A stretch of 64,000 nt of DNA from Williamsia maris (GTDB taxonomy: Bacteria > Actinomycetota > Actinomycetes > Mycobacteriales > Mycobacteriaceae), in the NCBI RefSeq assembly GCF_024171815.1, contig NZ_JAMTCJ010000001.1, positions 620,001-684,000 of the forward strand. The letters are read 5' to 3'. Under the pieces are notes generated by a model. The model was not told the DNA's origin, ran no database searches, and saw only the letters and a program-made list of their open reading frames with translations. A program made the translations under genes and the position numbers. This document shows, piece after piece, positions 1-64,000 of this stretch. Position 1 is the first letter of the stretch, and every line of letters starts with the position of its first letter.

Positions 1-276
1 GTCACACCGCAGGGGCACACCATCTCCAGGGACGACAACACGTACCTGGGATCGATCCCTGCGGTGCCGGCACTCTCTCGTTACGACTCGACCTACGAGA
101 TCCCCGACACCTGGGAGACCTACGCCGCGCTCAGTGTGTTGCTCGACGAACTGTTCGCCTACGTGAAGTCCGGGCCGCGAGTTCTACCCTCGACAGCACG
201 CCATGACGCTACTTTCCCAGAGGCTTCGACCAGAGCTTCGGCTTGGCTCTTCGGCGCGGCGCCTTCTTACCGGTGA
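1..276 (+). CDS. C-terminal end of an unidentified protein (5' end outside window)
   Basis: The reading frame is open from the first base of the window and closes at a TGA. The visible part is about 91 residues. The first 60 look like ordinary protein (acidic, aromatic-rich, e.g. DSTYEIPDTWETYAALSVLL). The last 30 residues overlap the convergent membrane-protein gene by 68 bp and look less protein-like, so the true gene may end earlier or carry a frameshift beyond residue 60. No family is recognised. It borders an ESX-type module, but nothing in the visible part ties it to that function. Confidence 0.4.
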   Translation, partial: VTPQGHTISRDDNTYLGSIPAVPALSRYDSTYEIPDTWETYAALSVLLDELFAYVKSGPRVLPSTARHDATFPEASTRASAWLFGAAPSYR

Positions 277-751
277 CGGCCTCGAACTCCTCGATCGAGA
301 TGTATTTTTGCAAAAGTGAAATCACCAGGGCTGCAGCGGCTCCAACAACGAAGATTTGTGCGAAGAGAACTACTGGGGCTGCCACGATCCCCGCGGTCAC
401 GCCCGCCCAGCCACCACGATCTCGTGCCTCGGGCGTCGTCCCGGAGCGAATGATCATGGGTACACCCAGCTCTTTTTCTTCGTCCGTCCGCTTCAGTAAC
501 CCGAACCCCCAGTAGAAACTCCACAGCACGCCGGTTGCGGCGAGAACCAAAATGAACGCCCGAGCACTACCTGACGCCGACGTCGCGATGACGTAAATGA
601 CGATGCCCACGCCCCAACACGACAGGGCGAACACTGCGGTCCACAGGACCACCAATCCCGCACGCCGCACCCAATACCGTGGGCCGCGGTCCACCCACGT
701 CGTACCGAGGAGTCGAATCTCTGTGGCGTTCGGCGGGCGTACTTCACTCAC
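209..751 (-). CDS. Multi-pass membrane protein, tandem paralogue of the ESX-module fourth gene
   Basis: This 180-residue protein has a conserved basic N terminus (IRLLGTTW, then RGxRYWxRR) and hydrophobic segments at about residues 30-55, 65-85 and 115-150. A conserved cytosolic tail (SIEEFEAVTGKKAPRRR) follows. It is clearly paralogous to the genes at 844-1407 and 17513-18061. Here it is an extra copy placed 92 bp after the module's own fourth gene and not coupled to it. No named family is recognised. Its repeated association with a WXG100-like gene suggests a membrane accessory or immunity-like role for the module's secreted protein; this is inference. Confidence 0.8.
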   Translation of the reverse strand: MSEVRPPNATEIRLLGTTWVDRGPRYWVRRAGLVVLWTAVFALSCWGVGIVIYVIATSASGSARAFILVLAATGVLWSFYWGFGLLKRTDEEKELGVPMIIRSGTTPEARDRGGWAGVTAGIVAAPVVLFAQIFVVGAAAALVISLLQKYISIEEFEAVTGKKAPRRRAKPKLWSKPLGK

Positions 752-843
752 GCCGATCTCGCGTCCACCTCAGAGGGCATGGTGGAAAACGGATCTAATC
801 GACCAGAAGTCGCGTCTCCTGCTCTGACCAAACATCGTGACCA

Positions 844-1407
844 TCATCCACCCCGATGGTTGGAGCGACCACGACGTCGAACAATAGCCAGGCTCGCATA
901 GTCGTCGTCTTTTCGGCGTGGCACCCGTTTTCCCGTTGCGGCCTCGAATTCCTCGATCGAGATGTAGCGCTGAAGTGAGGTGAAAACCAAAGCAGCAAAC
1001 GTGCCGACGACGAGGATCTGCGCCACCACAACCAGGGGTCCCGCCACTATTCCTGCGCCCACCCCAGCCCATCCCGCGCGTTCTCGAGACTCACTGCTCG
1101 AACGCGAGCGCATGATCGGCGGCACACCCAAGGCCTTCTCGACCGGCGTCCGACGAGTCAGCGAAAAGCCATAAGCAACACTCCATGCAATCGCCATCAT
1201 CAAGATCGCGAACAACACAACCCGACCGACTCCGTGCATCTTGGTCAGAACCAGGGACAAAAGGATGGATACGGCCCAGCCAGACATCGCCAACAGGAAA
1301 AGGCAGAAGGCTGTCGCCATCGCCCGCAAACGCCAATAGCGAAATCCTCGCTTCTCCCAGCTGGTTCCGAAGTACTTGATCGATCGTGTCGAGCCCGTAG
1401 TCGTCAC
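844..1407 (-). CDS. Membrane protein, fourth gene of ESX-like module copy 1
   Basis: The product has about 187 residues and 3-4 predicted membrane segments. It shares the SIKYFGTSWEKRGFRYW-type start and the SIEEFEAATGK tail motif with its two paralogues in this window. The GTG at 1407 was chosen because it makes a 4-bp GTGA overlap with the stop of the preceding gene. Module copy 2 has the equivalent 4-bp ATGA junction. The longer frame from 1425 adds six residues with no counterpart in copy 2. Translational coupling implies stoichiometric production with the effector-like protein. Function unknown; possibilities are an immunity protein or a membrane adaptor. Confidence 0.82.
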   Translation of the reverse strand: MTTTGSTRSIKYFGTSWEKRGFRYWRLRAMATAFCLFLLAMSGWAVSILLSLVLTKMHGVGRVVLFAILMMAIAWSVAYGFSLTRRTPVEKALGVPPIMRSRSSSESRERAGWAGVGAGIVAGPLVVVAQILVVGTFAALVFTSLQRYISIEEFEAATGKRVPRRKDDDYASLAIVRRRGRSNHRGG

Positions 1408-2729
1408 CCAAAAACCGACTTCCACACAGACTTCGCTGCGTGCCCCACGCTGACGCCCATGTCGCCGATGTCGCTGCCCGTGTTGGCGAAAGTGTTTCCG
1501 GTGCCGTGCAGAATCCCAGCCACCACACCGTGATCGTGCACGTCTTCAGACCAGTGTTCATGAAACGCGTTGTATCCCAGACCTCCAATGCCGACCACAA
1601 CTGCCCCACCTACGAGCGCTACGCCAGCAGCAGGAACCTCGAACGGGAGCGCGGCGACCCCTGCAACGGTTGCCGCTCCTGCCGCGAGCCCACCTGCGGC
1701 GGCTGCGTAATCGTTGGCGTGCGCGGTGGTTTCGCTCCAGCCCTTCTGATGGTCCTCAACCGCCTGAATCTCGGCGACCAGACCAGACGCCGCCACATCG
1801 ATGACCGGAATCTCCTTGAGGAAGTTCAGCGATTTGGGCAGCGCCTTCGTGGCCCCCGGCACGGCCTTTTCGATGTCACCGATCTTGGTGTTCAGAATCT
1901 GCGACATCGGAAACTCGCCTTTACCGACCTGGGCGTCCGCGAGTTTCCCGCTCATCTCCTTCAGTTCCCGCGAGGCCGACAGGTGGTCGAGACGGGCGAG
2001 GTTGTCCTTGGGAATCGACAGGCCCTTGTCCGCGTAGGCGGCCTTCTCGGTCTTGAGCTGCTTGCGCAGATCACGGAACTCGTTGCGTGAGTTCTTAATC
2101 TGGTCCGGCAGCTTTTTCGACACCGAGGCGTTGCGGTCGTTCGGCACAACGTAGAACGCCTTCAGATAGTCGCCGATCGTGGTGGCCTTTTCGAGGTCTA
2201 GTCCTTCACCGCTTTCGCCGCTTTCATCGTCGGCTATCGGTTCCATCAGCGCCGCCAGATCGCTCGCGGCGTCGAGTCGAAACCCCTGAGCGAGTTGCAT
2301 GGTCTCGTCGAAGGCAGCCTGGTAGTCGCCCTGCGCCTGCATGGCAGCGACTGCCGCCGGCGTGGTCGCGTCTCCGGTGATGACGAGCGGGAGCGGACGG
2401 CCGTCGGCGCCGATCTGCGCACCGCGCGACGCCGCCTCGTGTGCTGCGTTGTACAACGCGGCGTCAAGCGCGGCGAGCTGATCGCCGAGGCCCGCAATTG
2501 TGTCACCGGCTTGGCCGGCAACTACGCCGATCCCGCCAGCGCGCAACGCATCCGACGACCACAACTTGCGGAACGTGCCTGCCGCATCGCCCGACCACGA
2601 CGCATCGTTTCCTAACTTGTCGACGTCGGTCGTCAGGTCTGTGACGATCGGTTCGATCAGTCCGGGCGCCCCCTGCAACGTCCGACCCATGGCTTGTAGT
2701 CCTGGGATGTCACCGCCGACCCAGCTCAC
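1404..2729 (-). CDS. Effector-like protein with WXG-type N terminus, third gene of module copy 1
   Basis: The 441-residue protein begins WVGGDIPGLQAMG and carries a DASWSGDAAGTFRKLW segment near residue 50-65. That is a helix-turn-helix WXG signature typical of type VII secretion substrates. A helical middle is followed near the C terminus by an Ala/Gly/Val-rich hydrophobic stretch and a conserved end (NAFHEHWSEDVHDHG, then KSVWKSVFG). It aligns along its full length with 16215-17516. Start GTG 2729 makes a GTGA overlap with the upstream stop and matches the other copy's ATG. No catalytic domain is recognised. A pore-forming or membrane-acting effector is one reading of the hydrophobic C terminus; that is speculation. 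Confidence 0.82.
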   Translation of the reverse strand: MSWVGGDIPGLQAMGRTLQGAPGLIEPIVTDLTTDVDKLGNDASWSGDAAGTFRKLWSSDALRAGGIGVVAGQAGDTIAGLGDQLAALDAALYNAAHEAASRGAQIGADGRPLPLVITGDATTPAAVAAMQAQGDYQAAFDETMQLAQGFRLDAASDLAALMEPIADDESGESGEGLDLEKATTIGDYLKAFYVVPNDRNASVSKKLPDQIKNSRNEFRDLRKQLKTEKAAYADKGLSIPKDNLARLDHLSASRELKEMSGKLADAQVGKGEFPMSQILNTKIGDIEKAVPGATKALPKSLNFLKEIPVIDVAASGLVAEIQAVEDHQKGWSETTAHANDYAAAAGGLAAGAATVAGVAALPFEVPAAGVALVGGAVVVGIGGLGYNAFHEHWSEDVHDHGVVAGILHGTGNTFANTGSDIGDMGVSVGHAAKSVWKSVFG

Positions 2730-3031
2730 TTGAAGTCCTCGTTGAGGTTGTCCCACAGGAAACGGTTCTTGTTGATGTCCTCGGTTCGGTCGTACTCGTC
2801 GCGTGCGTCCTTCAGCTTGGCAGCGTGATCGTCGATCGATGCGGTCATCGAGGAGTTCAGGATCGTGAGCATGTCCATGACCGCGTGGATCGCCGAATCG
2901 CAGCCGGCGTCACCCGATGCGGCGGCGGGTGGGTTGAGCTTGCTCGCCGCAGTCTCGTAAGAACGGGCCGAGTTGGAGAAACGGGTCGACAACGAGGCGA
3001 GATCATTCAGCACCACAGAGAAGTCAGCCAT
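2726..3031 (-). CDS. WXG100-like small helical protein, second gene of module copy 1
   Basis: This protein of about 101 residues begins MADFSVVLNDLASLSTRF and ends RFLWDNLNEDF. Its length and two-helix character fit the ESAT-6/WXG100 superfamily, although the central W-x-G is replaced by a GDAGCDSA turn. The ATG at 3031 overlaps the upstream gene by 8 bp, exactly as in copy 2, which supports this start over the longer frame from 3082. It probably forms a heterodimer with the downstream WXG-bearing protein, as Esx pairs do; this is inferred from position and size. Confidence 0.82.
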   Translation of the reverse strand: MADFSVVLNDLASLSTRFSNSARSYETAASKLNPPAAASGDAGCDSAIHAVMDMLTILNSSMTASIDDHAAKLKDARDEYDRTEDINKNRFLWDNLNEDFK

Positions 3032-3512
3032 CAGTGAGAACCTTTCGTAGAGCGGCGAGGCGTTCGTCGGACCAGTTGACATGCACTATTCCCGGGGCGG
3101 GGTCGACCACGATGGGGCGTGTGGCATGTGTGGCGGCAATGTCGGATGCTGTCATGGCCACCCACGGTTGCGACGATCCGAGCTGAGCGACGAGTTTGTC
3201 CACGCTGGTGTACCCGACGACCACCTGTGTTCCGTCTATCTCGATGAGCTCGACACCGAATCCAGCGGAGCCGTCGACATGCGGGTGAGCGGGTACGACG
3301 AGCGCGTCCGGCAACCCGACGCCGATCTCGGTCGAAACATCTGCGGGTGCCGGTGGGGCGACAACGCCATCGTTGGCAGAGTGAGCCGTCTCGGCTGCGG
3401 CAGTCGCACGCCACTGCGCGACCACGTCGGTGGGAGGGGTGGCCGCCCACCCATGCACTTCAAACCATTCGTCCTGCATCTGCGCGGACGTCATCTGCCC
3501 CGGTTCCCACAC
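3024..3512 (-). CDS. SseB/SAV_915-like protein, first gene of module copy 1
   Basis: The product has about 162 residues. Its N terminus has a conserved MTSAQMQDEWFEVHGWAA motif. The C-terminal half (VVVPAHPHVDG, then VVGYTSVDKLVAQLG, QPWV, IVVDPAPG) resembles SseB-type domains, which often act as enhancers or chaperones of secretion. GTG 3512 was chosen because a strong Shine-Dalgarno (GGGGAGG) lies about 8 nt upstream and because it matches the ATG start of copy 2. The gene leads a four-gene translationally coupled operon. A chaperone or adaptor role for the downstream secreted proteins is inferred from position. Confidence 0.78.
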   Translation of the reverse strand: MWEPGQMTSAQMQDEWFEVHGWAATPPTDVVAQWRATAAAETAHSANDGVVAPPAPADVSTEIGVGLPDALVVPAHPHVDGSAGFGVELIEIDGTQVVVGYTSVDKLVAQLGSSQPWVAMTASDIAATHATRPIVVDPAPGIVHVNWSDERLAALRKVLTDG

Positions 3513-3619
3513 GCTACGGCCTCCCCCACGCTTGTCGAGCTGAATGGTTAACGAAGCATACAACTGTCCGATTCGGCTCCCTGCGTGCAAGAACCGGACC
3601 CGTGGGCGCCACAACGAAA

Positions 3620-3651
3620 GCGCCCACCGATCCCGAAGGAACGGTGGGCGC
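3620..3651 (-). terminator. Strong hairpin terminator between msrA and ESX module copy 1
   Basis: Perfect 10-bp inverted repeat GCGCCCACCG / CGGTGGGCGC, continued after one A-A mismatch by an inner TCC-CGAA-GGA stem-loop. On the minus strand it follows the msrA stop by 33 nt and is followed by a short TTTC tract. It probably ends msrBA transcription before the ESX module. Confidence 0.75.
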
Positions 3652-3684
3652 TTGTCACGCGTGGTCAGTCACATATGCCGAGAG

Positions 3685-4233
3685 CTACTGCGAGGCAGCC
3701 TCACTGCGCTTGGGCAGAACCCAACCCGGCCGCACGAAGTGGCAGGTGTAGCCGCCCGGGAAGTTGAGCAGGTAGTCCTGGTGCTCCGGCTCGGCCTGCC
3801 AGAACGGGCCCGCGGGCTCGATCGTGGTGACGGCCTTGGCGGGCCACAGTCCCGACGCGTCGACATCGGCGATGGTGTCGCGGGCGACGCGCTCCTGCTC
3901 GTCGGTCACCGGGAAGATCGCCGACCGGTAGCTCGACCCCACATCGTTGCCCTGACGGTCCTTCGTCGACGGGTCGTGGATCTGGAAGAAGAACGCGAGG
4001 ATGTCGCGGTAGGTGGTCTTCGACGGGTCGAAGACGATCTCCACGGCCTCGGCGTGACCGCGGTGGTTGCGGTACGTCGCGTGATCGTTGCTGCCGCCGG
4101 TGTAGCCAACACGGGTGTCGAGCACGCCGGGCTGCTTGCGGATGAGGTCTTCGACGCCCCAGAAGCACCCGCCGGCCAGAACGGCGGTCTCGGTGCCCGG
4201 GCGCGAGGTGATCTGTCCTGTGTCAGTGGTCAT
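3685..4233 (-). CDS. msrA: Peptide-methionine (S)-S-oxide reductase MsrA
   Basis: MsrA reduces the S-epimer of methionine sulfoxide in oxidised proteins, using thioredoxin as electron donor in the cytosol. The catalytic GCFWG motif is at residues 22-26 (Cys23). The conserved [20 protein letters not shown] and [14 protein letters not shown] segments are present, and a C-terminal Cys164 in GGYTCHF is a plausible resolving cysteine. The length of 182 residues is normal. The start codon overlaps the stop of msrB by 4 bp (ATGA), so the two epimer-specific reductases are translationally coupled. Confidence 0.97.
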
Positions 4234-4721
4234 CGTGAGTGCTCCTCCGTGGTGGTCGAACCTGGGGTGGTGGAATCGGTCGCGAACAGCGAGACGTAGT
4301 CGCCGTAGCCCTGGGCCTCGAGCTGGTCGACCGGGACGAAACGCAGCGCCGCGGAGTTCATGCAGAACCGCTGTCCGCCGGCGTCGCGGGGACCGTCGTT
4401 GAAGATGTGCCCGAGGTGGCTGTCGGCACCTGCCGAGCGCGCCTCGGTGCGCTTGATCAGCAACTTCCGGTCGCTCTTGGTGGTCACCGCGTCGTCCTCG
4501 ATGGGCCGGGTGAAGCTCGGCCAGCCGGTGCCGCTGTCGTACTTGTCGAGCGAGGAGAACAGCGGTTCGCCCGAGACGACGTCGACGTAGATGCCGGACT
4601 CGTGGTTGTCCCAGTACTCGTTGGAGAAGGCGGGTTCGGTCCCGTCCTTCTGGGTGACGCGGTACTGGACGGGGGTCAGCCCGTTCACGGCGTCGGCGGT
4701 TTTCTGGTACTTCGTGGTCAT
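4230..4721 (-). CDS. msrB: Peptide-methionine (R)-S-oxide reductase MsrB
   Basis: MsrB reduces the R-epimer of methionine sulfoxide, complementing MsrA. Recognisable segments are [34 protein letters not shown] and the catalytic RFCMNS with Cys120. The two CxxC zinc-binding motifs found in many MsrB proteins are absent ([13 protein letters not shown] has no cysteine), so this is the zinc-free type. Start 4721 is supported by a strong Shine-Dalgarno (AAGGGAGG) 5 nt upstream; the longer frame from 4757 has none. First gene of an msrB-msrA operon. Confidence 0.96.
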
Positions 4722-4801
4722 CGATACCTCCCTTGACGCCGCTGGCTGCGACATCAACTACTCCAACGCACGAGCGCCGCGATTTGGTCCCGAGACGGGG
4801 C

Positions 4802-5140
4802 TCAGCTGCGGTTGGCGGCTACGGCGGCGCTGATCAGGGCGGTGAACGCGTCAGAATCGAGCGAATCCGATTCCTTGATGTCGATGGCCCGGCGCGTGCC
4901 GGCGGTGAGGCTGGCGTTGAACAGCGACTGCGGGTCGGGCAGCGACGCCCCCTTCGCGAACGTGAGCTTCACCTTGTCCTTGTAGGTCTCGAGCGTGCAG
5001 ATGAGACCGTCGAGGGAGAAGGTCGGCACTCCGTCGGGGTTCGACGGTTTGCGCCACTTGATCTCCTCGACGATGCCGTCCTCGGCACCCAGGATCAGGC
5101 GCCGCAGTTTCTCGACGGTGTCTTCGCGCCAGTCAGCCAT
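4802..5140 (-). CDS. DUF1801-family protein
   Basis: A 112-residue cytosolic protein with the DUF1801 (YdhG-like) pattern: an N-terminal helix ending in [19 protein letters not shown], then [19 protein letters not shown], and a C-terminal segment [13 protein letters not shown]. The family fold is known, but its biochemical role is not settled. It is preceded by msrB about 80 bp away in the direction opposite to its own transcription start, so it forms its own unit. Confidence 0.85.
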
Positions 5141-5193
5141 GTCGGGTCACGATACTCGGGTGGTCGTCGGCACCGCGGCGTCTGCTGGTGACC

Positions 5194-5658
5194 TCACGTG
5201 GTCTTCTTACTCCGTGTCTTCGGCGCGGGCGGCATGGCTGCGATCTTTGCCGCGATCTCGTCTGCCCTGGCGGCGTTCTGTTGGGCGGCTTTGTTCGATG
5301 TAGCGAAGGCACGGATGATCATGTCGACCGAGGCCCGCTGCTCATTGGTCAACAGTGCTGACACAGCCGGCGGGTTGTAAGGCTCCAGTTCGGCCCACGC
5401 CGCGTCGATCCACTTTCCCAGTTCGCGGGGCGGCTTCCCCAATGCCGCAGCCAACTTTGTGATGACGTCGTACGTGGGCCCCTTCAGGTTTCGGCCCTTG
5501 ATGATTCGCGAGATGGTCGAGACGTGGATGCCAGTCGCCTCGGACAGCCGGTTCATGCTCGGTGTGTCCCACGGGCTGATGAAGCCGGCTTCGGTCAGCG
5601 CGGTGGCCCAGGGTTCAGGGATTCCGTGTTTCAAGTTCACCAGCCGAGCTTCTCTCAT
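5194..5658 (-). CDS. XRE-type helix-turn-helix DNA-binding protein
   Basis: The 154-residue protein has a clear lambda-repressor-like helix-turn-helix: LSEATGIHVSTISRIIKGRN, then PTYDVITKLAAALG, at about residues 38-75. A C-terminal Ala/Lys-rich helix follows. The domain normally binds operator DNA as a dimer. No target is evident; the nearest divergent gene starts at 5846. The start codon lacks a clear Shine-Dalgarno, so it may begin a few residues later. Confidence 0.8.
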   Translation of the reverse strand: MREARLVNLKHGIPEPWATALTEAGFISPWDTPSMNRLSEATGIHVSTISRIIKGRNLKGPTYDVITKLAAALGKPPRELGKWIDAAWAELEPYNPPAVSALLTNEQRASVDMIIRAFATSNKAAQQNAARADEIAAKIAAMPPAPKTRSKKTT

Positions 5659-5845
5659 GAGACATGCAAAATCAAGGGTCGGGTCGTTTGTCAGACCCTC
5701 CCGCTACCGTCACCGGTGAAGGGTCAAGATCAACGGCGGACGACTCGCCCGCTCTCGCTCACAGAGCCGAAACCCTTTCCATCACACGCTCCGACCCTCG
5801 TTTGGGTGCGCGCGAGCGTGCCCGCTCAGCGAATCAGGAGGAGCC

Positions 5846-6310
5846 ATGAACGGACCCCAGACAATAGGCCTCGACGAGCTCGTCGCCGGCTACGTCAAGA
5901 CCCGGGACGTCACCAGCGATGAGCACGACTACTGGTGCGAGTTCGTCGACGCCGTCGCCGGCGAACTGACCGGAGTCGACGGTTCACTCGAGCTGGACCT
6001 TCCGCCGATGTCGGAAGAACGCATGCTCGACGAGGCCATCCGGGGCTCACTGGCGGCGCTCCCCGACCGCCCGTCCCCGTGGGCCGGATTCGCCGAGGCG
6101 CCCGAGTGGGTGATCCGCCATTCGCAGACGCACGGACGCGAGATCGCTGCCGCGCAGACGGTCCTCGAAGCGATCGTCGGCAAGTACCTGAGGACTCTGC
6201 TGATCATGCGCTGGCCGGGCATCGAGTCGCGACGTGTCAGCTGGTCTGAACTGCGACGACTCGGGATCGAGAACGAGCCACCACCGCCGCGCGAATGGGA
6301 CGAATGGTGA
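5846..6310 (+). CDS. Hypothetical acidic protein
   Basis: This 154-residue protein has an excellent Shine-Dalgarno (AGGAGG) 5 nt before the ATG, so both the gene and its start are well supported. The sequence is acidic and helical, with no signal peptide or membrane segment and a tail rich in prolines and glutamates (ENEPPPPREWDEW). No family is recognised. It is the first of three closely spaced same-strand genes (5846, 6409, 7616) that may be co-transcribed. Confidence 0.75.
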   Translation: MNGPQTIGLDELVAGYVKTRDVTSDEHDYWCEFVDAVAGELTGVDGSLELDLPPMSEERMLDEAIRGSLAALPDRPSPWAGFAEAPEWVIRHSQTHGREIAAAQTVLEAIVGKYLRTLLIMRWPGIESRRVSWSELRRLGIENEPPPPREWDEW

Positions 6311-6408
6311 CCGGCTCGCCTCCCCAAATCTGTCACACCCCAGCCGTACTCTTCCCTCTCTACCGGTCGTCCGAGCTGCTCGCCGACCGCCCTGCGAAAG
6401 GAGCCGCC

Positions 6409-7626
6409 ATGCTCACCGATTTCGATTTCGACGTGTCCGTCGAGGACGCCTGGCGCGCCTTCCGCATCAGTCTGGCCGACCAGCTGTCGCAGCTCGACCA
6501 GGGCGACGAGTACACCGTGGTGCAGTCCACCGACGAGTTCCCTGGCGGTCCGCACGGGAAGCTGACGTTCACCGTCAACGGCTCACGCCGGGTCCGCTGT
6601 TCTGTGGCCGTCTCGGATCTGCACACCACCGAAATTTGCCGGCTCGACCAGATGGGTCAGCTGTTCGGTATGGGGTTTCGTCCGCTACAGGCCCGCGACC
6701 GGCCGATCATCATCGAGTGCGGTCGACGTCGCATCGACGAACTGTCGGCCACCGCGGTGCGCGCGCTGCGCGAGATCTGGGAGGTCGTCCACCCGACGTT
6801 CCTCGTGGGTGGTGAGCGGGCGGGTGGCCGCGAGCCGTCGATGCCGGTCGGCGTCACCCCGCACGATCCTGATGACCTGCGACGTCTGGTGCTCGAATCG
6901 CTTGCACGACAGGTCAGTCACCCCATCAGCATCGACGACGACGGTGACATCCGGGTCCCCACCGGCGACATCTCGTCCTGGATGCGCATGTGTACCGACG
7001 AGCCGGCCATCGAGTTCTTCGCGTGCATCGTCTCGTCGGTTCCGGACGCATTCGAGGCCGCGCACTTCATCGCGACGCGGGCCGCGCGCTGGCCCAGCAT
7101 CACGCTGCGTCTGATCGAGAGCAATGTGTACGCGTCGCTGCGCCTGGAGTGCTCGGTGTTCTACGACGCCAACCTCACCTCGGCCGCGAAGAAGTGGATC
7201 GCCTTCGTCATCGAGGACGTTCCACAGATCCGCGAGGAGTTGGCCACTCCCCGACTGGCGTGGAAGCCCGAACCCGAAGCTGAGGAGGAAGACTCGCCGG
7301 CTCTGCCCGACCAGTTGGTGGTCGTGCTCCACTTGATCGACGACGGTCCGACCAGTGCGTACGAGGTCGCGCAGGTGTGCGACCTCAACCGTCGCACCCT
7401 CATGGACTGCATCAAGGTCTGCAACCGCGAACGCGGGAAGTGGAGCCGCTACGGCGAGGAGGCCGACGATCCCGACGAGGTCGAGGCGTGTTCCCGCGAG
7501 ACCGACAAATGGTTGTCGACGATGAAGCTGTTGCTGGCCGCACTGCGTCTGGTATTGAAATTCGACCGTCGGCGCCGCTACTACGCCGAACTGCAGGCCA
7601 GAAAGGCGGCGACCAATGACCATTGA
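6409..7626 (+). CDS. Possible TY-Chap (YbjN/CesT-like) chaperone-domain protein
   Basis: The protein has 405 residues. Start ATG 6409 is supported by GAAAGGAG upstream; the longer frame from 6295 is not. Residues 1-110 (DFDVSVEDAWRAF, DQGDEYTVVQS) and about 165-290 (DDDGDIRVPTG, then AARWPSITLRLIESNVYASL) have the alternating pattern of actinobacterial TY-Chap domains. These are related to type III secretion chaperones and YbjN. Residues 300-405 are helical and may contain a winged-helix-like segment. The family name is tentative. Its proximity to ESX genes would fit a peptide-binding chaperone role. Confidence 0.6.
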   Translation: MLTDFDFDVSVEDAWRAFRISLADQLSQLDQGDEYTVVQSTDEFPGGPHGKLTFTVNGSRRVRCSVAVSDLHTTEICRLDQMGQLFGMGFRPLQARDRPIIIECGRRRIDELSATAVRALREIWEVVHPTFLVGGERAGGREPSMPVGVTPHDPDDLRRLVLESLARQVSHPISIDDDGDIRVPTGDISSWMRMCTDEPAIEFFACIVSSVPDAFEAAHFIATRAARWPSITLRLIESNVYASLRLECSVFYDANLTSAAKKWIAFVIEDVPQIREELATPRLAWKPEPEAEEEDSPALPDQLVVVLHLIDDGPTSAYEVAQVCDLNRRTLMDCIKVCNRERGKWSRYGEEADDPDEVEACSRETDKWLSTMKLLLAALRLVLKFDRRRRYYAELQARKAATNDH

Positions 7627-8392
7627 TCCCCACAGGCCCGTCCACGTCGTGTTCGCCACACCGTGGGAGGCGGTGTCGCGAAACCGCGATACCGGGGAAG
7701 AAGATCGCACGTGGTGGTCGTTCCCCGACCACGTCGCCGACGGCGACACCGTGATCACGGTGGTCGATGCGCGTGAACCGGCAATCATCGACGTGTCCGT
7801 CCTGCGAATGGATTCCGACGACGATTGGGATCTCGCGCCTGCGGGGCCACATCTGTTCGAAGCGATCGCCGTTGCCGCGATCGAGAAGCGCGTCGGGTTC
7901 CCGTTCTCGATTGATCCGCGCACACTGCATCGGACCGAAGGCGCCGCGGTGTTGAAAGCCGTTGACACTGAGTCGAAAAGTCCGACGCCCTGGTACGACG
8001 TAGCGAATGCGTGCTCCGGCGCCGACCGCATGGACACGACTCGGGAAGGCCGTCTCTGGGGATGTACCGCCTGCGGAAAGGACTGGGAGGGCGGCTTCGG
8101 ACCGCGGTACCAGCAGCACGTGAGCGCGGGCTGGCCGTTCGACGCCGAGGACGAGCCGGTGGTGGTGTGCCCGAGTTGCCACGACATCCTGCATCAACCG
8201 CTCGGCCCAACGTTTGACGAGTTGATGTTCAGTCACCGCCCGGCCTGCCCGAGGTGCAACGCTCGCCGGACCTACAAGAGGTTGATGGGGATGCCGCCTG
8301 GCCCGCCGCCATACGGCACCATCTCCGGCGGCTGTGTCGTCACCGGCGAGGATGATCGGTTCCTTTGTGGGATATGCGATCACGGGTGGTGA
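7616..8392 (+). CDS. Zinc-ribbon protein with HNH-like cysteine cluster
   Basis: The 258-residue protein has four Cys pairs in its C-terminal half: CTACGKDW, CPSCHDILHQP, CPRCNARR and CGICDHGW. The CPSCHDILH stretch resembles the C-x-x-C-H / H end of HNH nucleases, but a complete catalytic HNH signature is not obvious. The safest call is therefore a zinc-binding protein. The N-terminal 120 residues contain no recognised domain. The start overlaps the previous gene by 11 bp, indicating co-transcription. Confidence 0.7.
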   Translation: MTIDPHRPVHVVFATPWEAVSRNRDTGEEDRTWWSFPDHVADGDTVITVVDAREPAIIDVSVLRMDSDDDWDLAPAGPHLFEAIAVAAIEKRVGFPFSIDPRTLHRTEGAAVLKAVDTESKSPTPWYDVANACSGADRMDTTREGRLWGCTACGKDWEGGFGPRYQQHVSAGWPFDAEDEPVVVCPSCHDILHQPLGPTFDELMFSHRPACPRCNARRTYKRLMGMPPGPPPYGTISGGCVVTGEDDRFLCGICDHGW

Positions 8393-8396
8393 GCCG

Positions 8397-9032
8397 TTAC
8401 CGCGGGTTCGACTGACGGTCCATCGACCACAGAGGGGAACCCGAGGCGAGGGCGAACTCGTCGGACACCTCGAATCCGAAACGGCGGTATAGCGCAACGT
8501 TTTCCGCCCGAGTACACACGAGGTGCGCGGGGAGCGAATCGACGTCGATGTGAGCCAACCGGTGCTTGAGCAGCGCGCGTGCGTGGCCCTGCTTCTGCGC
8601 AACCGTGGCGACACCGATGTTGACCAGTGTCCAATGCGGATCCGTCGGCTCGTGGGCGTCGAGCCGTTGTCGGACGCTGATCCCGGCCGGGAGTCGGTCA
8701 CGCAGTGCGCTGAGCATGCCGGGTGCGGCGCGCACTGTCCGACCGAGACCGGCCATCGTGCTGCCACGATTCGGACCGTCCCACGCGGCGACGGCGATCG
8801 GGTGCCCGGCATCGTCGGTCAGGTAGTCGACCACGCCGACACGGCTGTGTTCGTGACGCATCGTCGCCGTGAAGTACCCGACGAGCGCGATGCGGCGGCG
8901 CTGGTCGTCGGGCCAGATCGACGCCATCAGCGGGTCCTGCGCGAACGCCTCGGCCAGGATGCGCGCACAGGCGTCGAGTTCGGAACGGTCAGTGGCGGTG
9001 CGCACCTGCGGATGGGGTCCGGGCGCGCGCAT
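8397..9032 (-). CDS. GNAT-family N-acetyltransferase
   Basis: This protein of about 211 residues has typical GNAT organisation. An N-terminal acceptor region (DACARILAEAFAQDPL) leads to the acetyl-CoA site strand WTLVNIGVATVAQKQGHARALLKH, a Q-x-x-G-x-A variant of the canonical motif A. The motif ENVALYRRFGFEV follows near the C terminus. ATG 9032 was preferred to the 9086 frame because the intervening residues (TAGCGTICTV) are not GNAT-like, but no strong Shine-Dalgarno decides it. The substrate is unknown. Confidence 0.85.
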   Translation of the reverse strand: MRAPGPHPQVRTATDRSELDACARILAEAFAQDPLMASIWPDDQRRRIALVGYFTATMRHEHSRVGVVDYLTDDAGHPIAVAAWDGPNRGSTMAGLGRTVRAAPGMLSALRDRLPAGISVRQRLDAHEPTDPHWTLVNIGVATVAQKQGHARALLKHRLAHIDVDSLPAHLVCTRAENVALYRRFGFEVSDEFALASGSPLWSMDRQSNPR

Positions 9033-9110
9033 CGTCACGGTGCAGATTGTGCCGCAGCCCGCCGTGCCTGCGGAAGCCCACTCCACGTCGCGATGCCGTA
9101 ACTTTTAGCC

Positions 9111-10133
9111 ATGGTAAGTAGCGCCGGGTGGACGTTGGTGGACCTGCGGGAACCCGGGTCGCCGACGGTCCTGTTCCGAGGAGGTCGCGTCCGGCAGCGG
9201 ACGTCGTTGAGCCGGGCGCTTGTCGATGCGGTGGGCACCCGACGGGCCCGAGAGATCGCCGGCGCAGTCGACCGTTGGGCCGACGCAACAGCCGACCCGA
9301 CTCCAGGCGATCTCGAGGTTGACGGCGTTCGGTGCCGCCCCGTCGCCGGGCCGACCGGACGTTTGCGGGCGGCGTGGTTGTCGACCGGGGGTGCCGATGA
9401 CTCCAATCCGCCTGCCGCCGTCGCGTTCGACTGGGACACCGACGAGCGCGTCTTCCGAACGCCGGCCGGCGCGGGGGCTCTGGTCGGGCGGCCGCTGGTC
9501 GAAGTGCGCGAGTCGGGGGTCACCAGCGCCGACGCGCTTCGATTCGTCGAGGTCGACGACACCCTGGGCCTGGTCCAGGCGATGCTCGCCAATGAACCGA
9601 CGGAATGGTCGGGCCCGGCGACACTGCGTCGTCCCGACGGCCCGGTTGCCGCCGTCGCGAACCTCATCCCGGCAACGGCGCACCGGGGTCTCTCGGGAGT
9701 GGTGTTCGAGGTGCCCGGCGCGCCGGCGGCGGCACCAGTCGAATCGATGGCGATGTCGACGGTGGCGCGGATGTCGAACGTGCACGTCGTGGTCATGGAC
9801 GTGTCGAAGATGCGGGTGCTTCGGTGGCTGACAGATCCGCCGGCGGGTGTTGCGTGGAAAGGTCAGCGCGACAACCGGGATACCCCGCATCCCGACGATG
9901 TCGCACGGATCTTCGTCGTGGCCGCAGCCGTGCTCGACGGCTCCAGTCGACGCGGCGAACTCAACACCATCCGGTTGCGACGGCAGCAGGGCGGGTGGCT
10001 GGTGGTCGACGCTGTCGGAGAGCTCGTCGAAGGATCAGACCCGCCGTTGCTGATCATCTCGATGATCGAGCGCGGGACATCGGACGAGCCCGACCCGGTG
10101 CCCGTCGACGATGACGGACATCCGGGGCTGTGA
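9111..10133 (+). CDS. PAS-like sensory domain protein
   Basis: A 340-residue soluble protein. Residues 220-320 fit a PAS fold, with a TPHPDDVARIF motif followed by a strand pair (ELNTIRLRRQQGGWLVVDAVG). A degenerate second PAS- or GAF-like unit may occupy residues 95-210. No helix-turn-helix, kinase or cyclase domain is visible. It could be a sensor or anti-sigma-pathway component, but its output is unknown. It is divergent from the GNAT gene across a 78-bp gap. Confidence 0.65.
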   Translation: MVSSAGWTLVDLREPGSPTVLFRGGRVRQRTSLSRALVDAVGTRRAREIAGAVDRWADATADPTPGDLEVDGVRCRPVAGPTGRLRAAWLSTGGADDSNPPAAVAFDWDTDERVFRTPAGAGALVGRPLVEVRESGVTSADALRFVEVDDTLGLVQAMLANEPTEWSGPATLRRPDGPVAAVANLIPATAHRGLSGVVFEVPGAPAAAPVESMAMSTVARMSNVHVVVMDVSKMRVLRWLTDPPAGVAWKGQRDNRDTPHPDDVARIFVVAAAVLDGSSRRGELNTIRLRRQQGGWLVVDAVGELVEGSDPPLLIISMIERGTSDEPDPVPVDDDGHPGL

Positions 10134-10286
10134 CACTCGCAATATCCTTTGCGATGCCGCAGCCTGCCGCCTTACGGTTGGACTCCTTCCCGGCGCCAGT
10201 CCCCGACGGCTCGGACGACACGATCTGATCGACCACGCCACTGACACATATCCGGCGGCGTCCGACATGCGATTCGAGGTCCACCG

Positions 10287-10439
10287 ATGTTCACCGCACT
10301 GGAAACCCGCACGGATGACAATAGCGACGACACCGAGGCCACAGCCGAGTACGTTCGACGACTCCGGCTCGCGCTGGCCGCACTGCACGACGACCCGTTG
10401 TCGATCGATGCGGCGCGACACGTGTCCGCGCTGCTGTAG
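10287..10439 (+). CDS. Possible small protein (50 residues)
   Basis: A short frame starts at ATG with GAGGT 7 nt upstream. The predicted peptide is acidic at the N terminus, followed by an amphipathic helix (AEYVRRLRLALAALHDD) and an Ala/Leu tail. Codon third positions are G/C-rich, as in neighbouring genes. No homologue is recognised; it may be spurious. Confidence 0.4.
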   Translation: MFTALETRTDDNSDDTEATAEYVRRLRLALAALHDDPLSIDAARHVSALL

Positions 10440-10533
10440 TGACTGGCATTGAAACCGTTATCCCAGCGGCAGTCTCGCGATTGGTTGGCTTATGAGCCCG
10501 GCACTCGAGACACCGCGTCCGAAATGTCTGCTT

Positions 10534-10546
10534 TTACCCTAGGTAA
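10534..10546. promoter_or_regulatory. Candidate operator palindrome upstream of Esx operon
   Basis: The sequence TTACC-CTA-GGTAA is a perfect 5-bp inverted repeat with a 3-bp centre, 73 bp before the first Esx start, in a locally AT-rich stretch. Symmetry and position suggest a repressor or activator site; the binding protein is unknown. Confidence 0.35.
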
Positions 10547-10619
10547 TGATTCTCGGCAAGAAATCCCGTAAGGTCTGCTATCGACCTGCACGGATGACCA
10601 GTTGTCGCGGAGGGGCCAG

Positions 10620-10940
10620 ATGACGCAGTTGAGCGTGACACCAGAGGAGTTGACCCACGCGTCAGCGGGGGTGCGGGCATCGGCGGATTCTCTCGACAAA
10701 CGGATCGCGTCATTGACGTCGCGCGTGGACTCGCTGCTCAACGGCGGCTGGAAGGGCCAAGCGGCTGACGCATTTCGGCGTGATTGGGAGCAGTGGTTGC
10801 AGGGCGCGAAGGACGTTGTCGGAGGTCTCGACAGCACGGCCGGCCTGTTGGCGTCGAGCGCCACGAGCTACCGCAACCAGGAATCCGCCAACACCTCGTC
10901 GATCGGTCAGACCGGCAGCCAACTGAACATGGAGCTGTGA
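10620..10940 (+). CDS. WXG100 family protein (EsxB-like)
   Basis: A 106-residue helical-hairpin protein with the central turn NGGWKGQAADAF (W-K-G), the defining WXG100 motif of type VII secretion substrates. The C terminus (SIGQTGSQLNMEL) lacks an obvious YxxxD/E export signal. Start 10620 is chosen because GGAGGGG sits immediately upstream; the longer frame from 10602 would begin inside that ribosome-binding site. It lies 3 bp before a second WXG100 gene, which forms the usual Esx heterodimer partner. Confidence 0.92.
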   Translation: MTQLSVTPEELTHASAGVRASADSLDKRIASLTSRVDSLLNGGWKGQAADAFRRDWEQWLQGAKDVVGGLDSTAGLLASSATSYRNQESANTSSIGQTGSQLNMEL

Positions 10941-10943
10941 GCC

Positions 10944-11234
10944 GTGGGTACCCCGTTCACGATCAACACCGACGAGCTGGCCGACATCGTCTCAGACATG
11001 GCGCGTTTCGACACCGACGCCGAGTCCACCTGCTCCGACGTCGACGCCCTCGTCCAGAACCTGCACGTGTCCTGGTCCGGTGATGCGGCCGCCGCCCAGC
11101 GCGCGGCACACGACCGGTGGACGAAAGGCGCACAGCAGATGCGCAGCGCCATCGGTGATCTGAAGCAGTCCGGCGACACCGCGCACGCCAACTACACCGG
11201 TGCAGTCGCGGCCAACCAGGCGATGTGGTCGTAG
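10944..11234 (+). CDS. WXG100 family protein (EsxA-like)
   Basis: A 96-residue protein with helix-turn-helix character and the turn HVSWSGDAAAAQ (W-S-G). The C terminus ends NYTGAVAANQAMWS. It starts at GTG 3 bp after its partner and abuts the next gene directly (stop TAG followed by ATG), so the three form one transcription unit. It is predicted to heterodimerise with the 10620 product and be exported by an ESX system encoded outside the window. Confidence 0.92.
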   Translation: MGTPFTINTDELADIVSDMARFDTDAESTCSDVDALVQNLHVSWSGDAAAAQRAAHDRWTKGAQQMRSAIGDLKQSGDTAHANYTGAVAANQAMWS

Positions 11235-12770
11235 ATGACCACTCTGACAGTCGATCCCGCCCAGTACGCGGCGGCAGCCTCCGACCTGAACACTGTTGCC
11301 CAGAAGACACAGTCCGCGATCGGCGCGCTCACCGGAGGCCTCGGCGGATCCGACGGTATGGGCGGGTCCGACAACGCCGGCGTCGAGTGGGCCACGAGCT
11401 ACGACGAGGGCGCTCGCGCCGTACTCGATGCCGCGTCCTCCGCCGTCGGGGCCGCGGGAAACGTCGCGCAACGACTGCACGCGACCGGCGAGAACCACGC
11501 CCAGGCCGACGCGTCCTCGACCATCGGCGGTGGCAAGGCAACGGTCCCCGCGGCGCCCGCTCCCCCACTCGCGAGCTGCCCGTCGATACCGTCCGCGTCC
11601 GGCGGCGATGGTGGAGATGAGCCCCCCGGCTGGGGACTCGTGTCGGGAATGGTGGGGTACCTATGGCCAAACGGTCACCAGGACCGGCTCCACGCCGCCG
11701 ACGCCGCCTGGCAGGCAGCAGCCGCGTCGTTGCAGGCCGCGGCCGCGCCAACCGCCACCGCGGCGTCGAAAGTGTCTGCCCAGCAAAGCCCAGAAGCCTC
11801 CGCAGCAGCCAAGGCCTGCACCGACACCGGCACCAACCTGCGTGAGTTGTCCAGCGTGTGCACACAACTCGGCAGCTCATGCTCTGACTACGCGGCCCAC
11901 CTTGATCAGGCGCACCACGAGATCATCTCCACCCTGAAAGAACTCTTGATCGAGACGGCGGCCATCGAAGCTGCGGGCGCCGCATTCGCCATCTTCACCG
12001 CCGGCCTCGACGAGATCGCCGCCCAGGCTGCTGTTGCCGCACGCATCGCCACGGCTGTGGCGAAGATCCGCCGAGTCATCGAAGTGCTCATCGACGCGGC
12101 ACGGACCGTCGCCGCCGCGGTCAAGGGCTACGCCGCACGCGCGGCCGAGCTGCTCGCCAAACTGGAGCCGCTGGCAACCGGCGCGGTGAAGACCGCGGCC
12201 ACCACGGCGGTGAGAGCAACCCGCGCCAGCGCTTCGGCGGTGGCGCGGAATGCCGGCCCGGCGGCAACTGCGGTCCGCAAAGGGGCCGTTCAGAACTTCG
12301 CGGGGGGCGCCGGAATGGAAGCCACCAAGGAAGGAATTACGACGCTCGCCACTGGGGAGAACCAGTTCGACCCGACAAAGATCGTGGCGCAGGGCGGAAT
12401 CGGGACGTTGACAGGTCCAGCCGCACAGAAAATCCTGAGCAAGATCCCGAAGTCAGAAGGGCTCAGCAAGGTTCCGCTCGGGACGTTCGGCGCAAAGTCC
12501 GTGATCAATAGTCAACTCAATCGAGCTCAGCAAGAGGCTCACGAGGCGATCAGTCCTGAATCGGCCGACGCAGTCAAGGGCACCGGCCTCGTTGACGCTG
12601 GCAAGGATCTGCCGGCTGCAGCGCGCGCCGCTCATGAGAAGCTCCAAAGCGAAGCGGTCCAATCCATCAACGGCACTGCCGAACCGACCGTGCAGACGTC
12701 AGTCCGCTCCGAACCGGCGGAACCAGCGGGCGATCAGCATGGCTCCGCAGATCACCGCCCTCACCACTGA
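11235..12770 (+). CDS. Large ESX-associated substrate with WXG-like and CpnT-type N terminus
   Basis: The 511-residue, Ala-rich protein starts directly after the EsxA-like stop. Residues 1-100 are WXG-like helices. A linker with prolines and glycines follows. Residues 140-240 (WPNGHQDRLHAADAAWQAAAASL) resemble the helical N-terminal domain of CpnT-type ESX toxins. Residues 260-330 form a long amphipathic/hydrophobic helical stretch. The C-terminal 150 residues contain no recognised nuclease, NADase or other toxin domain. It is either a structural substrate or a toxin with an unrecognised domain; no immunity gene is obvious. Confidence 0.8.
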   Translation: MTTLTVDPAQYAAAASDLNTVAQKTQSAIGALTGGLGGSDGMGGSDNAGVEWATSYDEGARAVLDAASSAVGAAGNVAQRLHATGENHAQADASSTIGGGKATVPAAPAPPLASCPSIPSASGGDGGDEPPGWGLVSGMVGYLWPNGHQDRLHAADAAWQAAAASLQAAAAPTATAASKVSAQQSPEASAAAKACTDTGTNLRELSSVCTQLGSSCSDYAAHLDQAHHEIISTLKELLIETAAIEAAGAAFAIFTAGLDEIAAQAAVAARIATAVAKIRRVIEVLIDAARTVAAAVKGYAARAAELLAKLEPLATGAVKTAATTAVRATRASASAVARNAGPAATAVRKGAVQNFAGGAGMEATKEGITTLATGENQFDPTKIVAQGGIGTLTGPAAQKILSKIPKSEGLSKVPLGTFGAKSVINSQLNRAQQEAHEAISPESADAVKGTGLVDAGKDLPAAARAAHEKLQSEAVQSINGTAEPTVQTSVRSEPAEPAGDQHGSADHRPHH

Positions 12771-12827
12771 CGAGCATCGAAACAAGCACGCGTCTGCGGG
12801 ACACGACATGAAAGTAGAATCTCTCCT

Positions 12828-13577
12828 ATGAGAGCTCGATCAGGTGCAGATACGCAGCGCGCGCAGATCCTCTCAACCATTGACGAAGCCCGATTCGAAC
12901 GCAAAAGGGGTGGTTCGCGCCCCCTCGACGAGACCCAGCCCCCTGCTTATCAAGTCATTTCCGACGCTCGGACTCCCGCGACGCGCGTGCCCGTGTTGAC
13001 CTTCGCGGGAACAGATCCAGCAAACGACTTGATCTGGATAGAACTTCCTGACGACCCGAAGAAGGCGCCGGTCATAGCCTTTCGCGACGCGGCCGCCGAT
13101 GACGCGCTTTTCACACTGACGCCGGCATCTGGGTCGGCGGTCTCATCGAAGGACGTCATTGATGAGCGCGGCAAGGTGGTCTGCCGCGTACAGGTCAAAC
13201 GTAGGCCCGCGCTTCTGCGGACCCGCTGGCAAGTGACTCGCCCGGACGGCGAACTGCTCCTGACGTTCACGGAACGCATCAGTGACGCCTTCTGGCGCCG
13301 GACGATGCGATTGGGCGCGACGTTCTACGACGGAGGCGCCATGGATCTTTTCGGCCTCATTGTCGGGGTCATCCTCTATCCGTTCTTTGCGGTCAAACCG
13401 CGATGTCAGCTGATGATCGAAGATGCCGACGGCCGCAACCACGGCAGAATCTTCTTCGTCGCCACGATGAAGCGCCCGCGAGAAGACTTCTCCGTATACC
13501 TGCCCGACGGCCGGAGTCCGGAGTCCGACACCGTTCTGTTCCCAGCAGCCCTAGCAGCGATTCAGTCGATGAGATGA
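12828..13577 (+). CDS. Hypothetical protein with possible tubby-like/LURP-type beta fold
   Basis: A 249-residue protein, 57 bp after the ESX substrate on the same strand. Residues 90-240 alternate strands and turns (VIDERGKVVCRVQVKRR, RTRWQVTRPDGELLLTFTE) and include one very hydrophobic segment (LFGLIVGVILYPFFAV). This pattern recalls tubby-C-like (scramblase/LURP-one) barrels. The assignment is weak. Position makes it a candidate partner or immunity protein for the preceding gene. Confidence 0.6.
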   Translation: MRARSGADTQRAQILSTIDEARFERKRGGSRPLDETQPPAYQVISDARTPATRVPVLTFAGTDPANDLIWIELPDDPKKAPVIAFRDAAADDALFTLTPASGSAVSSKDVIDERGKVVCRVQVKRRPALLRTRWQVTRPDGELLLTFTERISDAFWRRTMRLGATFYDGGAMDLFGLIVGVILYPFFAVKPRCQLMIEDADGRNHGRIFFVATMKRPREDFSVYLPDGRSPESDTVLFPAALAAIQSMR

Positions 13578-13670
13578 ATTCGCGATCACCCTGAGTCGGG
13601 CGCTGTTCGCGAATGCAAAGGGGATTTCTCCACTCAACAGTTGCATGACCAGCACCTGCGTGTCATTCGG

Positions 13671-15170
13671 TCAGAGTCCTAATCGCGACGCGAGCTCGGG
13701 TCCGCCGACCTCACGCACGAACTCCGGGTCGCCGCAGATCACCAACTGGTCGCGGGCACGCGAAAGCCCGACGTACAGCCGTTCTTTCGATCGGTCGCGC
13801 GGCGTGAACTCGTTCAGCGCAAGGATGATGACCCGCCGCTCGAGTCCCTTGAACCCCAGGACGTGTCCGTAGAAGATGTCGTCGTTGTCCCAGAACGCCT
13901 TCCAATACGAATCGTTACCCTCTGCCTGACGTTCGACCTGCATCGGGTGTCGGCTTCCTGTCGACAGCAAGGCGATGTCCTCGTACCCCCAACCGGCGTC
14001 GAACATCCCCTGGACCTGATCGTCGGCAACTCCGAGCGCATCGTCGGCGGAGCAGGCGACGAACCGAACGTCGGGTCCGTCCCCGCCACGCAGCTGCATC
14101 CGTTGCCCGACCAGCGGGCCGAACGCCCTCGCGATCTGCCGGGTGTTGCGGAGATTGTGGTCGAGGATGAGTGGCACCAGGTCGACCGGCGGTGAACCCT
14201 CGCGATCGAAAACCCGCTGCGCCTCGTCGCTGAAGACGTAGATCCGGCTGGTGTCGGGGTCGGTGAGGCAGGCGAGCATCGGCTTCCACCACTCATCGGC
14301 GAAGTCCTGCGCCTCATCGATGATGATGGCGTCGAATCGCTTGCCTGGAGGTAGCTCTTCGGCGAGCTGGGTCATCTGGAGCGGCAGGTCGTGCTCCCAG
14401 AACTGTGCGGTCTCGGTGTTCCTGATGCTCTCGTCGGGGCCGGCGGCCGCACCCCATCGCTTGCCGAGATCGTGGAACTCCCCGACGTAGGCAGGTTTCT
14501 CCTTGTGGCCCCACTTTCCGGTGAGACGCTCCAGGTACGACGCCAACCCATGCGAATAGCAGATCAAGGCAACACGTTTGCCGGACTTGGTCAGCCGTCT
14601 CGCCTGCTCGACAGCGAGGTACGTCTTACCGCTGCCGGCACCGCCGCGGATCTCGACCCGGTCGAGTACGTCGATGGCCCGCAGGATGACCGCCTGCTCC
14701 TGACTCAACAAGTCCGCGGTCATCTCGTTCTCAGATGCGCGCGCGACGACGTCGAGTTGCGGCAGCCCACGACCCCGCATGCACAGTTGCAGCTGCGCGA
14801 TCCCCTCCGAGCCGATGTGCGGTCGGTCGAGTTCCTGCTTCAGCAGGACGATCCGCATGAGCGGCAACAACTCTGCAAGTTGCGTCCTGTCGATCACCTT
14901 CCAGCGTGGACAGTCGGGAACAGCGAAGTCGGAGGGCAGCTCCGTGTTCGGCAACACGACCATGTGGTCCCACCTGACGCGCTTCTGTGTCCAGCGCGGG
15001 TCGGACTCGATGAACTCCCGCAGGGCGTAGCAGGCATCCCGAGCCTGCCGAGCCGGCTCGATCGTGTGGTGCGCGCCGCCGCGGTTCTGGCGCCACGAGG
15101 TGCCGTCGTGCCAGACCGACTGTTCTGCTGTGTTCGCAAATCGTGGCGACTCTGGCTGCTGCATTGGCAT
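13671..15170 (-). CDS. Superfamily I helicase with an internally deleted NERD domain
   Basis: The 499-residue protein is a UvrD/Rep-like ATPase. Walker A GGAGSGKT is at 176-183, motif II DEAQ at 285-288, and the C-terminal FKGLERRVIILAL and RLYVGLSRARDQL motifs are present. The N terminus has the start (SPRFANTAEQSVW) and the end (VWHDGTSWRQ onward, then WDHMVVLPNTELPSDF) of a NERD nuclease domain. The middle that normally carries the catalytic D and E-x-K residues is missing. ATG 15170 follows GGAGG by 9 nt, and an in-frame stop lies upstream. DNA unwinding may remain, but NERD nuclease activity should be lost. It is divergent from ESX module copy 2. Confidence 0.88.
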   Translation of the reverse strand: MPMQQPESPRFANTAEQSVWHDGTSWRQNRGGAHHTIEPARQARDACYALREFIESDPRWTQKRVRWDHMVVLPNTELPSDFAVPDCPRWKVIDRTQLAELLPLMRIVLLKQELDRPHIGSEGIAQLQLCMRGRGLPQLDVVARASENEMTADLLSQEQAVILRAIDVLDRVEIRGGAGSGKTYLAVEQARRLTKSGKRVALICYSHGLASYLERLTGKWGHKEKPAYVGEFHDLGKRWGAAAGPDESIRNTETAQFWEHDLPLQMTQLAEELPPGKRFDAIIIDEAQDFADEWWKPMLACLTDPDTSRIYVFSDEAQRVFDREGSPPVDLVPLILDHNLRNTRQIARAFGPLVGQRMQLRGGDGPDVRFVACSADDALGVADDQVQGMFDAGWGYEDIALLSTGSRHPMQVERQAEGNDSYWKAFWDNDDIFYGHVLGFKGLERRVIILALNEFTPRDRSKERLYVGLSRARDQLVICGDPEFVREVGGPELASRLGL

Positions 15171-15384
15171 TCTCGGATCCTCCGCCCGTGTCGAGAACAC
15201 CGCTGAACGTATTTAAACTCTCACGCCGTCGATGTCCGTTTTATCCGATCTTCCCGATACCAAGCACTTCTGCCCAGATCAACGGTCGGCACCGGACTTG
15301 AGGTTGCGCTCTATCGAGGTTCGACGAAGGTTTTCTTGGCCTAAGCCTCACCCACCGGTCGCAGTTCATGCCGAACTTTGTACC

Positions 15385-15393
15385 TTAGGCTAA
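15385..15393. promoter_or_regulatory. Half-site resembling an IdeR/DtxR iron box
   Basis: TTAGGCTAA matches the core of the actinobacterial iron-box consensus, but the outer arms do not match well. A second related sequence (GGCCTAAGCC) lies about 50 bp upstream. Some ESX loci are iron-regulated, so the location 48 bp before the first gene of module copy 2 is suggestive only. Confidence 0.25.
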
Positions 15394-15440
15394 ATTGTCT
15401 TCGTACAGAACCGACGTACGGCGCGGGGGGACGGTGAGAG

Positions 15441-15920
15441 ATGAGTTGGCAACCGGGTGATCTGACCGCTGCTCAGATGCAGGACGAGTGGGTCGAGGAG
15501 AACGGTTGGGCCGCCCAGCCTCCTGCTGCCATAATCGCGTTGTGGCGTCAGATTGCCGATGCGGAAGTGGCCTACGGTCGCGAACAGACAGTTCAGGTTG
15601 CAGACACGACTCCGACGGTGGGGGCTGAACTCCCTGACCTGGTCGTCGTTCCCGCCCACCCCCGGTTGGACGGCACGCAAGGATTCGACATCGAACTGGC
15701 CGTATCAGGCGGAAATCCAATGGTCGTCGCTTTCAGCACCGTTGACGCGCTGGCGGCAATGCTCGGCGAATTTCAACCGTGGGTGGGGTTGACGCCGCGC
15801 GACATTGCCAGTGTCCATGCCGGACTTCCCATCTTGCTGGACCCGACGCCGGGTGTTCTCGATGCCGAGTGGACTGCGGACCGGCTGACAGCCTTGAAGG
15901 AGGCAATTGCCAATGACTGA
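15441..15920 (+). CDS. SseB/SAV_915-like protein, first gene of module copy 2
   Basis: A 159-residue paralogue of the 3024-3512 product. It has the N-terminal LTAAQMQDEWVEENGWAAQPP motif and a C-terminal SseB-like region (VVVPAHPRLDGTQGF, VVAFSTVDALAAMLG, QPWVGLTPRDIA, ILLDPTPG). The start lies about 6 nt after a purine-rich GGTGAGAG; a GGGGGGA tract lies just before. Same four-gene order, strand and junctions as copy 1. Likely a chaperone or adaptor for the downstream products (inference). Confidence 0.8.
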   Translation: MSWQPGDLTAAQMQDEWVEENGWAAQPPAAIIALWRQIADAEVAYGREQTVQVADTTPTVGAELPDLVVVPAHPRLDGTQGFDIELAVSGGNPMVVAFSTVDALAAMLGEFQPWVGLTPRDIASVHAGLPILLDPTPGVLDAEWTADRLTALKEAIAND

Positions 15921-16218
15921 TTTCTCGGTGGTGTTGGGGGACTTGGACGCGTTGTCCGGTCGGTTCTCGAGCGCGGCACGCGATTATGACGCCGCCGCGG
16001 CGAAGCTGAACCCGCCCACTGTCGACTCTGGTGACGGCGGTTGCAACAGCGCCATGAACGCTCTGATGGAGATGCTGGGAGTCCTGAATCGATCGATGTC
16101 AGCGTCGATCGAAGACCATTCGGCCAAGTTGCACGATGCGCGCGATGAGTACGACCGAACCGAGGAGGTCAACAAGAACCGCTTCCTCTGGGACAACCTC
16201 AACAAGGACTTCCAATGA
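15913..16218 (+). CDS. WXG100-like small helical protein, second gene of module copy 2
   Basis: A 101-residue paralogue of the 2726-3031 product (MTDFSVVLGDLDALSGRF at the start, RFLWDNLNKDFQ at the end). It overlaps the upstream gene by 8 bp and the downstream gene by 4 bp (ATGA), matching copy 1. An alternative ATG two codons upstream (15907) is possible. The W-x-G turn is replaced by GDGGCNSA. Predicted two-helix partner of the next protein. Confidence 0.84.
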   Translation: MTDFSVVLGDLDALSGRFSSAARDYDAAAAKLNPPTVDSGDGGCNSAMNALMEMLGVLNRSMSASIEDHSAKLHDARDEYDRTEEVNKNRFLWDNLNKDFQ

Positions 16219-17516
16219 GCTGGATCGGGGGTGACATCGCGGGGTTGCAGACGATGGGACACACCCTGCAGAAGGCACCGGCACTCATCGATCCCATCGT
16301 GACGGCACTCACGAACGGTGTGGACAAGCTCGGTAACGACGCGAGCTGGTCGGGCGACGCTGCCGGGATGTTCCGCAAACTGTGGTCCTCGGATGCGGTT
16401 CGCGCAGGGGGCATCGGAGCGATCGCCGGCAAGGCCGGCGATGTCATTGCCGGGCTGGGCGATCATCTGTCTGCGCTCGATTCGACGCTGTACAACAGTG
16501 CGCATGAGGCTCAAGCGCGTGGCGCGCAGATCGGTCCCGACGGCCAACCGCTTCCACTGGTCATCACCGGAGACCCCACTGCACCGAACGCTGTCGCCGC
16601 AGTGGAAGCTCAGAAGGACTACCAGGCGGCCTACGCCGAAGCGAAGCAACTCGCGCAGGGGTTCCGGCTGGACGCGGCTTCCGATCTCGCCGCCCTTGCC
16701 GAGCCCGTGGTCTCCGACGACAACAAACATCTCACACTTGATGCAGCAACCACCATCGGCGACTACTTGAAGGCGTTCTATGTCGTTCCCAATGATCGCA
16801 ACGACAAAGTTAAAGCCCACCTGCCCGACGACATCGCCAAGTCGCGTGAGAGCTTTCGCGAATTGAGGTGGAAATTGAAAGCCGAGCAGGCGTCGTACAA
16901 GCAGAAGGGCATGCAGGTCCCGGCAGGAACGGAAGCCCGGCTCAATCACCTCGCTGCATCGCACGAACTCGACGCGATGAAGACGCAGCTGGCGGAGGCG
17001 CAAGCCGGCAAGGGCGAGTTGCCGTTGTCACAGGTGCTGAACACCAAGATCTCCGACCTGAAGGGGATTGGCGGACTGTCCGAGAAGCTGCCCGGCAAGC
17101 TCAAGTTCCTCAAAGACATCCCCGTTATCGACGTCGCGGCTACGGGATTGGTCGCCGAGCTGCAGGCGATCGACGATCACCAAAAGGGGTGGAGCGAGAC
17201 CACCGCGCACGCAAACGATTACGCCGCAGGCGCAGCCGGCCTGGCCGCAGGAGCGTTGATTGTCGCCGCGGCGCCGGTGGAGGCACCAGTACTTGCTGTC
17301 GGTGCCACAGCCGGTTTGGTCGGTGTCGCGATTGGCGGAGTCGGTTACAACGCGTTCCACGAACACTGGTCGGAGGATATCCACGATCACGGGGTCGTTG
17401 CCGGCATTCTGCATGGCACCGGTAGCACTCTCTCCAACACGGGTGGCGACATCGCAGACATGGGCGAGGGCGCCTGGAATTCGACGAAGTCGGTCTGGAA
17501 ATCGGTCTTCGGATGA
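16215..17516 (+). CDS. Effector-like protein with WXG-type N terminus, third gene of module copy 2
   Basis: A 433-residue paralogue of 1404-2729, alignable end to end: WIGGDIAGLQTMG start, DASWSGDAAGMFRKLW turn, central helices, an Ala/Gly/Val-rich hydrophobic region at about 340-385, and the C-terminal NAFHEHWSEDIHDHG and KSVWKSVFG motifs. The acidic insert of copy 1 (DDESGESGEG) is shorter here. No enzymatic motif is recognised. Coupled to its neighbours on both sides. Confidence 0.84.
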   Translation: MSWIGGDIAGLQTMGHTLQKAPALIDPIVTALTNGVDKLGNDASWSGDAAGMFRKLWSSDAVRAGGIGAIAGKAGDVIAGLGDHLSALDSTLYNSAHEAQARGAQIGPDGQPLPLVITGDPTAPNAVAAVEAQKDYQAAYAEAKQLAQGFRLDAASDLAALAEPVVSDDNKHLTLDAATTIGDYLKAFYVVPNDRNDKVKAHLPDDIAKSRESFRELRWKLKAEQASYKQKGMQVPAGTEARLNHLAASHELDAMKTQLAEAQAGKGELPLSQVLNTKISDLKGIGGLSEKLPGKLKFLKDIPVIDVAATGLVAELQAIDDHQKGWSETTAHANDYAAGAAGLAAGALIVAAAPVEAPVLAVGATAGLVGVAIGGVGYNAFHEHWSEDIHDHGVVAGILHGTGSTLSNTGGDIADMGEGAWNSTKSVWKSVFG

Positions 17517-18061
17517 CCCGTACGGAAGCGGATACCGTCAAGTCCATCAGGCTGCTCGGAACCACGTGGCAACGCCGCGGTTTCCGCTATTGGTCACGGC
17601 GCACGGGACTCCTCCTACTCTGGCTCGCCGTTTTCGCATTGTCGATGTGGGTCGTCGGACTGTTGTTCAAAGTCGTGATCACCGACCGCGATGCTGACAC
17701 ATCCCTGCGCGGAGTCGCTCTCGGCGTCATGTCGGTTGCGGTGCTCTCCAGCTTCGCGTGGGGCTTCTCGCTGATGCGACGCTCGGACGCCGAGAAGAAG
17801 CTAGGCGTGCCGATGATCGTAAGATCCGGGACGGCTGTCGACGACCAGAGACGCGCAGCGTGGCAGGGATACGGCATCGGACTGGTGGCTGCCCCGCTCA
17901 TCCTGCTCGGACAGTTGTTCTTTGTCGGCGTCCTTGCTGCGCTCGTCCTGTCTTTGATGCAGCGGCACATCTCCGTCGAGGAGTTCGAAGCGGCCACCGG
18001 CCGCAAGGCCCCACCGAGGGTGAAGAAACAAAGACGATTAGGCCAGCGCCGACAACGTTGA
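17513..18061 (+). CDS. Membrane protein, fourth gene of ESX-like module copy 2
   Basis: A 182-residue paralogue of 844-1407 and 209-751. It has the SIRLLGTTWQRRGFRYW start, hydrophobic segments at about 30-55, 65-85 and 115-150, and the HISVEEFEAATGRKAP tail. Coupled to the preceding gene by an ATGA overlap. Unlike copy 1, there is no second tandem paralogue downstream; the sequence after the stop is featureless until a TOPRIM remnant. Confidence 0.84.
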   Translation: MTRTEADTVKSIRLLGTTWQRRGFRYWSRRTGLLLLWLAVFALSMWVVGLLFKVVITDRDADTSLRGVALGVMSVAVLSSFAWGFSLMRRSDAEKKLGVPMIVRSGTAVDDQRRAAWQGYGIGLVAAPLILLGQLFFVGVLAALVLSLMQRHISVEEFEAATGRKAPPRVKKQRRLGQRRQR

Positions 18062-18180
18062 CAGACGATCGCGGGGGTTGGGCATCCTTGGCTGCGCGAC
18101 TTCTCGCATCAGCGGAGCAACGCTGGCGTGCACCGGGCGATGTTATGCATGCCCAGGACCGGTCGGTGTCAAAGTCGCTG

Positions 18181-18453
18181 CTAGGTCGTCTCGATCAGCG
18201 CAACCGGACAATTGAACCGCCAACGTGGCCGCGTGCGAAGTAGGTCCTCGATCTCGACGTCGTGGTTGCGTTTAAAGCGATCGGACCATGCGCTCAGCGA
18301 CAGGATCCGATCCTTCTTCTTCCAGCCGAAGTCCTCAGATCGCCGTGCTGCGGTCTTGCCGATCTCGTCGTGGTCTGCAAGGGCAACCATGGGAACAGAC
18401 GTCGCCGATGCCGTCAGCGCTGCTCGGAACTCCGGCGGATACTGACGTGGCAT
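18181..18453 (-). pseudogene. Fragment resembling the TOPRIM part of an OLD-type nuclease
   Basis: The 90-codon frame contains VALADHDEIGKTAARR and a later VEIEDLL. Together these look like the DxD and acidic motifs of TOPRIM domains in OLD-family defence nucleases. No ATPase part is present and the length is far below any complete family member. The first ten residues (MPRQYPPEFR) look unlike the rest. It lies 78 bp beyond the Shedu stop on the same strand, so it marks the end of the BREX operon and is most simply a remnant of a displaced defence gene. Confidence 0.45.
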
Positions 18454-18531
18454 AGCTCCATCCTCCTACAGGAAGCGGAACTGTTCCTGGGGTACTTCAA
18501 GCCGATGCCCCGGAACGGAATTCGGACGGCC

Positions 18532-19830
18532 TTATCGGATCCCGCGATCCAAATTGGGGTCGTTCGTCTGAGGCGCAGAATTGTCGCTCGGCAGCTCAGC
18601 GTGGACCCGATCGACCTCGGCCGCAGCCGCTGCGGCATCCACATGCCACTCGGCCCGAGCGACAAGCTCGTCGAACGTGATGACCTCCGGTTCGTGGAGG
18701 TTTCGCCTGAAGAGCTCGAAGCTCCGCACCTTGCCGGGGATCGGCCCATTGCTGTCGCCAGTAAGCTGGCCTAGAGAACCGATGATCACGTATGAACGCG
18801 GCCGGAGGACAAACGTCCCTGTGCCGAGCAACTCACCGCTGTCCGCTTGGTCCTGGATGTAGTCGCCGAGATCCCGGCTCGCAAGGTGAACGGTCTGCTG
18901 AACTTGGACAACGGCACCACTGACCTCTTTGGATGGGCTCCAAGCGCCTGAGCGGTACTCCTCACCGAGAAGCGACGTCTGGTGATGCTTGATCTCGGCG
19001 AACGCGAGCGACCGCACGATGCCCGCCGTCCGAAGCAGAGCATCAACGCGCTTACCGACGCCCTTGATGCTCCTCCCGACGACCGTCTGTTCCAGCTGCC
19101 CTTCCTCCCAAGAGGTGAAGAGCTGACCGCCCAGGCCGATTCCGAGCACCCACGGGTTCTCTTCGAGCAGCTTCTGCCAAACCTTCTCCGGGCCTCCTGC
19201 TGCGGCGCGTGCTTCAGCAAAGGCATTGTCGTCCTCCAGCCAGAGTCGCATGGTGGCAGCGACCTCGCGCCGATGTTGCAGCGCAACAACATCTCTGGCG
19301 TCGGCATCGCTCTCGATCAGGGCGCGGAAACGCGTGGGATCTTTGGCGTAGACGCCAGCGATCGCATAGGGATCAGCGAACACGTCGCGGAGCAGCTGGT
19401 CATCCACCACGACTGTGCTTTCGCCTTCAATCGGGATCGAGTCCAGGGCCCGCAGCATGTCGATGAGGCGCTTCGCTTGGTCGCGGTCGAGTTCAAGGAC
19501 GTGTTCCAACTTGGTCATGTCGCCCGACGTTGGAACCTTCTGGATGCGGAGCTTCCGTACCGCGCCCGCTTCTCGCGCGACTTGCAACTGGAGCTGCTTG
19601 CGCCCTGCGGGGGTTGTGAACACCACGTCGTTCGTCCATTCCCAGTCGTTGTCGTCCTCAGTCATGACCTCATCGAAGACCCGATAGATATACCTCGCCG
19701 GCTCGCCCAGATCCCGTCCGAATTGCGTGGGAAAACTACGGCTTGCGTAGGTCCGAGTCGTGTAACGGCCTTCGGCATAGGTCACCTCCGTCGGTTCAGG
19801 CAGGTCACCAAATAGATCGAAGACACTCAT
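18532..19830 (-). CDS. Shedu (SduA-like) DUF4263 nuclease in BREX operon
   Basis: The 432-residue protein has a C-terminal DUF4263 domain: KVWQKLLEENPWVLG, then KRVDALLRTAG, FAEIKHHQTSLL and VSGAVVQVQQTVH. These give the PD-(D/E)xK-like arrangement of Shedu anti-phage nucleases (D in VDALL; E and K in AEIKHH). The first 230 residues form a separate beta-rich region, as is usual in Shedu proteins. ATG 19830 shares its first base with the brxL stop (TGATG); the frame upstream to 19971 runs antisense-like into brxL. Translational coupling to brxL makes it a structural part of this BREX operon, not a neighbour. Confidence 0.85.
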   Translation of the reverse strand: MSVFDLFGDLPEPTEVTYAEGRYTTRTYASRSFPTQFGRDLGEPARYIYRVFDEVMTEDDNDWEWTNDVVFTTPAGRKQLQLQVAREAGAVRKLRIQKVPTSGDMTKLEHVLELDRDQAKRLIDMLRALDSIPIEGESTVVVDDQLLRDVFADPYAIAGVYAKDPTRFRALIESDADARDVVALQHRREVAATMRLWLEDDNAFAEARAAAGGPEKVWQKLLEENPWVLGIGLGGQLFTSWEEGQLEQTVVGRSIKGVGKRVDALLRTAGIVRSLAFAEIKHHQTSLLGEEYRSGAWSPSKEVSGAVVQVQQTVHLASRDLGDYIQDQADSGELLGTGTFVLRPRSYVIIGSLGQLTGDSNGPIPGKVRSFELFRRNLHEPEVITFDELVARAEWHVDAAAAAAEVDRVHAELPSDNSAPQTNDPNLDRGIR

Positions 19831-21962
19831 CAGGCGCTCTTGTTCTCCTTGATGTACGTGACACCGAATGCAACAACGTGCCGAAACTCCTGCCGACGCG
19901 AGCCCATGTCGAATTGGCTTCGCGAGCCTCTCTGGAAGATATCGAGCCCACGCCCGAGCAGGATTTTCCAACCGTTATCGGTGGTGATCGAGCGGTCGTG
20001 GATGGTCTCGTCCCATTCCACATTGAACTTAATGCCCACTGAAGCCACACCGTCCTGGATCTCCTTGAGCATCAGAAGGTGCTGCTGCTGGAAGTCACCC
20101 GTGTTCTCCTTGGTGACGAGCTTGACTGCGATCTCTTCGGCCGGATCCTTGCCCAACGCGACCAGCGCGAGTAGGTCAGCGAGGTTGCGTCCTTGGTGCG
20201 GCAGTCGAATGTATGGGTCGACGATCCGGATGTCCGTAGCTCCGCGTACGTACGGCAACAGCAGGCTCTCATAAGAAACTCCGCGCTGGTTCTCCTGAAA
20301 GTCGCGATGACCCTCGAATAGCGGCGCCGGCTCGGGCGGGGCCTCGACCGCAGTAGCCGCAGTCGAGGCGCCGCTGGATGTCGCCTCGCCACTGACCTCA
20401 CCACCCCTCTGGTGGTAGTAAGCCGGGTACTCGTCCTCCTCGAGAGTAGTAACCGCGCGCCACTCGCCAGCCTTGTCCGTGAAGCCGAACTTCACCTCAG
20501 CCATCGTGGCGTCAATTCTCAGGATCTGGTCCTTGACGCGTTTGCGGCCCTCGACGGCGAATCGGAGGATCTCCTCGATCTGCTCCCTCGTGGCCTCACC
20601 GTGCGGGTAGATGATCTTCATCAGACCCGAGAACGTTTTGTGGATGCCGTCGCGGTCGCGTGTGGAGATGTCCGAGCCGAGCGTAAAGTGCCGCTGGTAG
20701 CGGTCGGAGTAGTCGGCGTCGCGCATCGCCTTCAGCACCTCGGCGATGTAGTCGACGACGAATCCGTAGCCGTCGGAGAACATTTCGCTGCGGATCGTGT
20801 CGACTTCCCAGCCCGGGATGTAGCAGTGCAGGCGGTCGAGGTAGGCCGAGTCGTGGTAGCCCTCGGGAAGTTCGTCGAACAGGTCGGAGTGCTTCAGCAT
20901 GTACGGCACGTTGTGCGATGTGTTGCCGACAAAGACCATCGATGCCTCGGCACCCAGGGTCTCGACACCTCGAGAGAAAGATTTATTCGCCATGTAGTTC
21001 TTCATGATGTCGACAAGCGCCTTGTCCGTGCGCTTCTTCTTGCCTGCGAACTCATCGAAGGCGACGACGTCCCAGTAGCCAACGAGACCGAGCCGGCCAT
21101 TTGAGTTGTTGACGAAAAGCTTGGGCACCGTCACCTCCCCACCAGAGATCAGCATGCCGTGGGGCGAGAACTCCGAGAAGATGTGTGACTTGCCAGTTCC
21201 CTTGGGGCCGAGCTCGACGAGGTTGTAGTTGCGCTCGACAAACGGGATCAGGCGCACGAGCTGGATGAGCTTGGCGCGCCGACCGAACAGCTCCGGGTTG
21301 AAACCGATCGACTGAATCAGTAGGTCAATCCATTCGTCAGCGCTGAACTCGCGGCGCGAGCTGACGTACCCATCGAAGTCGAAATTGGAGAGCTGGATCG
21401 GTTTGATCGAACCGAGAATCCAGGGGACGACGCGGGCGTTCTCGCTGTGCTGATACTCGATGTCGCAGATGCACCACACGCCGCCTACAAGCAGCTTCGG
21501 GTGCGCCTTAATGGTCGCCGGCGAGACGAGGACCTGCTTGATACCAAGGTTTGCGAATTCGGCCTCGTATGTGTCGTCCTTCTCGTTGAGTTGGACCTGC
21601 ACCTTGTCGATGACGCGGTAGCGGCCCTTTTCGCGGATGTTCGACTTGATGAGCTCGGCCTGGTTCCGGTGGACGTAGTGGTCGGCGAGGATCTTACGAA
21701 CACTCTCAATGCCGGATTGGATGGTCGCCTCGTCGTCTGAGGCGGCGTACTGGCCCAGGAGGTACTCCAGGACGAACGAGGGCACGATGGCGTTGCCCTT
21801 GACGGCTTTGACCAAGTCCTTACGTACGACAGCACCGCCAAAGACGTCGTTGATTTTCTGATCGAGAGCGGACTTCACAGGCGGACCCGTAGGGGCCGGC
21901 GCGTCATCGCCGCCGTCGGGTAAATCATCGACGGCCTTGGCAAGGTCGGACTGTTCGGTCAT
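19830..21962 (-). CDS. brxL: BREX BrxL AAA+ ATPase with MIT_C/phospholipase-D-like C terminus
   Basis: A 710-residue protein. Residues about 25-520 are BrxL-like: INDVFGGAVVRKDL, YVHRNQAELIKSNIRE, Walker A GPKGTGKSH at about 250, then VVAFDEFAG and MVFVGNTSHN. Canonical BrxL ends in a Lon-like domain. Here a Ser/Thr/Ala/Pro linker (about 525-560) leads to VDPYIRLPHQGRNLADLL, LVTKENTGDFQQQ, TIHDRSITTDNGWKI and GRGLDIFQ, matching the MIT_C phospholipase-D-like fold. AGGAGG precedes the ATG. BrxL binds DNA as an oligomeric AAA+ ring and is needed for phage exclusion in type 1 BREX. Confidence 0.92.
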   Translation of the reverse strand: MTEQSDLAKAVDDLPDGGDDAPAPTGPPVKSALDQKINDVFGGAVVRKDLVKAVKGNAIVPSFVLEYLLGQYAASDDEATIQSGIESVRKILADHYVHRNQAELIKSNIREKGRYRVIDKVQVQLNEKDDTYEAEFANLGIKQVLVSPATIKAHPKLLVGGVWCICDIEYQHSENARVVPWILGSIKPIQLSNFDFDGYVSSRREFSADEWIDLLIQSIGFNPELFGRRAKLIQLVRLIPFVERNYNLVELGPKGTGKSHIFSEFSPHGMLISGGEVTVPKLFVNNSNGRLGLVGYWDVVAFDEFAGKKKRTDKALVDIMKNYMANKSFSRGVETLGAEASMVFVGNTSHNVPYMLKHSDLFDELPEGYHDSAYLDRLHCYIPGWEVDTIRSEMFSDGYGFVVDYIAEVLKAMRDADYSDRYQRHFTLGSDISTRDRDGIHKTFSGLMKIIYPHGEATREQIEEILRFAVEGRKRVKDQILRIDATMAEVKFGFTDKAGEWRAVTTLEEDEYPAYYHQRGGEVSGEATSSGASTAATAVEAPPEPAPLFEGHRDFQENQRGVSYESLLLPYVRGATDIRIVDPYIRLPHQGRNLADLLALVALGKDPAEEIAVKLVTKENTGDFQQQHLLMLKEIQDGVASVGIKFNVEWDETIHDRSITTDNGWKILLGRGLDIFQRGSRSQFDMGSRRQEFRHVVAFGVTYIKENKSA

Positions 21963-21974
21963 CGCACGAACCTC

Positions 21975-24467
21975 CTAGAAGTCGAAGTCCGTCGTGAACG
22001 AACGCTTGATGGTGTAGTTGCCCTTCGAGAACGACTTCCACTGTGTCGTATTCGAGATGGGCTCTTCGAGACGCAACTCGACCGGACGATTGTTGAAGTC
22101 ATCGGCGTCCTGGGTCAAATACAGGGTCGTCGACTGGTACCGCTGGCGCTGGTCATCCGATGGGCTGTCGAAGGTGAGGATCGGCTGGTCGGAGATCAGC
22201 GTGTCACCGACATACAGGCCGAGGCGGACTTGGCGCGGCTGGATCTTGTCCACCACAGGCTCCCGCTGGAGCAGCTTGACCGCAAGCTGGCCCGTCGTGA
22301 TCTTGTCGGTCTCAGGCATGAGATCGACGTTGACGCGTCGGACGTCGCTCTTGCGCTTCTTGTTGACCGTCACCACCGGGACCACGATCTCCTGGAGAGA
22401 TGCTCCACCGTGGACGTAGCGAGTGCCGGCGCCCGGCAGCGGGATGCGGTGGATCGACTTGGGAATCTGGATGTCGATGTCACCAGCGAGACCAGCCTGT
22501 GCCGACGTGAACGTCATGAACGAAGGAGAAGGCTTCAGCGCCCGACCCAGCGCGTAGCGACGGTTGACCTTCGTAACTGCATCGCCCTGAGGCGACTCCG
22601 AGACGTAGTACGACGCCTCCAGCGGGATATCCTGATAAAGGAACCCGTGATCGGCCACGAGCAGGATGTTCGTGGCGTTGGCGTTCGTCCACTTCTTCAC
22701 AAGAAGCAGCAACTCCCGGAGGGTCTCCTCCGCAGCTTCGAAGACGGTCCGCTCGGTCGCCGCTTTGTCTCCGGCCGCATCGATGCGATCGTGGTAGACG
22801 TAGAAGATCTGGTGCTGCTTATAGAGCTCGCGCAGCTCGTCGCCAGACATCGCGAGGACAACGGCGGCGGCGATTGCGTGGCCCTTGACCGCTTGTAGAA
22901 TCTTGTCGCGATTTGCGGTGCCGTTCGTCGGTTTCCCGTCCGCGAGCACCGGTAGTGCGTTCGGATCAAGCTCCAGACTCGACTGCGGAAGCAGCGACGC
23001 CATGCCGAGCTGGGTGTAGCTCGGCAGTGAGCCGAGCACCGCCGAAAGCGATGCGTCGAAGCGATCTTCGCTGCGAATCATGGACGTAAGCTCGTCAGCG
23101 ACCTCGTACCGCATGCCGTCAGAGATGATGACGACCGCTTTGGTGCGTCCATCTTTTACGACAGGCGCGACGTGACGCTCGAAAAATTTGGCCTGCGGTG
23201 CGAGTGCCGCAGACTTCCAATCGCTGATGGGCTCAAGCGCCTGCTGCCAACACCCGCCGAAGTCGTAGAGGTACTTGTTGGCGTACTGCTGGTCGACCTC
23301 GGCCTTGAGCGATTCGAGGGGCTTCTGAAAGTCGGCGGTCTGGTAGGCGTGGGTGAACCAGCGGTATTGCTGGTCGATGCGGAACCATTCGGACTGGTAC
23401 TTCTCAAGTCCTCGATCTGCTGACGCAATCGCGGTCGGCAGACCGGCGATTGCAGCGAGCAGCTCCGATGCGCTCTGGATGGCCGCGTACAACTTGGCGT
23501 ACTTGGCTTTCCACAGGCTTTCCTGACGCTGACGCACCACCTCGGACACCTCACGCGGCGTCACTGTCTGAGCAGCGACGGCAGCAGCGAGGTCAACAAT
23601 CACCCTGCGGTCGACTTCCTCGAAGATCGTGACTTTGGCCAGGTCGCGATAGTCGCGGTGCTCGATCTTGGATTTAACGTCCAGCGCGTCGGCGGCCCGC
23701 GACGCAAGCGCCGTCATCATCTGATGGCTGCGGACGTCGTAGCGAAGGTTGTTGAAGTCACTGCGGACGTTGCGGAACTCGTCTGAAGTGGCGGACGCGA
23801 AGTCTTCGATCGCGCGGCTGAACATCCACAGGATGAAGTCGTCCATCGAAGGTTTGTTGCTCGGGTACTTGTAGATGCTGGCGAGCCCTTCCCAGAAGAA
23901 CTCGTCGAGGCCAAAGGCGACCAGGTCGTCAAACTTGGTTGTCTTGCCTGCGGCATTCTCGGCCAGAAGTTCTCGAGTGATGTCGGTCAGCTTGTTGCCT
24001 GATCCCTTGACCAGCACCTGGCACATCTTGGCGCGGAGCCGAGTTGCGTCGTCGTCCTGGGTCAGGAGTTTCTCGAGCGCCTGTTTTCGGCTGTTCGCGG
24101 CGTAGAACTTCTGGTGCCGCTCAAGGACCGGAGCGAACACCGGGTCGTTAAGTCCGAGTTCCTGCTGCAGCATCGAGATCTTGTCCGCAGTGAACACCCC
24201 GTAGGCGAGCTCTAGATCCAGTAGCCAATTGCCTGTGTCTCGCGGCGTGTCCCCCCCGCGGTAAACGAGGTGTGGGGTGACGTGGTCCGCAAGGATCCTG
24301 CTCTTCGCGCCGAACTCGTCGTCCTGCACGCGGATGACATTCACACCGCCGAGATCCAGCGAGTCAAGGTCCCCGGCATACTCGCCAGCCGGATCGTGCC
24401 AGAAGACGACACGACTGGTGGCGAAGCGGCCACGGAGGGCATCGCGGACGGAGGTCGGGTCAGTCAC
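21975..24467 (-). CDS. pglZ: BREX phosphatase-superfamily protein PglZ (type A)
   Basis: An 830-residue core component of BREX. The alkaline-phosphatase-superfamily core is visible at about 444 (VVIISDGMRYEVADEL, metal-binding Asp) and about 600 (LLVADHGFLY, D-H-G metal site), with a helical N-terminal half and a beta-rich C terminus. It starts at GTG, overlapping the end of pglX by 8 bp. PglZ works with PglX and BrxC in methylation and exclusion; its exact substrate is not established. Confidence 0.95.
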   Translation of the reverse strand: MTDPTSVRDALRGRFATSRVVFWHDPAGEYAGDLDSLDLGGVNVIRVQDDEFGAKSRILADHVTPHLVYRGGDTPRDTGNWLLDLELAYGVFTADKISMLQQELGLNDPVFAPVLERHQKFYAANSRKQALEKLLTQDDDATRLRAKMCQVLVKGSGNKLTDITRELLAENAAGKTTKFDDLVAFGLDEFFWEGLASIYKYPSNKPSMDDFILWMFSRAIEDFASATSDEFRNVRSDFNNLRYDVRSHQMMTALASRAADALDVKSKIEHRDYRDLAKVTIFEEVDRRVIVDLAAAVAAQTVTPREVSEVVRQRQESLWKAKYAKLYAAIQSASELLAAIAGLPTAIASADRGLEKYQSEWFRIDQQYRWFTHAYQTADFQKPLESLKAEVDQQYANKYLYDFGGCWQQALEPISDWKSAALAPQAKFFERHVAPVVKDGRTKAVVIISDGMRYEVADELTSMIRSEDRFDASLSAVLGSLPSYTQLGMASLLPQSSLELDPNALPVLADGKPTNGTANRDKILQAVKGHAIAAAVVLAMSGDELRELYKQHQIFYVYHDRIDAAGDKAATERTVFEAAEETLRELLLLVKKWTNANATNILLVADHGFLYQDIPLEASYYVSESPQGDAVTKVNRRYALGRALKPSPSFMTFTSAQAGLAGDIDIQIPKSIHRIPLPGAGTRYVHGGASLQEIVVPVVTVNKKRKSDVRRVNVDLMPETDKITTGQLAVKLLQREPVVDKIQPRQVRLGLYVGDTLISDQPILTFDSPSDDQRQRYQSTTLYLTQDADDFNNRPVELRLEEPISNTTQWKSFSKGNYTIKRSFTTDFDF

Positions 24468-27400
24468 TGGTCGACTCCAAGCCTGTAATCCTCTTCAACG
24501 CGGCGCCGAACTTCGGGTAGTTCGTCTTAACTCCGTCATCGAGGTCAATGACGAGGTTCTCGGAAGCCTTCGGGTAAAGCGTGTCGTGCTCATACTCGTT
24601 GAGCTCGACAAGGATCTTGCGAAGTCGGTCCGCTTCCTTCGCGTTACCAGCGCGGTCTGCCTGTTGGAGGCTGGACTCGAGCTTGGTCACGTACGCACGC
24701 AGGTATGTCAGCACCGCCGAGACAGTGGACGGCGTGTAGCGGTGCATGTAGATCAGACCGTTGAACGACCCCTTCGGGCTGGAGAAGAGCCAGTAGATCG
24801 GACGCTTCCTATAGCGCTGGACATGGTCGTCGTAGAACTTCGACTTTCCGGACCTAGTGACGAAGTAGTCCCGGAGATTCTTCACGCCGAGCGACTCAGT
24901 CACGAACTTGAGGTTCTCCTCAAAATACTCGTCACCGAACGTGGTCCGGAGGAACCGTCGGAAGAGCCCCACAATATCGTCCTCGAACCAATCACCGTCC
25001 ACAATCGGGATGACATTATCGGCGTCGGGCACGAACGCTGGGGTTGGCACCTTCGCGAGGTAGTCCTGCAATGTGGCACCCTGGTCTGCAAGCACGAGAC
25101 CCGGCTCGTCGAGGCTGTACCGGCCGAACATGCAGCCGACGGCGTAAGACACGAGGTCGGCGATAATGCTTTCCGGGGCTAGCGTGGACAATTGGTCATC
25201 GGCCCCGGCGGTGGTTTCGACGGAAAAGCCCAGAAGCGAGGAGACTCTCGCCTCGTTCTCCGCTTCGAGGGCACGCAGCCGGGCTCTACTCGTCTCGGTC
25301 CGCTGAATGACTCCAGCCAGGCGCTGACGCAACGAACCGTTGTGCTCGTCGACGAGCAAGGCAGGCGCATCGAACGCCCACGAGAGCTCCCGCGAATTCC
25401 ACTCGTGCTCCTGAATCGCGACGAGTTTGGCGACCACACCGTCATCGATCGATCCGAGATCGGGAAGAGGCAGCGCGCCCACCTGACCGGACTCGACGTT
25501 GAGCGTTGGCGAGAGCCCTGAAAGAAGCTTTACAGCCACCGAAGAATTGAGGTACCCAAGAAGGCGCCTGAAGTCCGCTTCAGTCACAGCGTGGTTTGAA
25601 AACAATCCCATGCCTGCGACGTCGAATAAGAACCCCGCCGGGATGTAGCGAAACCCAGGCCGCCCAGTATTGATTTTCGACCAAGTAATCATCGGCTTGA
25701 AATAGTTTCGCCTCCCGCGAAGGAATGCATGGCCGTAGTCCGAAATACGCCGGCCTGAGTCTTCCCAGTCGAGGACAAACTCCATGTTGCCGTACCAGCG
25801 ACGGGCACCGCCGCCACCCTTGTTGTAAGGAAACCAGCGAGCACCAGTCGCGGCTGCCGACTTCTCACTATCTGCGTTCAAGCAGGTTCGGGACCTGGCA
25901 ACCTCGAACCAGTACCTAACGAACGTGCCGTTGCTGCCCGTCGTCATTCCATTCATCGGCGAGTATGACGAGGTGATTGAGGGATGCGTGAGGAACATGG
26001 CGCCGAGTTCGTCGCTGAACCAGTAGATAATTGACGCCCCGGGAATATTTTCAAAGTAGTTCGAGTCACGCACGAACGAGACGTCCGCACGGCTACTTGG
26101 ATCAGCAAGAACCGAACTCTTCGAGGCCGAGTTTCCAGCATCAACGAGCCGTACATAGTGCCCGGAACCGCGAGCGGCCTTATCGATTACGAAGGCAGTG
26201 GTTGAGACCACCTCGCCGGCCAAGGTGTCGAATGCGCCAGTACCCAAGTGCGCCATAGATGCCAAGCGGTTATTGTGAATAAGCCCACGCCTGAACTTTT
26301 CGAAGCCGCTCAGAAACATCCAGGATTGCATTGTCACCATCGCGACGAGGCCACGATTAGAAACTAGGTCGACACTCCGCTCAATGAACATTGCAAACAG
26401 GTCGGACTTCGACGCGGGATAGCACGTCTTCGCGAACTCGGAGAGCCGAACACCCATGCTCCCACTGCCCATGTACGGAGGATTCGCCACCACCAGCGAG
26501 TACCGGAGCGTTAGAAATTTAGCTTGACGGATTGTCTTCTGGGCCCACTCCATGGCATCAGACTTGAAGATGTCTCCACCGTCGTCGAGCGAATCCAAGT
26601 GGTTGGCAAGGCGAGCGACCAAAGCGGGATCGGGCCTGACGAGCGAACCGAACGTCTCAGCCTCGGCGAACTGATTCCAGAACGCCTCTTCTGCGTAGCG
26701 ATCGCCATCCTTGGTCACCAGATAGCTGAGCTCGTCCGCACTGAACGAGATCGGATCAAGAACGCAGATTTTTGGCCTGACCGAGTTCTTGAGGAAAAGT
26801 TTGCGCTTGGCCACTGCCTTCATCGTCAGGGCAAATGCCGCGAGGGCTCCCGCGCGTGGGTCGATCTCGGTGCCGTAGAGATTGTTAGTGAGGATGAGAC
26901 CCGGGATCTCCGATGGGGCGTACCCTTCTTCCTCATAAATCGCGTAAAGGAGATCGAAGGCGTAGGTAAGCATATGGCCCGAGCCGCAGGCCGGGTCTAT
27001 GACCGTGACCTCCTCAGGCTTGCTCACTTTGAGGAAGCCCGTCTCTTCGTCGACCGGGGCGATGTAGTAGTCCATCTGACTCGCCAGACCCGACGTCGGG
27101 CGGTTGAGCATCCAAAGACGCCCGAGGGAGTTCTCGACGAGGTAGCGGACGATCCAGTGCGGGGTAAATAGCTGTGTGGCTGCCGGGATCTCGTCGGCGC
27201 CGGCCTTCTTGTTCTTCTTGAACCCGGCGAAGACTTCGTCCTTCCGCTCCGAAATGTAGAACTGATAAAGCCAGCCAATCACCTCGACGTCCTTGCAAAC
27301 GTCCTCGGTCAGCACCATCACAGACCGGCTGAGGACCGAGTCATCGGCGAGCAAGTTCGCCGGGATGAGCAGCTCTGTGTAGTCGCCCTCTCGCTCGAAC

Positions 27401-27894
27401 ATGAAGGGCATAGCCGCGTTCCAGAATCGGCAATAGTCCGCGAGGAGCAGTGCGTACGCCTCGGCCTGCGCGTCGACGCCTCGGCGCGGTTGACGGCTGC
27501 CGTTTAGCAACCCTGTGACCGTCGCGACGTTAGCCCCCTTGACCACATCGGTGTCGAGCTGGCCACGCTTTGCCGCCGCAAGCACCTCAGGCTGACCGAC
27601 CTGATCAGCTGCTGGCGAGACAATGCCGATCCCGGTGTAGCCGTTGGCGTCCATGAACCGCAGCGCGATGATGCGGTTGAACCAGGTGTAGGCGACCTTG
27701 TCGGCGACGTGCGCCTTTCCCTTGTCACCCCCACCAGCGCCGGCGATAGCTCGCTCCAGCGCCGTCACCGCCCTCGGCTGCTCCACGCGCTCAGGCGAGC
27801 CCTGGGCAGACACAGCAGCGATCCGCGCGCCCACCTCGCGGATGAGCTCGGAGCGGGCCGCGGTGGCGAACGACTTCAGCGGTGCGGTTTCCAT
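24460..27894 (-). CDS. pglX: BREX adenine-specific DNA methyltransferase PglX (BrxX)
   Basis: A 1,144-residue N6-adenine methyltransferase that marks host DNA for BREX self-recognition. The S-adenosylmethionine motif DPACGSGHML lies at about 298 and the catalytic NPPY at about 469, with a large C-terminal target-recognition region. ATG 27894 shares a base with the brxC stop (TGATG). The stretch corresponding to about residues 600-800 is noticeably richer in A/T than its neighbours, as often seen in exchangeable target-recognition regions. Length is normal for BREX type 1. Confidence 0.96.
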   Translation of the reverse strand: METAPLKSFATAARSELIREVGARIAAVSAQGSPERVEQPRAVTALERAIAGAGGGDKGKAHVADKVAYTWFNRIIALRFMDANGYTGIGIVSPAADQVGQPEVLAAAKRGQLDTDVVKGANVATVTGLLNGSRQPRRGVDAQAEAYALLLADYCRFWNAAMPFMFEREGDYTELLIPANLLADDSVLSRSVMVLTEDVCKDVEVIGWLYQFYISERKDEVFAGFKKNKKAGADEIPAATQLFTPHWIVRYLVENSLGRLWMLNRPTSGLASQMDYYIAPVDEETGFLKVSKPEEVTVIDPACGSGHMLTYAFDLLYAIYEEEGYAPSEIPGLILTNNLYGTEIDPRAGALAAFALTMKAVAKRKLFLKNSVRPKICVLDPISFSADELSYLVTKDGDRYAEEAFWNQFAEAETFGSLVRPDPALVARLANHLDSLDDGGDIFKSDAMEWAQKTIRQAKFLTLRYSLVVANPPYMGSGSMGVRLSEFAKTCYPASKSDLFAMFIERSVDLVSNRGLVAMVTMQSWMFLSGFEKFRRGLIHNNRLASMAHLGTGAFDTLAGEVVSTTAFVIDKAARGSGHYVRLVDAGNSASKSSVLADPSSRADVSFVRDSNYFENIPGASIIYWFSDELGAMFLTHPSITSSYSPMNGMTTGSNGTFVRYWFEVARSRTCLNADSEKSAAATGARWFPYNKGGGGARRWYGNMEFVLDWEDSGRRISDYGHAFLRGRRNYFKPMITWSKINTGRPGFRYIPAGFLFDVAGMGLFSNHAVTEADFRRLLGYLNSSVAVKLLSGLSPTLNVESGQVGALPLPDLGSIDDGVVAKLVAIQEHEWNSRELSWAFDAPALLVDEHNGSLRQRLAGVIQRTETSRARLRALEAENEARVSSLLGFSVETTAGADDQLSTLAPESIIADLVSYAVGCMFGRYSLDEPGLVLADQGATLQDYLAKVPTPAFVPDADNVIPIVDGDWFEDDIVGLFRRFLRTTFGDEYFEENLKFVTESLGVKNLRDYFVTRSGKSKFYDDHVQRYRKRPIYWLFSSPKGSFNGLIYMHRYTPSTVSAVLTYLRAYVTKLESSLQQADRAGNAKEADRLRKILVELNEYEHDTLYPKASENLVIDLDDGVKTNYPKFGAALKRITGLESTSD

Positions 27895-30800
27895 CAGAGC
27901 GTGATGCGCTTTCCGTCGTTGAGGGTCTCGACGAGTGCCCCCCGCAGAGCTTCGAGATAGAGGTCTATGTCGGCCTCGTCTTCAATGAACGCTGGTCCAG
28001 TAGGCACTTTGATTTTGCTGAGCGCTACTGATGGCTTTACGGGCCCCGATGGGCTCGCCGACTGTGCGAGCTCGTCGACAAGAGCGGGATAGATCGTCGC
28101 GACAAAGTGCGCGCCGGCCTGCTCCATCACCGCGATGAGGCGTTCATCGTCCAGACTCGCGAACACCATGTCTACGCGGTTAGTGACCGACTCCCGCGCA
28201 TGCGAGGTCGCTTCGGTGGAGATCGGTTCTTCCAGCAGGCTCGCCAGCTTGTCCTCAATAGCGCTCCGAATCGCGGCTCGGCTCGCGCTGACCTCGCTAT
28301 CGATGAGGCCACGGAGCGAGTCCGTCGCCACCTTCAGCTGGTTCATCTTGTTACCCCTAAAGGCATTCGGGTCCGCAAGCAGCGCCTTCACCGCGTCGGT
28401 GCTGCCGGCGGGGAGGTAGCTGAAGTTGCCAGTGTTGGCGCCGAGGAGTGCAGCGGCCTCGTCGAAGATCTTGGCCTGTTGGCCGTTGAGGAAGGACTTG
28501 ATCGGAACGACCAGATCCTCTTTGACATCGATCAGCTCGTCGGCCTTGTCGAATTCGCTGAGGTACCAATCGATGGGCTTGCCGACGACCTGGTCGAGCA
28601 AATTAACGACGTCCGAGAGCTGGCCGACGAACGGGTAGCGGCTACTGCTCACGAGGGCGTTGAGCTCATCGCGTGTGGCCGCAAGCTTGTCCCGTCCGAA
28701 GCGGGCCAGCTCGGTCGAGTCGCTTGGGACGGTGCCCTCATCGAAAAATTCGGTGCAGAACGCCTTGAACTTGACGACCTTCGTCGTGTCGTAGGCCTTC
28801 TGCAGCGCGACGATGGTGTGCTGCTGTTTAGCGGTGTTACGGATAATGGATGCGGCTTCAGTCCGCCCGACCGGGTTCGCATCGATCGCGAGCGCGACCT
28901 TTTCGTTACCGACCAACCAGCCGAGCACGACCTCGATGGACCCGAGGTCCCACCCGTAGGGCTTGGACTCGAACCGGTTCACAATCTTCTTGACGGTGAC
29001 CTGCTCCCCGAGCTTAGTCTGCGAGATAATCCACGACTCCATCTCGGTGCCAGGCGAACTGAGCGCGCTCAACGATCCCGCGCTGAACAGGCCCTGGTCA
29101 TTTTGGACCGCTGCTGAGACCTGTTGCTCCGGGTAGACCTTCGCGCCAAGCAGGCCCAGATTCGTGTAAGTCCTGTTGACGAGCTCTTGGAACCCGTCGC
29201 TCAACCGCGTGACCGGATCCTGAGAACCGGAGGTGATCTCCGCGGCGTTGATGATCAGTTGCGCCTTCCCGACAGCCTGGCGTAGGCGCTCGATGAGCTC
29301 CTTCTCGCGCTCGGCGTTGAGCACCTGCTTGGATTGAAGGATCGCCCGTGTCGAAGGCAAGGCACCTGCGTTGGTGCGCTGCTTGGTGTACTTCTCCGTC
29401 TTGAGCAGAAGGCGCAAGTCCGCGAGTAACCGCTTGTCGCGGCCAAGGAATACGCGCAGTTCATCCTTGCCCATACCCTGAGTGACGATCTCGGTGTCGG
29501 TGTAGTTCGTCTCGGGCGTGATGAAGTGGATGGTCAACTCGCGCTGGTTGCCCTGGACGATGTCGTCGAGCTTGTAGCCGAACGGGAAGTCCTGACCGTT
29601 CCTAGCGTACTTGAGCTTGTTCGTCTTGAGGATGTCGGAGGAGAGATACTTGAATAGCTTGCTCGATACCTCGGACGAGTCGACGTCGACCGACTTGATC
29701 TCCTTCTCGATCTCCTGTTCCTCATTGGTGAGGTACTCGTACAGGTTGCCGTTGCGCTGGACGTACGACTGCGCCTCCAACAGGTTGAGTGCGTCCTGCA
29801 CCTGCTTGCCAAGCGCATTGAGGTCGAGACCAAAACGGTCATAGACGACGACGGTGAGGTTGCGGGGGGTGGCCTTGAACGTATCTACATACTTGACCAG
29901 GAACAGCGCCTTCAGCAGGCGGTTGGCTAGGATCGTAACGTCGGACCCTGGCTCGGGAAGATGCTGCTCGGCCTGCAGGATTGCGCGCTGGCCGGACGCC
30001 TTCAAAGCCGCGCTGATCCCGGCGAACATCTGGTCGAATGTGGCCAGGTAGCCGACCTGCTCCGCGCCGATACGTTTAGCGACTTCCTGAACCACGCCAA
30101 GCATGGACCGCTCGCCGACTGAGCTGTTCTTGCCTTCAAACATGTTGTGGTCCGACAAGCCCTCGATAGCAGCTTGAAACATCGGGATCTGATACGTGAC
30201 GAACGGGTAAGCGCTGATGAAGCGCGCGCCATCAACATAATTTCGGTATGTCTTCGCACCGTCGACAAAGTCGAAGATCGTCTTGAAGTTCGCTCCCTCA
30301 TTGACGTGAATGGCCATGAGCTCAGCTGCACCCATGTCGTTCTTCTCCAGGAGGCGCTTGCTTATGACCTCCTCCACATCCTGGCTGGTGAGCTTTACCT
30401 TTACGGCGAACCGTGCCTGAATCTTTGAAAAGTCGTTCCCCTGCTGCCTGGTCCGGTCACCGATGACCTTGTCCATGTCCTCCTGCGAGGTAACAAAGAC
30501 CCACGACTGACCCTTGCACTTCGTGTTGAGGGACTCGGCGATCGTCTGAAGGTTAAGCATTAGCTTCACGTCGTCTGCGATGAATTGGCCGATCTCGTCG
30601 ACAAAGAAGTTGAGCCGGAAGCCCGGCTCCTGAATATCGATCCAACCCTTCACAGCCGCCGCGAAGTCTTCAATGGAGACGGCGTAAGACCTCTGGTACT
30701 GCTCGATAATGCCTGAATTGGCTCCCCCATTAACGTCGGCAAACGCCTTGTCGATGTTGTGAGCTTCAAGCGCCGTCTGCTCCCGTCCCTGCGCCCAATC

Positions 30801-31364
30801 AATCCCGGCGTGCTTCACGAACGCGACCTTGAACGCGTCGTACTGACCGCGCTTGTCGAGATCCTCCTCGAACCGTGCGACGGCTCCGTCGTTACCGAAG
30901 TAGCCGCGGCTCTCGTCGAAGACCTTAACGAAGACCTTGAGGAGCGCGTCCGTCTGATCCTTCGCGATCAGCGTCGCCTTCTGGTCCACGTTGAAGAGCA
31001 GGCTCTTGGCCGGGATAGCAGCGGCCTTCTTGAGCGATGCGATAAGCATGGCGTCATCGGTCTTATCCAGGAAGCTGTCACTCACGTCCGCGCGCGGGAA
31101 CGCCTGACCCTGAACGTCTCCGAGGAGGTGGGCGAGCATCTTCAAGAGGTGCGACTTGCCAGAGCCGAAGAATCCCGAGATCCACACGCCATTGGCGTTC
31201 GTGTAGTTGGTGTACTCCTCCAGTAACGGGGCCACACCTTTGGCCGAGTCGTTCGTGAATACGTACTCCTCGACCTCGACGCTGAGGTGGTCCACGTCGT
31301 CAGCCTTGACGACACCCTCGATCGATCGAGTGACGTCCTTGAGGAAGATCTCTTTGATTTTCAT
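27894..31364 (-). CDS. brxC: BREX P-loop ATPase BrxC
   Basis: A 1,156-residue ATPase. The start motif KIKEIFLKDVTRSIEGV and Walker A GFFGSGKSH at about 65-72 are typical of BrxC/PglY. A DEIGQF segment is a plausible Walker B. The ATG at 31364 has AGGAGG 10 nt upstream and sits 4 bp after the brxB stop; the longer frame from 31550 is antisense-like into brxB. BrxC is essential for BREX defence and methylation and probably assembles with BrxB and PglZ. Confidence 0.96.
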   Translation of the reverse strand: MKIKEIFLKDVTRSIEGVVKADDVDHLSVEVEEYVFTNDSAKGVAPLLEEYTNYTNANGVWISGFFGSGKSHLLKMLAHLLGDVQGQAFPRADVSDSFLDKTDDAMLIASLKKAAAIPAKSLLFNVDQKATLIAKDQTDALLKVFVKVFDESRGYFGNDGAVARFEEDLDKRGQYDAFKVAFVKHAGIDWAQGREQTALEAHNIDKAFADVNGGANSGIIEQYQRSYAVSIEDFAAAVKGWIDIQEPGFRLNFFVDEIGQFIADDVKLMLNLQTIAESLNTKCKGQSWVFVTSQEDMDKVIGDRTRQQGNDFSKIQARFAVKVKLTSQDVEEVISKRLLEKNDMGAAELMAIHVNEGANFKTIFDFVDGAKTYRNYVDGARFISAYPFVTYQIPMFQAAIEGLSDHNMFEGKNSSVGERSMLGVVQEVAKRIGAEQVGYLATFDQMFAGISAALKASGQRAILQAEQHLPEPGSDVTILANRLLKALFLVKYVDTFKATPRNLTVVVYDRFGLDLNALGKQVQDALNLLEAQSYVQRNGNLYEYLTNEEQEIEKEIKSVDVDSSEVSSKLFKYLSSDILKTNKLKYARNGQDFPFGYKLDDIVQGNQRELTIHFITPETNYTDTEIVTQGMGKDELRVFLGRDKRLLADLRLLLKTEKYTKQRTNAGALPSTRAILQSKQVLNAEREKELIERLRQAVGKAQLIINAAEITSGSQDPVTRLSDGFQELVNRTYTNLGLLGAKVYPEQQVSAAVQNDQGLFSAGSLSALSSPGTEMESWIISQTKLGEQVTVKKIVNRFESKPYGWDLGSIEVVLGWLVGNEKVALAIDANPVGRTEAASIIRNTAKQQHTIVALQKAYDTTKVVKFKAFCTEFFDEGTVPSDSTELARFGRDKLAATRDELNALVSSSRYPFVGQLSDVVNLLDQVVGKPIDWYLSEFDKADELIDVKEDLVVPIKSFLNGQQAKIFDEAAALLGANTGNFSYLPAGSTDAVKALLADPNAFRGNKMNQLKVATDSLRGLIDSEVSASRAAIRSAIEDKLASLLEEPISTEATSHARESVTNRVDMVFASLDDERLIAVMEQAGAHFVATIYPALVDELAQSASPSGPVKPSVALSKIKVPTGPAFIEDEADIDLYLEALRGALVETLNDGKRITL

Positions 31365-31368
31365 CGGG

Positions 31369-31980
31369 TCATGCCTCCTGGTCGAGGATGCGCTTGGCGC
31401 GGTAGAAGGAGTCGTCCTTGAGCTGCCCGAACAAAACCAGGGCAGATCCCTGGGTCGCCGACACTTCGTAACGTCCTGGGAAGAACAGAAGCATCGGCTT
31501 GTCGGAGACGACGGTTTGGAGATTGTTGAGAACCGTGTGCGAGCGAACAAACGGAAACACCTCGCCGATGCCTGTGAGGAACAGGATCTGGAACGACTCC
31601 GCCTCGATGCGTGCCTTGATGGCCGGCGCCAGGTGATCCTGAGGGTCCAGCATGTTCTGGAGCATCTTGAGGAAGTCGACCTTGTCCATCGTCGGCTCGG
31701 CCGCCAACACGCGATCCCAAACGTTGCGTTCCTTCAGGAGATCGACGCACAGCTCGTACAAGTTGATCTCGAAGACCCTGATACCTAGATCGGTTTCGAG
31801 CTTGGTCTTGATGCGCTTCCTGGCCTGTGCAACGTCGAGCGCCCACGTCGGGTCGTAGTCGTAGATGAAGTGGGCGACCTCGTTGCCCAGGCCCTCCATC
31901 TTCAGGAAGCGCTCACTGCTAAGCACCTTGAACAGGTGCTCCTCCTGTTGAGCCAATGTTTGTTTGGGGTGTGCGGGCAC
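31369..31980 (-). CDS. brxB: BREX protein BrxB (DUF1788)
   Basis: A 203-residue protein with the BrxB pattern: HLFKVLSSERFLKMEGL near the start, then VFEINLYELC, FLTGIGEVFPFVRSHTVLNNL, and a C-terminal LLFFPGRYEV. Start GTG 31980 shares its G with the brxA stop (TAGTG). The conserved part begins there, so the longer frame to 32178 is rejected. BrxB is a small conserved component of type 1 BREX needed for activity. Confidence 0.93.
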   Translation of the reverse strand: MPAHPKQTLAQQEEHLFKVLSSERFLKMEGLGNEVAHFIYDYDPTWALDVAQARKRIKTKLETDLGIRVFEINLYELCVDLLKERNVWDRVLAAEPTMDKVDFLKMLQNMLDPQDHLAPAIKARIEAESFQILFLTGIGEVFPFVRSHTVLNNLQTVVSDKPMLLFFPGRYEVSATQGSALVLFGQLKDDSFYRAKRILDQEA

Positions 31981-32609
31981 TACGCCTCCCTGGTTGGGAA
32001 GAAGCGGATGTCGCCCGGAGTGCGCTGGGTTATAAGCGCGGCGACGCGGGCGGAAAGAAGAGCTGGCTCGATCTCGCCCGTGCTGGTCAGCAAACCCGCC
32101 TCGACCATCATCCTGAAGAGCACCTGCCGAAGCTTCTTGTATGACTGGTCCGTGACCGTGGTGAGCTCCTCGTGCCACATAGCTTTGGCGCGGTAAAAGG
32201 AATCGTAGTCCTCGTAGGAAACGGTGCCCGCCAAGGTGAGGAAGCGCTCACGAAGGATTTCCTCGGCGAACTCGCCTATGAGGTCGTAGCGACGGCAAGC
32301 GGCTGCCCACATGAGGTGACTGCGCTCGGAGGCAGTTATCTCAGCGAGCGTCTCAACCTCACGATCGGAGAGTACCGATAGCCGTTTGACGGTTTCTCGC
32401 ACGCGCCGTACGCCAGTGCTGACAGTTCGCGCCTGTAGAAGATTTTCGTCGACGGCGAGGTCGCGCACCTTCACCCAGTCACGAACTTTGGCGTACACGG
32501 GAGCCAAGACTGCGGCCTCGTGCGCTAGAAGGCCTCCGGTCGTGAAGGACAACGCGTAGCGCCCTTCGGCGGCGGTCTGATCGCTGTTTACGGAACACCT
32601 CCCTCGCAC
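31980..32609 (-). CDS. brxA: BREX protein BrxA (DUF1819)
   Basis: About 209 residues with the BrxA signature: RYALSFTTGGLLAHEA, ENLLQARTVSTGVRRVRE, MWAAACRRYDLIGEFAEEIL. BrxA is a helical protein reported to bind DNA and leads the canonical type 1 gene order. The start is uncertain. An ideal Shine-Dalgarno (AGGGAGG) lies about 6 nt before a GTA codon at 32591, which is not a normal start. GTG 32609 is the nearest in-frame canonical start upstream, but it lacks a ribosome-binding site. A TTG nearer the conserved region (about 32552) is another possibility. Confidence 0.85.
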   Translation of the reverse strand: MRGRCSVNSDQTAAEGRYALSFTTGGLLAHEAAVLAPVYAKVRDWVKVRDLAVDENLLQARTVSTGVRRVRETVKRLSVLSDREVETLAEITASERSHLMWAAACRRYDLIGEFAEEILRERFLTLAGTVSYEDYDSFYRAKAMWHEELTTVTDQSYKKLRQVLFRMMVEAGLLTSTGEIEPALLSARVAALITQRTPGDIRFFPTREA

Positions 32610-33004
32610 CCGACAAGGGACAAGGGTACGGCGCCCCCTGGCGGTAGGCGGCGCGAGGCCCCGACCCGTGTGGGCCATCCATCTTCCGAGTCGCGTGCCA
32701 CTCCCTACCACCCCAGAGCCTGCCGATGCCGCCAGACAAATCTGGGCGGCGAGGCTGTCGCAAACTTGACCGATGCCCATGTCATTACAAGTTGCGTTGT
32801 CGGAGAACATCTTCACGGACTCACGCATCCGGCCATCTTCGCCCAGGGACGCGTCCAGCCAAGCAATATCCGACAAGCTGTGGGTCCTCACTCAAGGTTT
32901 AGCTGGCCTAGCGATCCTGCCAGACATTCGTACGCGAAGTCGTAACGATCGCTATATTCGGTTCATCCGTCGTTGCCGGGTATGTCCGACCCACATGCAA
33001 CGCT
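32610..33004. other. Divergent intergenic region upstream of the BREX operon
   Basis: About 395 bp between brxA and the remnant genes on the opposite strand. It must hold the BREX promoter. No convincing gene, WYL/BrxR regulator gene or inverted-repeat operator is seen. Confidence 0.5.
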
Positions 33005-33337
33005 ATGCGCATGATCGAAGGGGGCGATGTGCCGGATCAGGACATCGATGCACTGGTGGAGCTATGCCGCAGAGACTTGGGGCCGGCGGGCTACCCCGAC
33101 AGCCTCGCCCTGTGCATCATCGACTCGATTCAATCAACCGGCTCGCACTTCACATGCGTCGTAAATGTGGTGAACCGGTACCGCGATCTCCGCGCCCGAA
33201 ACGCCGAGACCGACGGAACATTGAAGCTGGCCTCGTTTACGCAGTTCGATGGACCGCGCGGCTGGGCGGCCGAGGTCAGCAACTGCAAGCCTGGCGCCAG
33301 CTTCTGGCCGCGCCGTCGACTGACGAAAGAGACTGAC
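33005..33337 (+). pseudogene. N-terminal remnant of an unnamed helical protein
   Basis: Translation gives YPDSLALCIIDSIQS, then VVNVVNRYRDLRARN and RGWAAEVSNCKPG. This is the N-terminal signature of an unnamed actinobacterial family that I associate with mobile or defence regions. About 105 residues are present before the frame runs directly into an unrelated gene start. The C-terminal part is therefore missing and the gene is truncated. GTG 33029, after AGGGGG, is an alternative start. Confidence 0.5.
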
Positions 33338-33728
33338 ATGCCCATTCCACTCATCGCTGCGGCGATCATTATTGCCGGCGGCGCAAGCGGCGGCGGCGGG
33401 CTTGCGCTCGGCGGGAAAGGCGCACTGGATATGAAGAAAGCCCGCAGCGATCTCGAGTGCATCACGTGACACTGAGATCGCGCGGATAAAGGCCGAGGAG
33501 AACGTCCTTCGTGATTACTTCGCGCTCGTCTTTGCCGATCGCAAAAACACGATCGACCAGATGTTCACGCGACTGGACACTGCACTGGAATCTGGCGACG
33601 CCGCAGTCATCAAGACCGTCGTGGACAGCGTCGTCGACATCGCGAAATCATCCCCGATCGCGGACATGGGCGATCTCAGCCAAGTTCGCGCCGCTCTCGA
33701 CGATCCCGATCACGTTTGGGAGCTCTAG
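33338..33728 (+). pseudogene. Two-part remnant of a small membrane-associated protein (internal deletion and frameshift)
   Basis: The first 43 codons give a hydrophobic Gly-rich N terminus (MPIPLIAAAIIIAGG) and KGALDMKKARSD, ending at TGA 33467-33469. From about 33471 the frame shifted by one continues as coherent protein (ARIKAEENVLRDYFALVF, then DMGDLSQVRAALDD and HVWEL) to a TAG at 33728. The two halves look like the ends of one protein whose middle was deleted out of frame. No function is known. Confidence 0.55.
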
Positions 33729-33758
33729 CTCGCTTAATCCATCCGCGAACCGGAAGAG

Positions 33759-34136
33759 TTGATTCGCATTTCTCGTTCCAAATCGAAACGGTCCAAGCCG
33801 CCAGCACCGAAGCCACCGGCACCTAGACCTCCACGCCCTAAACCACCAGAGACGGCGGAAAGCCACCGGATTTCTCGCGAGCTGAAAGCTGTGCGCCTAG
33901 CCTTGGAGACTCAGCGATGGGAATGCCGACGCGAAGCAACTCGGCAGCGGGTGCAGCACCTGCAAAACTTATCGATGCGCGAGCGGAAACTTGCCGAACA
34001 GTGGAAGTCCCTACTCGAGCCGACGTCAATTGCGAAGCCAAAAAAGTATGTGCACTATCAGCCAATTCCAACATCGCGACGGAAAACCAGCCAAGTCGAG
34101 ATAATCACAATTCACCGTCCAACCGCACACCATTAG
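33759..34136 (+). CDS. Hypothetical basic protein with proline-rich N terminus
   Basis: A 125-codon frame starting at TTG, 30 bp after the remnant above. Residues 10-30 are Pro/Lys repeats, 35-80 form a charged helix (SRELKAVRLALETQRWECRR), and the tail is basic. The base composition is lower in G+C than surrounding genes. No family is recognised. It may be a genuine short gene of the island or a further fragment. Confidence 0.4.
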   Translation: MIRISRSKSKRSKPPAPKPPAPRPPRPKPPETAESHRISRELKAVRLALETQRWECRREATRQRVQHLQNLSMRERKLAEQWKSLLEPTSIAKPKKYVHYQPIPTSRRKTSQVEIITIHRPTAHH

Positions 34137-34666
34137 TGCCCACGACTAACAACGACTCGTAGCGCTTCGCGGCCCTTCCCCTTCCAAGGAAGTCCACCCA
34201 AATCCAGAAGAACGTGAGAATGCTCTGCACACCCATGGAGCACTTTGATGTGGAAATGAGATATTCGCGATCGAGACTACGACCTCGATGCGGCGGAACA
34301 GGATTATGGTCTACGGCGGGTGGCAGAGCCATCCGACCGACCAGCCGTCTCGCTGCCGATCCTTAACAGTGCGTCGGGACGCTGTTGTGTCTTCGCCGCT
34401 CCCGCAACGTTGGAAATTCGCCAACCCTGTCGCCTGCATATGCACACGAGCTTCGAGCCGAAGCTCTTGAGCTTTGGGACACAAAAGCAGGTGAGCACGC
34501 GGCGCCCCCATGGCGTTGTCACACGCGCGAGTTGAGACCCCCATGCCGCGGGTATCTCCAAGAACCGGGGACAAAGTGGCGCTAGGTGCTAAGTCGACGA
34601 ACTACGTTCATGCGCCACGCCTCCACCAAAGATCCGACTGACCGCCTGATCTCGTATGCTGGGTGC
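34137..34666. other. Gene-poor stretch of the defence island
   Basis: About 530 bp with only short, incoherent frames on both strands. No RNA gene, repeat or insertion-sequence end is recognised. Probably degenerate spacer. Confidence 0.5.
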
Positions 34667-35515
34667 GTGGCAGAGGGAAGTGTGTGGGCGCGCTGGGAAG
34701 TCGATGTCTGCGTAGACGAATATTTCACGATTCTCACGCTCCAGATGAATGGCCAATCCTTTAACAAGAGTCACCGCGCAAAGACCTTGGCCCATAAACT
34801 GGATGGTCGAAGCGAAAAATCGGTGAAGAATAAGTACAGCAACATCAGTGCAGTCATGACCATGCTGGGTTACCCAACCGTGGACGGATACAGCCCCAGG
34901 TTCAACTACCAGAGAATTCTTGCGGATGCGATTCGGACACGTCTGATGTTGGATTCCGCGCTGCATGAAAGTGTCTTGGCAGCCGTCCAACGCCCCACGG
35001 TCAGGGCCGATATTGTCTACAACGCGGACCTATGGATCGAGGCCCCTACATTACACGCCCCGAGAGATTCGCGCGCAGAAGTTCAGGCGGATTTCGCTCC
35101 AGTGCGCCGCGACTACCTCGCACTTGAGGCACAGAATCAGCTGCTCGGCAAGGCTGGCGAGGAGTACGTTGTCGAACTCGAAATGAATCGACTCCGAGGC
35201 GAGGGAAGAATCGATCTGTCGGAGTGCGTCGAGCACGTCGCAACCACCCAGGGCGATGGCCTCGGGTACGACGTGCTGTCTTTCGACCGGGCGGGACGCG
35301 AGAAATTAATCGAGGTAAAGACAACCGCGTTCAATAAATACACGCCATTTTACGTGACGAAGAACGAAGTGAAACGATCCGAACGGGACGCTGCCAACTA
35401 CCATATTTATCGGTTATTCGATTTCCGAACGCAGCCGCGTATCTATAGCGTGCGCGGCGCGATATCCGAGAACTTCGAGCTCAACGCCACCACATTCTTA
35501 GCGCGGATTTCCTAA
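34667..35515 (+). CDS. DUF3883 restriction-endonuclease-like protein
   Basis: A 282-residue protein. The N-terminal 90 residues (WARWEVDVCVDEYFTIL, SNISAVMTMLG, GYSPRFNYQ) belong to a recurring N-terminal module of DUF3883 proteins. The C-terminal 120 residues are DUF3883, a PD-(D/E)xK nuclease-like fold: GKAGEEYVVELEMNRL, then GLGYDVLSFD and the catalytic-type LIEVKTTAF. GTG 34667 is preferred because the conserved region starts there; GTG 34586 and ATG 34610 are alternatives. Such proteins are frequent in restriction and defence loci; a nucleic-acid-cleaving role is inferred. Confidence 0.75.
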   Translation: MAEGSVWARWEVDVCVDEYFTILTLQMNGQSFNKSHRAKTLAHKLDGRSEKSVKNKYSNISAVMTMLGYPTVDGYSPRFNYQRILADAIRTRLMLDSALHESVLAAVQRPTVRADIVYNADLWIEAPTLHAPRDSRAEVQADFAPVRRDYLALEAQNQLLGKAGEEYVVELEMNRLRGEGRIDLSECVEHVATTQGDGLGYDVLSFDRAGREKLIEVKTTAFNKYTPFYVTKNEVKRSERDAANYHIYRLFDFRTQPRIYSVRGAISENFELNATTFLARIS

Positions 35516-35716
35516 ATTCATCCGACATAATCCAGCTCGCAAATGAGTGCAAACGCTAAGGCGGCCGCGACATCAACCGACACGGTCCGCAACAACAGAC
35601 GCCAACCGGCAGAATTCATCAGGCATTGGCGCCTCCGGCCGGTCGCGCGAGGCGGTGAGCACGCCAACCGCATTGCTGCCCTGTACGTAGGCGCCCACCG
35701 AGGTCGAATCCGATTG

Positions 35717-36201
35717 TTATGCTGCGGCACTCAGCCGGGTCGCCGCTGCGCGAACCACCACTACATCGCAGGGACGCAGGGACATCCGGCCGGCGTGGGC
35801 AGGATCGAGGAGTTCGATTCGAGAGACTCGGTATCCGTCTGCTGCCGGTACGGCGCCCACACTGTCGGAGACCGATTCACCACCGGTGATGACCGACTGG
35901 GCCAACGTGGGCGCGCGCCGTCCTTCGTGGCAAGGACACCCACCGTGGCCGAACGCAGCTGCCGTCCCGCCTGCTCGCCGACGATCGGCCCGCAGTCGGC
36001 AGGTGTCGTCGTCCCACCGATCCCCAACGGCGCCGTGTTCGGTAACCGCGTCACCTCATACCCAGACAAGAAGTCGTCGGCCGTGAGAAAGAGGCCTGAA
36101 TGCCGGAGGTGGACTCGAACCCAGACCACGGTGGCGGCAACGGCGATCGTGACGCCTGCTGAAGCGATCAACGCGAACTCTGCCCGAAGCCGCGTCGACA
36201 A
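35717..36201 (-). pseudogene. Frameshifted membrane-anchored extracytoplasmic protein
   Basis: From TTG 36201 (AGGGG upstream) the frame encodes a signal-anchor (FALIASAGVTIAVAATVVWV) and an exported domain (LFLTADDFLSGYEVTRLP, TTTPADCGPIV). At a run of GC dinucleotides (35911-35918) coherent coding moves to another frame (LAQSVITGGESVSD onward, ending AATRLSAAA). Removing one GC pair restores one protein of about 160 residues. It resembles small extracytoplasmic sensor-like or lipoprotein-like proteins of Mycobacteriales. Confidence 0.55.
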
Positions 36202-36541
36202 AAATCCCCTCTGCAGACCCGCATTGCCAGATGGTCCTCGGCTCGTCGACGTTCGCCGACAGCTTTACAATCGACGTTACCGACTCGACGGATAGACGCT
36301 CCCTCGTTCCGGACGACCTGCCGGGGTCCGCGACCCCTGCGAATCGAAGAGCGATCAGACCGAGGATGGTGCCGGTCTCGGCCGCACGGCCAGAGGCGCG
36401 ATGAAGTACTCCGACGAGGTATCGGTCATCGCGAAGCTAACCGCTCGACCGGCGTTCGTGCGGCAATTGGGCGCCCGCACCGCATGTCCGCAGTTAACGG
36501 GCGACATGCGATCCGCTCGCGGGACTCGACGATTTCGTGTT
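36202..36541. other. Intergenic stretch between remnant and toxin operon
   Basis: About 340 bp without a supported gene or recognisable element. It separates the defence island from the Rhs toxin operon. Confidence 0.5.
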
Positions 36542-36811
36542 CTAGTTGTTAGGCCGGCTTTTGATACGTCCGAGTCTGGCTATTGCTGAAAGACCGTCGC
36601 TTGGCGTCCTGGGATCGCTCCATTTCGCGCCGTTAGCGAGCCACTGATCTCGGTAGTTAGATGCCGCAGCCTCCGTGTAGTCCTCGTTGCCGTACTCGAC
36701 CCCGCAACACGGACAGATCTCATAAGTCGGCGACAATCCGTCTAAACCCCACGGTGGATCGGCCGGCTCGAAACCGCACACCCGGCAATAGCGCGTTCCG
36801 TCATTGCGCAT
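36542..36811 (-). CDS. Zinc-ribbon protein, candidate immunity protein for Rhs toxin
   Basis: An 89-residue protein with two Cys pairs (YCRVCGFEP and CPCCGVEYG) around a conserved PPWGLDGLSPTYEI segment, and a C-terminal NYRDQWLANGAKW. This small zinc-ribbon family is widespread. ATG 36811 overlaps the 3' end of the Rhs gene by 11 bp, the normal place for a cognate immunity gene. Immunity function is inferred from position and has no motif support. Confidence 0.7.
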   Translation of the reverse strand: MRNDGTRYCRVCGFEPADPPWGLDGLSPTYEICPCCGVEYGNEDYTEAAASNYRDQWLANGAKWSDPRTPSDGLSAIARLGRIKSRPNN

Positions 36812-39800
36812 TAAAGTACTCCAACCCGTCCTTGGGTTTGAAGTACGTTCTCGGCGCTCCACCTAAATTCATTACCGCAAACCTATTCGTCGCCGGGTCG
36901 TACACAAGCACGTCACCGTTCGGGCGGGTCTTCAACAACGCCTCCGCAGGCGGGTTCCTCAGAAATTCCTGTGCGTCAGCGACGTATTCCAATGCGTTGC
37001 GAACCTCCGGGAACTCACTCCCGTGTTTTTGGAAGTGCTGGAAGGCGTTCTCTACCGGTGAGCGCGAGCCGGTCTCGGTCCACAGAGGCTGCTGTATCCG
37101 CGCGGATGTCGGGATTCGATCGCCTGAACACCCGGCTGGCATCAAACCCAGCGGATCGCACGAGGTGTTCGGATTGGGTGGGTACGCATAGGGGTTGGGC
37201 GCCGGTGACAAGCCCAGCGGATCCGGCGTGAGATATCGCCCGGTGTCTGGGCTGTAGTACCGCATGAGGTTGTAGAACAGGCCTGACTCGTCGTCCGCGT
37301 ACTGCCCTGGAAAGCGCAGGGGTGTCGACTCGCCCGTCCAGGCGGACTGGCCCCACAACGTCGTCGTGGCGCGACCGGCGAAAGCGCCCGTGTCGGGGTC
37401 AAGCAAACCGACCGGCATACCGATCTGATCGGACACGATTGCGTAGAACCGTTGATCCACATCGCTTTGCGGCATCGTCGACGTGGACAGGTCGGTCTCG
37501 AGGCCCGCCATGTTGAGCAGACCGCCCGACGACAGCGCGGGTCCCGCCTGCCGTGAGACGGTCAGCTGCGCCAGCGGAGTGAGCCCACCCGGCGCGTAGA
37601 CCCATGCAAGGCCGTCACCCGACGTGTCGTCGATCTGCTCGACAAGCTGCGTTCCCGACCACACGAACGACGTCCGCGTCCCGTCGTCGGCGACCTTGGC
37701 GACGCGCCGACCTATCGGGTCGTACTCGTACCCCCAACGCCGACCACTCGGATCGACCACCTCCCGCAACCGATCCCAGGCATCCCAGCCATAGCGCCAC
37801 ACATCAGGCTTGCGGCTCAACCTCCGCCGAACCACCTGAACCACACGCCCGGCACCGTCGTACCCGTACGACGCCCGCCCGTCGTCCATCAACCGGCCGT
37901 CGCGGTACTCCCACCCTGCTCGCTCTCCCCCGTCGCCCGCTCCCCCGGCGACGATGTTGCTGCTGGCGTCGTAGGCGAACGATTCCACCAACGTCCCCGC
38001 AGCGTCGGTCACCGACCGGACGCGGCCAATCGGGTCCAGGTCGAAGCGGGCGTTCCGAGCGACTGCTTCGCCGGCGGGGCCTTCCCCCGTCACCGACACC
38101 AGTGCTCCGTCGGCCCGGTAGGCGAATCCGCTCGACGCCGCAACGCGTTCCGGCTCAGGATCGGTGAGTCCGAAGTTGATGCGACCGGGATCGGTCAGCC
38201 CGGCTACAACCGACCGACGCGTCAACCGGCCCGCTGCATCCCACTGGGAGTCGATCGCCGACGTGCCGAACGACCGCCTGGTCTCGCGACCGACGGCATC
38301 GGTGGCGACATCGATGATTCGGTCGCCGACCGTCATGCCTGCGAGGACGCCTCGCGCGTCGTAGCCGTATCCCGCCGCGACACCGGCTGGCGTGATCCGC
38401 TCGGTCAGGTTGCCGCCGGCGCTCCACCGCGACAACACCGCCGCCGCGTTCCACGACTCCGACACGGTGCGGCCCACCGCGTCGTACCCGAGGTCGAGCT
38501 GCCCGAAACCATTGCTCGCCGACACCATTCGTCCCGCGGCGTCGTAGCCGTACTCGACCACCTCGTCACCGGAACGTTCCGCGACCAGCCTGCCCACCGC
38601 ATCGTACGAGTAGCTGATGCGCTCCCCCGCGCCGTTCATCTTCGACGCGAGACGCCCGGCGTCGTCGTAGGCGAACGTCGTTTCCGCACCGGCGAAGTCG
38701 ACCTCACGCGCCACCCGACCATCGGGGAAGTACTCATAGGTCCAGCGCCGACCGAGCGGGTTGACGACCCCGATCAGGCGCCGTGCGCGGTCATATTCGA
38801 ACGTGGTGCGTGACCCGTCGTTGTCGATGCGGGCGACGGGCAGATCGTAGAACCCGTACTCCCACCGGGTGACCGCGCCGACCGCGTCGGCGTGCGATAG
38901 CCGATTGCCCTCACCGTCATAGGTCCACGTCTGCGAACCACCGTCCGGCGCGATCTCCGCGAGCAATCGACCCTCGAGGTCGTAGCGTCGCTGCGTCACC
39001 GCACCGTCGGCGGCGACGACCCGCACCGGTCGTCCGAAGTCGTCGTACTCGACGCTGGCCGTGTTACCCTGCGGGTCAACGACACTGGTGGGCAACCCGG
39101 CCGCATTCGCGGCGAACACCGTCCGGCGGCCGTCGGCGTCGGTGGACTCGGTCGGCACGCCGGAGGCGGAGTACCCGACGGTCCGTACCGCGCCGGCCGG
39201 ATCGGTCACCGACACCGGGTTGAGGTCGACGTCGTACCCGATGGCCTGGACCGCGCCGTCGGCGGCGACAACCCGCGACGGCCGACCGGGCGCTGCGTAT
39301 CCGATGGTCGTCGCGGCTCCGGACGGGTCGGCGATGCGGACGAGATCGCCCTCGTCGTTGTAGTCGTAGGTGGTGACGGCCCCGGTGGGGTCGGTGGAGC
39401 TGATCGGGTTGCGGCGGACGTCCCAGCGCGTGAAGGTGGTGCGGCCCATCGGATCGGCCATGCGCTGCGGCCGTCCGTCGACGTCCATCCCGTAGAACGT
39501 GGTGGCTCCGACCGCGTCGGTGTACGCGGTGACACTGCCGGTGCCGTCGCCCAGATCGCGGTAGTCGAACCGACCGGCCCACACTCCGCCGACGCCGGAC
39601 TGGTACACGATCCGTCCCTGGTCGTCGTAGACGTTCTTGTAGGTCTGACCGATCGAGTCGCTCCACGACACCATCCGGTGATCGTCGTCGTACGCGAATC
39701 GGGTGGTGGCGCCCTCGGCATCGGTGACGGCGACGAGATTGCCCTCGTCGTAGCCGAATTCGCGGAGTGTCGTGGAGGTGACACCGGCGTCGGACATGCT

Positions 39801-42800
39801 GATCGCTCGGTATCGGATGACCCGGCCGCCGGCGGAATCGATGGCGAGCCGGTACCCGCCGGAGTGTTCAACCGACACCGGCACACCCATCGTGCTGTAT
39901 CCGATGATGATGCGGTTGCGATGACGGTCGGTGATCGCGGACAGCGAGAACGCCTGCGCAGCAATGTCGGCACCACCGAGTTGCGGCTTGGGGTCGAACC
40001 ACAGCGAGCGGTCACCGGTGCGGTCGGTGAGGACGTAACCGCCCCGAGGGGTACGGCCTAGACGCCACACCCGGCCGACGACCGGATGCACTTCGTCGTC
40101 GCCGTCGACGGGCGGGAAGCGCAGCACGACCCCGTCGGGGTCGATGGTGGTGACACCGTCGTCGTCGGCGACCACCCGCGCGTCCAGGGTGCTCGACCAG
40201 CTCGGACCGAACCAGTGGCCACTGCGGTACCCGGAGCGGTGGCACCGGACCATCGTCAGCGGGAGGACGCCGGGCAGCGCGACATCGGTTGCCGGCAAGA
40301 AATATTCACCCGTCGCGACATCGACCGGCTCACCGGTGGACGTACAGTCCTTCGGCTCGGTGGACGCCTTTGCCGGATCACCATCGGGCGTAGAGGCGTC
40401 GATATTGGGCGTCTCGACTGGGTCCGCCTGCCCGTCCGGCGAATCCGCGCTTTCGGGCTTCCCGCCGCCGACGTCACGACCGGTCGCGGTTTCCGCGGAC
40501 CGGCCGCCGGCCGGCGCCACCGTCTCACCCTGACGGGTGGCCACCGCGGCCGCGCCACCCGGATCATCTGGCTTGTTATGCCCTGCGTGCGACGGCCCGC
40601 GGGGGTCAGCCACCGTCGATGGCTTGACCGGCTGACCAGGCGCATCGGCGCCCGGACCATGCCGCGGGGAAAGACCGGGGTCGCGCGGCACCGACGGCGG
40701 ATCAGCTCGACCACCCACGCCATCTGACTTCGGTTGTACGGGATCCACCCGGCCCTGGGGCTCCACACGGTTGGGCGGTTCGATGCGCTGCGGCGTGGCG
40801 TCATGGGTGGGCCGCACGTCGTGCGTCGGGGACGGCGCATGCGGCACGGGGGCAGGCGGATCCACCGATGCAGATCGGGTGTGAGCCGGTGGCGGCGGGG
40901 TTTGGTCGGTTGCCTCACCGCCGTTGTGAGGCGACGACGATCCGGGATCACGCGCCGGGACATCGTCGGCGTGCGACGGAACCGGATCGGGTTCCTTCGT
41001 CGGGAGGTCATCGTGCAGCCGCGGCGGCGGGTCGGCGTTCGGGGCGGTCGGCTCCTCAACCTTCGACACCGGCGCGACGTCGTGGTCCCGCGGCGTCCCG
41101 GACGGCTCGTCGGCCTTCGGTGGGGCGACATCGTGGTCTTGCGGCGTCAGGGACGGCTCGTCGGCCTTGGGCGGAAGATCGTTGTGGATTGGTTCGGGAT
41201 CTTTGGCCGCCGGCGCATCGGAGCCGTCGGGACGGTTGACCAGGTCGGGGTCATCCGGCGCGGGCTTGTCCGGGGCGACGGGATCCGCGGGCTTGTCTGC
41301 CGGGGTGGTGTCGGCGGTCGGGCGGTCCGCTGCGGGCGAGTCAGCTCCGTCGTGAGGGGCAGACGAACCGTCGGCAGGCTGGTCGTGGGGCGCTGCGGTG
41401 TCGCCACCCGGCCGTTCTGGTGTCGTCGCACCGGCGTCGCTGTCCGGGTCCTTCGCGGCCGGGGCTGCCGAATCGCGCTCGGCCGCAACCGGTCCGTCGT
41501 TGCGTCCCGCATCGGCGCCGCGGCTCTCACCGGCGCCGGCGGACTCGGACGCGCGAGGCGCCTCGGAGGGGTGCGATATCGGCGGCCGCGCACTCGATGC
41601 CGCGTCGCGCGCACCGGCACCGACATCCCGCGACACCGACTCCACCCCGCGTGCACTGCTCGTTGCCACGGTGCGTGACGCGGTGGCAGCCTCGCGGGTG
41701 GCCGCGCTCGCCGCCGTCGCGGCTTCACGGGCTCCGGCGGCACCGGTGCGGGTGACCCCCGACAGCGCTCCGGCCCCCTTCGGACCGGGTGCGGCGAGCG
41801 ACATGATGTTCGCGGTCAGCGAGCCCGCGGCCTGGGCAGGGTCCTTGTCCCACCCGTTGCCGAGGAACGCCTTGCCGAACTCCTCCGGATGGGCGGCCAT
41901 CGACGTCAGTCCGGCTCCAAGAGCCGTTGCGTTGCGGGCGTACTCGGCCGGGTGGGCCATGTTGTACGGATCGGACGGGTTGACGGTGCGGACCATCTTG
42001 ACGGTGTCGGTGACCACGCTCGCCGCGCCGACCGCGAAGTGGTCTTTCATGATGTTGAACGTGGTCGACGCATCGTCGAGAGTGTCGGCCAATCGTGATG
42101 CGGCACCTGCCAGTTCCGGTGCTTTGTCGGCTGCGCCCTTGAGCGCGCCGGCAGCACTGTCGGCCGCCGAGTTGCGATGCTCGCGCGCAGCGCGCAGCAC
42201 CCGGTTGGCCTCGTCCTTGAGAGCCGGGCCGGGGTCGGGACCGAACGTCGGCATCGTCGGCTTCACATCGGTGGCGCCGCTGTTGTAGCTGTCGGCGGCA
42301 GAGTTGTAGGCGTCGGTGCGCCGGTTCTTGTCGTCGGCCCACGCATCGTGTTGGCGCTTGGCCTCTTTCCAGAGTCGGACCGCTTCGGCGGCCTGCGTCT
42401 GCGACCAGGTGACAGCGTCGGCGAGACCGTTCAGCGCGGTGCCCGCAGCCTCGCAGGCATCGGCGGCGGTGAACCACTTGGGGAACTCCGCGGCCGTCTT
42501 CGCGTCGTACCCCTCGGACGCCTCACCGCCCCAGTCTCCGACCGAGATGCCGCGCAGCCCTTGCCCGCCGGTGTCCAGCGACCCCGACATCGTCGACAAC
42601 TTGCCGGCCCGGTCATGCATCGCCCCGGGATCGCCGTGGACCAGTTCCTTGGGATCCTCGGTCTCGTCGAGCGACTTCTCATCCGGGGTGGCGCCGAGCT
42701 GATCGGCGAGGGTGTCGCCGAAGTCCTCCACCGCATCGGCGGCACCGTCGAGTCCGACGGCGCGCATCCCGTCGGCGAGGACGTCGGTGCCGGCGTCGAC

Positions 42801-42875
42801 GACGTTGCCGACGGCCTTCTCGCCGGCATCGAGTGCTTTCTCGCCGAACGAGACGACATCGTCGAGAATGCCCAC
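36801..42875 (-). CDS. Rhs/YD-repeat polymorphic toxin with type VII-type N terminus
   Basis: A 2,024-residue protein. Residues 1-330 are a helical type VII substrate-like domain (VGDWGGEASEGYDAKT near 110). Residues 430-840 are a disordered Pro/Asp/Ala linker. A DUF6531 entry motif (STGEPVDVATGEYFLP) starts near 840, and YD repeats fill 900-1850. The Rhs core end (PGQYADDESGLFYNLMRYY, then GRYLTPDPLGL) lies at 1855-1890. The C-terminal 110 residues after CDPLGL (FQHFQKHGSEFPEVRNALEY, KTRPNGDVLVYD, GAPRTYFKPKDG) resemble BECR-fold RNase toxins, with a likely catalytic H-x-x-K-H. The class of toxin is tentative. Confidence 0.93.
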   Translation of the reverse strand: MGILDDVVSFGEKALDAGEKAVGNVVDAGTDVLADGMRAVGLDGAADAVEDFGDTLADQLGATPDEKSLDETEDPKELVHGDPGAMHDRAGKLSTMSGSLDTGGQGLRGISVGDWGGEASEGYDAKTAAEFPKWFTAADACEAAGTALNGLADAVTWSQTQAAEAVRLWKEAKRQHDAWADDKNRRTDAYNSAADSYNSGATDVKPTMPTFGPDPGPALKDEANRVLRAAREHRNSAADSAAGALKGAADKAPELAGAASRLADTLDDASTTFNIMKDHFAVGAASVVTDTVKMVRTVNPSDPYNMAHPAEYARNATALGAGLTSMAAHPEEFGKAFLGNGWDKDPAQAAGSLTANIMSLAAPGPKGAGALSGVTRTGAAGAREAATAASAATREAATASRTVATSSARGVESVSRDVGAGARDAASSARPPISHPSEAPRASESAGAGESRGADAGRNDGPVAAERDSAAPAAKDPDSDAGATTPERPGGDTAAPHDQPADGSSAPHDGADSPAADRPTADTTPADKPADPVAPDKPAPDDPDLVNRPDGSDAPAAKDPEPIHNDLPPKADEPSLTPQDHDVAPPKADEPSGTPRDHDVAPVSKVEEPTAPNADPPPRLHDDLPTKEPDPVPSHADDVPARDPGSSSPHNGGEATDQTPPPPAHTRSASVDPPAPVPHAPSPTHDVRPTHDATPQRIEPPNRVEPQGRVDPVQPKSDGVGGRADPPSVPRDPGLSPRHGPGADAPGQPVKPSTVADPRGPSHAGHNKPDDPGGAAAVATRQGETVAPAGGRSAETATGRDVGGGKPESADSPDGQADPVETPNIDASTPDGDPAKASTEPKDCTSTGEPVDVATGEYFLPATDVALPGVLPLTMVRCHRSGYRSGHWFGPSWSSTLDARVVADDDGVTTIDPDGVVLRFPPVDGDDEVHPVVGRVWRLGRTPRGGYVLTDRTGDRSLWFDPKPQLGGADIAAQAFSLSAITDRHRNRIIIGYSTMGVPVSVEHSGGYRLAIDSAGGRVIRYRAISMSDAGVTSTTLREFGYDEGNLVAVTDAEGATTRFAYDDDHRMVSWSDSIGQTYKNVYDDQGRIVYQSGVGGVWAGRFDYRDLGDGTGSVTAYTDAVGATTFYGMDVDGRPQRMADPMGRTTFTRWDVRRNPISSTDPTGAVTTYDYNDEGDLVRIADPSGAATTIGYAAPGRPSRVVAADGAVQAIGYDVDLNPVSVTDPAGAVRTVGYSASGVPTESTDADGRRTVFAANAAGLPTSVVDPQGNTASVEYDDFGRPVRVVAADGAVTQRRYDLEGRLLAEIAPDGGSQTWTYDGEGNRLSHADAVGAVTRWEYGFYDLPVARIDNDGSRTTFEYDRARRLIGVVNPLGRRWTYEYFPDGRVAREVDFAGAETTFAYDDAGRLASKMNGAGERISYSYDAVGRLVAERSGDEVVEYGYDAAGRMVSASNGFGQLDLGYDAVGRTVSESWNAAAVLSRWSAGGNLTERITPAGVAAGYGYDARGVLAGMTVGDRIIDVATDAVGRETRRSFGTSAIDSQWDAAGRLTRRSVVAGLTDPGRINFGLTDPEPERVAASSGFAYRADGALVSVTGEGPAGEAVARNARFDLDPIGRVRSVTDAAGTLVESFAYDASSNIVAGGAGDGGERAGWEYRDGRLMDDGRASYGYDGAGRVVQVVRRRLSRKPDVWRYGWDAWDRLREVVDPSGRRWGYEYDPIGRRVAKVADDGTRTSFVWSGTQLVEQIDDTSGDGLAWVYAPGGLTPLAQLTVSRQAGPALSSGGLLNMAGLETDLSTSTMPQSDVDQRFYAIVSDQIGMPVGLLDPDTGAFAGRATTTLWGQSAWTGESTPLRFPGQYADDESGLFYNLMRYYSPDTGRYLTPDPLGLSPAPNPYAYPPNPNTSCDPLGLMPAGCSGDRIPTSARIQQPLWTETGSRSPVENAFQHFQKHGSEFPEVRNALEYVADAQEFLRNPPAEALLKTRPNGDVLVYDPATNRFAVMNLGGAPRTYFKPKDGLEYFNAQ

Positions 42876-42884
42876 AGGCGCGGC

Positions 42885-43394
42885 CTAGCGTCCGAGGATC
42901 GGGCCGGCGCCGCTCGCCACGCCGCCGAGGTTGTTCGCGGCCTGCGGCAAATCGTTCTTCATCGAATCGAGATTGGTGTTGATCTCCTCGCGGACCGCGT
43001 CGAACGACTCCTGTGACAGGTCCGGGTTGGCGAGGCGGTCCTTGTTGTAGTCGACGAGGTCGCCTGCCGACATGTCGTCGGTGCCGCGGGTGATGATGTT
43101 GCCGTCGGCGTCTTTGACGCTTTCCTTCTGCAGGCTGGGGTCGCCGACGAGGTCGTTGGCGAAGTCCTTCAGCGCGTTGGCGGTGTACTGCTCTTGCTTC
43201 TCGTACATGCCGGCGCCGAGGTGGAGTTTGTGGGCGATGTCGTTGGCGGTCTGGACCAGGGCGCGCATGCCCCATTCCCAGCGTTCGCAGAAGGTGTCCA
43301 TGGCCGACTTCGCCGACTCGCGGCTCATCTGTCGCCCGGAGAGCTCGAGGTCGTTGAAGCCGCGACCGGTCTGCCCGGCGTACGACCCGATCAC
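42885..43394 (-). CDS. Esx-like helical partner of the Rhs toxin
   Basis: About 169 residues with ESX-substrate character (SAMDTFCERWEWGMRALVQTA, then AGMYEKQEQYTANALKDF). It sits 9 bp upstream of the Rhs gene and probably chaperones or co-exports it. GTG 43394 is the first canonical start. However, the same frame stays open and protein-like upstream (IDVRADPKALQQAATGING) to the end of the previous gene, where the expected initiator position is GTC or ATA. The true N terminus may therefore be about 29 residues longer. Confidence 0.8.
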   Translation of the reverse strand: MIGSYAGQTGRGFNDLELSGRQMSRESAKSAMDTFCERWEWGMRALVQTANDIAHKLHLGAGMYEKQEQYTANALKDFANDLVGDPSLQKESVKDADGNIITRGTDDMSAGDLVDYNKDRLANPDLSQESFDAVREEINTNLDSMKNDLPQAANNLGGVASGAGPILGR

Positions 43395-43474
43395 CGGGGC
43401 ACCCGACAGCCCGTCGATGACCCCGTTGATTCCGGTTGCGGCCTGCTGCAGCGCCTTCGGATCTGCGCGAACGT

Positions 43475-43837
43475 CTATGACGACCCCCGAGAGTCGAGTG
43501 CTTCCGGCGGAAACACCATCACGTCGGCCTGGTGCGCATCGATGACGAGCCCCGTCGGCACCGGCCCTTGAGTGACGACCCTATCGATCAATGCCGCGCC
43601 GGTCACCTCGGACGCCTGAACGGATGCGAGGTCACGCTCGGCCGCGACCGCGAACTCCTGCGCCCGTACCCAGGTGGTGAAGGCGAGCATCCAGGGCACT
43701 TCCCCATACATCAGGGTGAAGTACCGATCATTGTGGTCGAGCGGTACATAGAGCACCTGGTCACGAAGGGCCTCGAGCAACGCGGGCGGCTGGCCGTATC
43801 CACCGAAGAACGCGGCACGTTCCTGTTCGAAGTCCAT
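43475..43837 (-). CDS. SseB-like protein leading the Rhs toxin operon
   Basis: A 120-residue protein beginning MDFEQERAAFFGGYGQPP. LYVPLDHNDRYFTLMYG and WMLAFTTWVRAQEFA fit an SseB-type domain like that in the first gene of the two ESX modules in this window. ATG 43837 has GGGGGA upstream; the longer frame from 43909 is rejected. Likely an adaptor or chaperone for the Esx-like and Rhs proteins that follow (inference from recurring gene order). Confidence 0.72.
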   Translation of the reverse strand: MDFEQERAAFFGGYGQPPALLEALRDQVLYVPLDHNDRYFTLMYGEVPWMLAFTTWVRAQEFAVAAERDLASVQASEVTGAALIDRVVTQGPVPTGLVIDAHQADVMVFPPEALDSRGSS

Positions 43838-43974
43838 GCGTCCCCCGTTCTCATCGCGGGCGGCCCCTCGCCTGCCGCCCCGGCATCGCAACGATATCCA
43901 TCGCCCCACTCGAGCGTCGTCGGGAAGCGACCTTCCCTATGGAAACCGAACCGGACCGCGCAGCTACAGCGGAT

Positions 43975-43990
43975 GTAGATGAATGTCTAC
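43975..43990. promoter_or_regulatory. Candidate autoregulatory operator of the toxin-antitoxin pair
   Basis: GTAGA-TGAATG-TCTAC is a perfect 5-bp inverted repeat, 22 bp before the antitoxin start. A further CTACAC copy lies just downstream. Antitoxins of this class usually bind such repeats with their toxin. Confidence 0.45.
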
Positions 43991-44011
43991 TTTTTGCCTA
44001 CACTCGTGACC

Positions 44012-44269
44012 ATGACAGACGTCGTTCCCATCGCCACGCTTCGGCAGAATCCGGCACCCGCTCTGAAGGCGGTCAGCGAGGGGCAGAGCCTGGTCGTCAC
44101 CAGCCACAACCGTCCGATCGCCGATCTGGTTCCGCACCGGCGACGACACGGCGTGTCGCCCGCGGCGCTCGCAGAAGCGCTGTTGCGCACGCGGGTCGAC
44201 GCCGGTTGGGGTGCCGAGCTTGCCGACGGACGGGCAGAGGACACCGACGATCCGTGGGCTGGGCGATGA
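44012..44269 (+). CDS. Phd/YefM-type antitoxin
   Basis: An 85-residue antitoxin. The N-terminal DNA-binding fold shows the typical VPIATLRQNPAPALKAVSEGQSLVVTSH / NRPIADLVP pattern. The C-terminal acidic tail (ELADGRAEDTDDPWAG) would wrap the toxin. ATG 44012 is chosen because family similarity begins there; the frame from 43979 runs through the putative operator. The stop overlaps the toxin start by 4 bp. Confidence 0.88.
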   Translation: MTDVVPIATLRQNPAPALKAVSEGQSLVVTSHNRPIADLVPHRRRHGVSPAALAEALLRTRVDAGWGAELADGRAEDTDDPWAGR

Positions 44270-44670
44270 CCAATGCCCTCCTCGACACGTCGATCCTGGT
44301 GTCGCTCAATCAGGCCGGCGAGACTCCCCCGGATCTCTCAGCGTTCGATGAGCTCTACGTGTCGTCGCTGTGTTACTCCGAGATGCGGATGGGACTGTCG
44401 ACGGCGACCGGCGATGTTCGCCAGATGCGTCAAGATCGCCTCGACGAGATCGTCAGTCTCTTCGGCGCCGGGATTCCCTACGACGACCGCGCAGCATTGG
44501 AATACGGACGAATTGTCCGAGCAGCGGTCGCGGCGGGCAAGAGCGCCCGCAGCCACGCGATGGATCAGATGATCGCCGGCGTTGCACGGGCCAACGGCCT
44601 TGCGCTGGCAACCAGAAATTCGGCGGACCTCAGTGGTCTCTCCGCGCTCGTCGAGGTGGTGGAGGTCTGA
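44266..44670 (+). CDS. vapC: PIN-domain ribonuclease toxin (VapC family)
   Basis: A 134-residue PIN-domain toxin. The acidic active-site residues appear in LLDTSILVSL (Asp at residue 7), YSEMRMG, and the C-terminal HAMDQMIAGVARANGLALATRN (Asp), as expected for Mg-dependent RNases that cleave tRNA or rRNA. ATGA overlap with the antitoxin. It ends 8 bp from the convergent sirtuin gene. Confidence 0.92.
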   Translation: MTNALLDTSILVSLNQAGETPPDLSAFDELYVSSLCYSEMRMGLSTATGDVRQMRQDRLDEIVSLFGAGIPYDDRAALEYGRIVRAAVAAGKSARSHAMDQMIAGVARANGLALATRNSADLSGLSALVEVVEV

Positions 44671-44678
44671 TCCGCAGA

Positions 44679-45437
44679 TCAGGTGTCGTGAGATGACGCG
44701 AGCGCGTCGACCATCGCCGGGAGCGCGACCGCGGCCGTCGACCGGAGGGTGATGTCGCAGGCGTCGGACAGATCTGTCTCGTCTGGGTTGATCTCGATGA
44801 TCGTCGCGCCGGCGCCGCGAGCGATGTGCGGCAGTCCCGCGGCGGGATAGACGACGCCAGAAGTCCCGACCAGGATGAACACATCGCACGCCTCGGAGCG
44901 GGCCGTCGCTTCTGCGAATGCGTTCTGCGGCAGCATCTCCCCGAACCACACGACTCCCGGTCGTACGAGACCGCCACATTCACACTCCGGCGGCAGCACT
45001 CGATCGCCTTCTGGATCTGACACCTCGGCGTCGTGTTCTCGACCGCACGTGTCGCACCGGCACGCGAACAGGCTGCCGTGGACATGGACGACGTCGGAAC
45101 TGCCTGCCCGCTCGTGCAGGTCGTCGACATTCTGGGTGACCAGTCGTACGTCAGCGGTCCGCGCCCAGGTGGCGAGCGCCTGATGCCCGGCGTTGGGTTC
45201 GACGGCCGCAAGCATCGCTCGGCGTCGCTGGTACCAGGCCCACACGAGCGCGGGGTCGTCCTCCCATGCCTCCGGGGTCGCAAGAGTCATCGGGTTGTAC
45301 TTCGCCCACAAACCTGTCTGCACGTCACGAAACGTCGGCACGCCACTCTCCGCCGACATACCTGCGCCGGTGAGGACAGTGATGGTGTTCGCAGTGCGAA
45401 GCGCATCGATGGCGGCACTGATCGGTTCGGAACTCAT
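44679..45437 (-). CDS. cobB: NAD-dependent protein deacylase (sirtuin)
   Basis: A 252-residue sirtuin that removes acyl groups from lysines using NAD. The NAD-binding GAGMSAESGVPTFR is at 24-37, TQNVDDLH at 101-108, and the catalytic His120 lies in VHVHGS. A four-cysteine zinc site is visible (C128, C131, C152, C154). The later GTSGVVYPAAGL and EINPDETDLS motifs complete the Rossmann fold. Complete and of normal length. Probably a bacterial class III or II sirtuin. Confidence 0.96.
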   Translation of the reverse strand: MSSEPISAAIDALRTANTITVLTGAGMSAESGVPTFRDVQTGLWAKYNPMTLATPEAWEDDPALVWAWYQRRRAMLAAVEPNAGHQALATWARTADVRLVTQNVDDLHERAGSSDVVHVHGSLFACRCDTCGREHDAEVSDPEGDRVLPPECECGGLVRPGVVWFGEMLPQNAFAEATARSEACDVFILVGTSGVVYPAAGLPHIARGAGATIIEINPDETDLSDACDITLRSTAAVALPAMVDALASSHDT

Positions 45438-45515
45438 GAGTTCATTGCCTTTCTCGATGCGCGTCGTGCTCGTGAGTAATTGTCCTCATGGTCCTGCAGG
45501 CTCGCAGCCGGTGCA

Positions 45516-45863
45516 ATGAACAGCATGAAAGACGAGCGGTCTCAGCTCCCCGACGTACGCACCCGGATAGGGATGGTGGCCTGCCTGATCTCGGGTCTCT
45601 GCCTGATGGTGGCGTTGATTCAAGTGGTGACACTCGTCGGCAGCCCCGAGTTCGCCGGCGACTTCGACGGTGGAACCCATGACGCCGACTACAGCGGGAT
45701 GACCATCGCCGGTTACCTGGCGATCGCCGCGCTCGCGTCCGCGTCTGTCGGGGCGCTGTTCGGCCGCGGAGGTGCTCGCGCGGTGTGCGCCATCACCGCG
45801 GGTGTGCCGCTGTTCGTGGTGGCGGCCTCGCTTGTCGCCAGGCTCCTGGAGTTCTTGGGGTGA
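45516..45863 (+). CDS. Small membrane protein
   Basis: About 115 residues with three hydrophobic segments (MVACLISGLCLMVALIQVV, TIAGYLAIAALASASVGALF, AVCAITAGVPLFVVAASLV). No family is recognised. The start could be ATG 45516 or 45525; neither has a strong Shine-Dalgarno. Confidence 0.7.
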   Translation: MNSMKDERSQLPDVRTRIGMVACLISGLCLMVALIQVVTLVGSPEFAGDFDGGTHDADYSGMTIAGYLAIAALASASVGALFGRGGARAVCAITAGVPLFVVAASLVARLLEFLG

Positions 45864-45940
45864 CGTGCACTCAAGCGGTGATCCGTCGCTCGACTGCGTG
45901 GACTCTCGACGCGGGGTCGTCGGCCTGCTAGGCATAGACG

Positions 45941-46732
45941 ATGAAGCGCTCGGGCCTGGTGTCGACGTCAGCTGTGGTGGCCGTCGTCGTCCTGTCGGGT
46001 TGCTCGTCCACAGACGGCAGCCCTTCGTCCCAGCCGACCACGGTCGTGACCGTCACCGAGTCGTCGACGGCAACCGCCGCCCCCACGTCGACGACGACAA
46101 CAACAGCCGCGAGCCCATACACACAGAGCAGCACCAGGGTCTCGGGAGCGTCGGGCCGCGCCACCTACGACGTGACCATCCCGCAACTCAGTGGCGGCAA
46201 CCCCGCGGTCACCGCCGAGTTCAACCAGTCGATGCGGTCTGCGCTGCAGGATCAGATCGACGACGACGGCACTCCGTATGACGGCTTCAAGCTCAGTGAC
46301 GGCTACTCGAAGGGACCCTTCCACATCGGACAGCGAGTCATCAGCGCCGAGCAGATCACGAGCTGGATCGCTCAACCGCCCGGGGCACATGGCGATTCGC
46401 TACTCGCGACGGTGACCATCAACGCCGACACCGCAAAGCCGATCACGCTGCAGGACGCGTTCGGCAACCTCGACACTGGTCTCGCACGACTGTCACAGGA
46501 ATCGGCGCGCATGCTGCCGACGACGAACGTCGGCGACCGATACGTCCGCGAGGGCATGGCACCCAAGCTGGAGAACTTCGCCAACTGGACCGCATCGCCC
46601 GCCGGCATGCTCATCCACTTCGGTGACTACCAGGTGGGCGCCTACGCCGACGGGCTCGTCACGATCACCATCCCGTGGTCATCGTTGTCCGACGTCCTCG
46701 CACCGGGCATGCAGGACGTCCTGAGCAGCTGA
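45941..46732 (+). CDS. Lipoprotein with DUF3298/RsiV-like domain
   Basis: A 263-residue exported lipoprotein. The signal peptide ends in lipobox LSGC (Cys21). A Ser/Thr-rich linker follows (about 22-65). The globular part has the DUF3298/RsiV-like ending: YQVGAYADGLVTITIPWSSL. RsiV-type domains sense extracytoplasmic signals such as lysozyme, but here there is no sigma-factor neighbour, so the role is open. Located 77 bp after a small membrane-protein gene. Confidence 0.85.
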   Translation: MKRSGLVSTSAVVAVVVLSGCSSTDGSPSSQPTTVVTVTESSTATAAPTSTTTTTAASPYTQSSTRVSGASGRATYDVTIPQLSGGNPAVTAEFNQSMRSALQDQIDDDGTPYDGFKLSDGYSKGPFHIGQRVISAEQITSWIAQPPGAHGDSLLATVTINADTAKPITLQDAFGNLDTGLARLSQESARMLPTTNVGDRYVREGMAPKLENFANWTASPAGMLIHFGDYQVGAYADGLVTITIPWSSLSDVLAPGMQDVLSS

Positions 46733-46771
46733 GTAGAAGTACGGATTCGTTCCGGATGCTCGAGCGATGGA

Positions 46772-47107
46772 ATGGTCCGTATGACCGAGACACTTTCTAC
46801 ACCCGACTCTCTCGACCGGTCACGGTCGACCAGGTCCACAATCGCGGTGTTCTCCGCCATGCTCGGCTGGGCGCTGTTCTTCGTCGTGCCGGCACTGTTG
46901 TTCGCGGCTATCGATCAAGGCCTGAGGGGCGGACCTGACGACCATTCGGCGTCCATCGTGGCGATCATGCTCGCGTTTGCAGCCATCTCCGTCATGTCGG
47001 CCGTGGTCGGAATGATTCTCGGCGGGACCAAAACCCGGGTCGCATGCCTTGTTCTCCTCTGCTGCCAGGCCTACCCCCTGATCGCGCGGAATAACTTCCT
47101 CTTCTGA
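46772..47107 (+). CDS. Small two- to three-span membrane protein
   Basis: About 111 residues: a polar N terminus of 25 residues, then hydrophobic segments SAMLGWALFFVVPALLFAAI, IVAIMLAFAAISVMSAVVG and a short third near the C terminus. No family is recognised. ATG 46781 is an alternative start. It follows the lipoprotein gene closely and may share its transcript. Confidence 0.7.
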   Translation: MVRMTETLSTPDSLDRSRSTRSTIAVFSAMLGWALFFVVPALLFAAIDQGLRGGPDDHSASIVAIMLAFAAISVMSAVVGMILGGTKTRVACLVLLCCQAYPLIARNNFLF

Positions 47108-47127
47108 CATCGCGACCGGTAGGTGGA

Positions 47128-47610
47128 CTACCGGCTCAACAAAGCCTCGGCGAGGTCATCGCGATCCAATGCGCGGTATGCCTTCGTGTACTTCCGGGTC
47201 AGCTTCTGCTGCAACTCTTCGGGCAGTTGACGAAACCGCTCGAGGTCGGTGTTGTCCGCAAGGTCAGCCAACTTCACGACACGTGCGCAGTCGTGTCTCC
47301 GGATCGCCGCGTAGTAGTCCTCGTCCGGAACGTCCTTGTCCCGCGTCAGCAGCGTCACCACCTCGACGACGTCAGCGGGCACGCCGCGCTCGAGGAGATT
47401 CTCCGCGGTGATGCCCGAGTCCTCGACCACGTCGTGTAGGAGGCCGGCCGCGACAGCGATCTCGTCCCCTTGGTCGATACGTCGCGACACCGAGCGCGGG
47501 TGCTCGATGTAGTCGACGCCCAGCTTGTCGGTCTGGCCACGGTGCGCCTCGACGGCGATGGCGTCTGCCAGCGCCACCAAGCCCTCACATTCAGATGAAT
47601 TCACTGTCAT
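47128..47610 (-). CDS. HD-domain phosphohydrolase
   Basis: A 160-residue HD-superfamily protein. HRGQ near the N terminus, the paired metal ligands HD in GLLHDVVEDSG, and VVKLADLADNTD are the pattern of RelA/SpoT-type (p)ppGpp-hydrolase-like small enzymes. Substrate not determined. Start 47610 is supported by AGGAGGA 9 nt upstream. It overlaps the 3' end of the upstream gene by 20 bp. Confidence 0.88.
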   Translation of the reverse strand: MTVNSSECEGLVALADAIAVEAHRGQTDKLGVDYIEHPRSVSRRIDQGDEIAVAAGLLHDVVEDSGITAENLLERGVPADVVEVVTLLTRDKDVPDEDYYAAIRRHDCARVVKLADLADNTDLERFRQLPEELQQKLTRKYTKAYRALDRDDLAEALLSR

Positions 47611-48064
47611 CGTTTTCTTCCTCCTCGTCATCTGGCATCAATGTGTCCGGAACGCTGTACTCGCAACCCAGCTCGTCCGGGGACGCGATACCGCAGGTGT
47701 CCCGGAACCAGGCGACCACGGCACCCGCAAGGAGCTCGCGATCGCGACTGAAGATGTATCCATCGGTGCAGTCCTCGAAGTGGCCGTTCATCAGCCAACG
47801 GTCGATGGGCAGGGCGCGTGTTCCGAAGTCGACCACGTTGAGCTGTCGCAACATCTCTCGTGAACGTCGCAGCATCACGACACCGTGTTGGAGAACCACC
47901 GCCTGGACGCAGGCCACGTCCTGATCACGTTCCGCGTGGTAGATGAAGTCTGACGGCCCGATCTCGAAGATCATGCCGACCGGCTTGTCCGTCAGCGAGG
48001 TGGCGATCCACTCCGCCATCTCGTGCCACTCACGTGTGCCTGGCGAATTGTTCGTGTGTCCCAT
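47591..48064 (-). CDS. Hypothetical acidic protein
   Basis: A 157-residue soluble protein with a mixed alpha/beta look (GMIFEIGPSDFIYHAERDQD, RALPIDRWLMNGHFEDC) and a very acidic C terminus (PDDEEEENDDSEF). No recognised family. Its stop overlaps the HD-domain gene, so the two form an operon. Confidence 0.75.
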   Translation of the reverse strand: MGHTNNSPGTREWHEMAEWIATSLTDKPVGMIFEIGPSDFIYHAERDQDVACVQAVVLQHGVVMLRRSREMLRQLNVVDFGTRALPIDRWLMNGHFEDCTDGYIFSRDRELLAGAVVAWFRDTCGIASPDELGCEYSVPDTLMPDDEEEENDDSEFI

Positions 48065-48151
48065 ATCGGTAACCTCCTGCGACTTTCACTTCGAGGATAT
48101 CGCCGGGGTCTGACATTGCGACGACTCACGAATCTCGTGCTACGTTCTTTG

Positions 48152-48169
48152 TAGTCACTTCGACCACTA
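48152..48169. promoter_or_regulatory. Candidate NrtR operator
   Basis: TAGT and ACTA half-sites separated by 10 bp lie 17 bp before the pnuC start, within a TAGTCA / CCACTA context. NrtR operators are dyads with TAGT/ACTA ends. The regulator gene is in the same operon, so autoregulation is likely. Confidence 0.45.
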
Positions 48170-48186
48170 AAGTAAAGGAGTCGGCC

Positions 48187-48825
48187 ATGACGATCGTCGA
48201 CTGGCTCGGATCCACTGCGTTCAGCGCGTTCGGCGCACCCACATCGTGGGCGGAACTTCTGGGCTTTGTCACCGGCGCGCTCTGCGTGTACCTCGTTGCA
48301 CAGCAGAACATCTGGAACTGGCCGATCGGCATCGCGAACAACGTCGTCTTCATTCTGTTGTTCCTGACCGCGGGCCTGTACGCCGACTCCGCCCTCCAGG
48401 TCGTCTACATCGCGTTGGCAGTCTGGGGTTGGTATCTGTGGGTCGCCGGCCGGGAGGCCGCGTCGCGCGCCGTCACCGGGACCAGCAGAGCGGAGTGGGT
48501 CGCGATCGTCATTACCGGAGTTCTGGCCACTGCTGTCCTCACCGCAGTCTTGGCTCTGGCCACCGAGTCGGTCGTTCCGTTCTGGGACGCCCTCACGACC
48601 ACGCTGTCTCTTCTCGCCACCTGGGGCCAGGCCAAGAAGCGTTGGGAGTCATGGCTTCTCTGGATCACGGCCGACCTCATCTACGTACCGCTCTACTTCT
48701 ACAAAGACCTCGTTCTGACCGCGGTGCTCTACGTCGGGTTCCTCGCCCTGTGCGTCATGGGCCTGCGGGCATGGCGTCGGGACATGGCCGCGCCGCCTGT
48801 CGCCGTCCCCGTTCTGCAGAGCTGA
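48187..48825 (+). CDS. pnuC: Nicotinamide riboside transporter PnuC
   Basis: A 212-residue inner-membrane transporter with seven or so hydrophobic segments. It has the PnuC signature NIWNWPIGIANNVVF near residue 40 and conserved Trp-rich stretches (VWGWYLWVAG, KKRWESWLLW) plus DLIYVPLYFYKD. It imports nicotinamide riboside for NAD salvage. AAAGGAG precedes the ATG. First gene of a pnuC-nadR-nrtR operon. Confidence 0.94.
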   Translation: MTIVDWLGSTAFSAFGAPTSWAELLGFVTGALCVYLVAQQNIWNWPIGIANNVVFILLFLTAGLYADSALQVVYIALAVWGWYLWVAGREAASRAVTGTSRAEWVAIVITGVLATAVLTAVLALATESVVPFWDALTTTLSLLATWGQAKKRWESWLLWITADLIYVPLYFYKDLVLTAVLYVGFLALCVMGLRAWRRDMAAPPVAVPVLQS

Positions 48826-48827
48826 TC

Positions 48828-49916
48828 ATGTATCGGCACGCGCTGGTCATCGGCAAGTTCTATCCCCCACACGCGGGGCATCACGCATTGATCCGGTACG
48901 CGGCGACCGTGTCCGAGAAGGTCACGGTGGTGGCGATGTCATCGGCTGCTGAGTCCATCCCGTTGGATGATCGTGTCGGGTGGCTGCGGGAATCGCACAG
49001 CGATGATCCGTCTGTGCAGATCACCGGGATCGTCTGCGATGCCCCCGTCGATCTCGGATCGCGCGCGGTGTGGGCCGCACAGGTGGCGTGCATGCGCGCA
49101 GCCGTTGCACAGGTGTCGCCTGATTTCGTGGACGCGGTGGTGAGCAGCGAAAGTTACGGCCCCCACCTGGCCACGTGGTTCGACGCCGCGCACGTGTCCT
49201 TCGACCCGGAACGACAGCGAGTACCGATCTCGGGCACACGGTGTCGCGCCCGCCTCGCCGATTCGTGGACCTACCTGGACGCGCCGGCCCGCGTCGGTCT
49301 GACGACTCGACTGGTCGCGTTGGGATCGGAGTCCACCGGCACGACAACTGTCAGCCTGGCTGTGGCTCAGCACTTTCGCGACCGTGGCGGCATCTGGGAG
49401 TCGACGCAGTGGGTGCCCGAGTACGGCCGGGATGCGACCGCCTCCAAGCTGTCGCGGTTACAGACCACGTCACCCGACGCCGACATGAACGACGTGACCT
49501 GGACCGGCGACGACTTTGCGCACATCGCACGCACGCAGCAGGTTCGGGAGGACGCGGCGGCACGCGATGGATCGCCACTGCTCGTCTGCGACACCGACGC
49601 GTTCGCCACGACCGTCTGGGAGCGACGATATTTGGGCCCGCACAGTCACCGCGCGACATCCGAGGCACGCGACACCGGCAGCATCTATCTCATTACCGAC
49701 CACGAGGACGTCCCGTTCGTGCAGGACGGCATCCGCGACGGTGAGCACATCCGCGCAGAGATGACAGGGTGGTTCATCGACGCCCTGACGCGCAGCGGTC
49801 GTTCCTGGGTGTGGCTGACCGGTAGCCTCGACGAGCGGATCGCCCTGGCAGTCCGAGTGGCCGACCAGTCGCTGGCCACGCGGTCCACCTTCGCCGACCC
49901 CCTGGGAATGTCATGA
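48828..49916 (+). CDS. nadR: NadR-like NMN adenylyltransferase / ribosylnicotinamide kinase
   Basis: A 362-residue bifunctional NAD-salvage enzyme. The N-terminal nucleotidyltransferase domain has GKFYPPHAGHH (9-19), the HxGH-type motif. The C-terminal kinase-like domain starts with GSESTGTTT at 166-174. In most NadR proteins a lysine occupies position 172; here it is Thr, so kinase activity may be altered. The start lies 2 bp after the pnuC stop, and the gene overlaps nrtR by 4 bp. It phosphorylates and/or adenylates the riboside imported by PnuC. Confidence 0.9.
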   Translation: MYRHALVIGKFYPPHAGHHALIRYAATVSEKVTVVAMSSAAESIPLDDRVGWLRESHSDDPSVQITGIVCDAPVDLGSRAVWAAQVACMRAAVAQVSPDFVDAVVSSESYGPHLATWFDAAHVSFDPERQRVPISGTRCRARLADSWTYLDAPARVGLTTRLVALGSESTGTTTVSLAVAQHFRDRGGIWESTQWVPEYGRDATASKLSRLQTTSPDADMNDVTWTGDDFAHIARTQQVREDAAARDGSPLLVCDTDAFATTVWERRYLGPHSHRATSEARDTGSIYLITDHEDVPFVQDGIRDGEHIRAEMTGWFIDALTRSGRSWVWLTGSLDERIALAVRVADQSLATRSTFADPLGMS

Positions 49917-50608
49917 CCTACGACGCGTCCGAGTTCCCGCCGTTCGCGGTCACCGTGGATCTGGCGGTGCTCACCCTCCGCGAGGGAAAGCTGTGCGCGC
50001 TGTTGATCACCCGCGGTGCAGAACCCTTCCAAGGACAGCCGGCGCTGCCGGGTGGATTCGTGCACATCAGGGAGTCGACCGACGCGGCGGCGATTCGCGA
50101 ACTGGCCGAGGAGACCGGGGTGCGAGCCTTCCCCGGGCACGTCGAACAGCTCGCCACTTACAGCGCACCCGATCGCGATCCACGGATGCGGGTGGTGTCG
50201 GTGGCCTACGTGGCGTTCGCGCCGAACATGCCCGAACCGGTCGCCGGAACCGACGCAGCAGACGCGGCGTGGATCGCGATCGAGGACCTACCGGACGATC
50301 TGGCGTTCGACCATCGGACCATCCTCGACGACGCGATCGAACGGGTGCGGTCGAAACTCGAGTACACAACGCTCGCAACTCAGTTCGTCGGCACCACCTT
50401 CACCCTGCGCGAACTGCAGACGGTGTACGAGACGGTCTGGGACGTCACCTGGGACCGCGCCAATTTCCGACGAAAGGTGCTCGGTACCCCCGATTTCGTT
50501 CGCGCGGTGGACGGTGAGACGGTCGCCACCGGTACACGGGGTCGACACGCGCAGCTCTATCGGGCCGGCGAGGCCACGACGCTGTACCCGCCGATTCTGC
50601 GCGGATAG
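49913..50608 (+). CDS. nrtR: NrtR: Nudix-related transcriptional regulator
   Basis: A 231-residue two-domain protein. The N-terminal Nudix domain (PALPGGFVHIRESTDAAAIR / ELAEETG, residues about 43-72) binds ADP-ribose or related ligands. The C-terminal winged helix (TLRELQTVYETVWDVTWDRANFRRKVLG) binds DNA. NrtR represses NAD biosynthesis and salvage genes and is released by ADP-ribose. Its position after pnuC and nadR, with a TAGT-N10-ACTA site upstream of the operon, fits autoregulation. Confidence 0.92.
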   Translation: MTYDASEFPPFAVTVDLAVLTLREGKLCALLITRGAEPFQGQPALPGGFVHIRESTDAAAIRELAEETGVRAFPGHVEQLATYSAPDRDPRMRVVSVAYVAFAPNMPEPVAGTDAADAAWIAIEDLPDDLAFDHRTILDDAIERVRSKLEYTTLATQFVGTTFTLRELQTVYETVWDVTWDRANFRRKVLGTPDFVRAVDGETVATGTRGRHAQLYRAGEATTLYPPILRG

Positions 50609-50620
50609 CTGCTGATCAGG

Positions 50621-50920
50621 TCAGCAACCACCACCCGAATCGCCACCGCCCCCGGAGTCGCCGCCGCCAAAGTCACACGAGCCACCACCGCTGTCACCTC
50701 CCGACCAGCCGCCCCCATCCGACACACCGCCCCAGGCGAAGAATCCGGCCGAGCCTCCGGCGTCCATCGTGGACGAGCGCTTGTAGATCGGGGTGATGCC
50801 TTTGCGTTTCCCGCGTTCGGCTTCCCGGTCGGCCTCGGACTGACTGTGCGCCTTGAGCAGAGCGGCGCCACCGATCACGAAGGCCCCGAGAACAATCACC
50901 ATCAACAACACTCTCACCAC
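50621..50920 (-). CDS. Small membrane-anchored glycine-rich protein
   Basis: A 99-residue protein with one N-terminal membrane segment (VLLMVIVLGAFVIGGAALL), a charged stretch, then a Gly/Ser/Asp-rich tail with three cysteines, two near GGSCDFGGGDS and the end. Such tails occur in small surface or stress-related proteins. No specific function is known. Convergent with nrtR, 12 bp apart. Confidence 0.75.
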   Translation of the reverse strand: MVRVLLMVIVLGAFVIGGAALLKAHSQSEADREAERGKRKGITPIYKRSSTMDAGGSAGFFAWGGVSDGGGWSGGDSGGGSCDFGGGDSGGGGDSGGGC

Positions 50921-51074
50921 CGCCTCTACTGGCCACCTCAGCTTTCAGGGTGGTTCATCATCGCTGGCGGATGCACCCCGCGCAAGAGGTCGTTCGCGTG
51001 ATGGTGTGCAGGTGTTTGCGTGATCGTGGGACCAATTCCTTCCCCATCGATCCCATGCGCGGCATCATCGAGCC

Positions 51075-51494
51075 ATGACTGATTTCAACGACACCATCAT
51101 CAACGAGTTCCGCAGCAACGGCGGACATGTGGAGACCGCCGGTTTCGGCGACAAGCTCGTCGTCCTGCATTCCATCGGCGCCAAGAGTGGCGACGTGCGC
51201 CTGAACCCGCTCCTCGGCCTGCCCGAGGGCAACTCGTGGCTGATCGTGGGCTCGGCCGCCGGCTCGCCCAAGGACCCGGCCTGGGTACACAACCTGCGCG
51301 CCACCCCCGACATCGACGTCGAGGTGCCCGGCGACGGCGAGGTAAAGACCATCAAGGTCCACGTGTCCGAGGTCCCCGACTCCGAATGGGCCGAGAACTG
51401 GAAGAAGTTCACCGACTTCTCCGACGGCTTCAAGGAGTACGAGAAGACCGCCGAGGGTCGCACGTTCCCGATCTTCCGCCTGAACCCGGCCTAG
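51075..51494 (+). CDS. Deazaflavin-dependent nitroreductase-family protein
   Basis: A 139-residue split-barrel protein of the F420-dependent (Ddn-like) nitroreductase family: GFGDKLVVLHSIGAKSGDVR, the typical TTGRKSG-like segment, then SWLIVGSAAGSPKDPAWVHNL, RATPDIDVEV and RTFPIFRLNP. The family binds cofactor F420 (or FAD/haem in some members) and reduces quinones or nitro compounds. The substrate is not predictable. Monocistronic. Confidence 0.92.
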   Translation: MTDFNDTIINEFRSNGGHVETAGFGDKLVVLHSIGAKSGDVRLNPLLGLPEGNSWLIVGSAAGSPKDPAWVHNLRATPDIDVEVPGDGEVKTIKVHVSEVPDSEWAENWKKFTDFSDGFKEYEKTAEGRTFPIFRLNPA

Positions 51495-51503
51495 CCAGTC
51501 GCG

Positions 51504-52979
51504 TCAGCCGGCCGGTGCGGTCGCCGGGGTCGAGCCCGATGCGGTCCAGGCACCGTCGGCCCGACTGACCGTCGTCGTCGATCCGTCGGCGCCGGTCACT
51601 CGCAACGTCGAGTCATCGACCCACTCGAGCTTCGTCGCACGCAGATCCGCACGGTACTGCTCGGCGCCCGCGGCCTTGTCGCGGATGACGACGGTCCCAT
51701 CGCTCGACGACGCGACGTAGGTCCCCCCGGGCGAGCTGGTGTCGGACACCGACGACGCTGCCGGTGCCGGCGTCGCGGTGGTCGTCTCGGTGGGAGCGGT
51801 CGACGACGGGGCGCTGGTCGTCGGTGATGACGTGGTCGGAGCGGGGGTGCTCGACGACGGTGCCGCTGAGGTCGATGGTGTGGATGTCGTCGTCTGCGCC
51901 GGCGCAGATCGGGCGTTGGCCTGCGCCGACTGTGACGCGGCCCCTGAAGCGGCGCCGCAGGTGACACTGCCGAGCAGCACGTTGAGGCTGATCGTGAGCT
52001 TGCCGGTCGAGAGGAAGTTGCCGACCTTGCTGCGCAGCTCGACGCTGTAGGTCCCCAGCAGCGCCAAACCCAGGACGCCGGTGACATACGAGCGGTTGAC
52101 GGTCAGTGTCGCCGGATCCGCCGTGGTCGCCGGAACGACAGTTGTCGACCCCGTGCCGCCGGTCGGGGTGAACACCAACTGGTAGTCGTAGGCACGGTGG
52201 TTCGCCGGATTGGGCCACGACAGAAGCGCATTGGTCACCAACACACCACCACTGACGTTGTTGCACGTCAACGCCGTCGGCACCTCGGGTCGACCCGCCG
52301 ACACCGAGCCGGTGGCCGTGGCCGAATCGGTGAGCGCAGCCAAAGTGCCATGGGTGCGGGCGAAGCCGGCGACCGCGGTCGCGACGACCATCACGACCAC
52401 CGCTACCTGTACGCCGACCGCCGCGTACCGGGACCGATCCGACGGAGCGGGCGCAGCGTGACGCCCACGGTGGGTGCGCCGAAAACGCTTGTCGGGCCGG
52501 AAGGCTGCCCACAGCAGCCCGAGTGTTAGCAGGGTGGCGACGGCCCACGAGAACGGGTTGGCGAACCAGCTCAGCACGTAACCGAGCTTGGGGATGTCGA
52601 ACACGACGCGGTCGACGGAGGTCACTGTGTACGGCGCGGAGTCGACGACGTTGTTCGCGTCGCCCTGCAGAGTCATCGTGGTGGAGTTGCCGACGCGCGA
52701 GTCGATCGAGACCACCCGGTGGGTGATGCGGGTGCCGTCCTCGCGCGAGACGCTGACGATGTCGCCGACCGAGACGTCCGACGCCGGTACCGACCGCGCG
52801 ATCGCGACGTCGCCCACATTGATCGCCGGCGACATCGACTCCGACCGGAACACCAGTGGCGACAACCCGAATGACACCCCGACGATCGCGAAGACGACGC
52901 ACAGCACACCCGCGATCGCGCCCACGGTGAGGGCGATCTCGGTCCCGATGTTCTTCGTACGTTCGGACACGTCAAACAC
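51504..52979 (-). CDS. SipW-type signal peptidase I with extended C-terminal domain
   Basis: A 491-residue protein. Residues 1-170 are an S26 signal peptidase: an N-terminal membrane anchor, FRSESMSPAINVGD with catalytic Ser, and RITHRVVSID. A His replaces the lysine base, as in SipW/eukaryotic-type enzymes. A second membrane segment follows. Residues 215-350 form an extracellular immunoglobulin- or fibronectin-like domain. A Ser/Thr/Pro linker and a C-terminal repeat-like region complete it. Last gene of a five-gene operon of exported proteins, overlapping the upstream gene by 8 bp. The fusion may couple processing to surface attachment (inference). Confidence 0.88.
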   Translation of the reverse strand: MFDVSERTKNIGTEIALTVGAIAGVLCVVFAIVGVSFGLSPLVFRSESMSPAINVGDVAIARSVPASDVSVGDIVSVSREDGTRITHRVVSIDSRVGNSTTMTLQGDANNVVDSAPYTVTSVDRVVFDIPKLGYVLSWFANPFSWAVATLLTLGLLWAAFRPDKRFRRTHRGRHAAPAPSDRSRYAAVGVQVAVVVMVVATAVAGFARTHGTLAALTDSATATGSVSAGRPEVPTALTCNNVSGGVLVTNALLSWPNPANHRAYDYQLVFTPTGGTGSTTVVPATTADPATLTVNRSYVTGVLGLALLGTYSVELRSKVGNFLSTGKLTISLNVLLGSVTCGAASGAASQSAQANARSAPAQTTTSTPSTSAAPSSSTPAPTTSSPTTSAPSSTAPTETTTATPAPAASSVSDTSSPGGTYVASSSDGTVVIRDKAAGAEQYRADLRATKLEWVDDSTLRVTGADGSTTTVSRADGAWTASGSTPATAPAG

Positions 52980-53544
52980 CCGCCGTCGCGGTGAAGGTGA
53001 ACAGCACCGAGCCCGACGTGCCGGCCAGCCCGGCGGCGGCAGCGATCGGGAGGTTGAGCTGAAGGCACAGGTTCTCGACGCCGTTGGTCGCGGCGAGCGG
53101 ACCGCGATTCGACGCGAATGTCGTTGCGCCCGCGGCGATGGCCGTTCCGGTGGTCACCGACGTTCCCGTTCCGCACACTCCGTTCGTCGCGGTGGCCCCG
53201 GCGACGACCGTCAGCGTCATCCCCTGCCCGAGCGCGGTGGAACTCTGCACCGCGGCCGAGTAGCTGAACGCCGCGGTGCCGGTGTTGGTGACGGCGACGA
53301 CCTTGGCGGCCGACTGGCCCGGCAGCAGGGCGGTGGGTGAGAACGCGAACGACGCAGCCTTGGACGCGTCGGCCTGGATGTTGATTGTGGCGGTGGTGAA
53401 CACGCCGGACTGGGTGTTGACGGTGGTCGACCACAGCGCCAACGTGCCGACGACGCTGATGCCGATGACCATGCCGATCGACAACAGCGCACGGAACCGT
53501 CGACTGATCACCGCCAGACCCGCGGCTCGCAACCAGGCGGTCAC
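52972..53544 (-). CDS. Exported protein with SipW-type (alternate) signal peptide
   Basis: A 190-residue secreted protein. Arg-rich start, hydrophobic segment (SIGMVIGISVVGTLALWSTT) and following GVFTTATINIQAD fit the SipW-cognate signal class of TasA/CalY-like proteins. The mature part is a beta-rich, Thr/Ala-rich domain with two cysteines (NGVCGTGTS and ENLCLQLN). Likely processed by one of the two adjacent signal peptidases. 4-bp overlap with the upstream gene. Confidence 0.82.
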   Translation of the reverse strand: MTAWLRAAGLAVISRRFRALLSIGMVIGISVVGTLALWSTTVNTQSGVFTTATINIQADASKAASFAFSPTALLPGQSAAKVVAVTNTGTAAFSYSAAVQSSTALGQGMTLTVVAGATATNGVCGTGTSVTTGTAIAAGATTFASNRGPLAATNGVENLCLQLNLPIAAAAGLAGTSGSVLFTFTATAGV

Positions 53545-54137
53545 GGCGCGCGTTTCGCGGTGCGGCGCTCGCGGACCGAGCCCGCGAACTGCAGGACGGC
53601 GTAGAGGATCAGTCCGCCGGCGATCACATAGACAAAAATGAGCCGCGTTGAACCGGTGATCCAGTTGTTGACGTACCCGAGGTACGGGATGGAGTACCAG
53701 AGCTTGCCGCGTACCTGCGCGGCCTGCACGGGCCGTTCGTCGGGGACGGGGACGGCGTCACCCTGCGTGGTGAGCAGCCGGTTGCCCTGCTGGTCGAAGG
53801 TGAAGCCGACGATGCGGTGGGTGATGACGCCGGGTTCACCCGACCGGATCTGGTAGGTGACGACGTCGCCGATAGACAGCGTGGACGCGTCGACCTTGCG
53901 CACGACGATCAACGTGCCCGGCGGGTACTTCTGCTTCATTGACGAGGTCAGGACCGTATAGGGCTGGGCGCCGCCGACTTTCGGCACGACAATGGCTGCA
54001 AGCAGGATGGCCACCAAGAACAGCAGGAGCAGCCACGTCACGACCTGGAACACCCACCACAGTGGCCCCGTGCGCCGAATGGTGTCAGCGGCCGCGTCCG
54101 GCGTCGGAGCCGGCGCTGCGTGGCGTCCTGCGGTCAT
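53541..54137 (-). CDS. SipW-type signal peptidase I
   Basis: A 198-residue membrane protease. N-terminal membrane anchor (VFQVVTWLLLLFLVAILLA), catalytic serine segment YTVLTSSMKQKYPPGTLIVV, and VITHRIVGF with His in place of the usual lysine base, then a C-terminal membrane segment (LIFVYVIAGGLILYAVLQ). This Ser/His type cleaves alternate signal peptides of surface-fibre proteins. ATG 54137 overlaps the upstream stop by 4 bp. Confidence 0.92.
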   Translation of the reverse strand: MTAGRHAAPAPTPDAAADTIRRTGPLWWVFQVVTWLLLLFLVAILLAAIVVPKVGGAQPYTVLTSSMKQKYPPGTLIVVRKVDASTLSIGDVVTYQIRSGEPGVITHRIVGFTFDQQGNRLLTTQGDAVPVPDERPVQAAQVRGKLWYSIPYLGYVNNWITGSTRLIFVYVIAGGLILYAVLQFAGSVRERRTAKRAP

Positions 54138-54700
54138 GATCTGGTCTGCTCTGTTCCGAAGGTGAAGAGGATGGAGTACGTGGACGAACCGGTGCCGGAC
54201 ACCGCCTTCAGCGCGCTGCGGATGCACCAGGTCTCCGACGCGTTCTTGGCCAGCGATCGCCAGCCGCCGACGACCGCGGTGCCCGACGCCGACGCGTCGA
54301 CGGTGGTGAACGCGGACGTACCGGTGAGCGGGCCGGTTCCACAGGTGCCGCCGACGGCGCCCGAGAGGGTCACCGTGACAGCGGATCCCGAGGTGATCTG
54401 TGGGCCCGCGGCGGTGAGCCGGTACCGGAGTGGCGTGGTGCCGCCGTTGGTGATGACCAGCGGCGCCTGACTCTGTTGGCCCGGCAGCTGACCGGTTCCC
54501 GCGAGACCCGGGAACTGGTAGGTCGACCCGGTGCCGCTGCCCGCCACGAGCTTGAGTTGACCGGTGGTCGCCGTGGTGGAGGTGGCCGTCGCGCGATCAG
54601 ACCACAGGGCATCGGTGGATCGCACTGCCGCGAGCGACAGTGCGACCACCAGACCTGCGATCCCGACGATCAGGAGCCGGGTGAGACCCGACCGTGTCAT
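54134..54700 (-). CDS. Exported protein with SipW-type (alternate) signal peptide
   Basis: A 188-residue secreted protein. Its signal (LLIVGIAGLVVALSLAAVRS followed by TDALWSDRATATS) has the LWSD motif of alternate-signal exported proteins. The mature domain is beta-rich with a Cys pair (GGTCGTG and ETWCIRS), resembling the 52972 product. It lies 2 bp after the first gene of the operon and is coupled to the signal peptidase gene. Confidence 0.82.
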   Translation of the reverse strand: MTRSGLTRLLIVGIAGLVVALSLAAVRSTDALWSDRATATSTTATTGQLKLVAGSGTGSTYQFPGLAGTGQLPGQQSQAPLVITNGGTTPLRYRLTAAGPQITSGSAVTVTLSGAVGGTCGTGPLTGTSAFTTVDASASGTAVVGGWRSLAKNASETWCIRSALKAVSGTGSSTYSILFTFGTEQTRS

Positions 54701-54702
54701 CG

Positions 54703-55239
54703 TCAGGGACGAACCTGGTTCAGGTTCACCGACATGTTCGACACGTTGACCGGGGTGTTCTGGCTGGTCTGGCCCGTGACGTCGGCGAATGCGACCGTGA
54801 CCTTGACGACCACGACGTGCGGCGCGTTCGGGGTGATGGTGACGGTGCTGCCGCCGGTGGCCGCGGCGCCGTCGACCGTGGCCGACGGCGTGATGGTCAC
54901 GCCGGTCGGCAGGGCGCCCGCGGTGCCCGGGTTGACGGTGACCTGGGCCTTCATGTTCTTGCCGGTGGCCGTCGCGTTGTAGGTCGAGGTGTACTCCCAG
55001 GTGTCGCGGGGGACGAGGAAGTCGGTGAGCGGGTTGACCGCGGTGCCGCCCACGATGCCGTCGGCGGAGACGTCTTTCCAGGCCGGGGTGCCCGAGGCGG
55101 TCAGCTTCAGCTCGCCGGTGGTGACGTTGCCGGGGGTGTTCGTGGCGGAATCACTCCACAGTGCGTAGGAACCCGCACCTCCCAGGAGGACGACGACAGC
55201 GGCACCGGCAGCGATTGCGCCCTTGGCATTACGGTTCAT
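54703..55239 (-). CDS. Alternate-signal-mediated exported protein, RER_14450-like family
   Basis: A 178-residue protein. The signal region AAVVVLLGGAGSYALWSDSA followed by TTGELKLTASG is diagnostic of the alternate-signal RER_14450-type family of Rhodococcus relatives. The mature domain is a Thr/Val-rich beta sandwich. ATG 55239 has GAGG 7-10 nt upstream; the longer frame from 55398 lacks support. First gene of the operon; probably the main surface subunit, by analogy with TasA-type systems. Confidence 0.85.
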   Translation of the reverse strand: MNRNAKGAIAAGAAVVVLLGGAGSYALWSDSATNTPGNVTTGELKLTASGTPAWKDVSADGIVGGTAVNPLTDFLVPRDTWEYTSTYNATATGKNMKAQVTVNPGTAGALPTGVTITPSATVDGAAATGGSTVTITPNAPHVVVVKVTVAFADVTGQTSQNTPVNVSNMSVNLNQVRP

Positions 55240-55644
55240 TTCTTCAACCTCGACATGTGTGCAGGCAGCCGTTCGGACCGCCGAATGGGATTTCGGTGGA
55301 GAGGTCATGGGCTCGTGAAATCGGACCTCTGCCGCGATGTTGCACCAGACGAACGTTCGTGTCCTGAGTTTGCCGTACTCAATGCAAACTGGACTCACAT
55401 GAATCTCGTTGTGTACTTCGTCGTGGCCGGTTCAGGCGTTACACACCAATTCGAGATGTCACGTCCAAGCCTGTGAGCAGGGAGTCAGCGGCGTGATGGG
55501 TCAGGTTCGGTCGACTCCTCGATCGGGTCGCGACCTGTGTCCCCGACCGTGCGCGCGGCGACGGGGTCGGACGTTCCCGGGGTCTGCTGCGCCGTGCGCC
55601 TTCGGATGCGGACGACTCGGGTCAGGCTGGTTCCATCCCCACGA
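55240..55644. other. Intergenic region with promoter of the exported-protein operon
   Basis: About 405 bp between the epimerase stop and the first exported-protein gene. No gene is supported on either strand. It should hold the promoter of the five-gene operon. No clear operator or terminator hairpin is recognised. Confidence 0.5.
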
Positions 55645-56628
55645 TTAGTGCAGCGAGTAGGCCAACGCTCCGAGGGTGTCCTGGGCGGAAAATTGTGGTC
55701 GCCAACCCAAGACGTCGTGCGCCTTGGTGGTGTCCATGACGACCGAGGTGCGTCCGATGTGGATCCACTCGGCGGCCGAGGGCATGAACGGCAACCGTTT
55801 GACGGCCTCCGCCGCGACCTTCACACCGATCTTGGGGAACGGCACCGGCCGGGCACCGAGTGCCTCACCGATCTCCGACAGGCTCACCGTGCCCTCGCCG
55901 GCGATGTTGTAGGCGCCGGCGGGCGCATCGGTCGTCGCGCACAGGGCAATCGCCTGCGCGACGTCGTCGTGGTGCACCAACTGCACGGGAACACCGTGGT
56001 CGGGCATGGGCATCTTCAGGATCGGCACCGCACCCATCACCGACTGCGCCACCCCGGGCAGCGCCCGCCACGGCATGGCGTCGGCCAGTGCGGGCGCCTT
56101 GGGTCCGGCGACGATGCAGGGGCGCAGCATGTACAGCTCGAGGTCGGTGCCGTCGACGATCTCGGCGATCGCGTTCTCGCAGTCGGCCTTCTGCGCGGAG
56201 TAGTAGTGCTCCTGGCTGCCGCGGATCGGGGTGTCCTCGGTGAGCGGCAGCGGGTTGTCGGAGTGGTAGCCGTACGCGACGACCGACGACGTGTAGACCA
56301 TCCGCGTCGCCCGCTTAGCGTCGACGGTTGCCTGGAACACCGTCTTGGTGCCGGCCAGGTTGATCCGCGCCGCCTCGTCGCGCGAGCCGATCACGATGAA
56401 CGCCAGATGGATGACGACGTCGGCGTCGGCGACCAGCGCATCGACGGCCTCGCGGTCGAGGATGTCGCCCTGCCGATACTCCGTCTTGGTCCAGCCGTGT
56501 TCGCTCGGGTCGAACGGTCGTCGTGCCATCCCGATGATCCGGTCGACCGCGGGGTCAGCCTCCAATGCCGTCACCGCCGAGATACCGATCTCGCCTGTCG
56601 GACCTGTCACCGCCACCGTCAATCCCAT
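55645..56628 (-). CDS. NAD-dependent epimerase/dehydratase-like extended SDR
   Basis: A 327-residue extended short-chain dehydrogenase. The nucleotide-binding GPTGEIG is at 9-15, DILDREAVDALVADADVVIHLA follows the Rossmann pattern, and the catalytic YSAQK has TSS upstream as the Ser partner. Substrate unknown; sugar-nucleotide epimerisation is typical, but many actinobacterial members act on other carbonyls. ATG 56628 begins at the conserved strand (GLTVAVTGPTG); the longer frame from 56778 is divergent-gene antisense. Confidence 0.9.
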   Translation of the reverse strand: MGLTVAVTGPTGEIGISAVTALEADPAVDRIIGMARRPFDPSEHGWTKTEYRQGDILDREAVDALVADADVVIHLAFIVIGSRDEAARINLAGTKTVFQATVDAKRATRMVYTSSVVAYGYHSDNPLPLTEDTPIRGSQEHYYSAQKADCENAIAEIVDGTDLELYMLRPCIVAGPKAPALADAMPWRALPGVAQSVMGAVPILKMPMPDHGVPVQLVHHDDVAQAIALCATTDAPAGAYNIAGEGTVSLSEIGEALGARPVPFPKIGVKVAAEAVKRLPFMPSAAEWIHIGRTSVVMDTTKAHDVLGWRPQFSAQDTLGALAYSLH

Positions 56629-56693
56629 TGCATCACTGTGGCACGAAGGCCGGGGACCTCGTCGGCTTATCGAACGGCGTGCACACTCGACGG

Positions 56694-57443
56694 GTGACCT
56701 CGACGCAGAAATCCGCCGGCCCCGACCGGATCGTCCGCTACGGCGACCACCCCGATCAGCACATCGCCGTGCGCACACCCAGCGCGACGCCGCGGTGGAC
56801 TGCGGTGCTCGTACACGGCGGCTACTGGCGCTCCCCCTACAAGCTCGACCTGATGGATCCGATGGCGAACTCGCTGTCGTCGCACAGCGTGGCCACCTGG
56901 AACGTCGAATACCGGCGCCCCGACGAGCACGGCTGGGCGGCGACGACGGCTGACCTCGCAGCGGCGTTGCGGGCGGTCGAGGTGAGCACCCCGATCGTGG
57001 TGATCGGCCACTCTGCGGGCGGCCAGCTCGCGCTGCGCGGGGTCGCCGACATGCCCGACGGGTCGCGGCCTGCGCTGGCGGTGTCGTTGGCCGGGGTCAT
57101 CGACCTCGAGCGAGCCGACGAGTTCGACATGGGCGACGGTGCCGTCGCCAACGCCCTCGGCCGCCACTGGAGCGGCGACTCCCCCGACGACGTCGCGTCG
57201 TCGCCCCGACACAGACTGCCGCTCGGCATCCCGCAGATCATCGCCTGCGGCCTCGACGACGACCCACACCTGCTCGACTTCAGCCGCGACTACTCCGCGG
57301 CGGCTCTGGCGGCCGGGGATGCGGTGACCGAGATCCACTCCGCAGGTGATCATTTCGACATCATCGACCCGGTCGCACCGTTGTGGGCCGAGGTCTTGGC
57401 CGGCATCGAGCTCGCGCTCGGCTCAGGACGGGTGGACGGCTAA
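56694..57443 (+). CDS. Alpha/beta hydrolase, probable kynurenine formamidase
   Basis: A 249-residue alpha/beta hydrolase. The HGGYW oxyanion motif (VLVHGGYWR, about residue 42), the nucleophile elbow GHSAGG (about 104) and a C-terminal His in GDHFDIID are present. HGGYW-type hydrolases include arylformamidases that convert N-formylkynurenine to kynurenine. The convergent next gene encodes kynureninase, which supports that role. The GTG start is supported by the beginning of similarity. The 3' ends of the two genes overlap by 21 bp. Confidence 0.8.
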   Translation: MTSTQKSAGPDRIVRYGDHPDQHIAVRTPSATPRWTAVLVHGGYWRSPYKLDLMDPMANSLSSHSVATWNVEYRRPDEHGWAATTADLAAALRAVEVSTPIVVIGHSAGGQLALRGVADMPDGSRPALAVSLAGVIDLERADEFDMGDGAVANALGRHWSGDSPDDVASSPRHRLPLGIPQIIACGLDDDPHLLDFSRDYSAAALAAGDAVTEIHSAGDHFDIIDPVAPLWAEVLAGIELALGSGRVDG

Positions 57444-58643
57444 TTCCTCGCGGATCGCCTCGATTCCAAGCCGGACTTCGTCGAACGTGGTGCTCAGCGG
57501 GCTGAGCCCGAGTCGGATTCCGGTGGGGCCGCGGAAGTCGGGGATGATGCCGTCGCGCCAGAGTCGCGGGGTGATCTCGCGGAACGCGGGATGGTCGACG
57601 GTGAGGTGGCCGCCGCGTTCGGCCGGGTCCCGCGGTGTCGACAACTCGACGTCGAACGGGGCGAGCAGCTCGTCGACCAGCTTCAGCGCGAAAGACGTGA
57701 GCGCCACCGACTTCACCCGAATGGCCTCGACCCCGACCTCCTCGATCAGGTCGAGCATGTCGGCCATCGGCAGCATGCCCAGGACCGCCGGGGTACCGCT
57801 CAGGATGCGTCGGATGCCCTGTGCAGGAACGTAACCCTGCGCCATCCCGAACGAGTCGGCCGCACCCATCCAGCCCCAGATCGGTTGCACGATGTTGTCG
57901 AGATGGCGCTGCGCGACGTAGGCGAACGCGGGCGCACCAGGACCGCCGTTGAGATACTTGTAGGTGCAGCCGACGGCGAGGTCGACGTCCCAGCCGTCGA
58001 GGTCCAGCACCACCGATCCGGCCGAGTGGCAGACGTCGAGAAGCACGAGCGCGCCGTGCGTGTGGGCCAGCCCGGTGATCGCCGGGGCGTCGAGCAGATG
58101 CCCCGACCGGTAGGCGACATGGCTGATGAGCACCAGCGCCGTGCGGTCCGAGATCACCTCCGCCACAGCGTCGGCCGTGACACCACCGTCGAACGGCGGG
58201 TCGATCCATCGGAGTACCGCGCCGGTCTCCTCGGCGATGCCCTCGGCGAGGTAGCGGTCGGTGGGGAAGTTGCCGCGGTCGAGGATGATCTCAGTGCGGT
58301 CGGGACGCAGCGCGAGAGCCGCGCGGATGAGTTTGTAGAGCAACACCGTCGTGGAGTCGCCGACAACGGTCTGGCCGGGCGCGGCACCGAGGGTGACGGC
58401 GCCGATGCGGTCGCCGAGCGTCAGCGGGAGGTCGAACCACCGCTCGTCCCACCCGCGGATCAGGCGCCCACCCCATTCGTCGTCGACGAATGTGCGCATC
58501 CGTTCCGCGGTCACCCGCGTGGGCCGACCGAGGGAGTTGCCGTCGAGGTAGGCCTGCACTCCCCCGCCGGTGACGAAGCGATCGACGACGTGGCCCAATG
58601 GGTCCGCGGTGTCGAGGGCGGCGGCTCGATCCTCGGTGGTCAT
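57423..58643 (-). CDS. kynU: Kynureninase
   Basis: A 406-residue PLP-dependent enzyme that cleaves kynurenine to anthranilate and alanine. Family landmarks are YLDGNSLGRPT near the N terminus, the Schiff-base lysine in GCTYKYLNGGPG, WGWMGAADSF, and IRRILSGTPAVLGM. Full length. Together with the neighbouring formamidase it forms the lower half of the tryptophan-to-anthranilate route. No tryptophan dioxygenase gene is in the window. Confidence 0.95.
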   Translation of the reverse strand: MTTEDRAAALDTADPLGHVVDRFVTGGGVQAYLDGNSLGRPTRVTAERMRTFVDDEWGGRLIRGWDERWFDLPLTLGDRIGAVTLGAAPGQTVVGDSTTVLLYKLIRAALALRPDRTEIILDRGNFPTDRYLAEGIAEETGAVLRWIDPPFDGGVTADAVAEVISDRTALVLISHVAYRSGHLLDAPAITGLAHTHGALVLLDVCHSAGSVVLDLDGWDVDLAVGCTYKYLNGGPGAPAFAYVAQRHLDNIVQPIWGWMGAADSFGMAQGYVPAQGIRRILSGTPAVLGMLPMADMLDLIEEVGVEAIRVKSVALTSFALKLVDELLAPFDVELSTPRDPAERGGHLTVDHPAFREITPRLWRDGIIPDFRGPTGIRLGLSPLSTTFDEVRLGIEAIREELAVHPS

Positions 58644-58673
58644 CGTCGGCTCCTCATCGCTGTGTGATCTTCA

Positions 58674-58757
58674 ACCTACGTGCCCAACTGGCGAACCTAG
58701 GTGCCCAACTGTCGGGCTTACGTGCCCAACTGGTGGGTTTACGTGCCCAACTGGCGG
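58674..58757. repeat. Four tandem 21-bp repeats overlapping the 3' end of parA
   Basis: Four contiguous imperfect units share the core GTGCCCAACTG with exact 21-bp spacing. The last unit covers the stop codon and final residues (RQLGT) of the ParA-like gene, so the array reads as successive duplications of that gene end. It also fills the gap to kynU, starting about 30 bp from its start codon. Confidence 0.9.
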
Positions 58758-59614
58758 GGTGCGAGCTTGTCGTCGGCCTCGACAATTATTGTGCGGGTGA
58801 GTTCGCGGAACTGGTCGAATTGGCCACGCGACCCGTACTTCGCCCGGAGCGACGGATGCGATGCGAATTCGGCTGCGGCAGCGACGGAATTGGCCTCGGC
58901 GAGGTATCCGGGCAGCACGTTCTGGATGCTCGGGTCGCGCCGGAGTCGGGTGACGGTCTCCTTGTGTACCGACGAGTTGGCCTTGAACTTGGTGATCACC
59001 ACACCGAGTTCGACGATGCGCCTGCCGATCTCCTCGCCGAAGCGCCCGATGTAGGTCTGCACCTGTGGGATCCCATAGGTGGACAGCACATCCGGGATGG
59101 TCGGGATGATGTACCCGTCGGCCATGGCCAGGCCGTTCAGCGTGATCGGGCCCATGTTGGGCGGGCAGTCGATGAGGACGAAGTCGTAATTGTCGACGAC
59201 GGACGCCAGCGCGTCGCGCAGCGCGGAGACCCCGGCGAGGGTGTCGTCACGCCGGACACGCAACGCGCTGAGTTCCTCGGTCACCTCGATGAGGTCGAGC
59301 GACGAGGGGATGAGGTCGACGCCCACGACCCCGGACACCGTCGACACGTCGCGCTGCAATGTCTCCGACAGCGAGAACTCCGAGGTGCCGTCGACCGCGT
59401 CGGCGAACACGGTTGCGAGCGTGTGTCCGGCGGCGTTGAGTTTCACCCAGCGTTCGTCGCCCAGGAACATCGTCGTCAGGTTGATCTGTGAGTCGAGGTC
59501 GACGACGAGGACACGGCGACCGAACTCGCCGGCCATGAACTCGGCGACGCCGGCGGTGACCGTCGTCTTCCCGACGCCGCCCTTGAGGCTGATCGTCGCG
59601 ATCACCGAGGTCAT
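58739..59614 (-). CDS. ParA/MinD-type ATPase
   Basis: A 291-residue deviant-Walker ATPase. KGGVGKTT is at 11-18, the Walker A' region VLVVDLDSQINLTTMFLG follows, and Walker B lies in YDFVLIDCPPNMGP. These proteins position chromosomes, plasmids or complexes as ATP-dependent dimers. No ParB gene is adjacent, so this is an orphan copy. ATG 59614 begins at the conserved strand. The C-terminal codons lie in a 21-bp tandem repeat that continues beyond the stop. Confidence 0.92.
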   Translation of the reverse strand: MTSVIATISLKGGVGKTTVTAGVAEFMAGEFGRRVLVVDLDSQINLTTMFLGDERWVKLNAAGHTLATVFADAVDGTSEFSLSETLQRDVSTVSGVVGVDLIPSSLDLIEVTEELSALRVRRDDTLAGVSALRDALASVVDNYDFVLIDCPPNMGPITLNGLAMADGYIIPTIPDVLSTYGIPQVQTYIGRFGEEIGRRIVELGVVITKFKANSSVHKETVTRLRRDPSIQNVLPGYLAEANSVAAAAEFASHPSLRAKYGSRGQFDQFRELTRTIIVEADDKLAPRQLGT

Positions 59615-59677
59615 AGCAGCGATCGTAAAGATGCGGGGACGCCTCCGCGCGGCGTTCACCCAGGTCTCCGAGGTCGC

Positions 59678-60931
59678 TCAGCCCACCCGACCGGGCGCCC
59701 CCACCGACTTCCGCCACGCGCTGAACGATCGGACCGGCGCCCGGCCCGGTCGCACCAGCCACGGCCACGGGTGCACCTCGACCGGTTCGACGCGTCGGGC
59801 GATGGACTGCCACCCCGGTACCGGGGCCCACGTCGCGGCCACCGAGCGGTCGGCCAGTTCGTCGGCGACGACGCCGCGTCGGACCTCGACGTCGCGGCGT
59901 TGCGCCAGGTCACCGAGGCATTCGGCCAGGAAGACCAACCGCTTGCCGGACAGTCGCAACCGCCGCAGCAGGGGTTCGTCGAACACGAAGACCGCGGGCA
60001 GCATCGGGTTGGTGTCGAGGGCGGGGTCGGTGTCACCGAGCGACTCCGCGGTCAGCCACACCGCGTCGGCGTGACCCGGGCCCTCGACCTCGTCGGGTCC
60101 GGCGGGGATGTCGGCCGCGCCGAGGTACGGGCCGTCGATCGAGGGCCCAGTCGCGTCCGACGGCCAGCCCTCGATGGGGCAGTTGTCCGACAGCGAACAC
60201 TCCCGGCAGAGCGCGGGCGCCCGCTTGTTCACCTGCCAGCGGCTGAACCCGTACGGCTTGCCTGAGCCGGTCCCGACCGTCCACTGCCAGCCGAGCCGAT
60301 TGGCCGCGCGCGACCCGTCGAGCAGGTGCGCGAACATCTCGTCCTCACCGTCGCGCCAGGTGGCCCCGGCCCGCACGGCCCACTGCGACGACAGCCACAT
60401 CCGCGTCTGGTTCACCAGCCACCCCTCGGTGTGCAGCTCACCGACGACGGACTCCATGCACTTCATGTCGTCGGGCCACGGGTCGTCGGTCCACCGCGAT
60501 CCGACCACGGCGCGGGGTTGCTCGTGTCGCAGTGAGGCACCGAGATCGCGGCCCACCCGCGCGTAGAGATGACGGGCGTACTCCTGCCACATCAGCTCGT
60601 CGCGGTAACGACCCTTGTCGCGGCTCGGAGCGTCGGACACCGCGTCCCACACCGTCCGCAGCGGCAGCAGGCCGTGGCGGATGTAGGGCGACATCCGGCT
60701 CGCACCGCGTCGATCGACTGGTAACACGGTGCTGCGATCACGCGCGTAGCCGGTGATGTCGAGACCGGCCAGCGCGGTGTCGGCCGCGACCTGTCCGCCG
60801 GTGAAACCGCCTGCGGCAATGTCAGTGGGGTCTTCACGGGCAAGGTCGCCGAGGTGTTCGGCGACCCACGCGATCGATTCGCCGTGATCGGATCCGGGTA
60901 CGGGCGCGGGCGGTGTCGGCAATTGGGGCAT
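59678..60931 (-). CDS. Photolyase/cryptochrome-like FAD-binding protein with reversed domain order
   Basis: A 417-residue protein. Residues about 30-260 are the FAD-binding photolyase domain: GASRMSPYIRHGLLPLRTVW, RYRDELMWQEYARHLY, WLVNQTRMWLSSQWAV. A Cys-containing linker follows (CRECSLSDNCPIEGW). Residues about 320-400 (LPAVFVFDEPLLRRLRL, then FLAECLGDLAQRRDVEV) look like part of the alpha/beta antenna domain, which normally precedes the FAD domain. ATG 60931 is 2 bp after the upstream stop. Light-driven DNA repair or light sensing is possible; function is not established. Confidence 0.82.
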   Translation of the reverse strand: MPQLPTPPAPVPGSDHGESIAWVAEHLGDLAREDPTDIAAGGFTGGQVAADTALAGLDITGYARDRSTVLPVDRRGASRMSPYIRHGLLPLRTVWDAVSDAPSRDKGRYRDELMWQEYARHLYARVGRDLGASLRHEQPRAVVGSRWTDDPWPDDMKCMESVVGELHTEGWLVNQTRMWLSSQWAVRAGATWRDGEDEMFAHLLDGSRAANRLGWQWTVGTGSGKPYGFSRWQVNKRAPALCRECSLSDNCPIEGWPSDATGPSIDGPYLGAADIPAGPDEVEGPGHADAVWLTAESLGDTDPALDTNPMLPAVFVFDEPLLRRLRLSGKRLVFLAECLGDLAQRRDVEVRRGVVADELADRSVAATWAPVPGWQSIARRVEPVEVHPWPWLVRPGRAPVRSFSAWRKSVGAPGRVG

Positions 60932-60933
60932 GT

Positions 60934-61449
60934 CTATCCCGTGGTCAGTGGCAGGTGCATCACGTGCAGGCCCACCCGACCGTGCCGGGCGCTGTCGAAG
61001 GCGCCCGGCACGGTTCCGATGATGTCGAAACCGAGGCTCTGCCACAGCGCGACGGCTGCGGTGTTGGTCTCGACCACGGCATTGAACTGTATGGCCGCGA
61101 ACGCTTCTCGCCGATGCCAGTCGATCATGTACTCGCCGAGCAACCGCCCGACACCGAGGCCACGCGCCTCGGGCGACACCATGAAACTCGCCGTCCCGAC
61201 GTGCGAGCCGCGCGCGGGCCGATTCGGCCCCATCGTCGCCGTGCCGAGCACGCGCTCACCGTCGACCGCGACGACGACATGCGACCGCGGGCCACCGAGC
61301 CACACCGCGCGGGACTCGTCGCTCGACCACTCGGGGTCGAAGGCGTAGGTCTCGCCGTCGGCGACGATGTCGGCAAAGAACGGCCAGATCAGCGGCCAGT
61401 CGGTGTCGGCGAACGGGCGGATCGTCACCGACGTGCGCGCTCCGGTCAC
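60934..61449 (-). CDS. GNAT N-acetyltransferase (phosphinothricin-acetyltransferase-like)
   Basis: A 171-residue acetyltransferase. TIRPFADTDWPLIWPFF at the N terminus, ASFMVSPEARGLGVGRLLGEYM as acetyl-CoA motif A (G-x-G-x-G), and TNTAAVALWQSLGFDIIG as motif B give a classical GNAT. YAFDPEWSSDE resembles the acceptor part of phosphinothricin-type acetyltransferases. Two bases separate it from the photolyase-like gene, implying co-transcription. Confidence 0.93.
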   Translation of the reverse strand: MTGARTSVTIRPFADTDWPLIWPFFADIVADGETYAFDPEWSSDESRAVWLGGPRSHVVVAVDGERVLGTATMGPNRPARGSHVGTASFMVSPEARGLGVGRLLGEYMIDWHRREAFAAIQFNAVVETNTAAVALWQSLGFDIIGTVPGAFDSARHGRVGLHVMHLPLTTG

Positions 61450-61452
61450 GAT

Positions 61453-62457
61453 CTAGACGATGCGCTTCTCAGGGCTCTTGGTGAGCGATGCGTCGCGAAT
61501 GATGCTGCTGCCCAACGCCTCGTCGATCTGCTTGAGCACGTCGGCGTCGAGGGTGACCTCCGAGGCCTTGACGTTCTCGGTGATCTGCTCGGGGCGGGAC
61601 GCACCGACGAGTGCGGCGGCGATATTGTCGTTGGCCAACACCCACGCGATGGCGAGCTGCGACATCTTGATGCCAAGGCCGTCGGCGATGGGCTGCAACT
61701 TCGCCACGTTGGTGAGGACCTCGTCGTCGAGGTAGCGCTTGATCATCTCGTCGCCGCCCTTGTCGTCGGTGGCGCGCGACCCGGCCGGCGGCGCCTCCCC
61801 CGGCTTGTACTTGCCGGTGAGCACGCCCTGGGCGATCGGCGACCACACGATCTGCGAGATACCGAGCTCCTTCGAGGTCGGGACGACCTTCTCCTCGATG
61901 ACGCGCCAGAGCGCGGAGTACTGCGGCTGGTTGGAGATGATCGAGAAGCCTGCGTCGCGGGCGAGGATCTGGCCCTCCTGCAGCTGCTCGGCGGTCCACT
62001 CCGACACCCCGATGTAGAGCGCCTTGCCCGAACGGACGACGTCGGCGAACGCCTGGATCGTCTCCTCCAACGGGGTCTCGTGGTCGTAGCGATGCGCCTG
62101 GTAGAGGTCGACGTAGTCGGTACCGAGACGCTTCAGCGAGGCGTTGATGCCCTCGCTGATGTGCTTGCGCGACAGGCCGGTGTCGTTGGGGCCGAGCTTG
62201 CCGACCGGGAAGTAGACCTTCGTGAAGATCTCCAGACCCTCGCGGCGCTCGCTCGCAAGAGCCTTGCCCAACACGGTCTCGGCGGCGCCGTTGGCGTAGA
62301 CGTCGGCGGTGTCGAAGGTGGTGATGCCGGCCTCGAGGGCAGCGTGCACGCACTTCTCGGCGATGTCGTTCTCCACCTGCGAGCCGTGGGTCAGCCAGTT
62401 GCCGTACGTGATCTCCGAGATCTTGAGACCGCTGTTGCCGAGGTACCTGTAAGCCAT
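61453..62457 (-). CDS. Aldo/keto reductase
   Basis: A 334-residue NADPH-dependent oxidoreductase resembling the voltage-gated potassium-channel beta-subunit type. YRYLGNSGLKISEITYGNW is followed by the catalytic Asp/Tyr segment FDTADVYANGAAE, a Lys in FTKVYF, and YVDLYQAHRYD (His). NADP contacts lie in VWSPIAQGVLTGKY and VGASRPEQITEN. ATG 62457 is where the family begins; the frame from 62484 adds nine unsupported residues. Ends 3 bp before the GNAT gene, so they may be co-transcribed. Confidence 0.95.
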   Translation of the reverse strand: MAYRYLGNSGLKISEITYGNWLTHGSQVENDIAEKCVHAALEAGITTFDTADVYANGAAETVLGKALASERREGLEIFTKVYFPVGKLGPNDTGLSRKHISEGINASLKRLGTDYVDLYQAHRYDHETPLEETIQAFADVVRSGKALYIGVSEWTAEQLQEGQILARDAGFSIISNQPQYSALWRVIEEKVVPTSKELGISQIVWSPIAQGVLTGKYKPGEAPPAGSRATDDKGGDEMIKRYLDDEVLTNVAKLQPIADGLGIKMSQLAIAWVLANDNIAAALVGASRPEQITENVKASEVTLDADVLKQIDEALGSSIIRDASLTKSPEKRIV

Positions 62458-62823
62458 GGGGTGCGTGCCTTCCGTTCGCGTCACTTCGTGCGGGAGCGCT
62501 CGAGCGCATCCCCTCCCTCGACTGTAGGCCCGCGGCCGACGGGGTCGCCGAAACGCGGGATGACCGCCACCCAGGACGTGGGCACAACGACGACTTCGGT
62601 AACGACTTCGGTGGCGGCGACACGGGCGGGTTCTTCTGACGGCACGTTCGGCGGGTGGTTAGGGCACGTTCGGCGGGTCGTTTCGGCACGTTCGGCGGGC
62701 GGTTACGGCACGTTCGGGGGTAGTACGTTCGGCCGACACGGACTCGTACCTTTGACCGATATTTGCACCTCATGTGGCGGAAACCCTTGACCTCGAGTGC
62801 GGTTCACATTGGACTATGGCGTC
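62458..62823. other. Long leader and promoter region of whiB7
   Basis: A 366-bp region between the divergent aldo/keto reductase and whiB7. It contains a 22-bp tandem repeat array, a TTGACC hexamer shortly before the start (a possible -35), and an ATG-initiated open frame (62560-62790) running through the repeats that could act as an upstream ORF. Mycobacterial whiB7 genes are known to have long regulated leaders with an upstream ORF. Confidence 0.5.
62641..62720. repeat. Tandem 22-bp repeats upstream of whiB7
   Basis: Three full units and one partial unit of GGCACGTTCGGCGGGTGGTT-type sequence with 22-bp spacing, followed by a degenerate TACGTTCGG. A 22-bp period is not a multiple of three, so this is not a coding repeat. 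Confidence 0.9.
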
Positions 62824-63078
62824 ATGAACCCGACACTCCACGCGACGACGAACCGTCTCCCCTGTCTGTCGGCGAACGCAGATTGGTGGTTCGACGAGAG
62901 CCCGCGTGCCCTCCAGCGTGCGCAATCGCTGTGCCGGACGTGCCCGGTCATGGACCAGTGTCTGGCCGGGGCACGCGAGCGCCGCGAACCCCACGGGGTG
63001 TGGGGTGGCGAGATCTTCTCCAACGGCCGGGTGGTGGGTCACAAGCGCGCACGCGGGCGACCTCCGGGCAACGCCTGA
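62824..63078 (+). CDS. whiB7: WhiB7-type iron-sulfur transcription factor
   Basis: An 84-residue WhiB protein. Four cysteines (14, 37, 40, 46) ligate a 4Fe-4S cluster, the GVWGG turn is at 58-62, and a C-terminal AT-hook (KRARGRPPG, RGRP at 77-80) is diagnostic of WhiB7. WhiB7 partners the principal sigma factor and activates intrinsic antibiotic-resistance genes in response to ribosome inhibitors. ATG 62824 was chosen over the in-frame start at 62797 because family similarity begins close to it. Confidence 0.93.
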   Translation: MNPTLHATTNRLPCLSANADWWFDESPRALQRAQSLCRTCPVMDQCLAGARERREPHGVWGGEIFSNGRVVGHKRARGRPPGNA

Positions 63079-63087
63079 GTTTCGCGC

Positions 63088-64000
63088 CTACTCGAGGAGT
63101 GCACGGATGTCCGCTGCCGCGATCGCGGTACCGAACTCGTCGCCCTCGTCGATGACGGCGCTGAACAGCTCACGCTTGCGGTCCTGCAGGGCAACGACTT
63201 TCTCCTCGATGGTGTCCGCCGACACCAGGCGGTAGACGGTCACCGGGCGGGTCTGGCCGATGCGGTGCGCGCGGTCGACGGCCTGGGCCTCGGCTGCGGG
63301 GTTCCACCACGGGTCGCAGATGAAGCAGTAGTCGGCCTCGGTGAGGTTGAGTCCGAAGCCACCCGCCTTGAGGCTGATCAGGAACACCTGGGTCGCGCCC
63401 GCCCCGAAACTCGCGACCTCGGCGGCGCGGGCCTGCGCCGTCATCGATCCGTCGAGATAGCTGTAGGCGATGCCGGCGGCGTCCAGTTCGGCACGGATCA
63501 TGGCCAGGAACCCGGTGAACTGGCTGAACACCAGCGAGCTGTGCCCCTCGGCGATGAGTTCGGGCAACTGCTCGAGCAGGAAGTCCACCTTCGCCGACGC
63601 GATGTCGCGCATCGACTCGTCGACGAGACCGGCGTGCAGACTCATCTGCCGCAGCATGGTCAGCGACCGGAAGATGGCGAACCGGTTCTTCTCCCAGTCG
63701 CCGAGCAGGCCGAGGACCTTCTGTCGTTCGCGGGCGAGACGGGTGTCGTAGGCCCGCCGGTGTTTCGGCGACAACTGCACCGCGAGCACCTGCTCCTGCT
63801 TACCGGGAAGATCCGCGGCGACCTGCTCCTTCTTGCGTCGCAGCATCATCGGCTTGATCCGACGACGCAGCACGGCAAGCCGCTCGGGGTGGTGTCCGCT
63901 CTCGATGGGCTTACGGAAGTAGTCGGTGAACGGCTGCGGCCGGGGGAACAGGCCCGGCGCCGTGATCGACAGCAGCGACCACAGTTCCATGAGGTTGTTC
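63088..64000 (-). CDS. SNF2-family DEAD/H helicase, C-terminal part (5' end outside window)
   Basis: About 304 residues are visible and the frame stays open to the window edge. The visible part starts at the NNLMELWSLL motif that follows helicase motif III and contains the whole second RecA lobe: SSLVFSQFTGF, FLISLKAGGFGLNLTEAD, the motif VI region DRAHRIGQTRPV and YRLVSADTIEEKV. SNF2 ATPases translocate on double-stranded DNA to remodel bound proteins. Convergent with whiB7 across 9 bp. Confidence 0.96.
   Translation of the reverse strand, partial: NNLMELWSLLSITAPGLFPRPQPFTDYFRKPIESGHHPERLAVLRRRIKPMMLRRKKEQVAADLPGKQEQVLAVQLSPKHRRAYDTRLARERQKVLGLLGDWEKNRFAIFRSLTMLRQMSLHAGLVDESMRDIASAKVDFLLEQLPELIAEGHSSLVFSQFTGFLAMIRAELDAAGIAYSYLDGSMTAQARAAEVASFGAGATQVFLISLKAGGFGLNLTEADYCFICDPWWNPAAEAQAVDRAHRIGQTRPVTVYRLVSADTIEEKVVALQDRKRELFSAVIDEGDEFGTAIAAADIRALLE

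Follow-up and report, generated by a model that had tools for sequence, protein, structure and literature searches.

Nucleases adjacent to or inside BREX loci have been described, among them Shedu-type PD-(D/E)XK enzymes, TOPRIM/OLD proteins (Gabija, PARIS) and GmrSD, in a recent survey (Rakesh and Krishnan 2026, PMC12839542), which also states, citing Gu et al. 2025, that Shedu was "previously linked to BREX". Defence genes of one system that lie inside the operon of another are known from the "guilt-by-embedding" work of Payne et al. (2024), here taken from its citations in PMC12988326 and PMC12255303, and DarTG2 was reported between hsdS and hsdR at a site termed a potential recombination hotspot (PMC12255303). 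Both the linkage of Shedu to BREX and the embedding of defence genes are already in print.

The stretch of Williamsia maris DNA analysed here (64,000 nucleotides, referred to as the window) had been predicted to carry a type 1 BREX operon of seven tightly joined genes on one strand, with a Shedu nuclease as the last. Gene identities were assigned using Pfam, PADLOC and NCBIfam profile searches, and the operon, brxA-brxB-brxC-pglX-pglZ-brxL-sduA, was found on the minus strand at 18532–32609, with the following features.

31980–32609, minus strand: brxA, 209 aa, assumed GTG start at 32609 (Pfam BrxA 171 bits, PADLOC BrxA 232 bits)
31369–31980, minus strand: brxB, 203 aa (Pfam BrxB 141 bits), with a 1-nt overlap, TAGTG, with brxA
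27894–31364, minus strand: brxC, ATPase, 1156 aa (NCBIfam BREX_BrxC 1059 bits, cut-off 400), Walker A motif GFFGSGKS
24460–27894, minus strand: pglX, adenine methyltransferase, 1144 aa (NCBIfam BREX_1_MTaseX 1204 bits, cut-off 500), NPPY motif
21975–24467, minus strand: pglZ, type A, 830 aa (NCBIfam TIGR02687 701 bits, cut-off 270)
19830–21962, minus strand: brxL, HRD/PLD-type variant, 710 aa (TIGR02688 637 bits, cut-off 329), with BrxL_N, BrxL_ATPase and MIT_C domains and a Walker A motif
18532–19830, minus strand: sduA, Shedu nuclease and last gene of the operon, 432 aa (SduA_C 105 bits, cut-off 27; PADLOC SduA 413 bits, profile positions 3–388 of 392)
19828–19832, minus strand: TGATG stop-start overlap of brxL and sduA (brxL TGA at 19832–19830, sduA ATG at 19830–19828, one base in common), identical in a second genome, G739

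The gaps between successive genes are -1 nt (brxA-brxB), +4 nt (brxB-brxC), -1 nt (brxC-pglX), -8 nt (pglX-pglZ), +12 nt (pglZ-brxL) and -1 nt (brxL-sduA), and the tight joints were therefore confirmed, as was the base that the sduA start codon has in common with the brxL stop codon. Stop-start overlaps of 1 nt occur at three of the six junctions (brxA-brxB, brxC-pglX and brxL-sduA). A promoter separating brxL from sduA was also looked for, and a scan of both strands from 18400 to 21000 identified no sigma-70-like promoter where 0.7 were expected by shuffling, which is weak evidence in an actinobacterium. The claim that Shedu synthesis is tied to BREX holds to the extent that this anatomy supports operon membership and makes coupling to brxL translation probable, but a special adaptation of Shedu to BREX is unsupported.

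All six core genes of type 1 BREX (brxA, brxB, brxC, pglX, pglZ and brxL) are present in one operon, the type A PglZ and the BREX-1 PglX exceed the curated cut-offs, and the Walker A and NPPY motifs are present. The C-terminus of BrxL is an MIT_C domain (residues 561–705) in place of the Lon-like domain of the textbook protein, and includes the motif H655-x-R-x4-D662 inside the last 150 residues; structure matches were to PDB 8emc over residues 32–497 and to MITD1 (4a5z) over residues 555–688. This protein fits the BrxL-HKD/HRD variant, for which Rakesh and Krishnan (2026, PMC12839542) give a count of 1030 among 2913 taxa, and as the HRD-type is a known variant of type 1 according to the same source, the assignment to type 1 stands though the Lon-like domain is missing.

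The nuclease residues of SduA (D263, E279 and K281) are invariant in 36 sequences, as in a PD-(D/E)XK enzyme, and the DUF4263 nuclease domain matches the solved Shedu structure 8ti8 (E 1e-26). For residues 1–200, a sequence search of solved structures, those of Shedu included, gave no convincing match.

Other features of the window were also noted. GC content is 57–61% over positions 18001–36000 (2-kb steps) and 63–72% between 36 kb and the right end, a contrast consistent with acquisition as an island. Divergent from brxA is a gene for a NOV_C protein (34586–35515, plus strand; PADLOC candidate PDC-S36, 314 bits), followed after 27 nt by a 250-aa reading frame without family (35543–36295, plus strand), and these two may form another defence pair of the island. 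The gene at 36801–42875 (minus strand) encodes an RHS-repeat protein of 2024 aa for which a T7SS secretion signal is predicted, and 11235–12770 (plus strand) includes a WXG100-like domain.

The position directly behind brxL (the slot) was surveyed in 40 actinobacterial operons with an HRD-type BrxL, the window included, drawn from genome samples and three actinobacterial plasmids. The 40 include near-copies (L157, L158 and L159; L106 and L120), two operons with a split brxL in which the slot is not reliably readable (L109 and L165), two short downstream contigs (L158 and L161) and three operons with pglZ undetected in the fetched piece (L128, L192 and L204). Four genomes with a Lon-type BrxL (L110, L111, L130 and L131), G921, which repeats L120, and the BrxL fragments in G400, G886, G887, G954, G1052, G1162 and G1205 lie outside the sample. 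Of the 40 operons, 14 were found to carry a co-directional gene that has a PADLOC match and a start position -7 to +24 nt relative to the brxL stop, while 26 have no tightly joined defence gene behind brxL. For ten of the 14 guests the start lies at the brxL stop codon or within it, a number that falls to nine if the guest in G999, for which the start is either -7 or +2 and the frame is open to -52, is taken to start at +2. The 14 slots hold ten kinds of guest, as follows.

Shedu: the window and G739
SIR2-HerA: G751, G999 and G1208
Large ATPase most like Ppl: G118 and G617 (best stretch in the C-terminal part only, 98–102 bits)
Avs2: G030 (874 bits)
Gabija GajA-GajB: G519 (749 and 648 bits)
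GmrSD type HEC-05: G384 (646 bits)
YhcG-type nuclease, PDC-S02: G074 (301 bits)
Kinase near PD-T4-6 and mad6: G402 (94 and 111 bits)
NsnA/PD-T4-2-like GmrSD_N gene with a HEPN gene: G1092 (186 bits)
GmrSD second gene behind a weakly matched first gene (37 bits): G152

Not counted among the 14 were a broken GajA start (83 codons) at the brxL junction in G1207, a regulator at +13 in G1211 with generic HTH PADLOC matches of up to 36 bits, and, in G879, a gene at -34 whose 235-aa product has no family assignment. Genes farther from the brxL stop also fall outside the count, these being STAND-like at +95 (G761), Mrr-like at +145 (G696) and +146 (G534), and Dsr1-like at +141 (G1261), as well as a gene at +77 in G824. 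A kinase gene is found at -3 from the brxL stop in L130, one of the genomes with a Lon-type BrxL. The ATPases of 995–996 aa encoded in L154 (4358–7342) and L105 (9905–12892), for which the best Ppl match is restricted to the C-terminal end, are possibly a separate, undescribed relative of Ppl.

As a defence gene within 30 nt behind brxL was found in none of 11 plasmid operons outside Actinobacteria (L122–L124 and L166–L173, the latter read from incomplete PLSDB gene tables, with L173 ending about 0.6 kb behind brxL), the slot is not a general feature of BREX. The comparison of 14/40 with 0/11 (Fisher p = 0.023) is descriptive only, the operons being related, and the same applies to an earlier, smaller count of 12/27 (Fisher p = 0.0076). 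At readable junctions inside the operons, insertions longer than 400 nt were found in 0/11 for brxA-brxB, 0/15 for brxB-brxC, 0/22 for brxC-pglX, 5/34 for pglX-pglZ and 4/37 for pglZ-brxL, indicating that the brxL end is favoured in this sample and that both sides of pglZ are minor places. Operon tails accept any gene, and the slot effect may in part reflect the ordinary growth of operons in defence islands; the comparison is with the internal BREX junctions. Individual insertions elsewhere include an AbiE pair between pglZ and brxL in R. opacus (L121, 6530–7959), a PDDEXK gene between pglX and pglZ in Methylomonas (L166, 280–1437), and two genes just 5' of pglX in Sphingobium (L122, 282–1954), where the cut gene that precedes them is brxC by position only.

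Pairs of related operons were found to differ at this place. G617 (L154) and G751 (L155) share 95.5% identity over 3,986 nt, ending 12 and 15 nt short of the brxL stop, and past that point G617 has the Ppl-like gene and G751 has SIR2-HerA, each overlapping the brxL stop. G696 (L157) and G761 (L160) are likewise 94.7% identical until 12–15 nt before the brxL stop and divergent beyond it. Both flanks are common to G740 (L156) and G696 (94.6% identity before and 98.2% after), with a difference of ~1.2 kb directly behind brxL; the reading frames within the extra ~1.2 kb of G740 are all on the opposite strand, and none is a co-directional guest. The window and G384 share DNA that is 88% identical (three long blocks) and a PglZ that is 92% identical, but carry Shedu and GmrSD, respectively, and their divergence begins earlier, towards the C-terminal domain of BrxL. 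A stronger view, that the brxL end of actinobacterial BREX operons is a dedicated exchange site, is possible but is put forward only tentatively. In this view, the last brxL codons and the region behind the guest would be fixed boundaries for the swapping of complete anti-phage systems, BREX would be a mobile expression chassis whose last position is open, and each guest would be made in proportion to BREX via stop-start coupling.

Other parts of the operon were also found to vary. Between the window and G384, PglX residues about 351–950 are 19–64% identical and both ends are 82–100% identical, and the target-recognition part of PglX is, judging from these alignments, exchanged separately from the remaining operon. 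For the C-terminal HRD domain of BrxL (residues 555–706) there are at least two alleles, one in the window, L153 and L162 and another in most other operons, without correspondence to the guest.

The comparison of the window with G384, in which the N-terminal part of BrxL is 94% and the C-terminal domain 50% identical and the guests differ, had suggested that the C-terminal domain of BrxL is matched to the guest. This was ruled out by G617 and G751, which are 99% identical in that domain and have different guests, and three pairs with the same guest gave no consistent excess (residuals +0.10, 0.00 and -0.12).

A search for other genomes in which brxL is directly followed by a DUF4263 gene, a check that the original prediction had called for, was answered by G739, from another family of the same class, where brxL and sduA are joined by an identical TGATG; the linkage is therefore not unique to the window. 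Compared with the window, G739 is 88% identical in SduA, 91% in BrxL and 90% in PglZ, and DNA identity over the entire junction is 88%. The dN/dS values for this pair are low (0.136 for sduA, 0.073 for brxL and 0.110 for pglZ), and by this measure sduA is under purifying selection. In G739, brxC and pglX each occupy two frames, and the BREX system of this genome may be decayed or mis-assembled.

The original prediction had raised a composite defence. In a true composite, the BREX complex, for example through BrxL, would recruit Shedu, or Shedu would pick its target via BREX methylation. The stop-start overlap and the purifying selection acting on the pair in two genomes of different families agree with such a composite. 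However, the window and G739 retain the same Shedu despite an identity of only about 50% in the second half of PglX, which argues against Shedu reading a BREX mark. In addition, the near-identical BrxL C-terminal domains of L154 and L155 are followed by different slot genes, variation in this domain is independent of the slot, and the same brxL-end place holds unrelated systems elsewhere. A true composite is thus considered very unlikely.

The context of SduA relatives was examined more broadly by scanning an 84,980-species collection with an alignment of nine SduA sequences, which gave 323 confirmed stretches, of which the best 80 were kept (upstream sequence of at least 2.5 kb in 73 and at least 9 kb in 52). 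BREX genes were found in the fetched flanks of none of these best 80 of 323 relatives (tblastn with six BREX proteins, E up to 1e-3). The BREX-linked copy in G739 is absent from the best 80 and was found through BrxL. Among plasmids, no BREX gene was found with the nine SduA relatives examined of 56 matching records (72% to 31% identity), and none of 406 records covered 80% of a joined BrxL-SduA query (60 rows seen), which is sensitive only to similar SduA. In a Bradyrhizobium plasmid (L008), the SduA relative adjoins a convergent DUF499 gene; the DUF499 ATPase is filed under BREX-related systems in PMC12839542.

In a tree of 33 SduA sequences, the two BREX-linked copies form one clade (100/99) nested among the others, beside copies from Kribbella and Geodermatophilus, the Geodermatophilus contig stopping about 0.3 kb upstream. 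In G074 the two are apart: an SduA of this kind lies on one contig, and the BREX operon, which has a different guest, on another. Joints to other genes were also seen: the SduA relative of Nocardioides ferulae (L053, 9985–10030) overlaps the stop of a type I hsdR gene by TGATG, and that in L087 begins within an MmeI-type gene, 14 nt before its end. Among unlinked relatives with at least 600 nt of upstream sequence, SduA starts within 30 nt of an open stretch of at least 200 codons in 5/85, and of these five, two follow restriction genes by Pfam and three (L012, L073 and L005) follow what resemble, by eye, chance open frames. In two Bradyrhizobium sequences (L068, 8115–9875; L071, 8182–9962), a reverse transcriptase gene precedes the SduA relative, with 56 and 85 nt between them.

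A special link of Shedu to BREX as a general statement is ruled out by the absence of BREX genes from the flanks of the best 80 of 323 relatives. The same result, together with an N-terminal (sensor) half for which conservation is close to that of the nuclease half in linked and unlinked copies alike, leaves the proposal that Shedu uses BREX status as a trigger unsupported. Conservation of the N-terminal half of the window SduA is 0.89 with G739 and 0.79 with the Kribbella copy, compared with 0.92 and 0.83, respectively, for the nuclease half. As the N-terminal half is nearly as conserved as the nuclease half in comparisons with both linked and unlinked copies, the protein fits an autonomous Shedu.

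Rarity would be expected if a single Shedu had become fused to the operon end by chance in one lineage, as a passive passenger with coupling that has no function, and Shedu indeed occupies the slot in only 2/40 BREX operons and has no BREX in the flanks of the best 80 of 323 relatives. As ten kinds of defence gene are found at the same junction and sduA is under purifying selection, a chance fusion is regarded as highly improbable.

The main alternative is that Shedu is a guard or back-up, silent or harmless while BREX is intact and firing when a phage inhibits BREX. Guards of restriction systems have been published, with PrrC guarding EcoprrI (PMC12707154) and PARIS answering Ocr (PMC12839542), and the fixed position and coupling agree with such a role, a single logic of which could hold for all occupants of the slot. 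The occupants are from unrelated families, however, and close relatives of SduA in the best 80 of 323 have no BREX in their flanks and a similarly conserved N-terminal half. The guest in the window is an SduA, and not a homologue of AriA/AriB or PrrC as in the known guards of the PARIS and PrrC type. A guard function is considered unlikely.

As the guests are unrelated and have only their position and coupling in common, the simplest explanation is that BREX gives expression and joint transfer, and that each guest adds an autonomous layer. In actinobacterial type 1 operons with an HRD-type BrxL, the place behind brxL would then be a swappable cassette position, with BREX providing the platform for expression and transfer and Shedu adding a complementary layer that is autonomous, a reading to which we assign a probability of about two in three. 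Self-sufficient anti-phage genes, single or paired, would attach directly behind brxL, often overlapping its stop, and would be transcribed with BREX on one transcript, probably translated by re-initiation, and transferred together with BREX. The Shedu of the window would most likely respond to a trigger of its own, which its unlinked relatives must also do, and would act independently of BREX as a second layer against phages that BREX does not stop. BrxU, which lies beside BREX in the E. fergusonii pEFER island, protects alone and covers other phages (PMC8565348), and by analogy this points toward an autonomous guest. In Salmonella StySA, transcription effectively stops behind brxL (PMC9009780), indicating that an open BREX end is not universal.

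Should the slot prove real, a place behind brxL would mark a gene as a predicted defence system, and unfamiliar genes found there are candidates for new ones. Near-identical BREX operons with different guests would also be a natural test of how two defences in one operon divide the work. The question would then move from how BREX triggers Shedu to why the end of the BREX operon admits guests.

In the literature searched, no description of the brxL end as an exchange position was found. A single position at the brxL end with whole systems replacing each other, or a stop-start overlap, was not found described in PMC12839542, in the main text of which the words "avs" and "sir2" are absent, though the supplementary tables of that paper may list such loci. 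Like the genes found by "guilt-by-embedding" (Payne et al. 2024, as represented in the papers citing it), several slot genes match its candidate families (HEC and PDC names). Unlike embedded genes, which by the definition in those citing papers have core genes on both sides, sduA follows the last core gene, and the exchange boundary of the guest is the brxL end. The DarTG2 site, as outlined in PMC12255303, is alike in that different defence modules are exchanged at one position of a modification operon, but belongs to type I restriction-modification and is internal. BrxU, as described for the BREX island of pEFER (Picton et al. 2021, PMC8565348), is likewise a second nuclease in a BREX island, independent and complementary, but is a GmrSD enzyme from E. 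fergusonii. With the stand-alone Shedu proteins (PDB 8ti8 and 8ps4; see the review PMC12904381 for an outline), the window SduA has the PD-(D/E)XK nuclease domain in common, and differs in an N-terminal domain without a sequence match to the solved ones and in being encoded in a BREX operon, where it is one guest of the slot.
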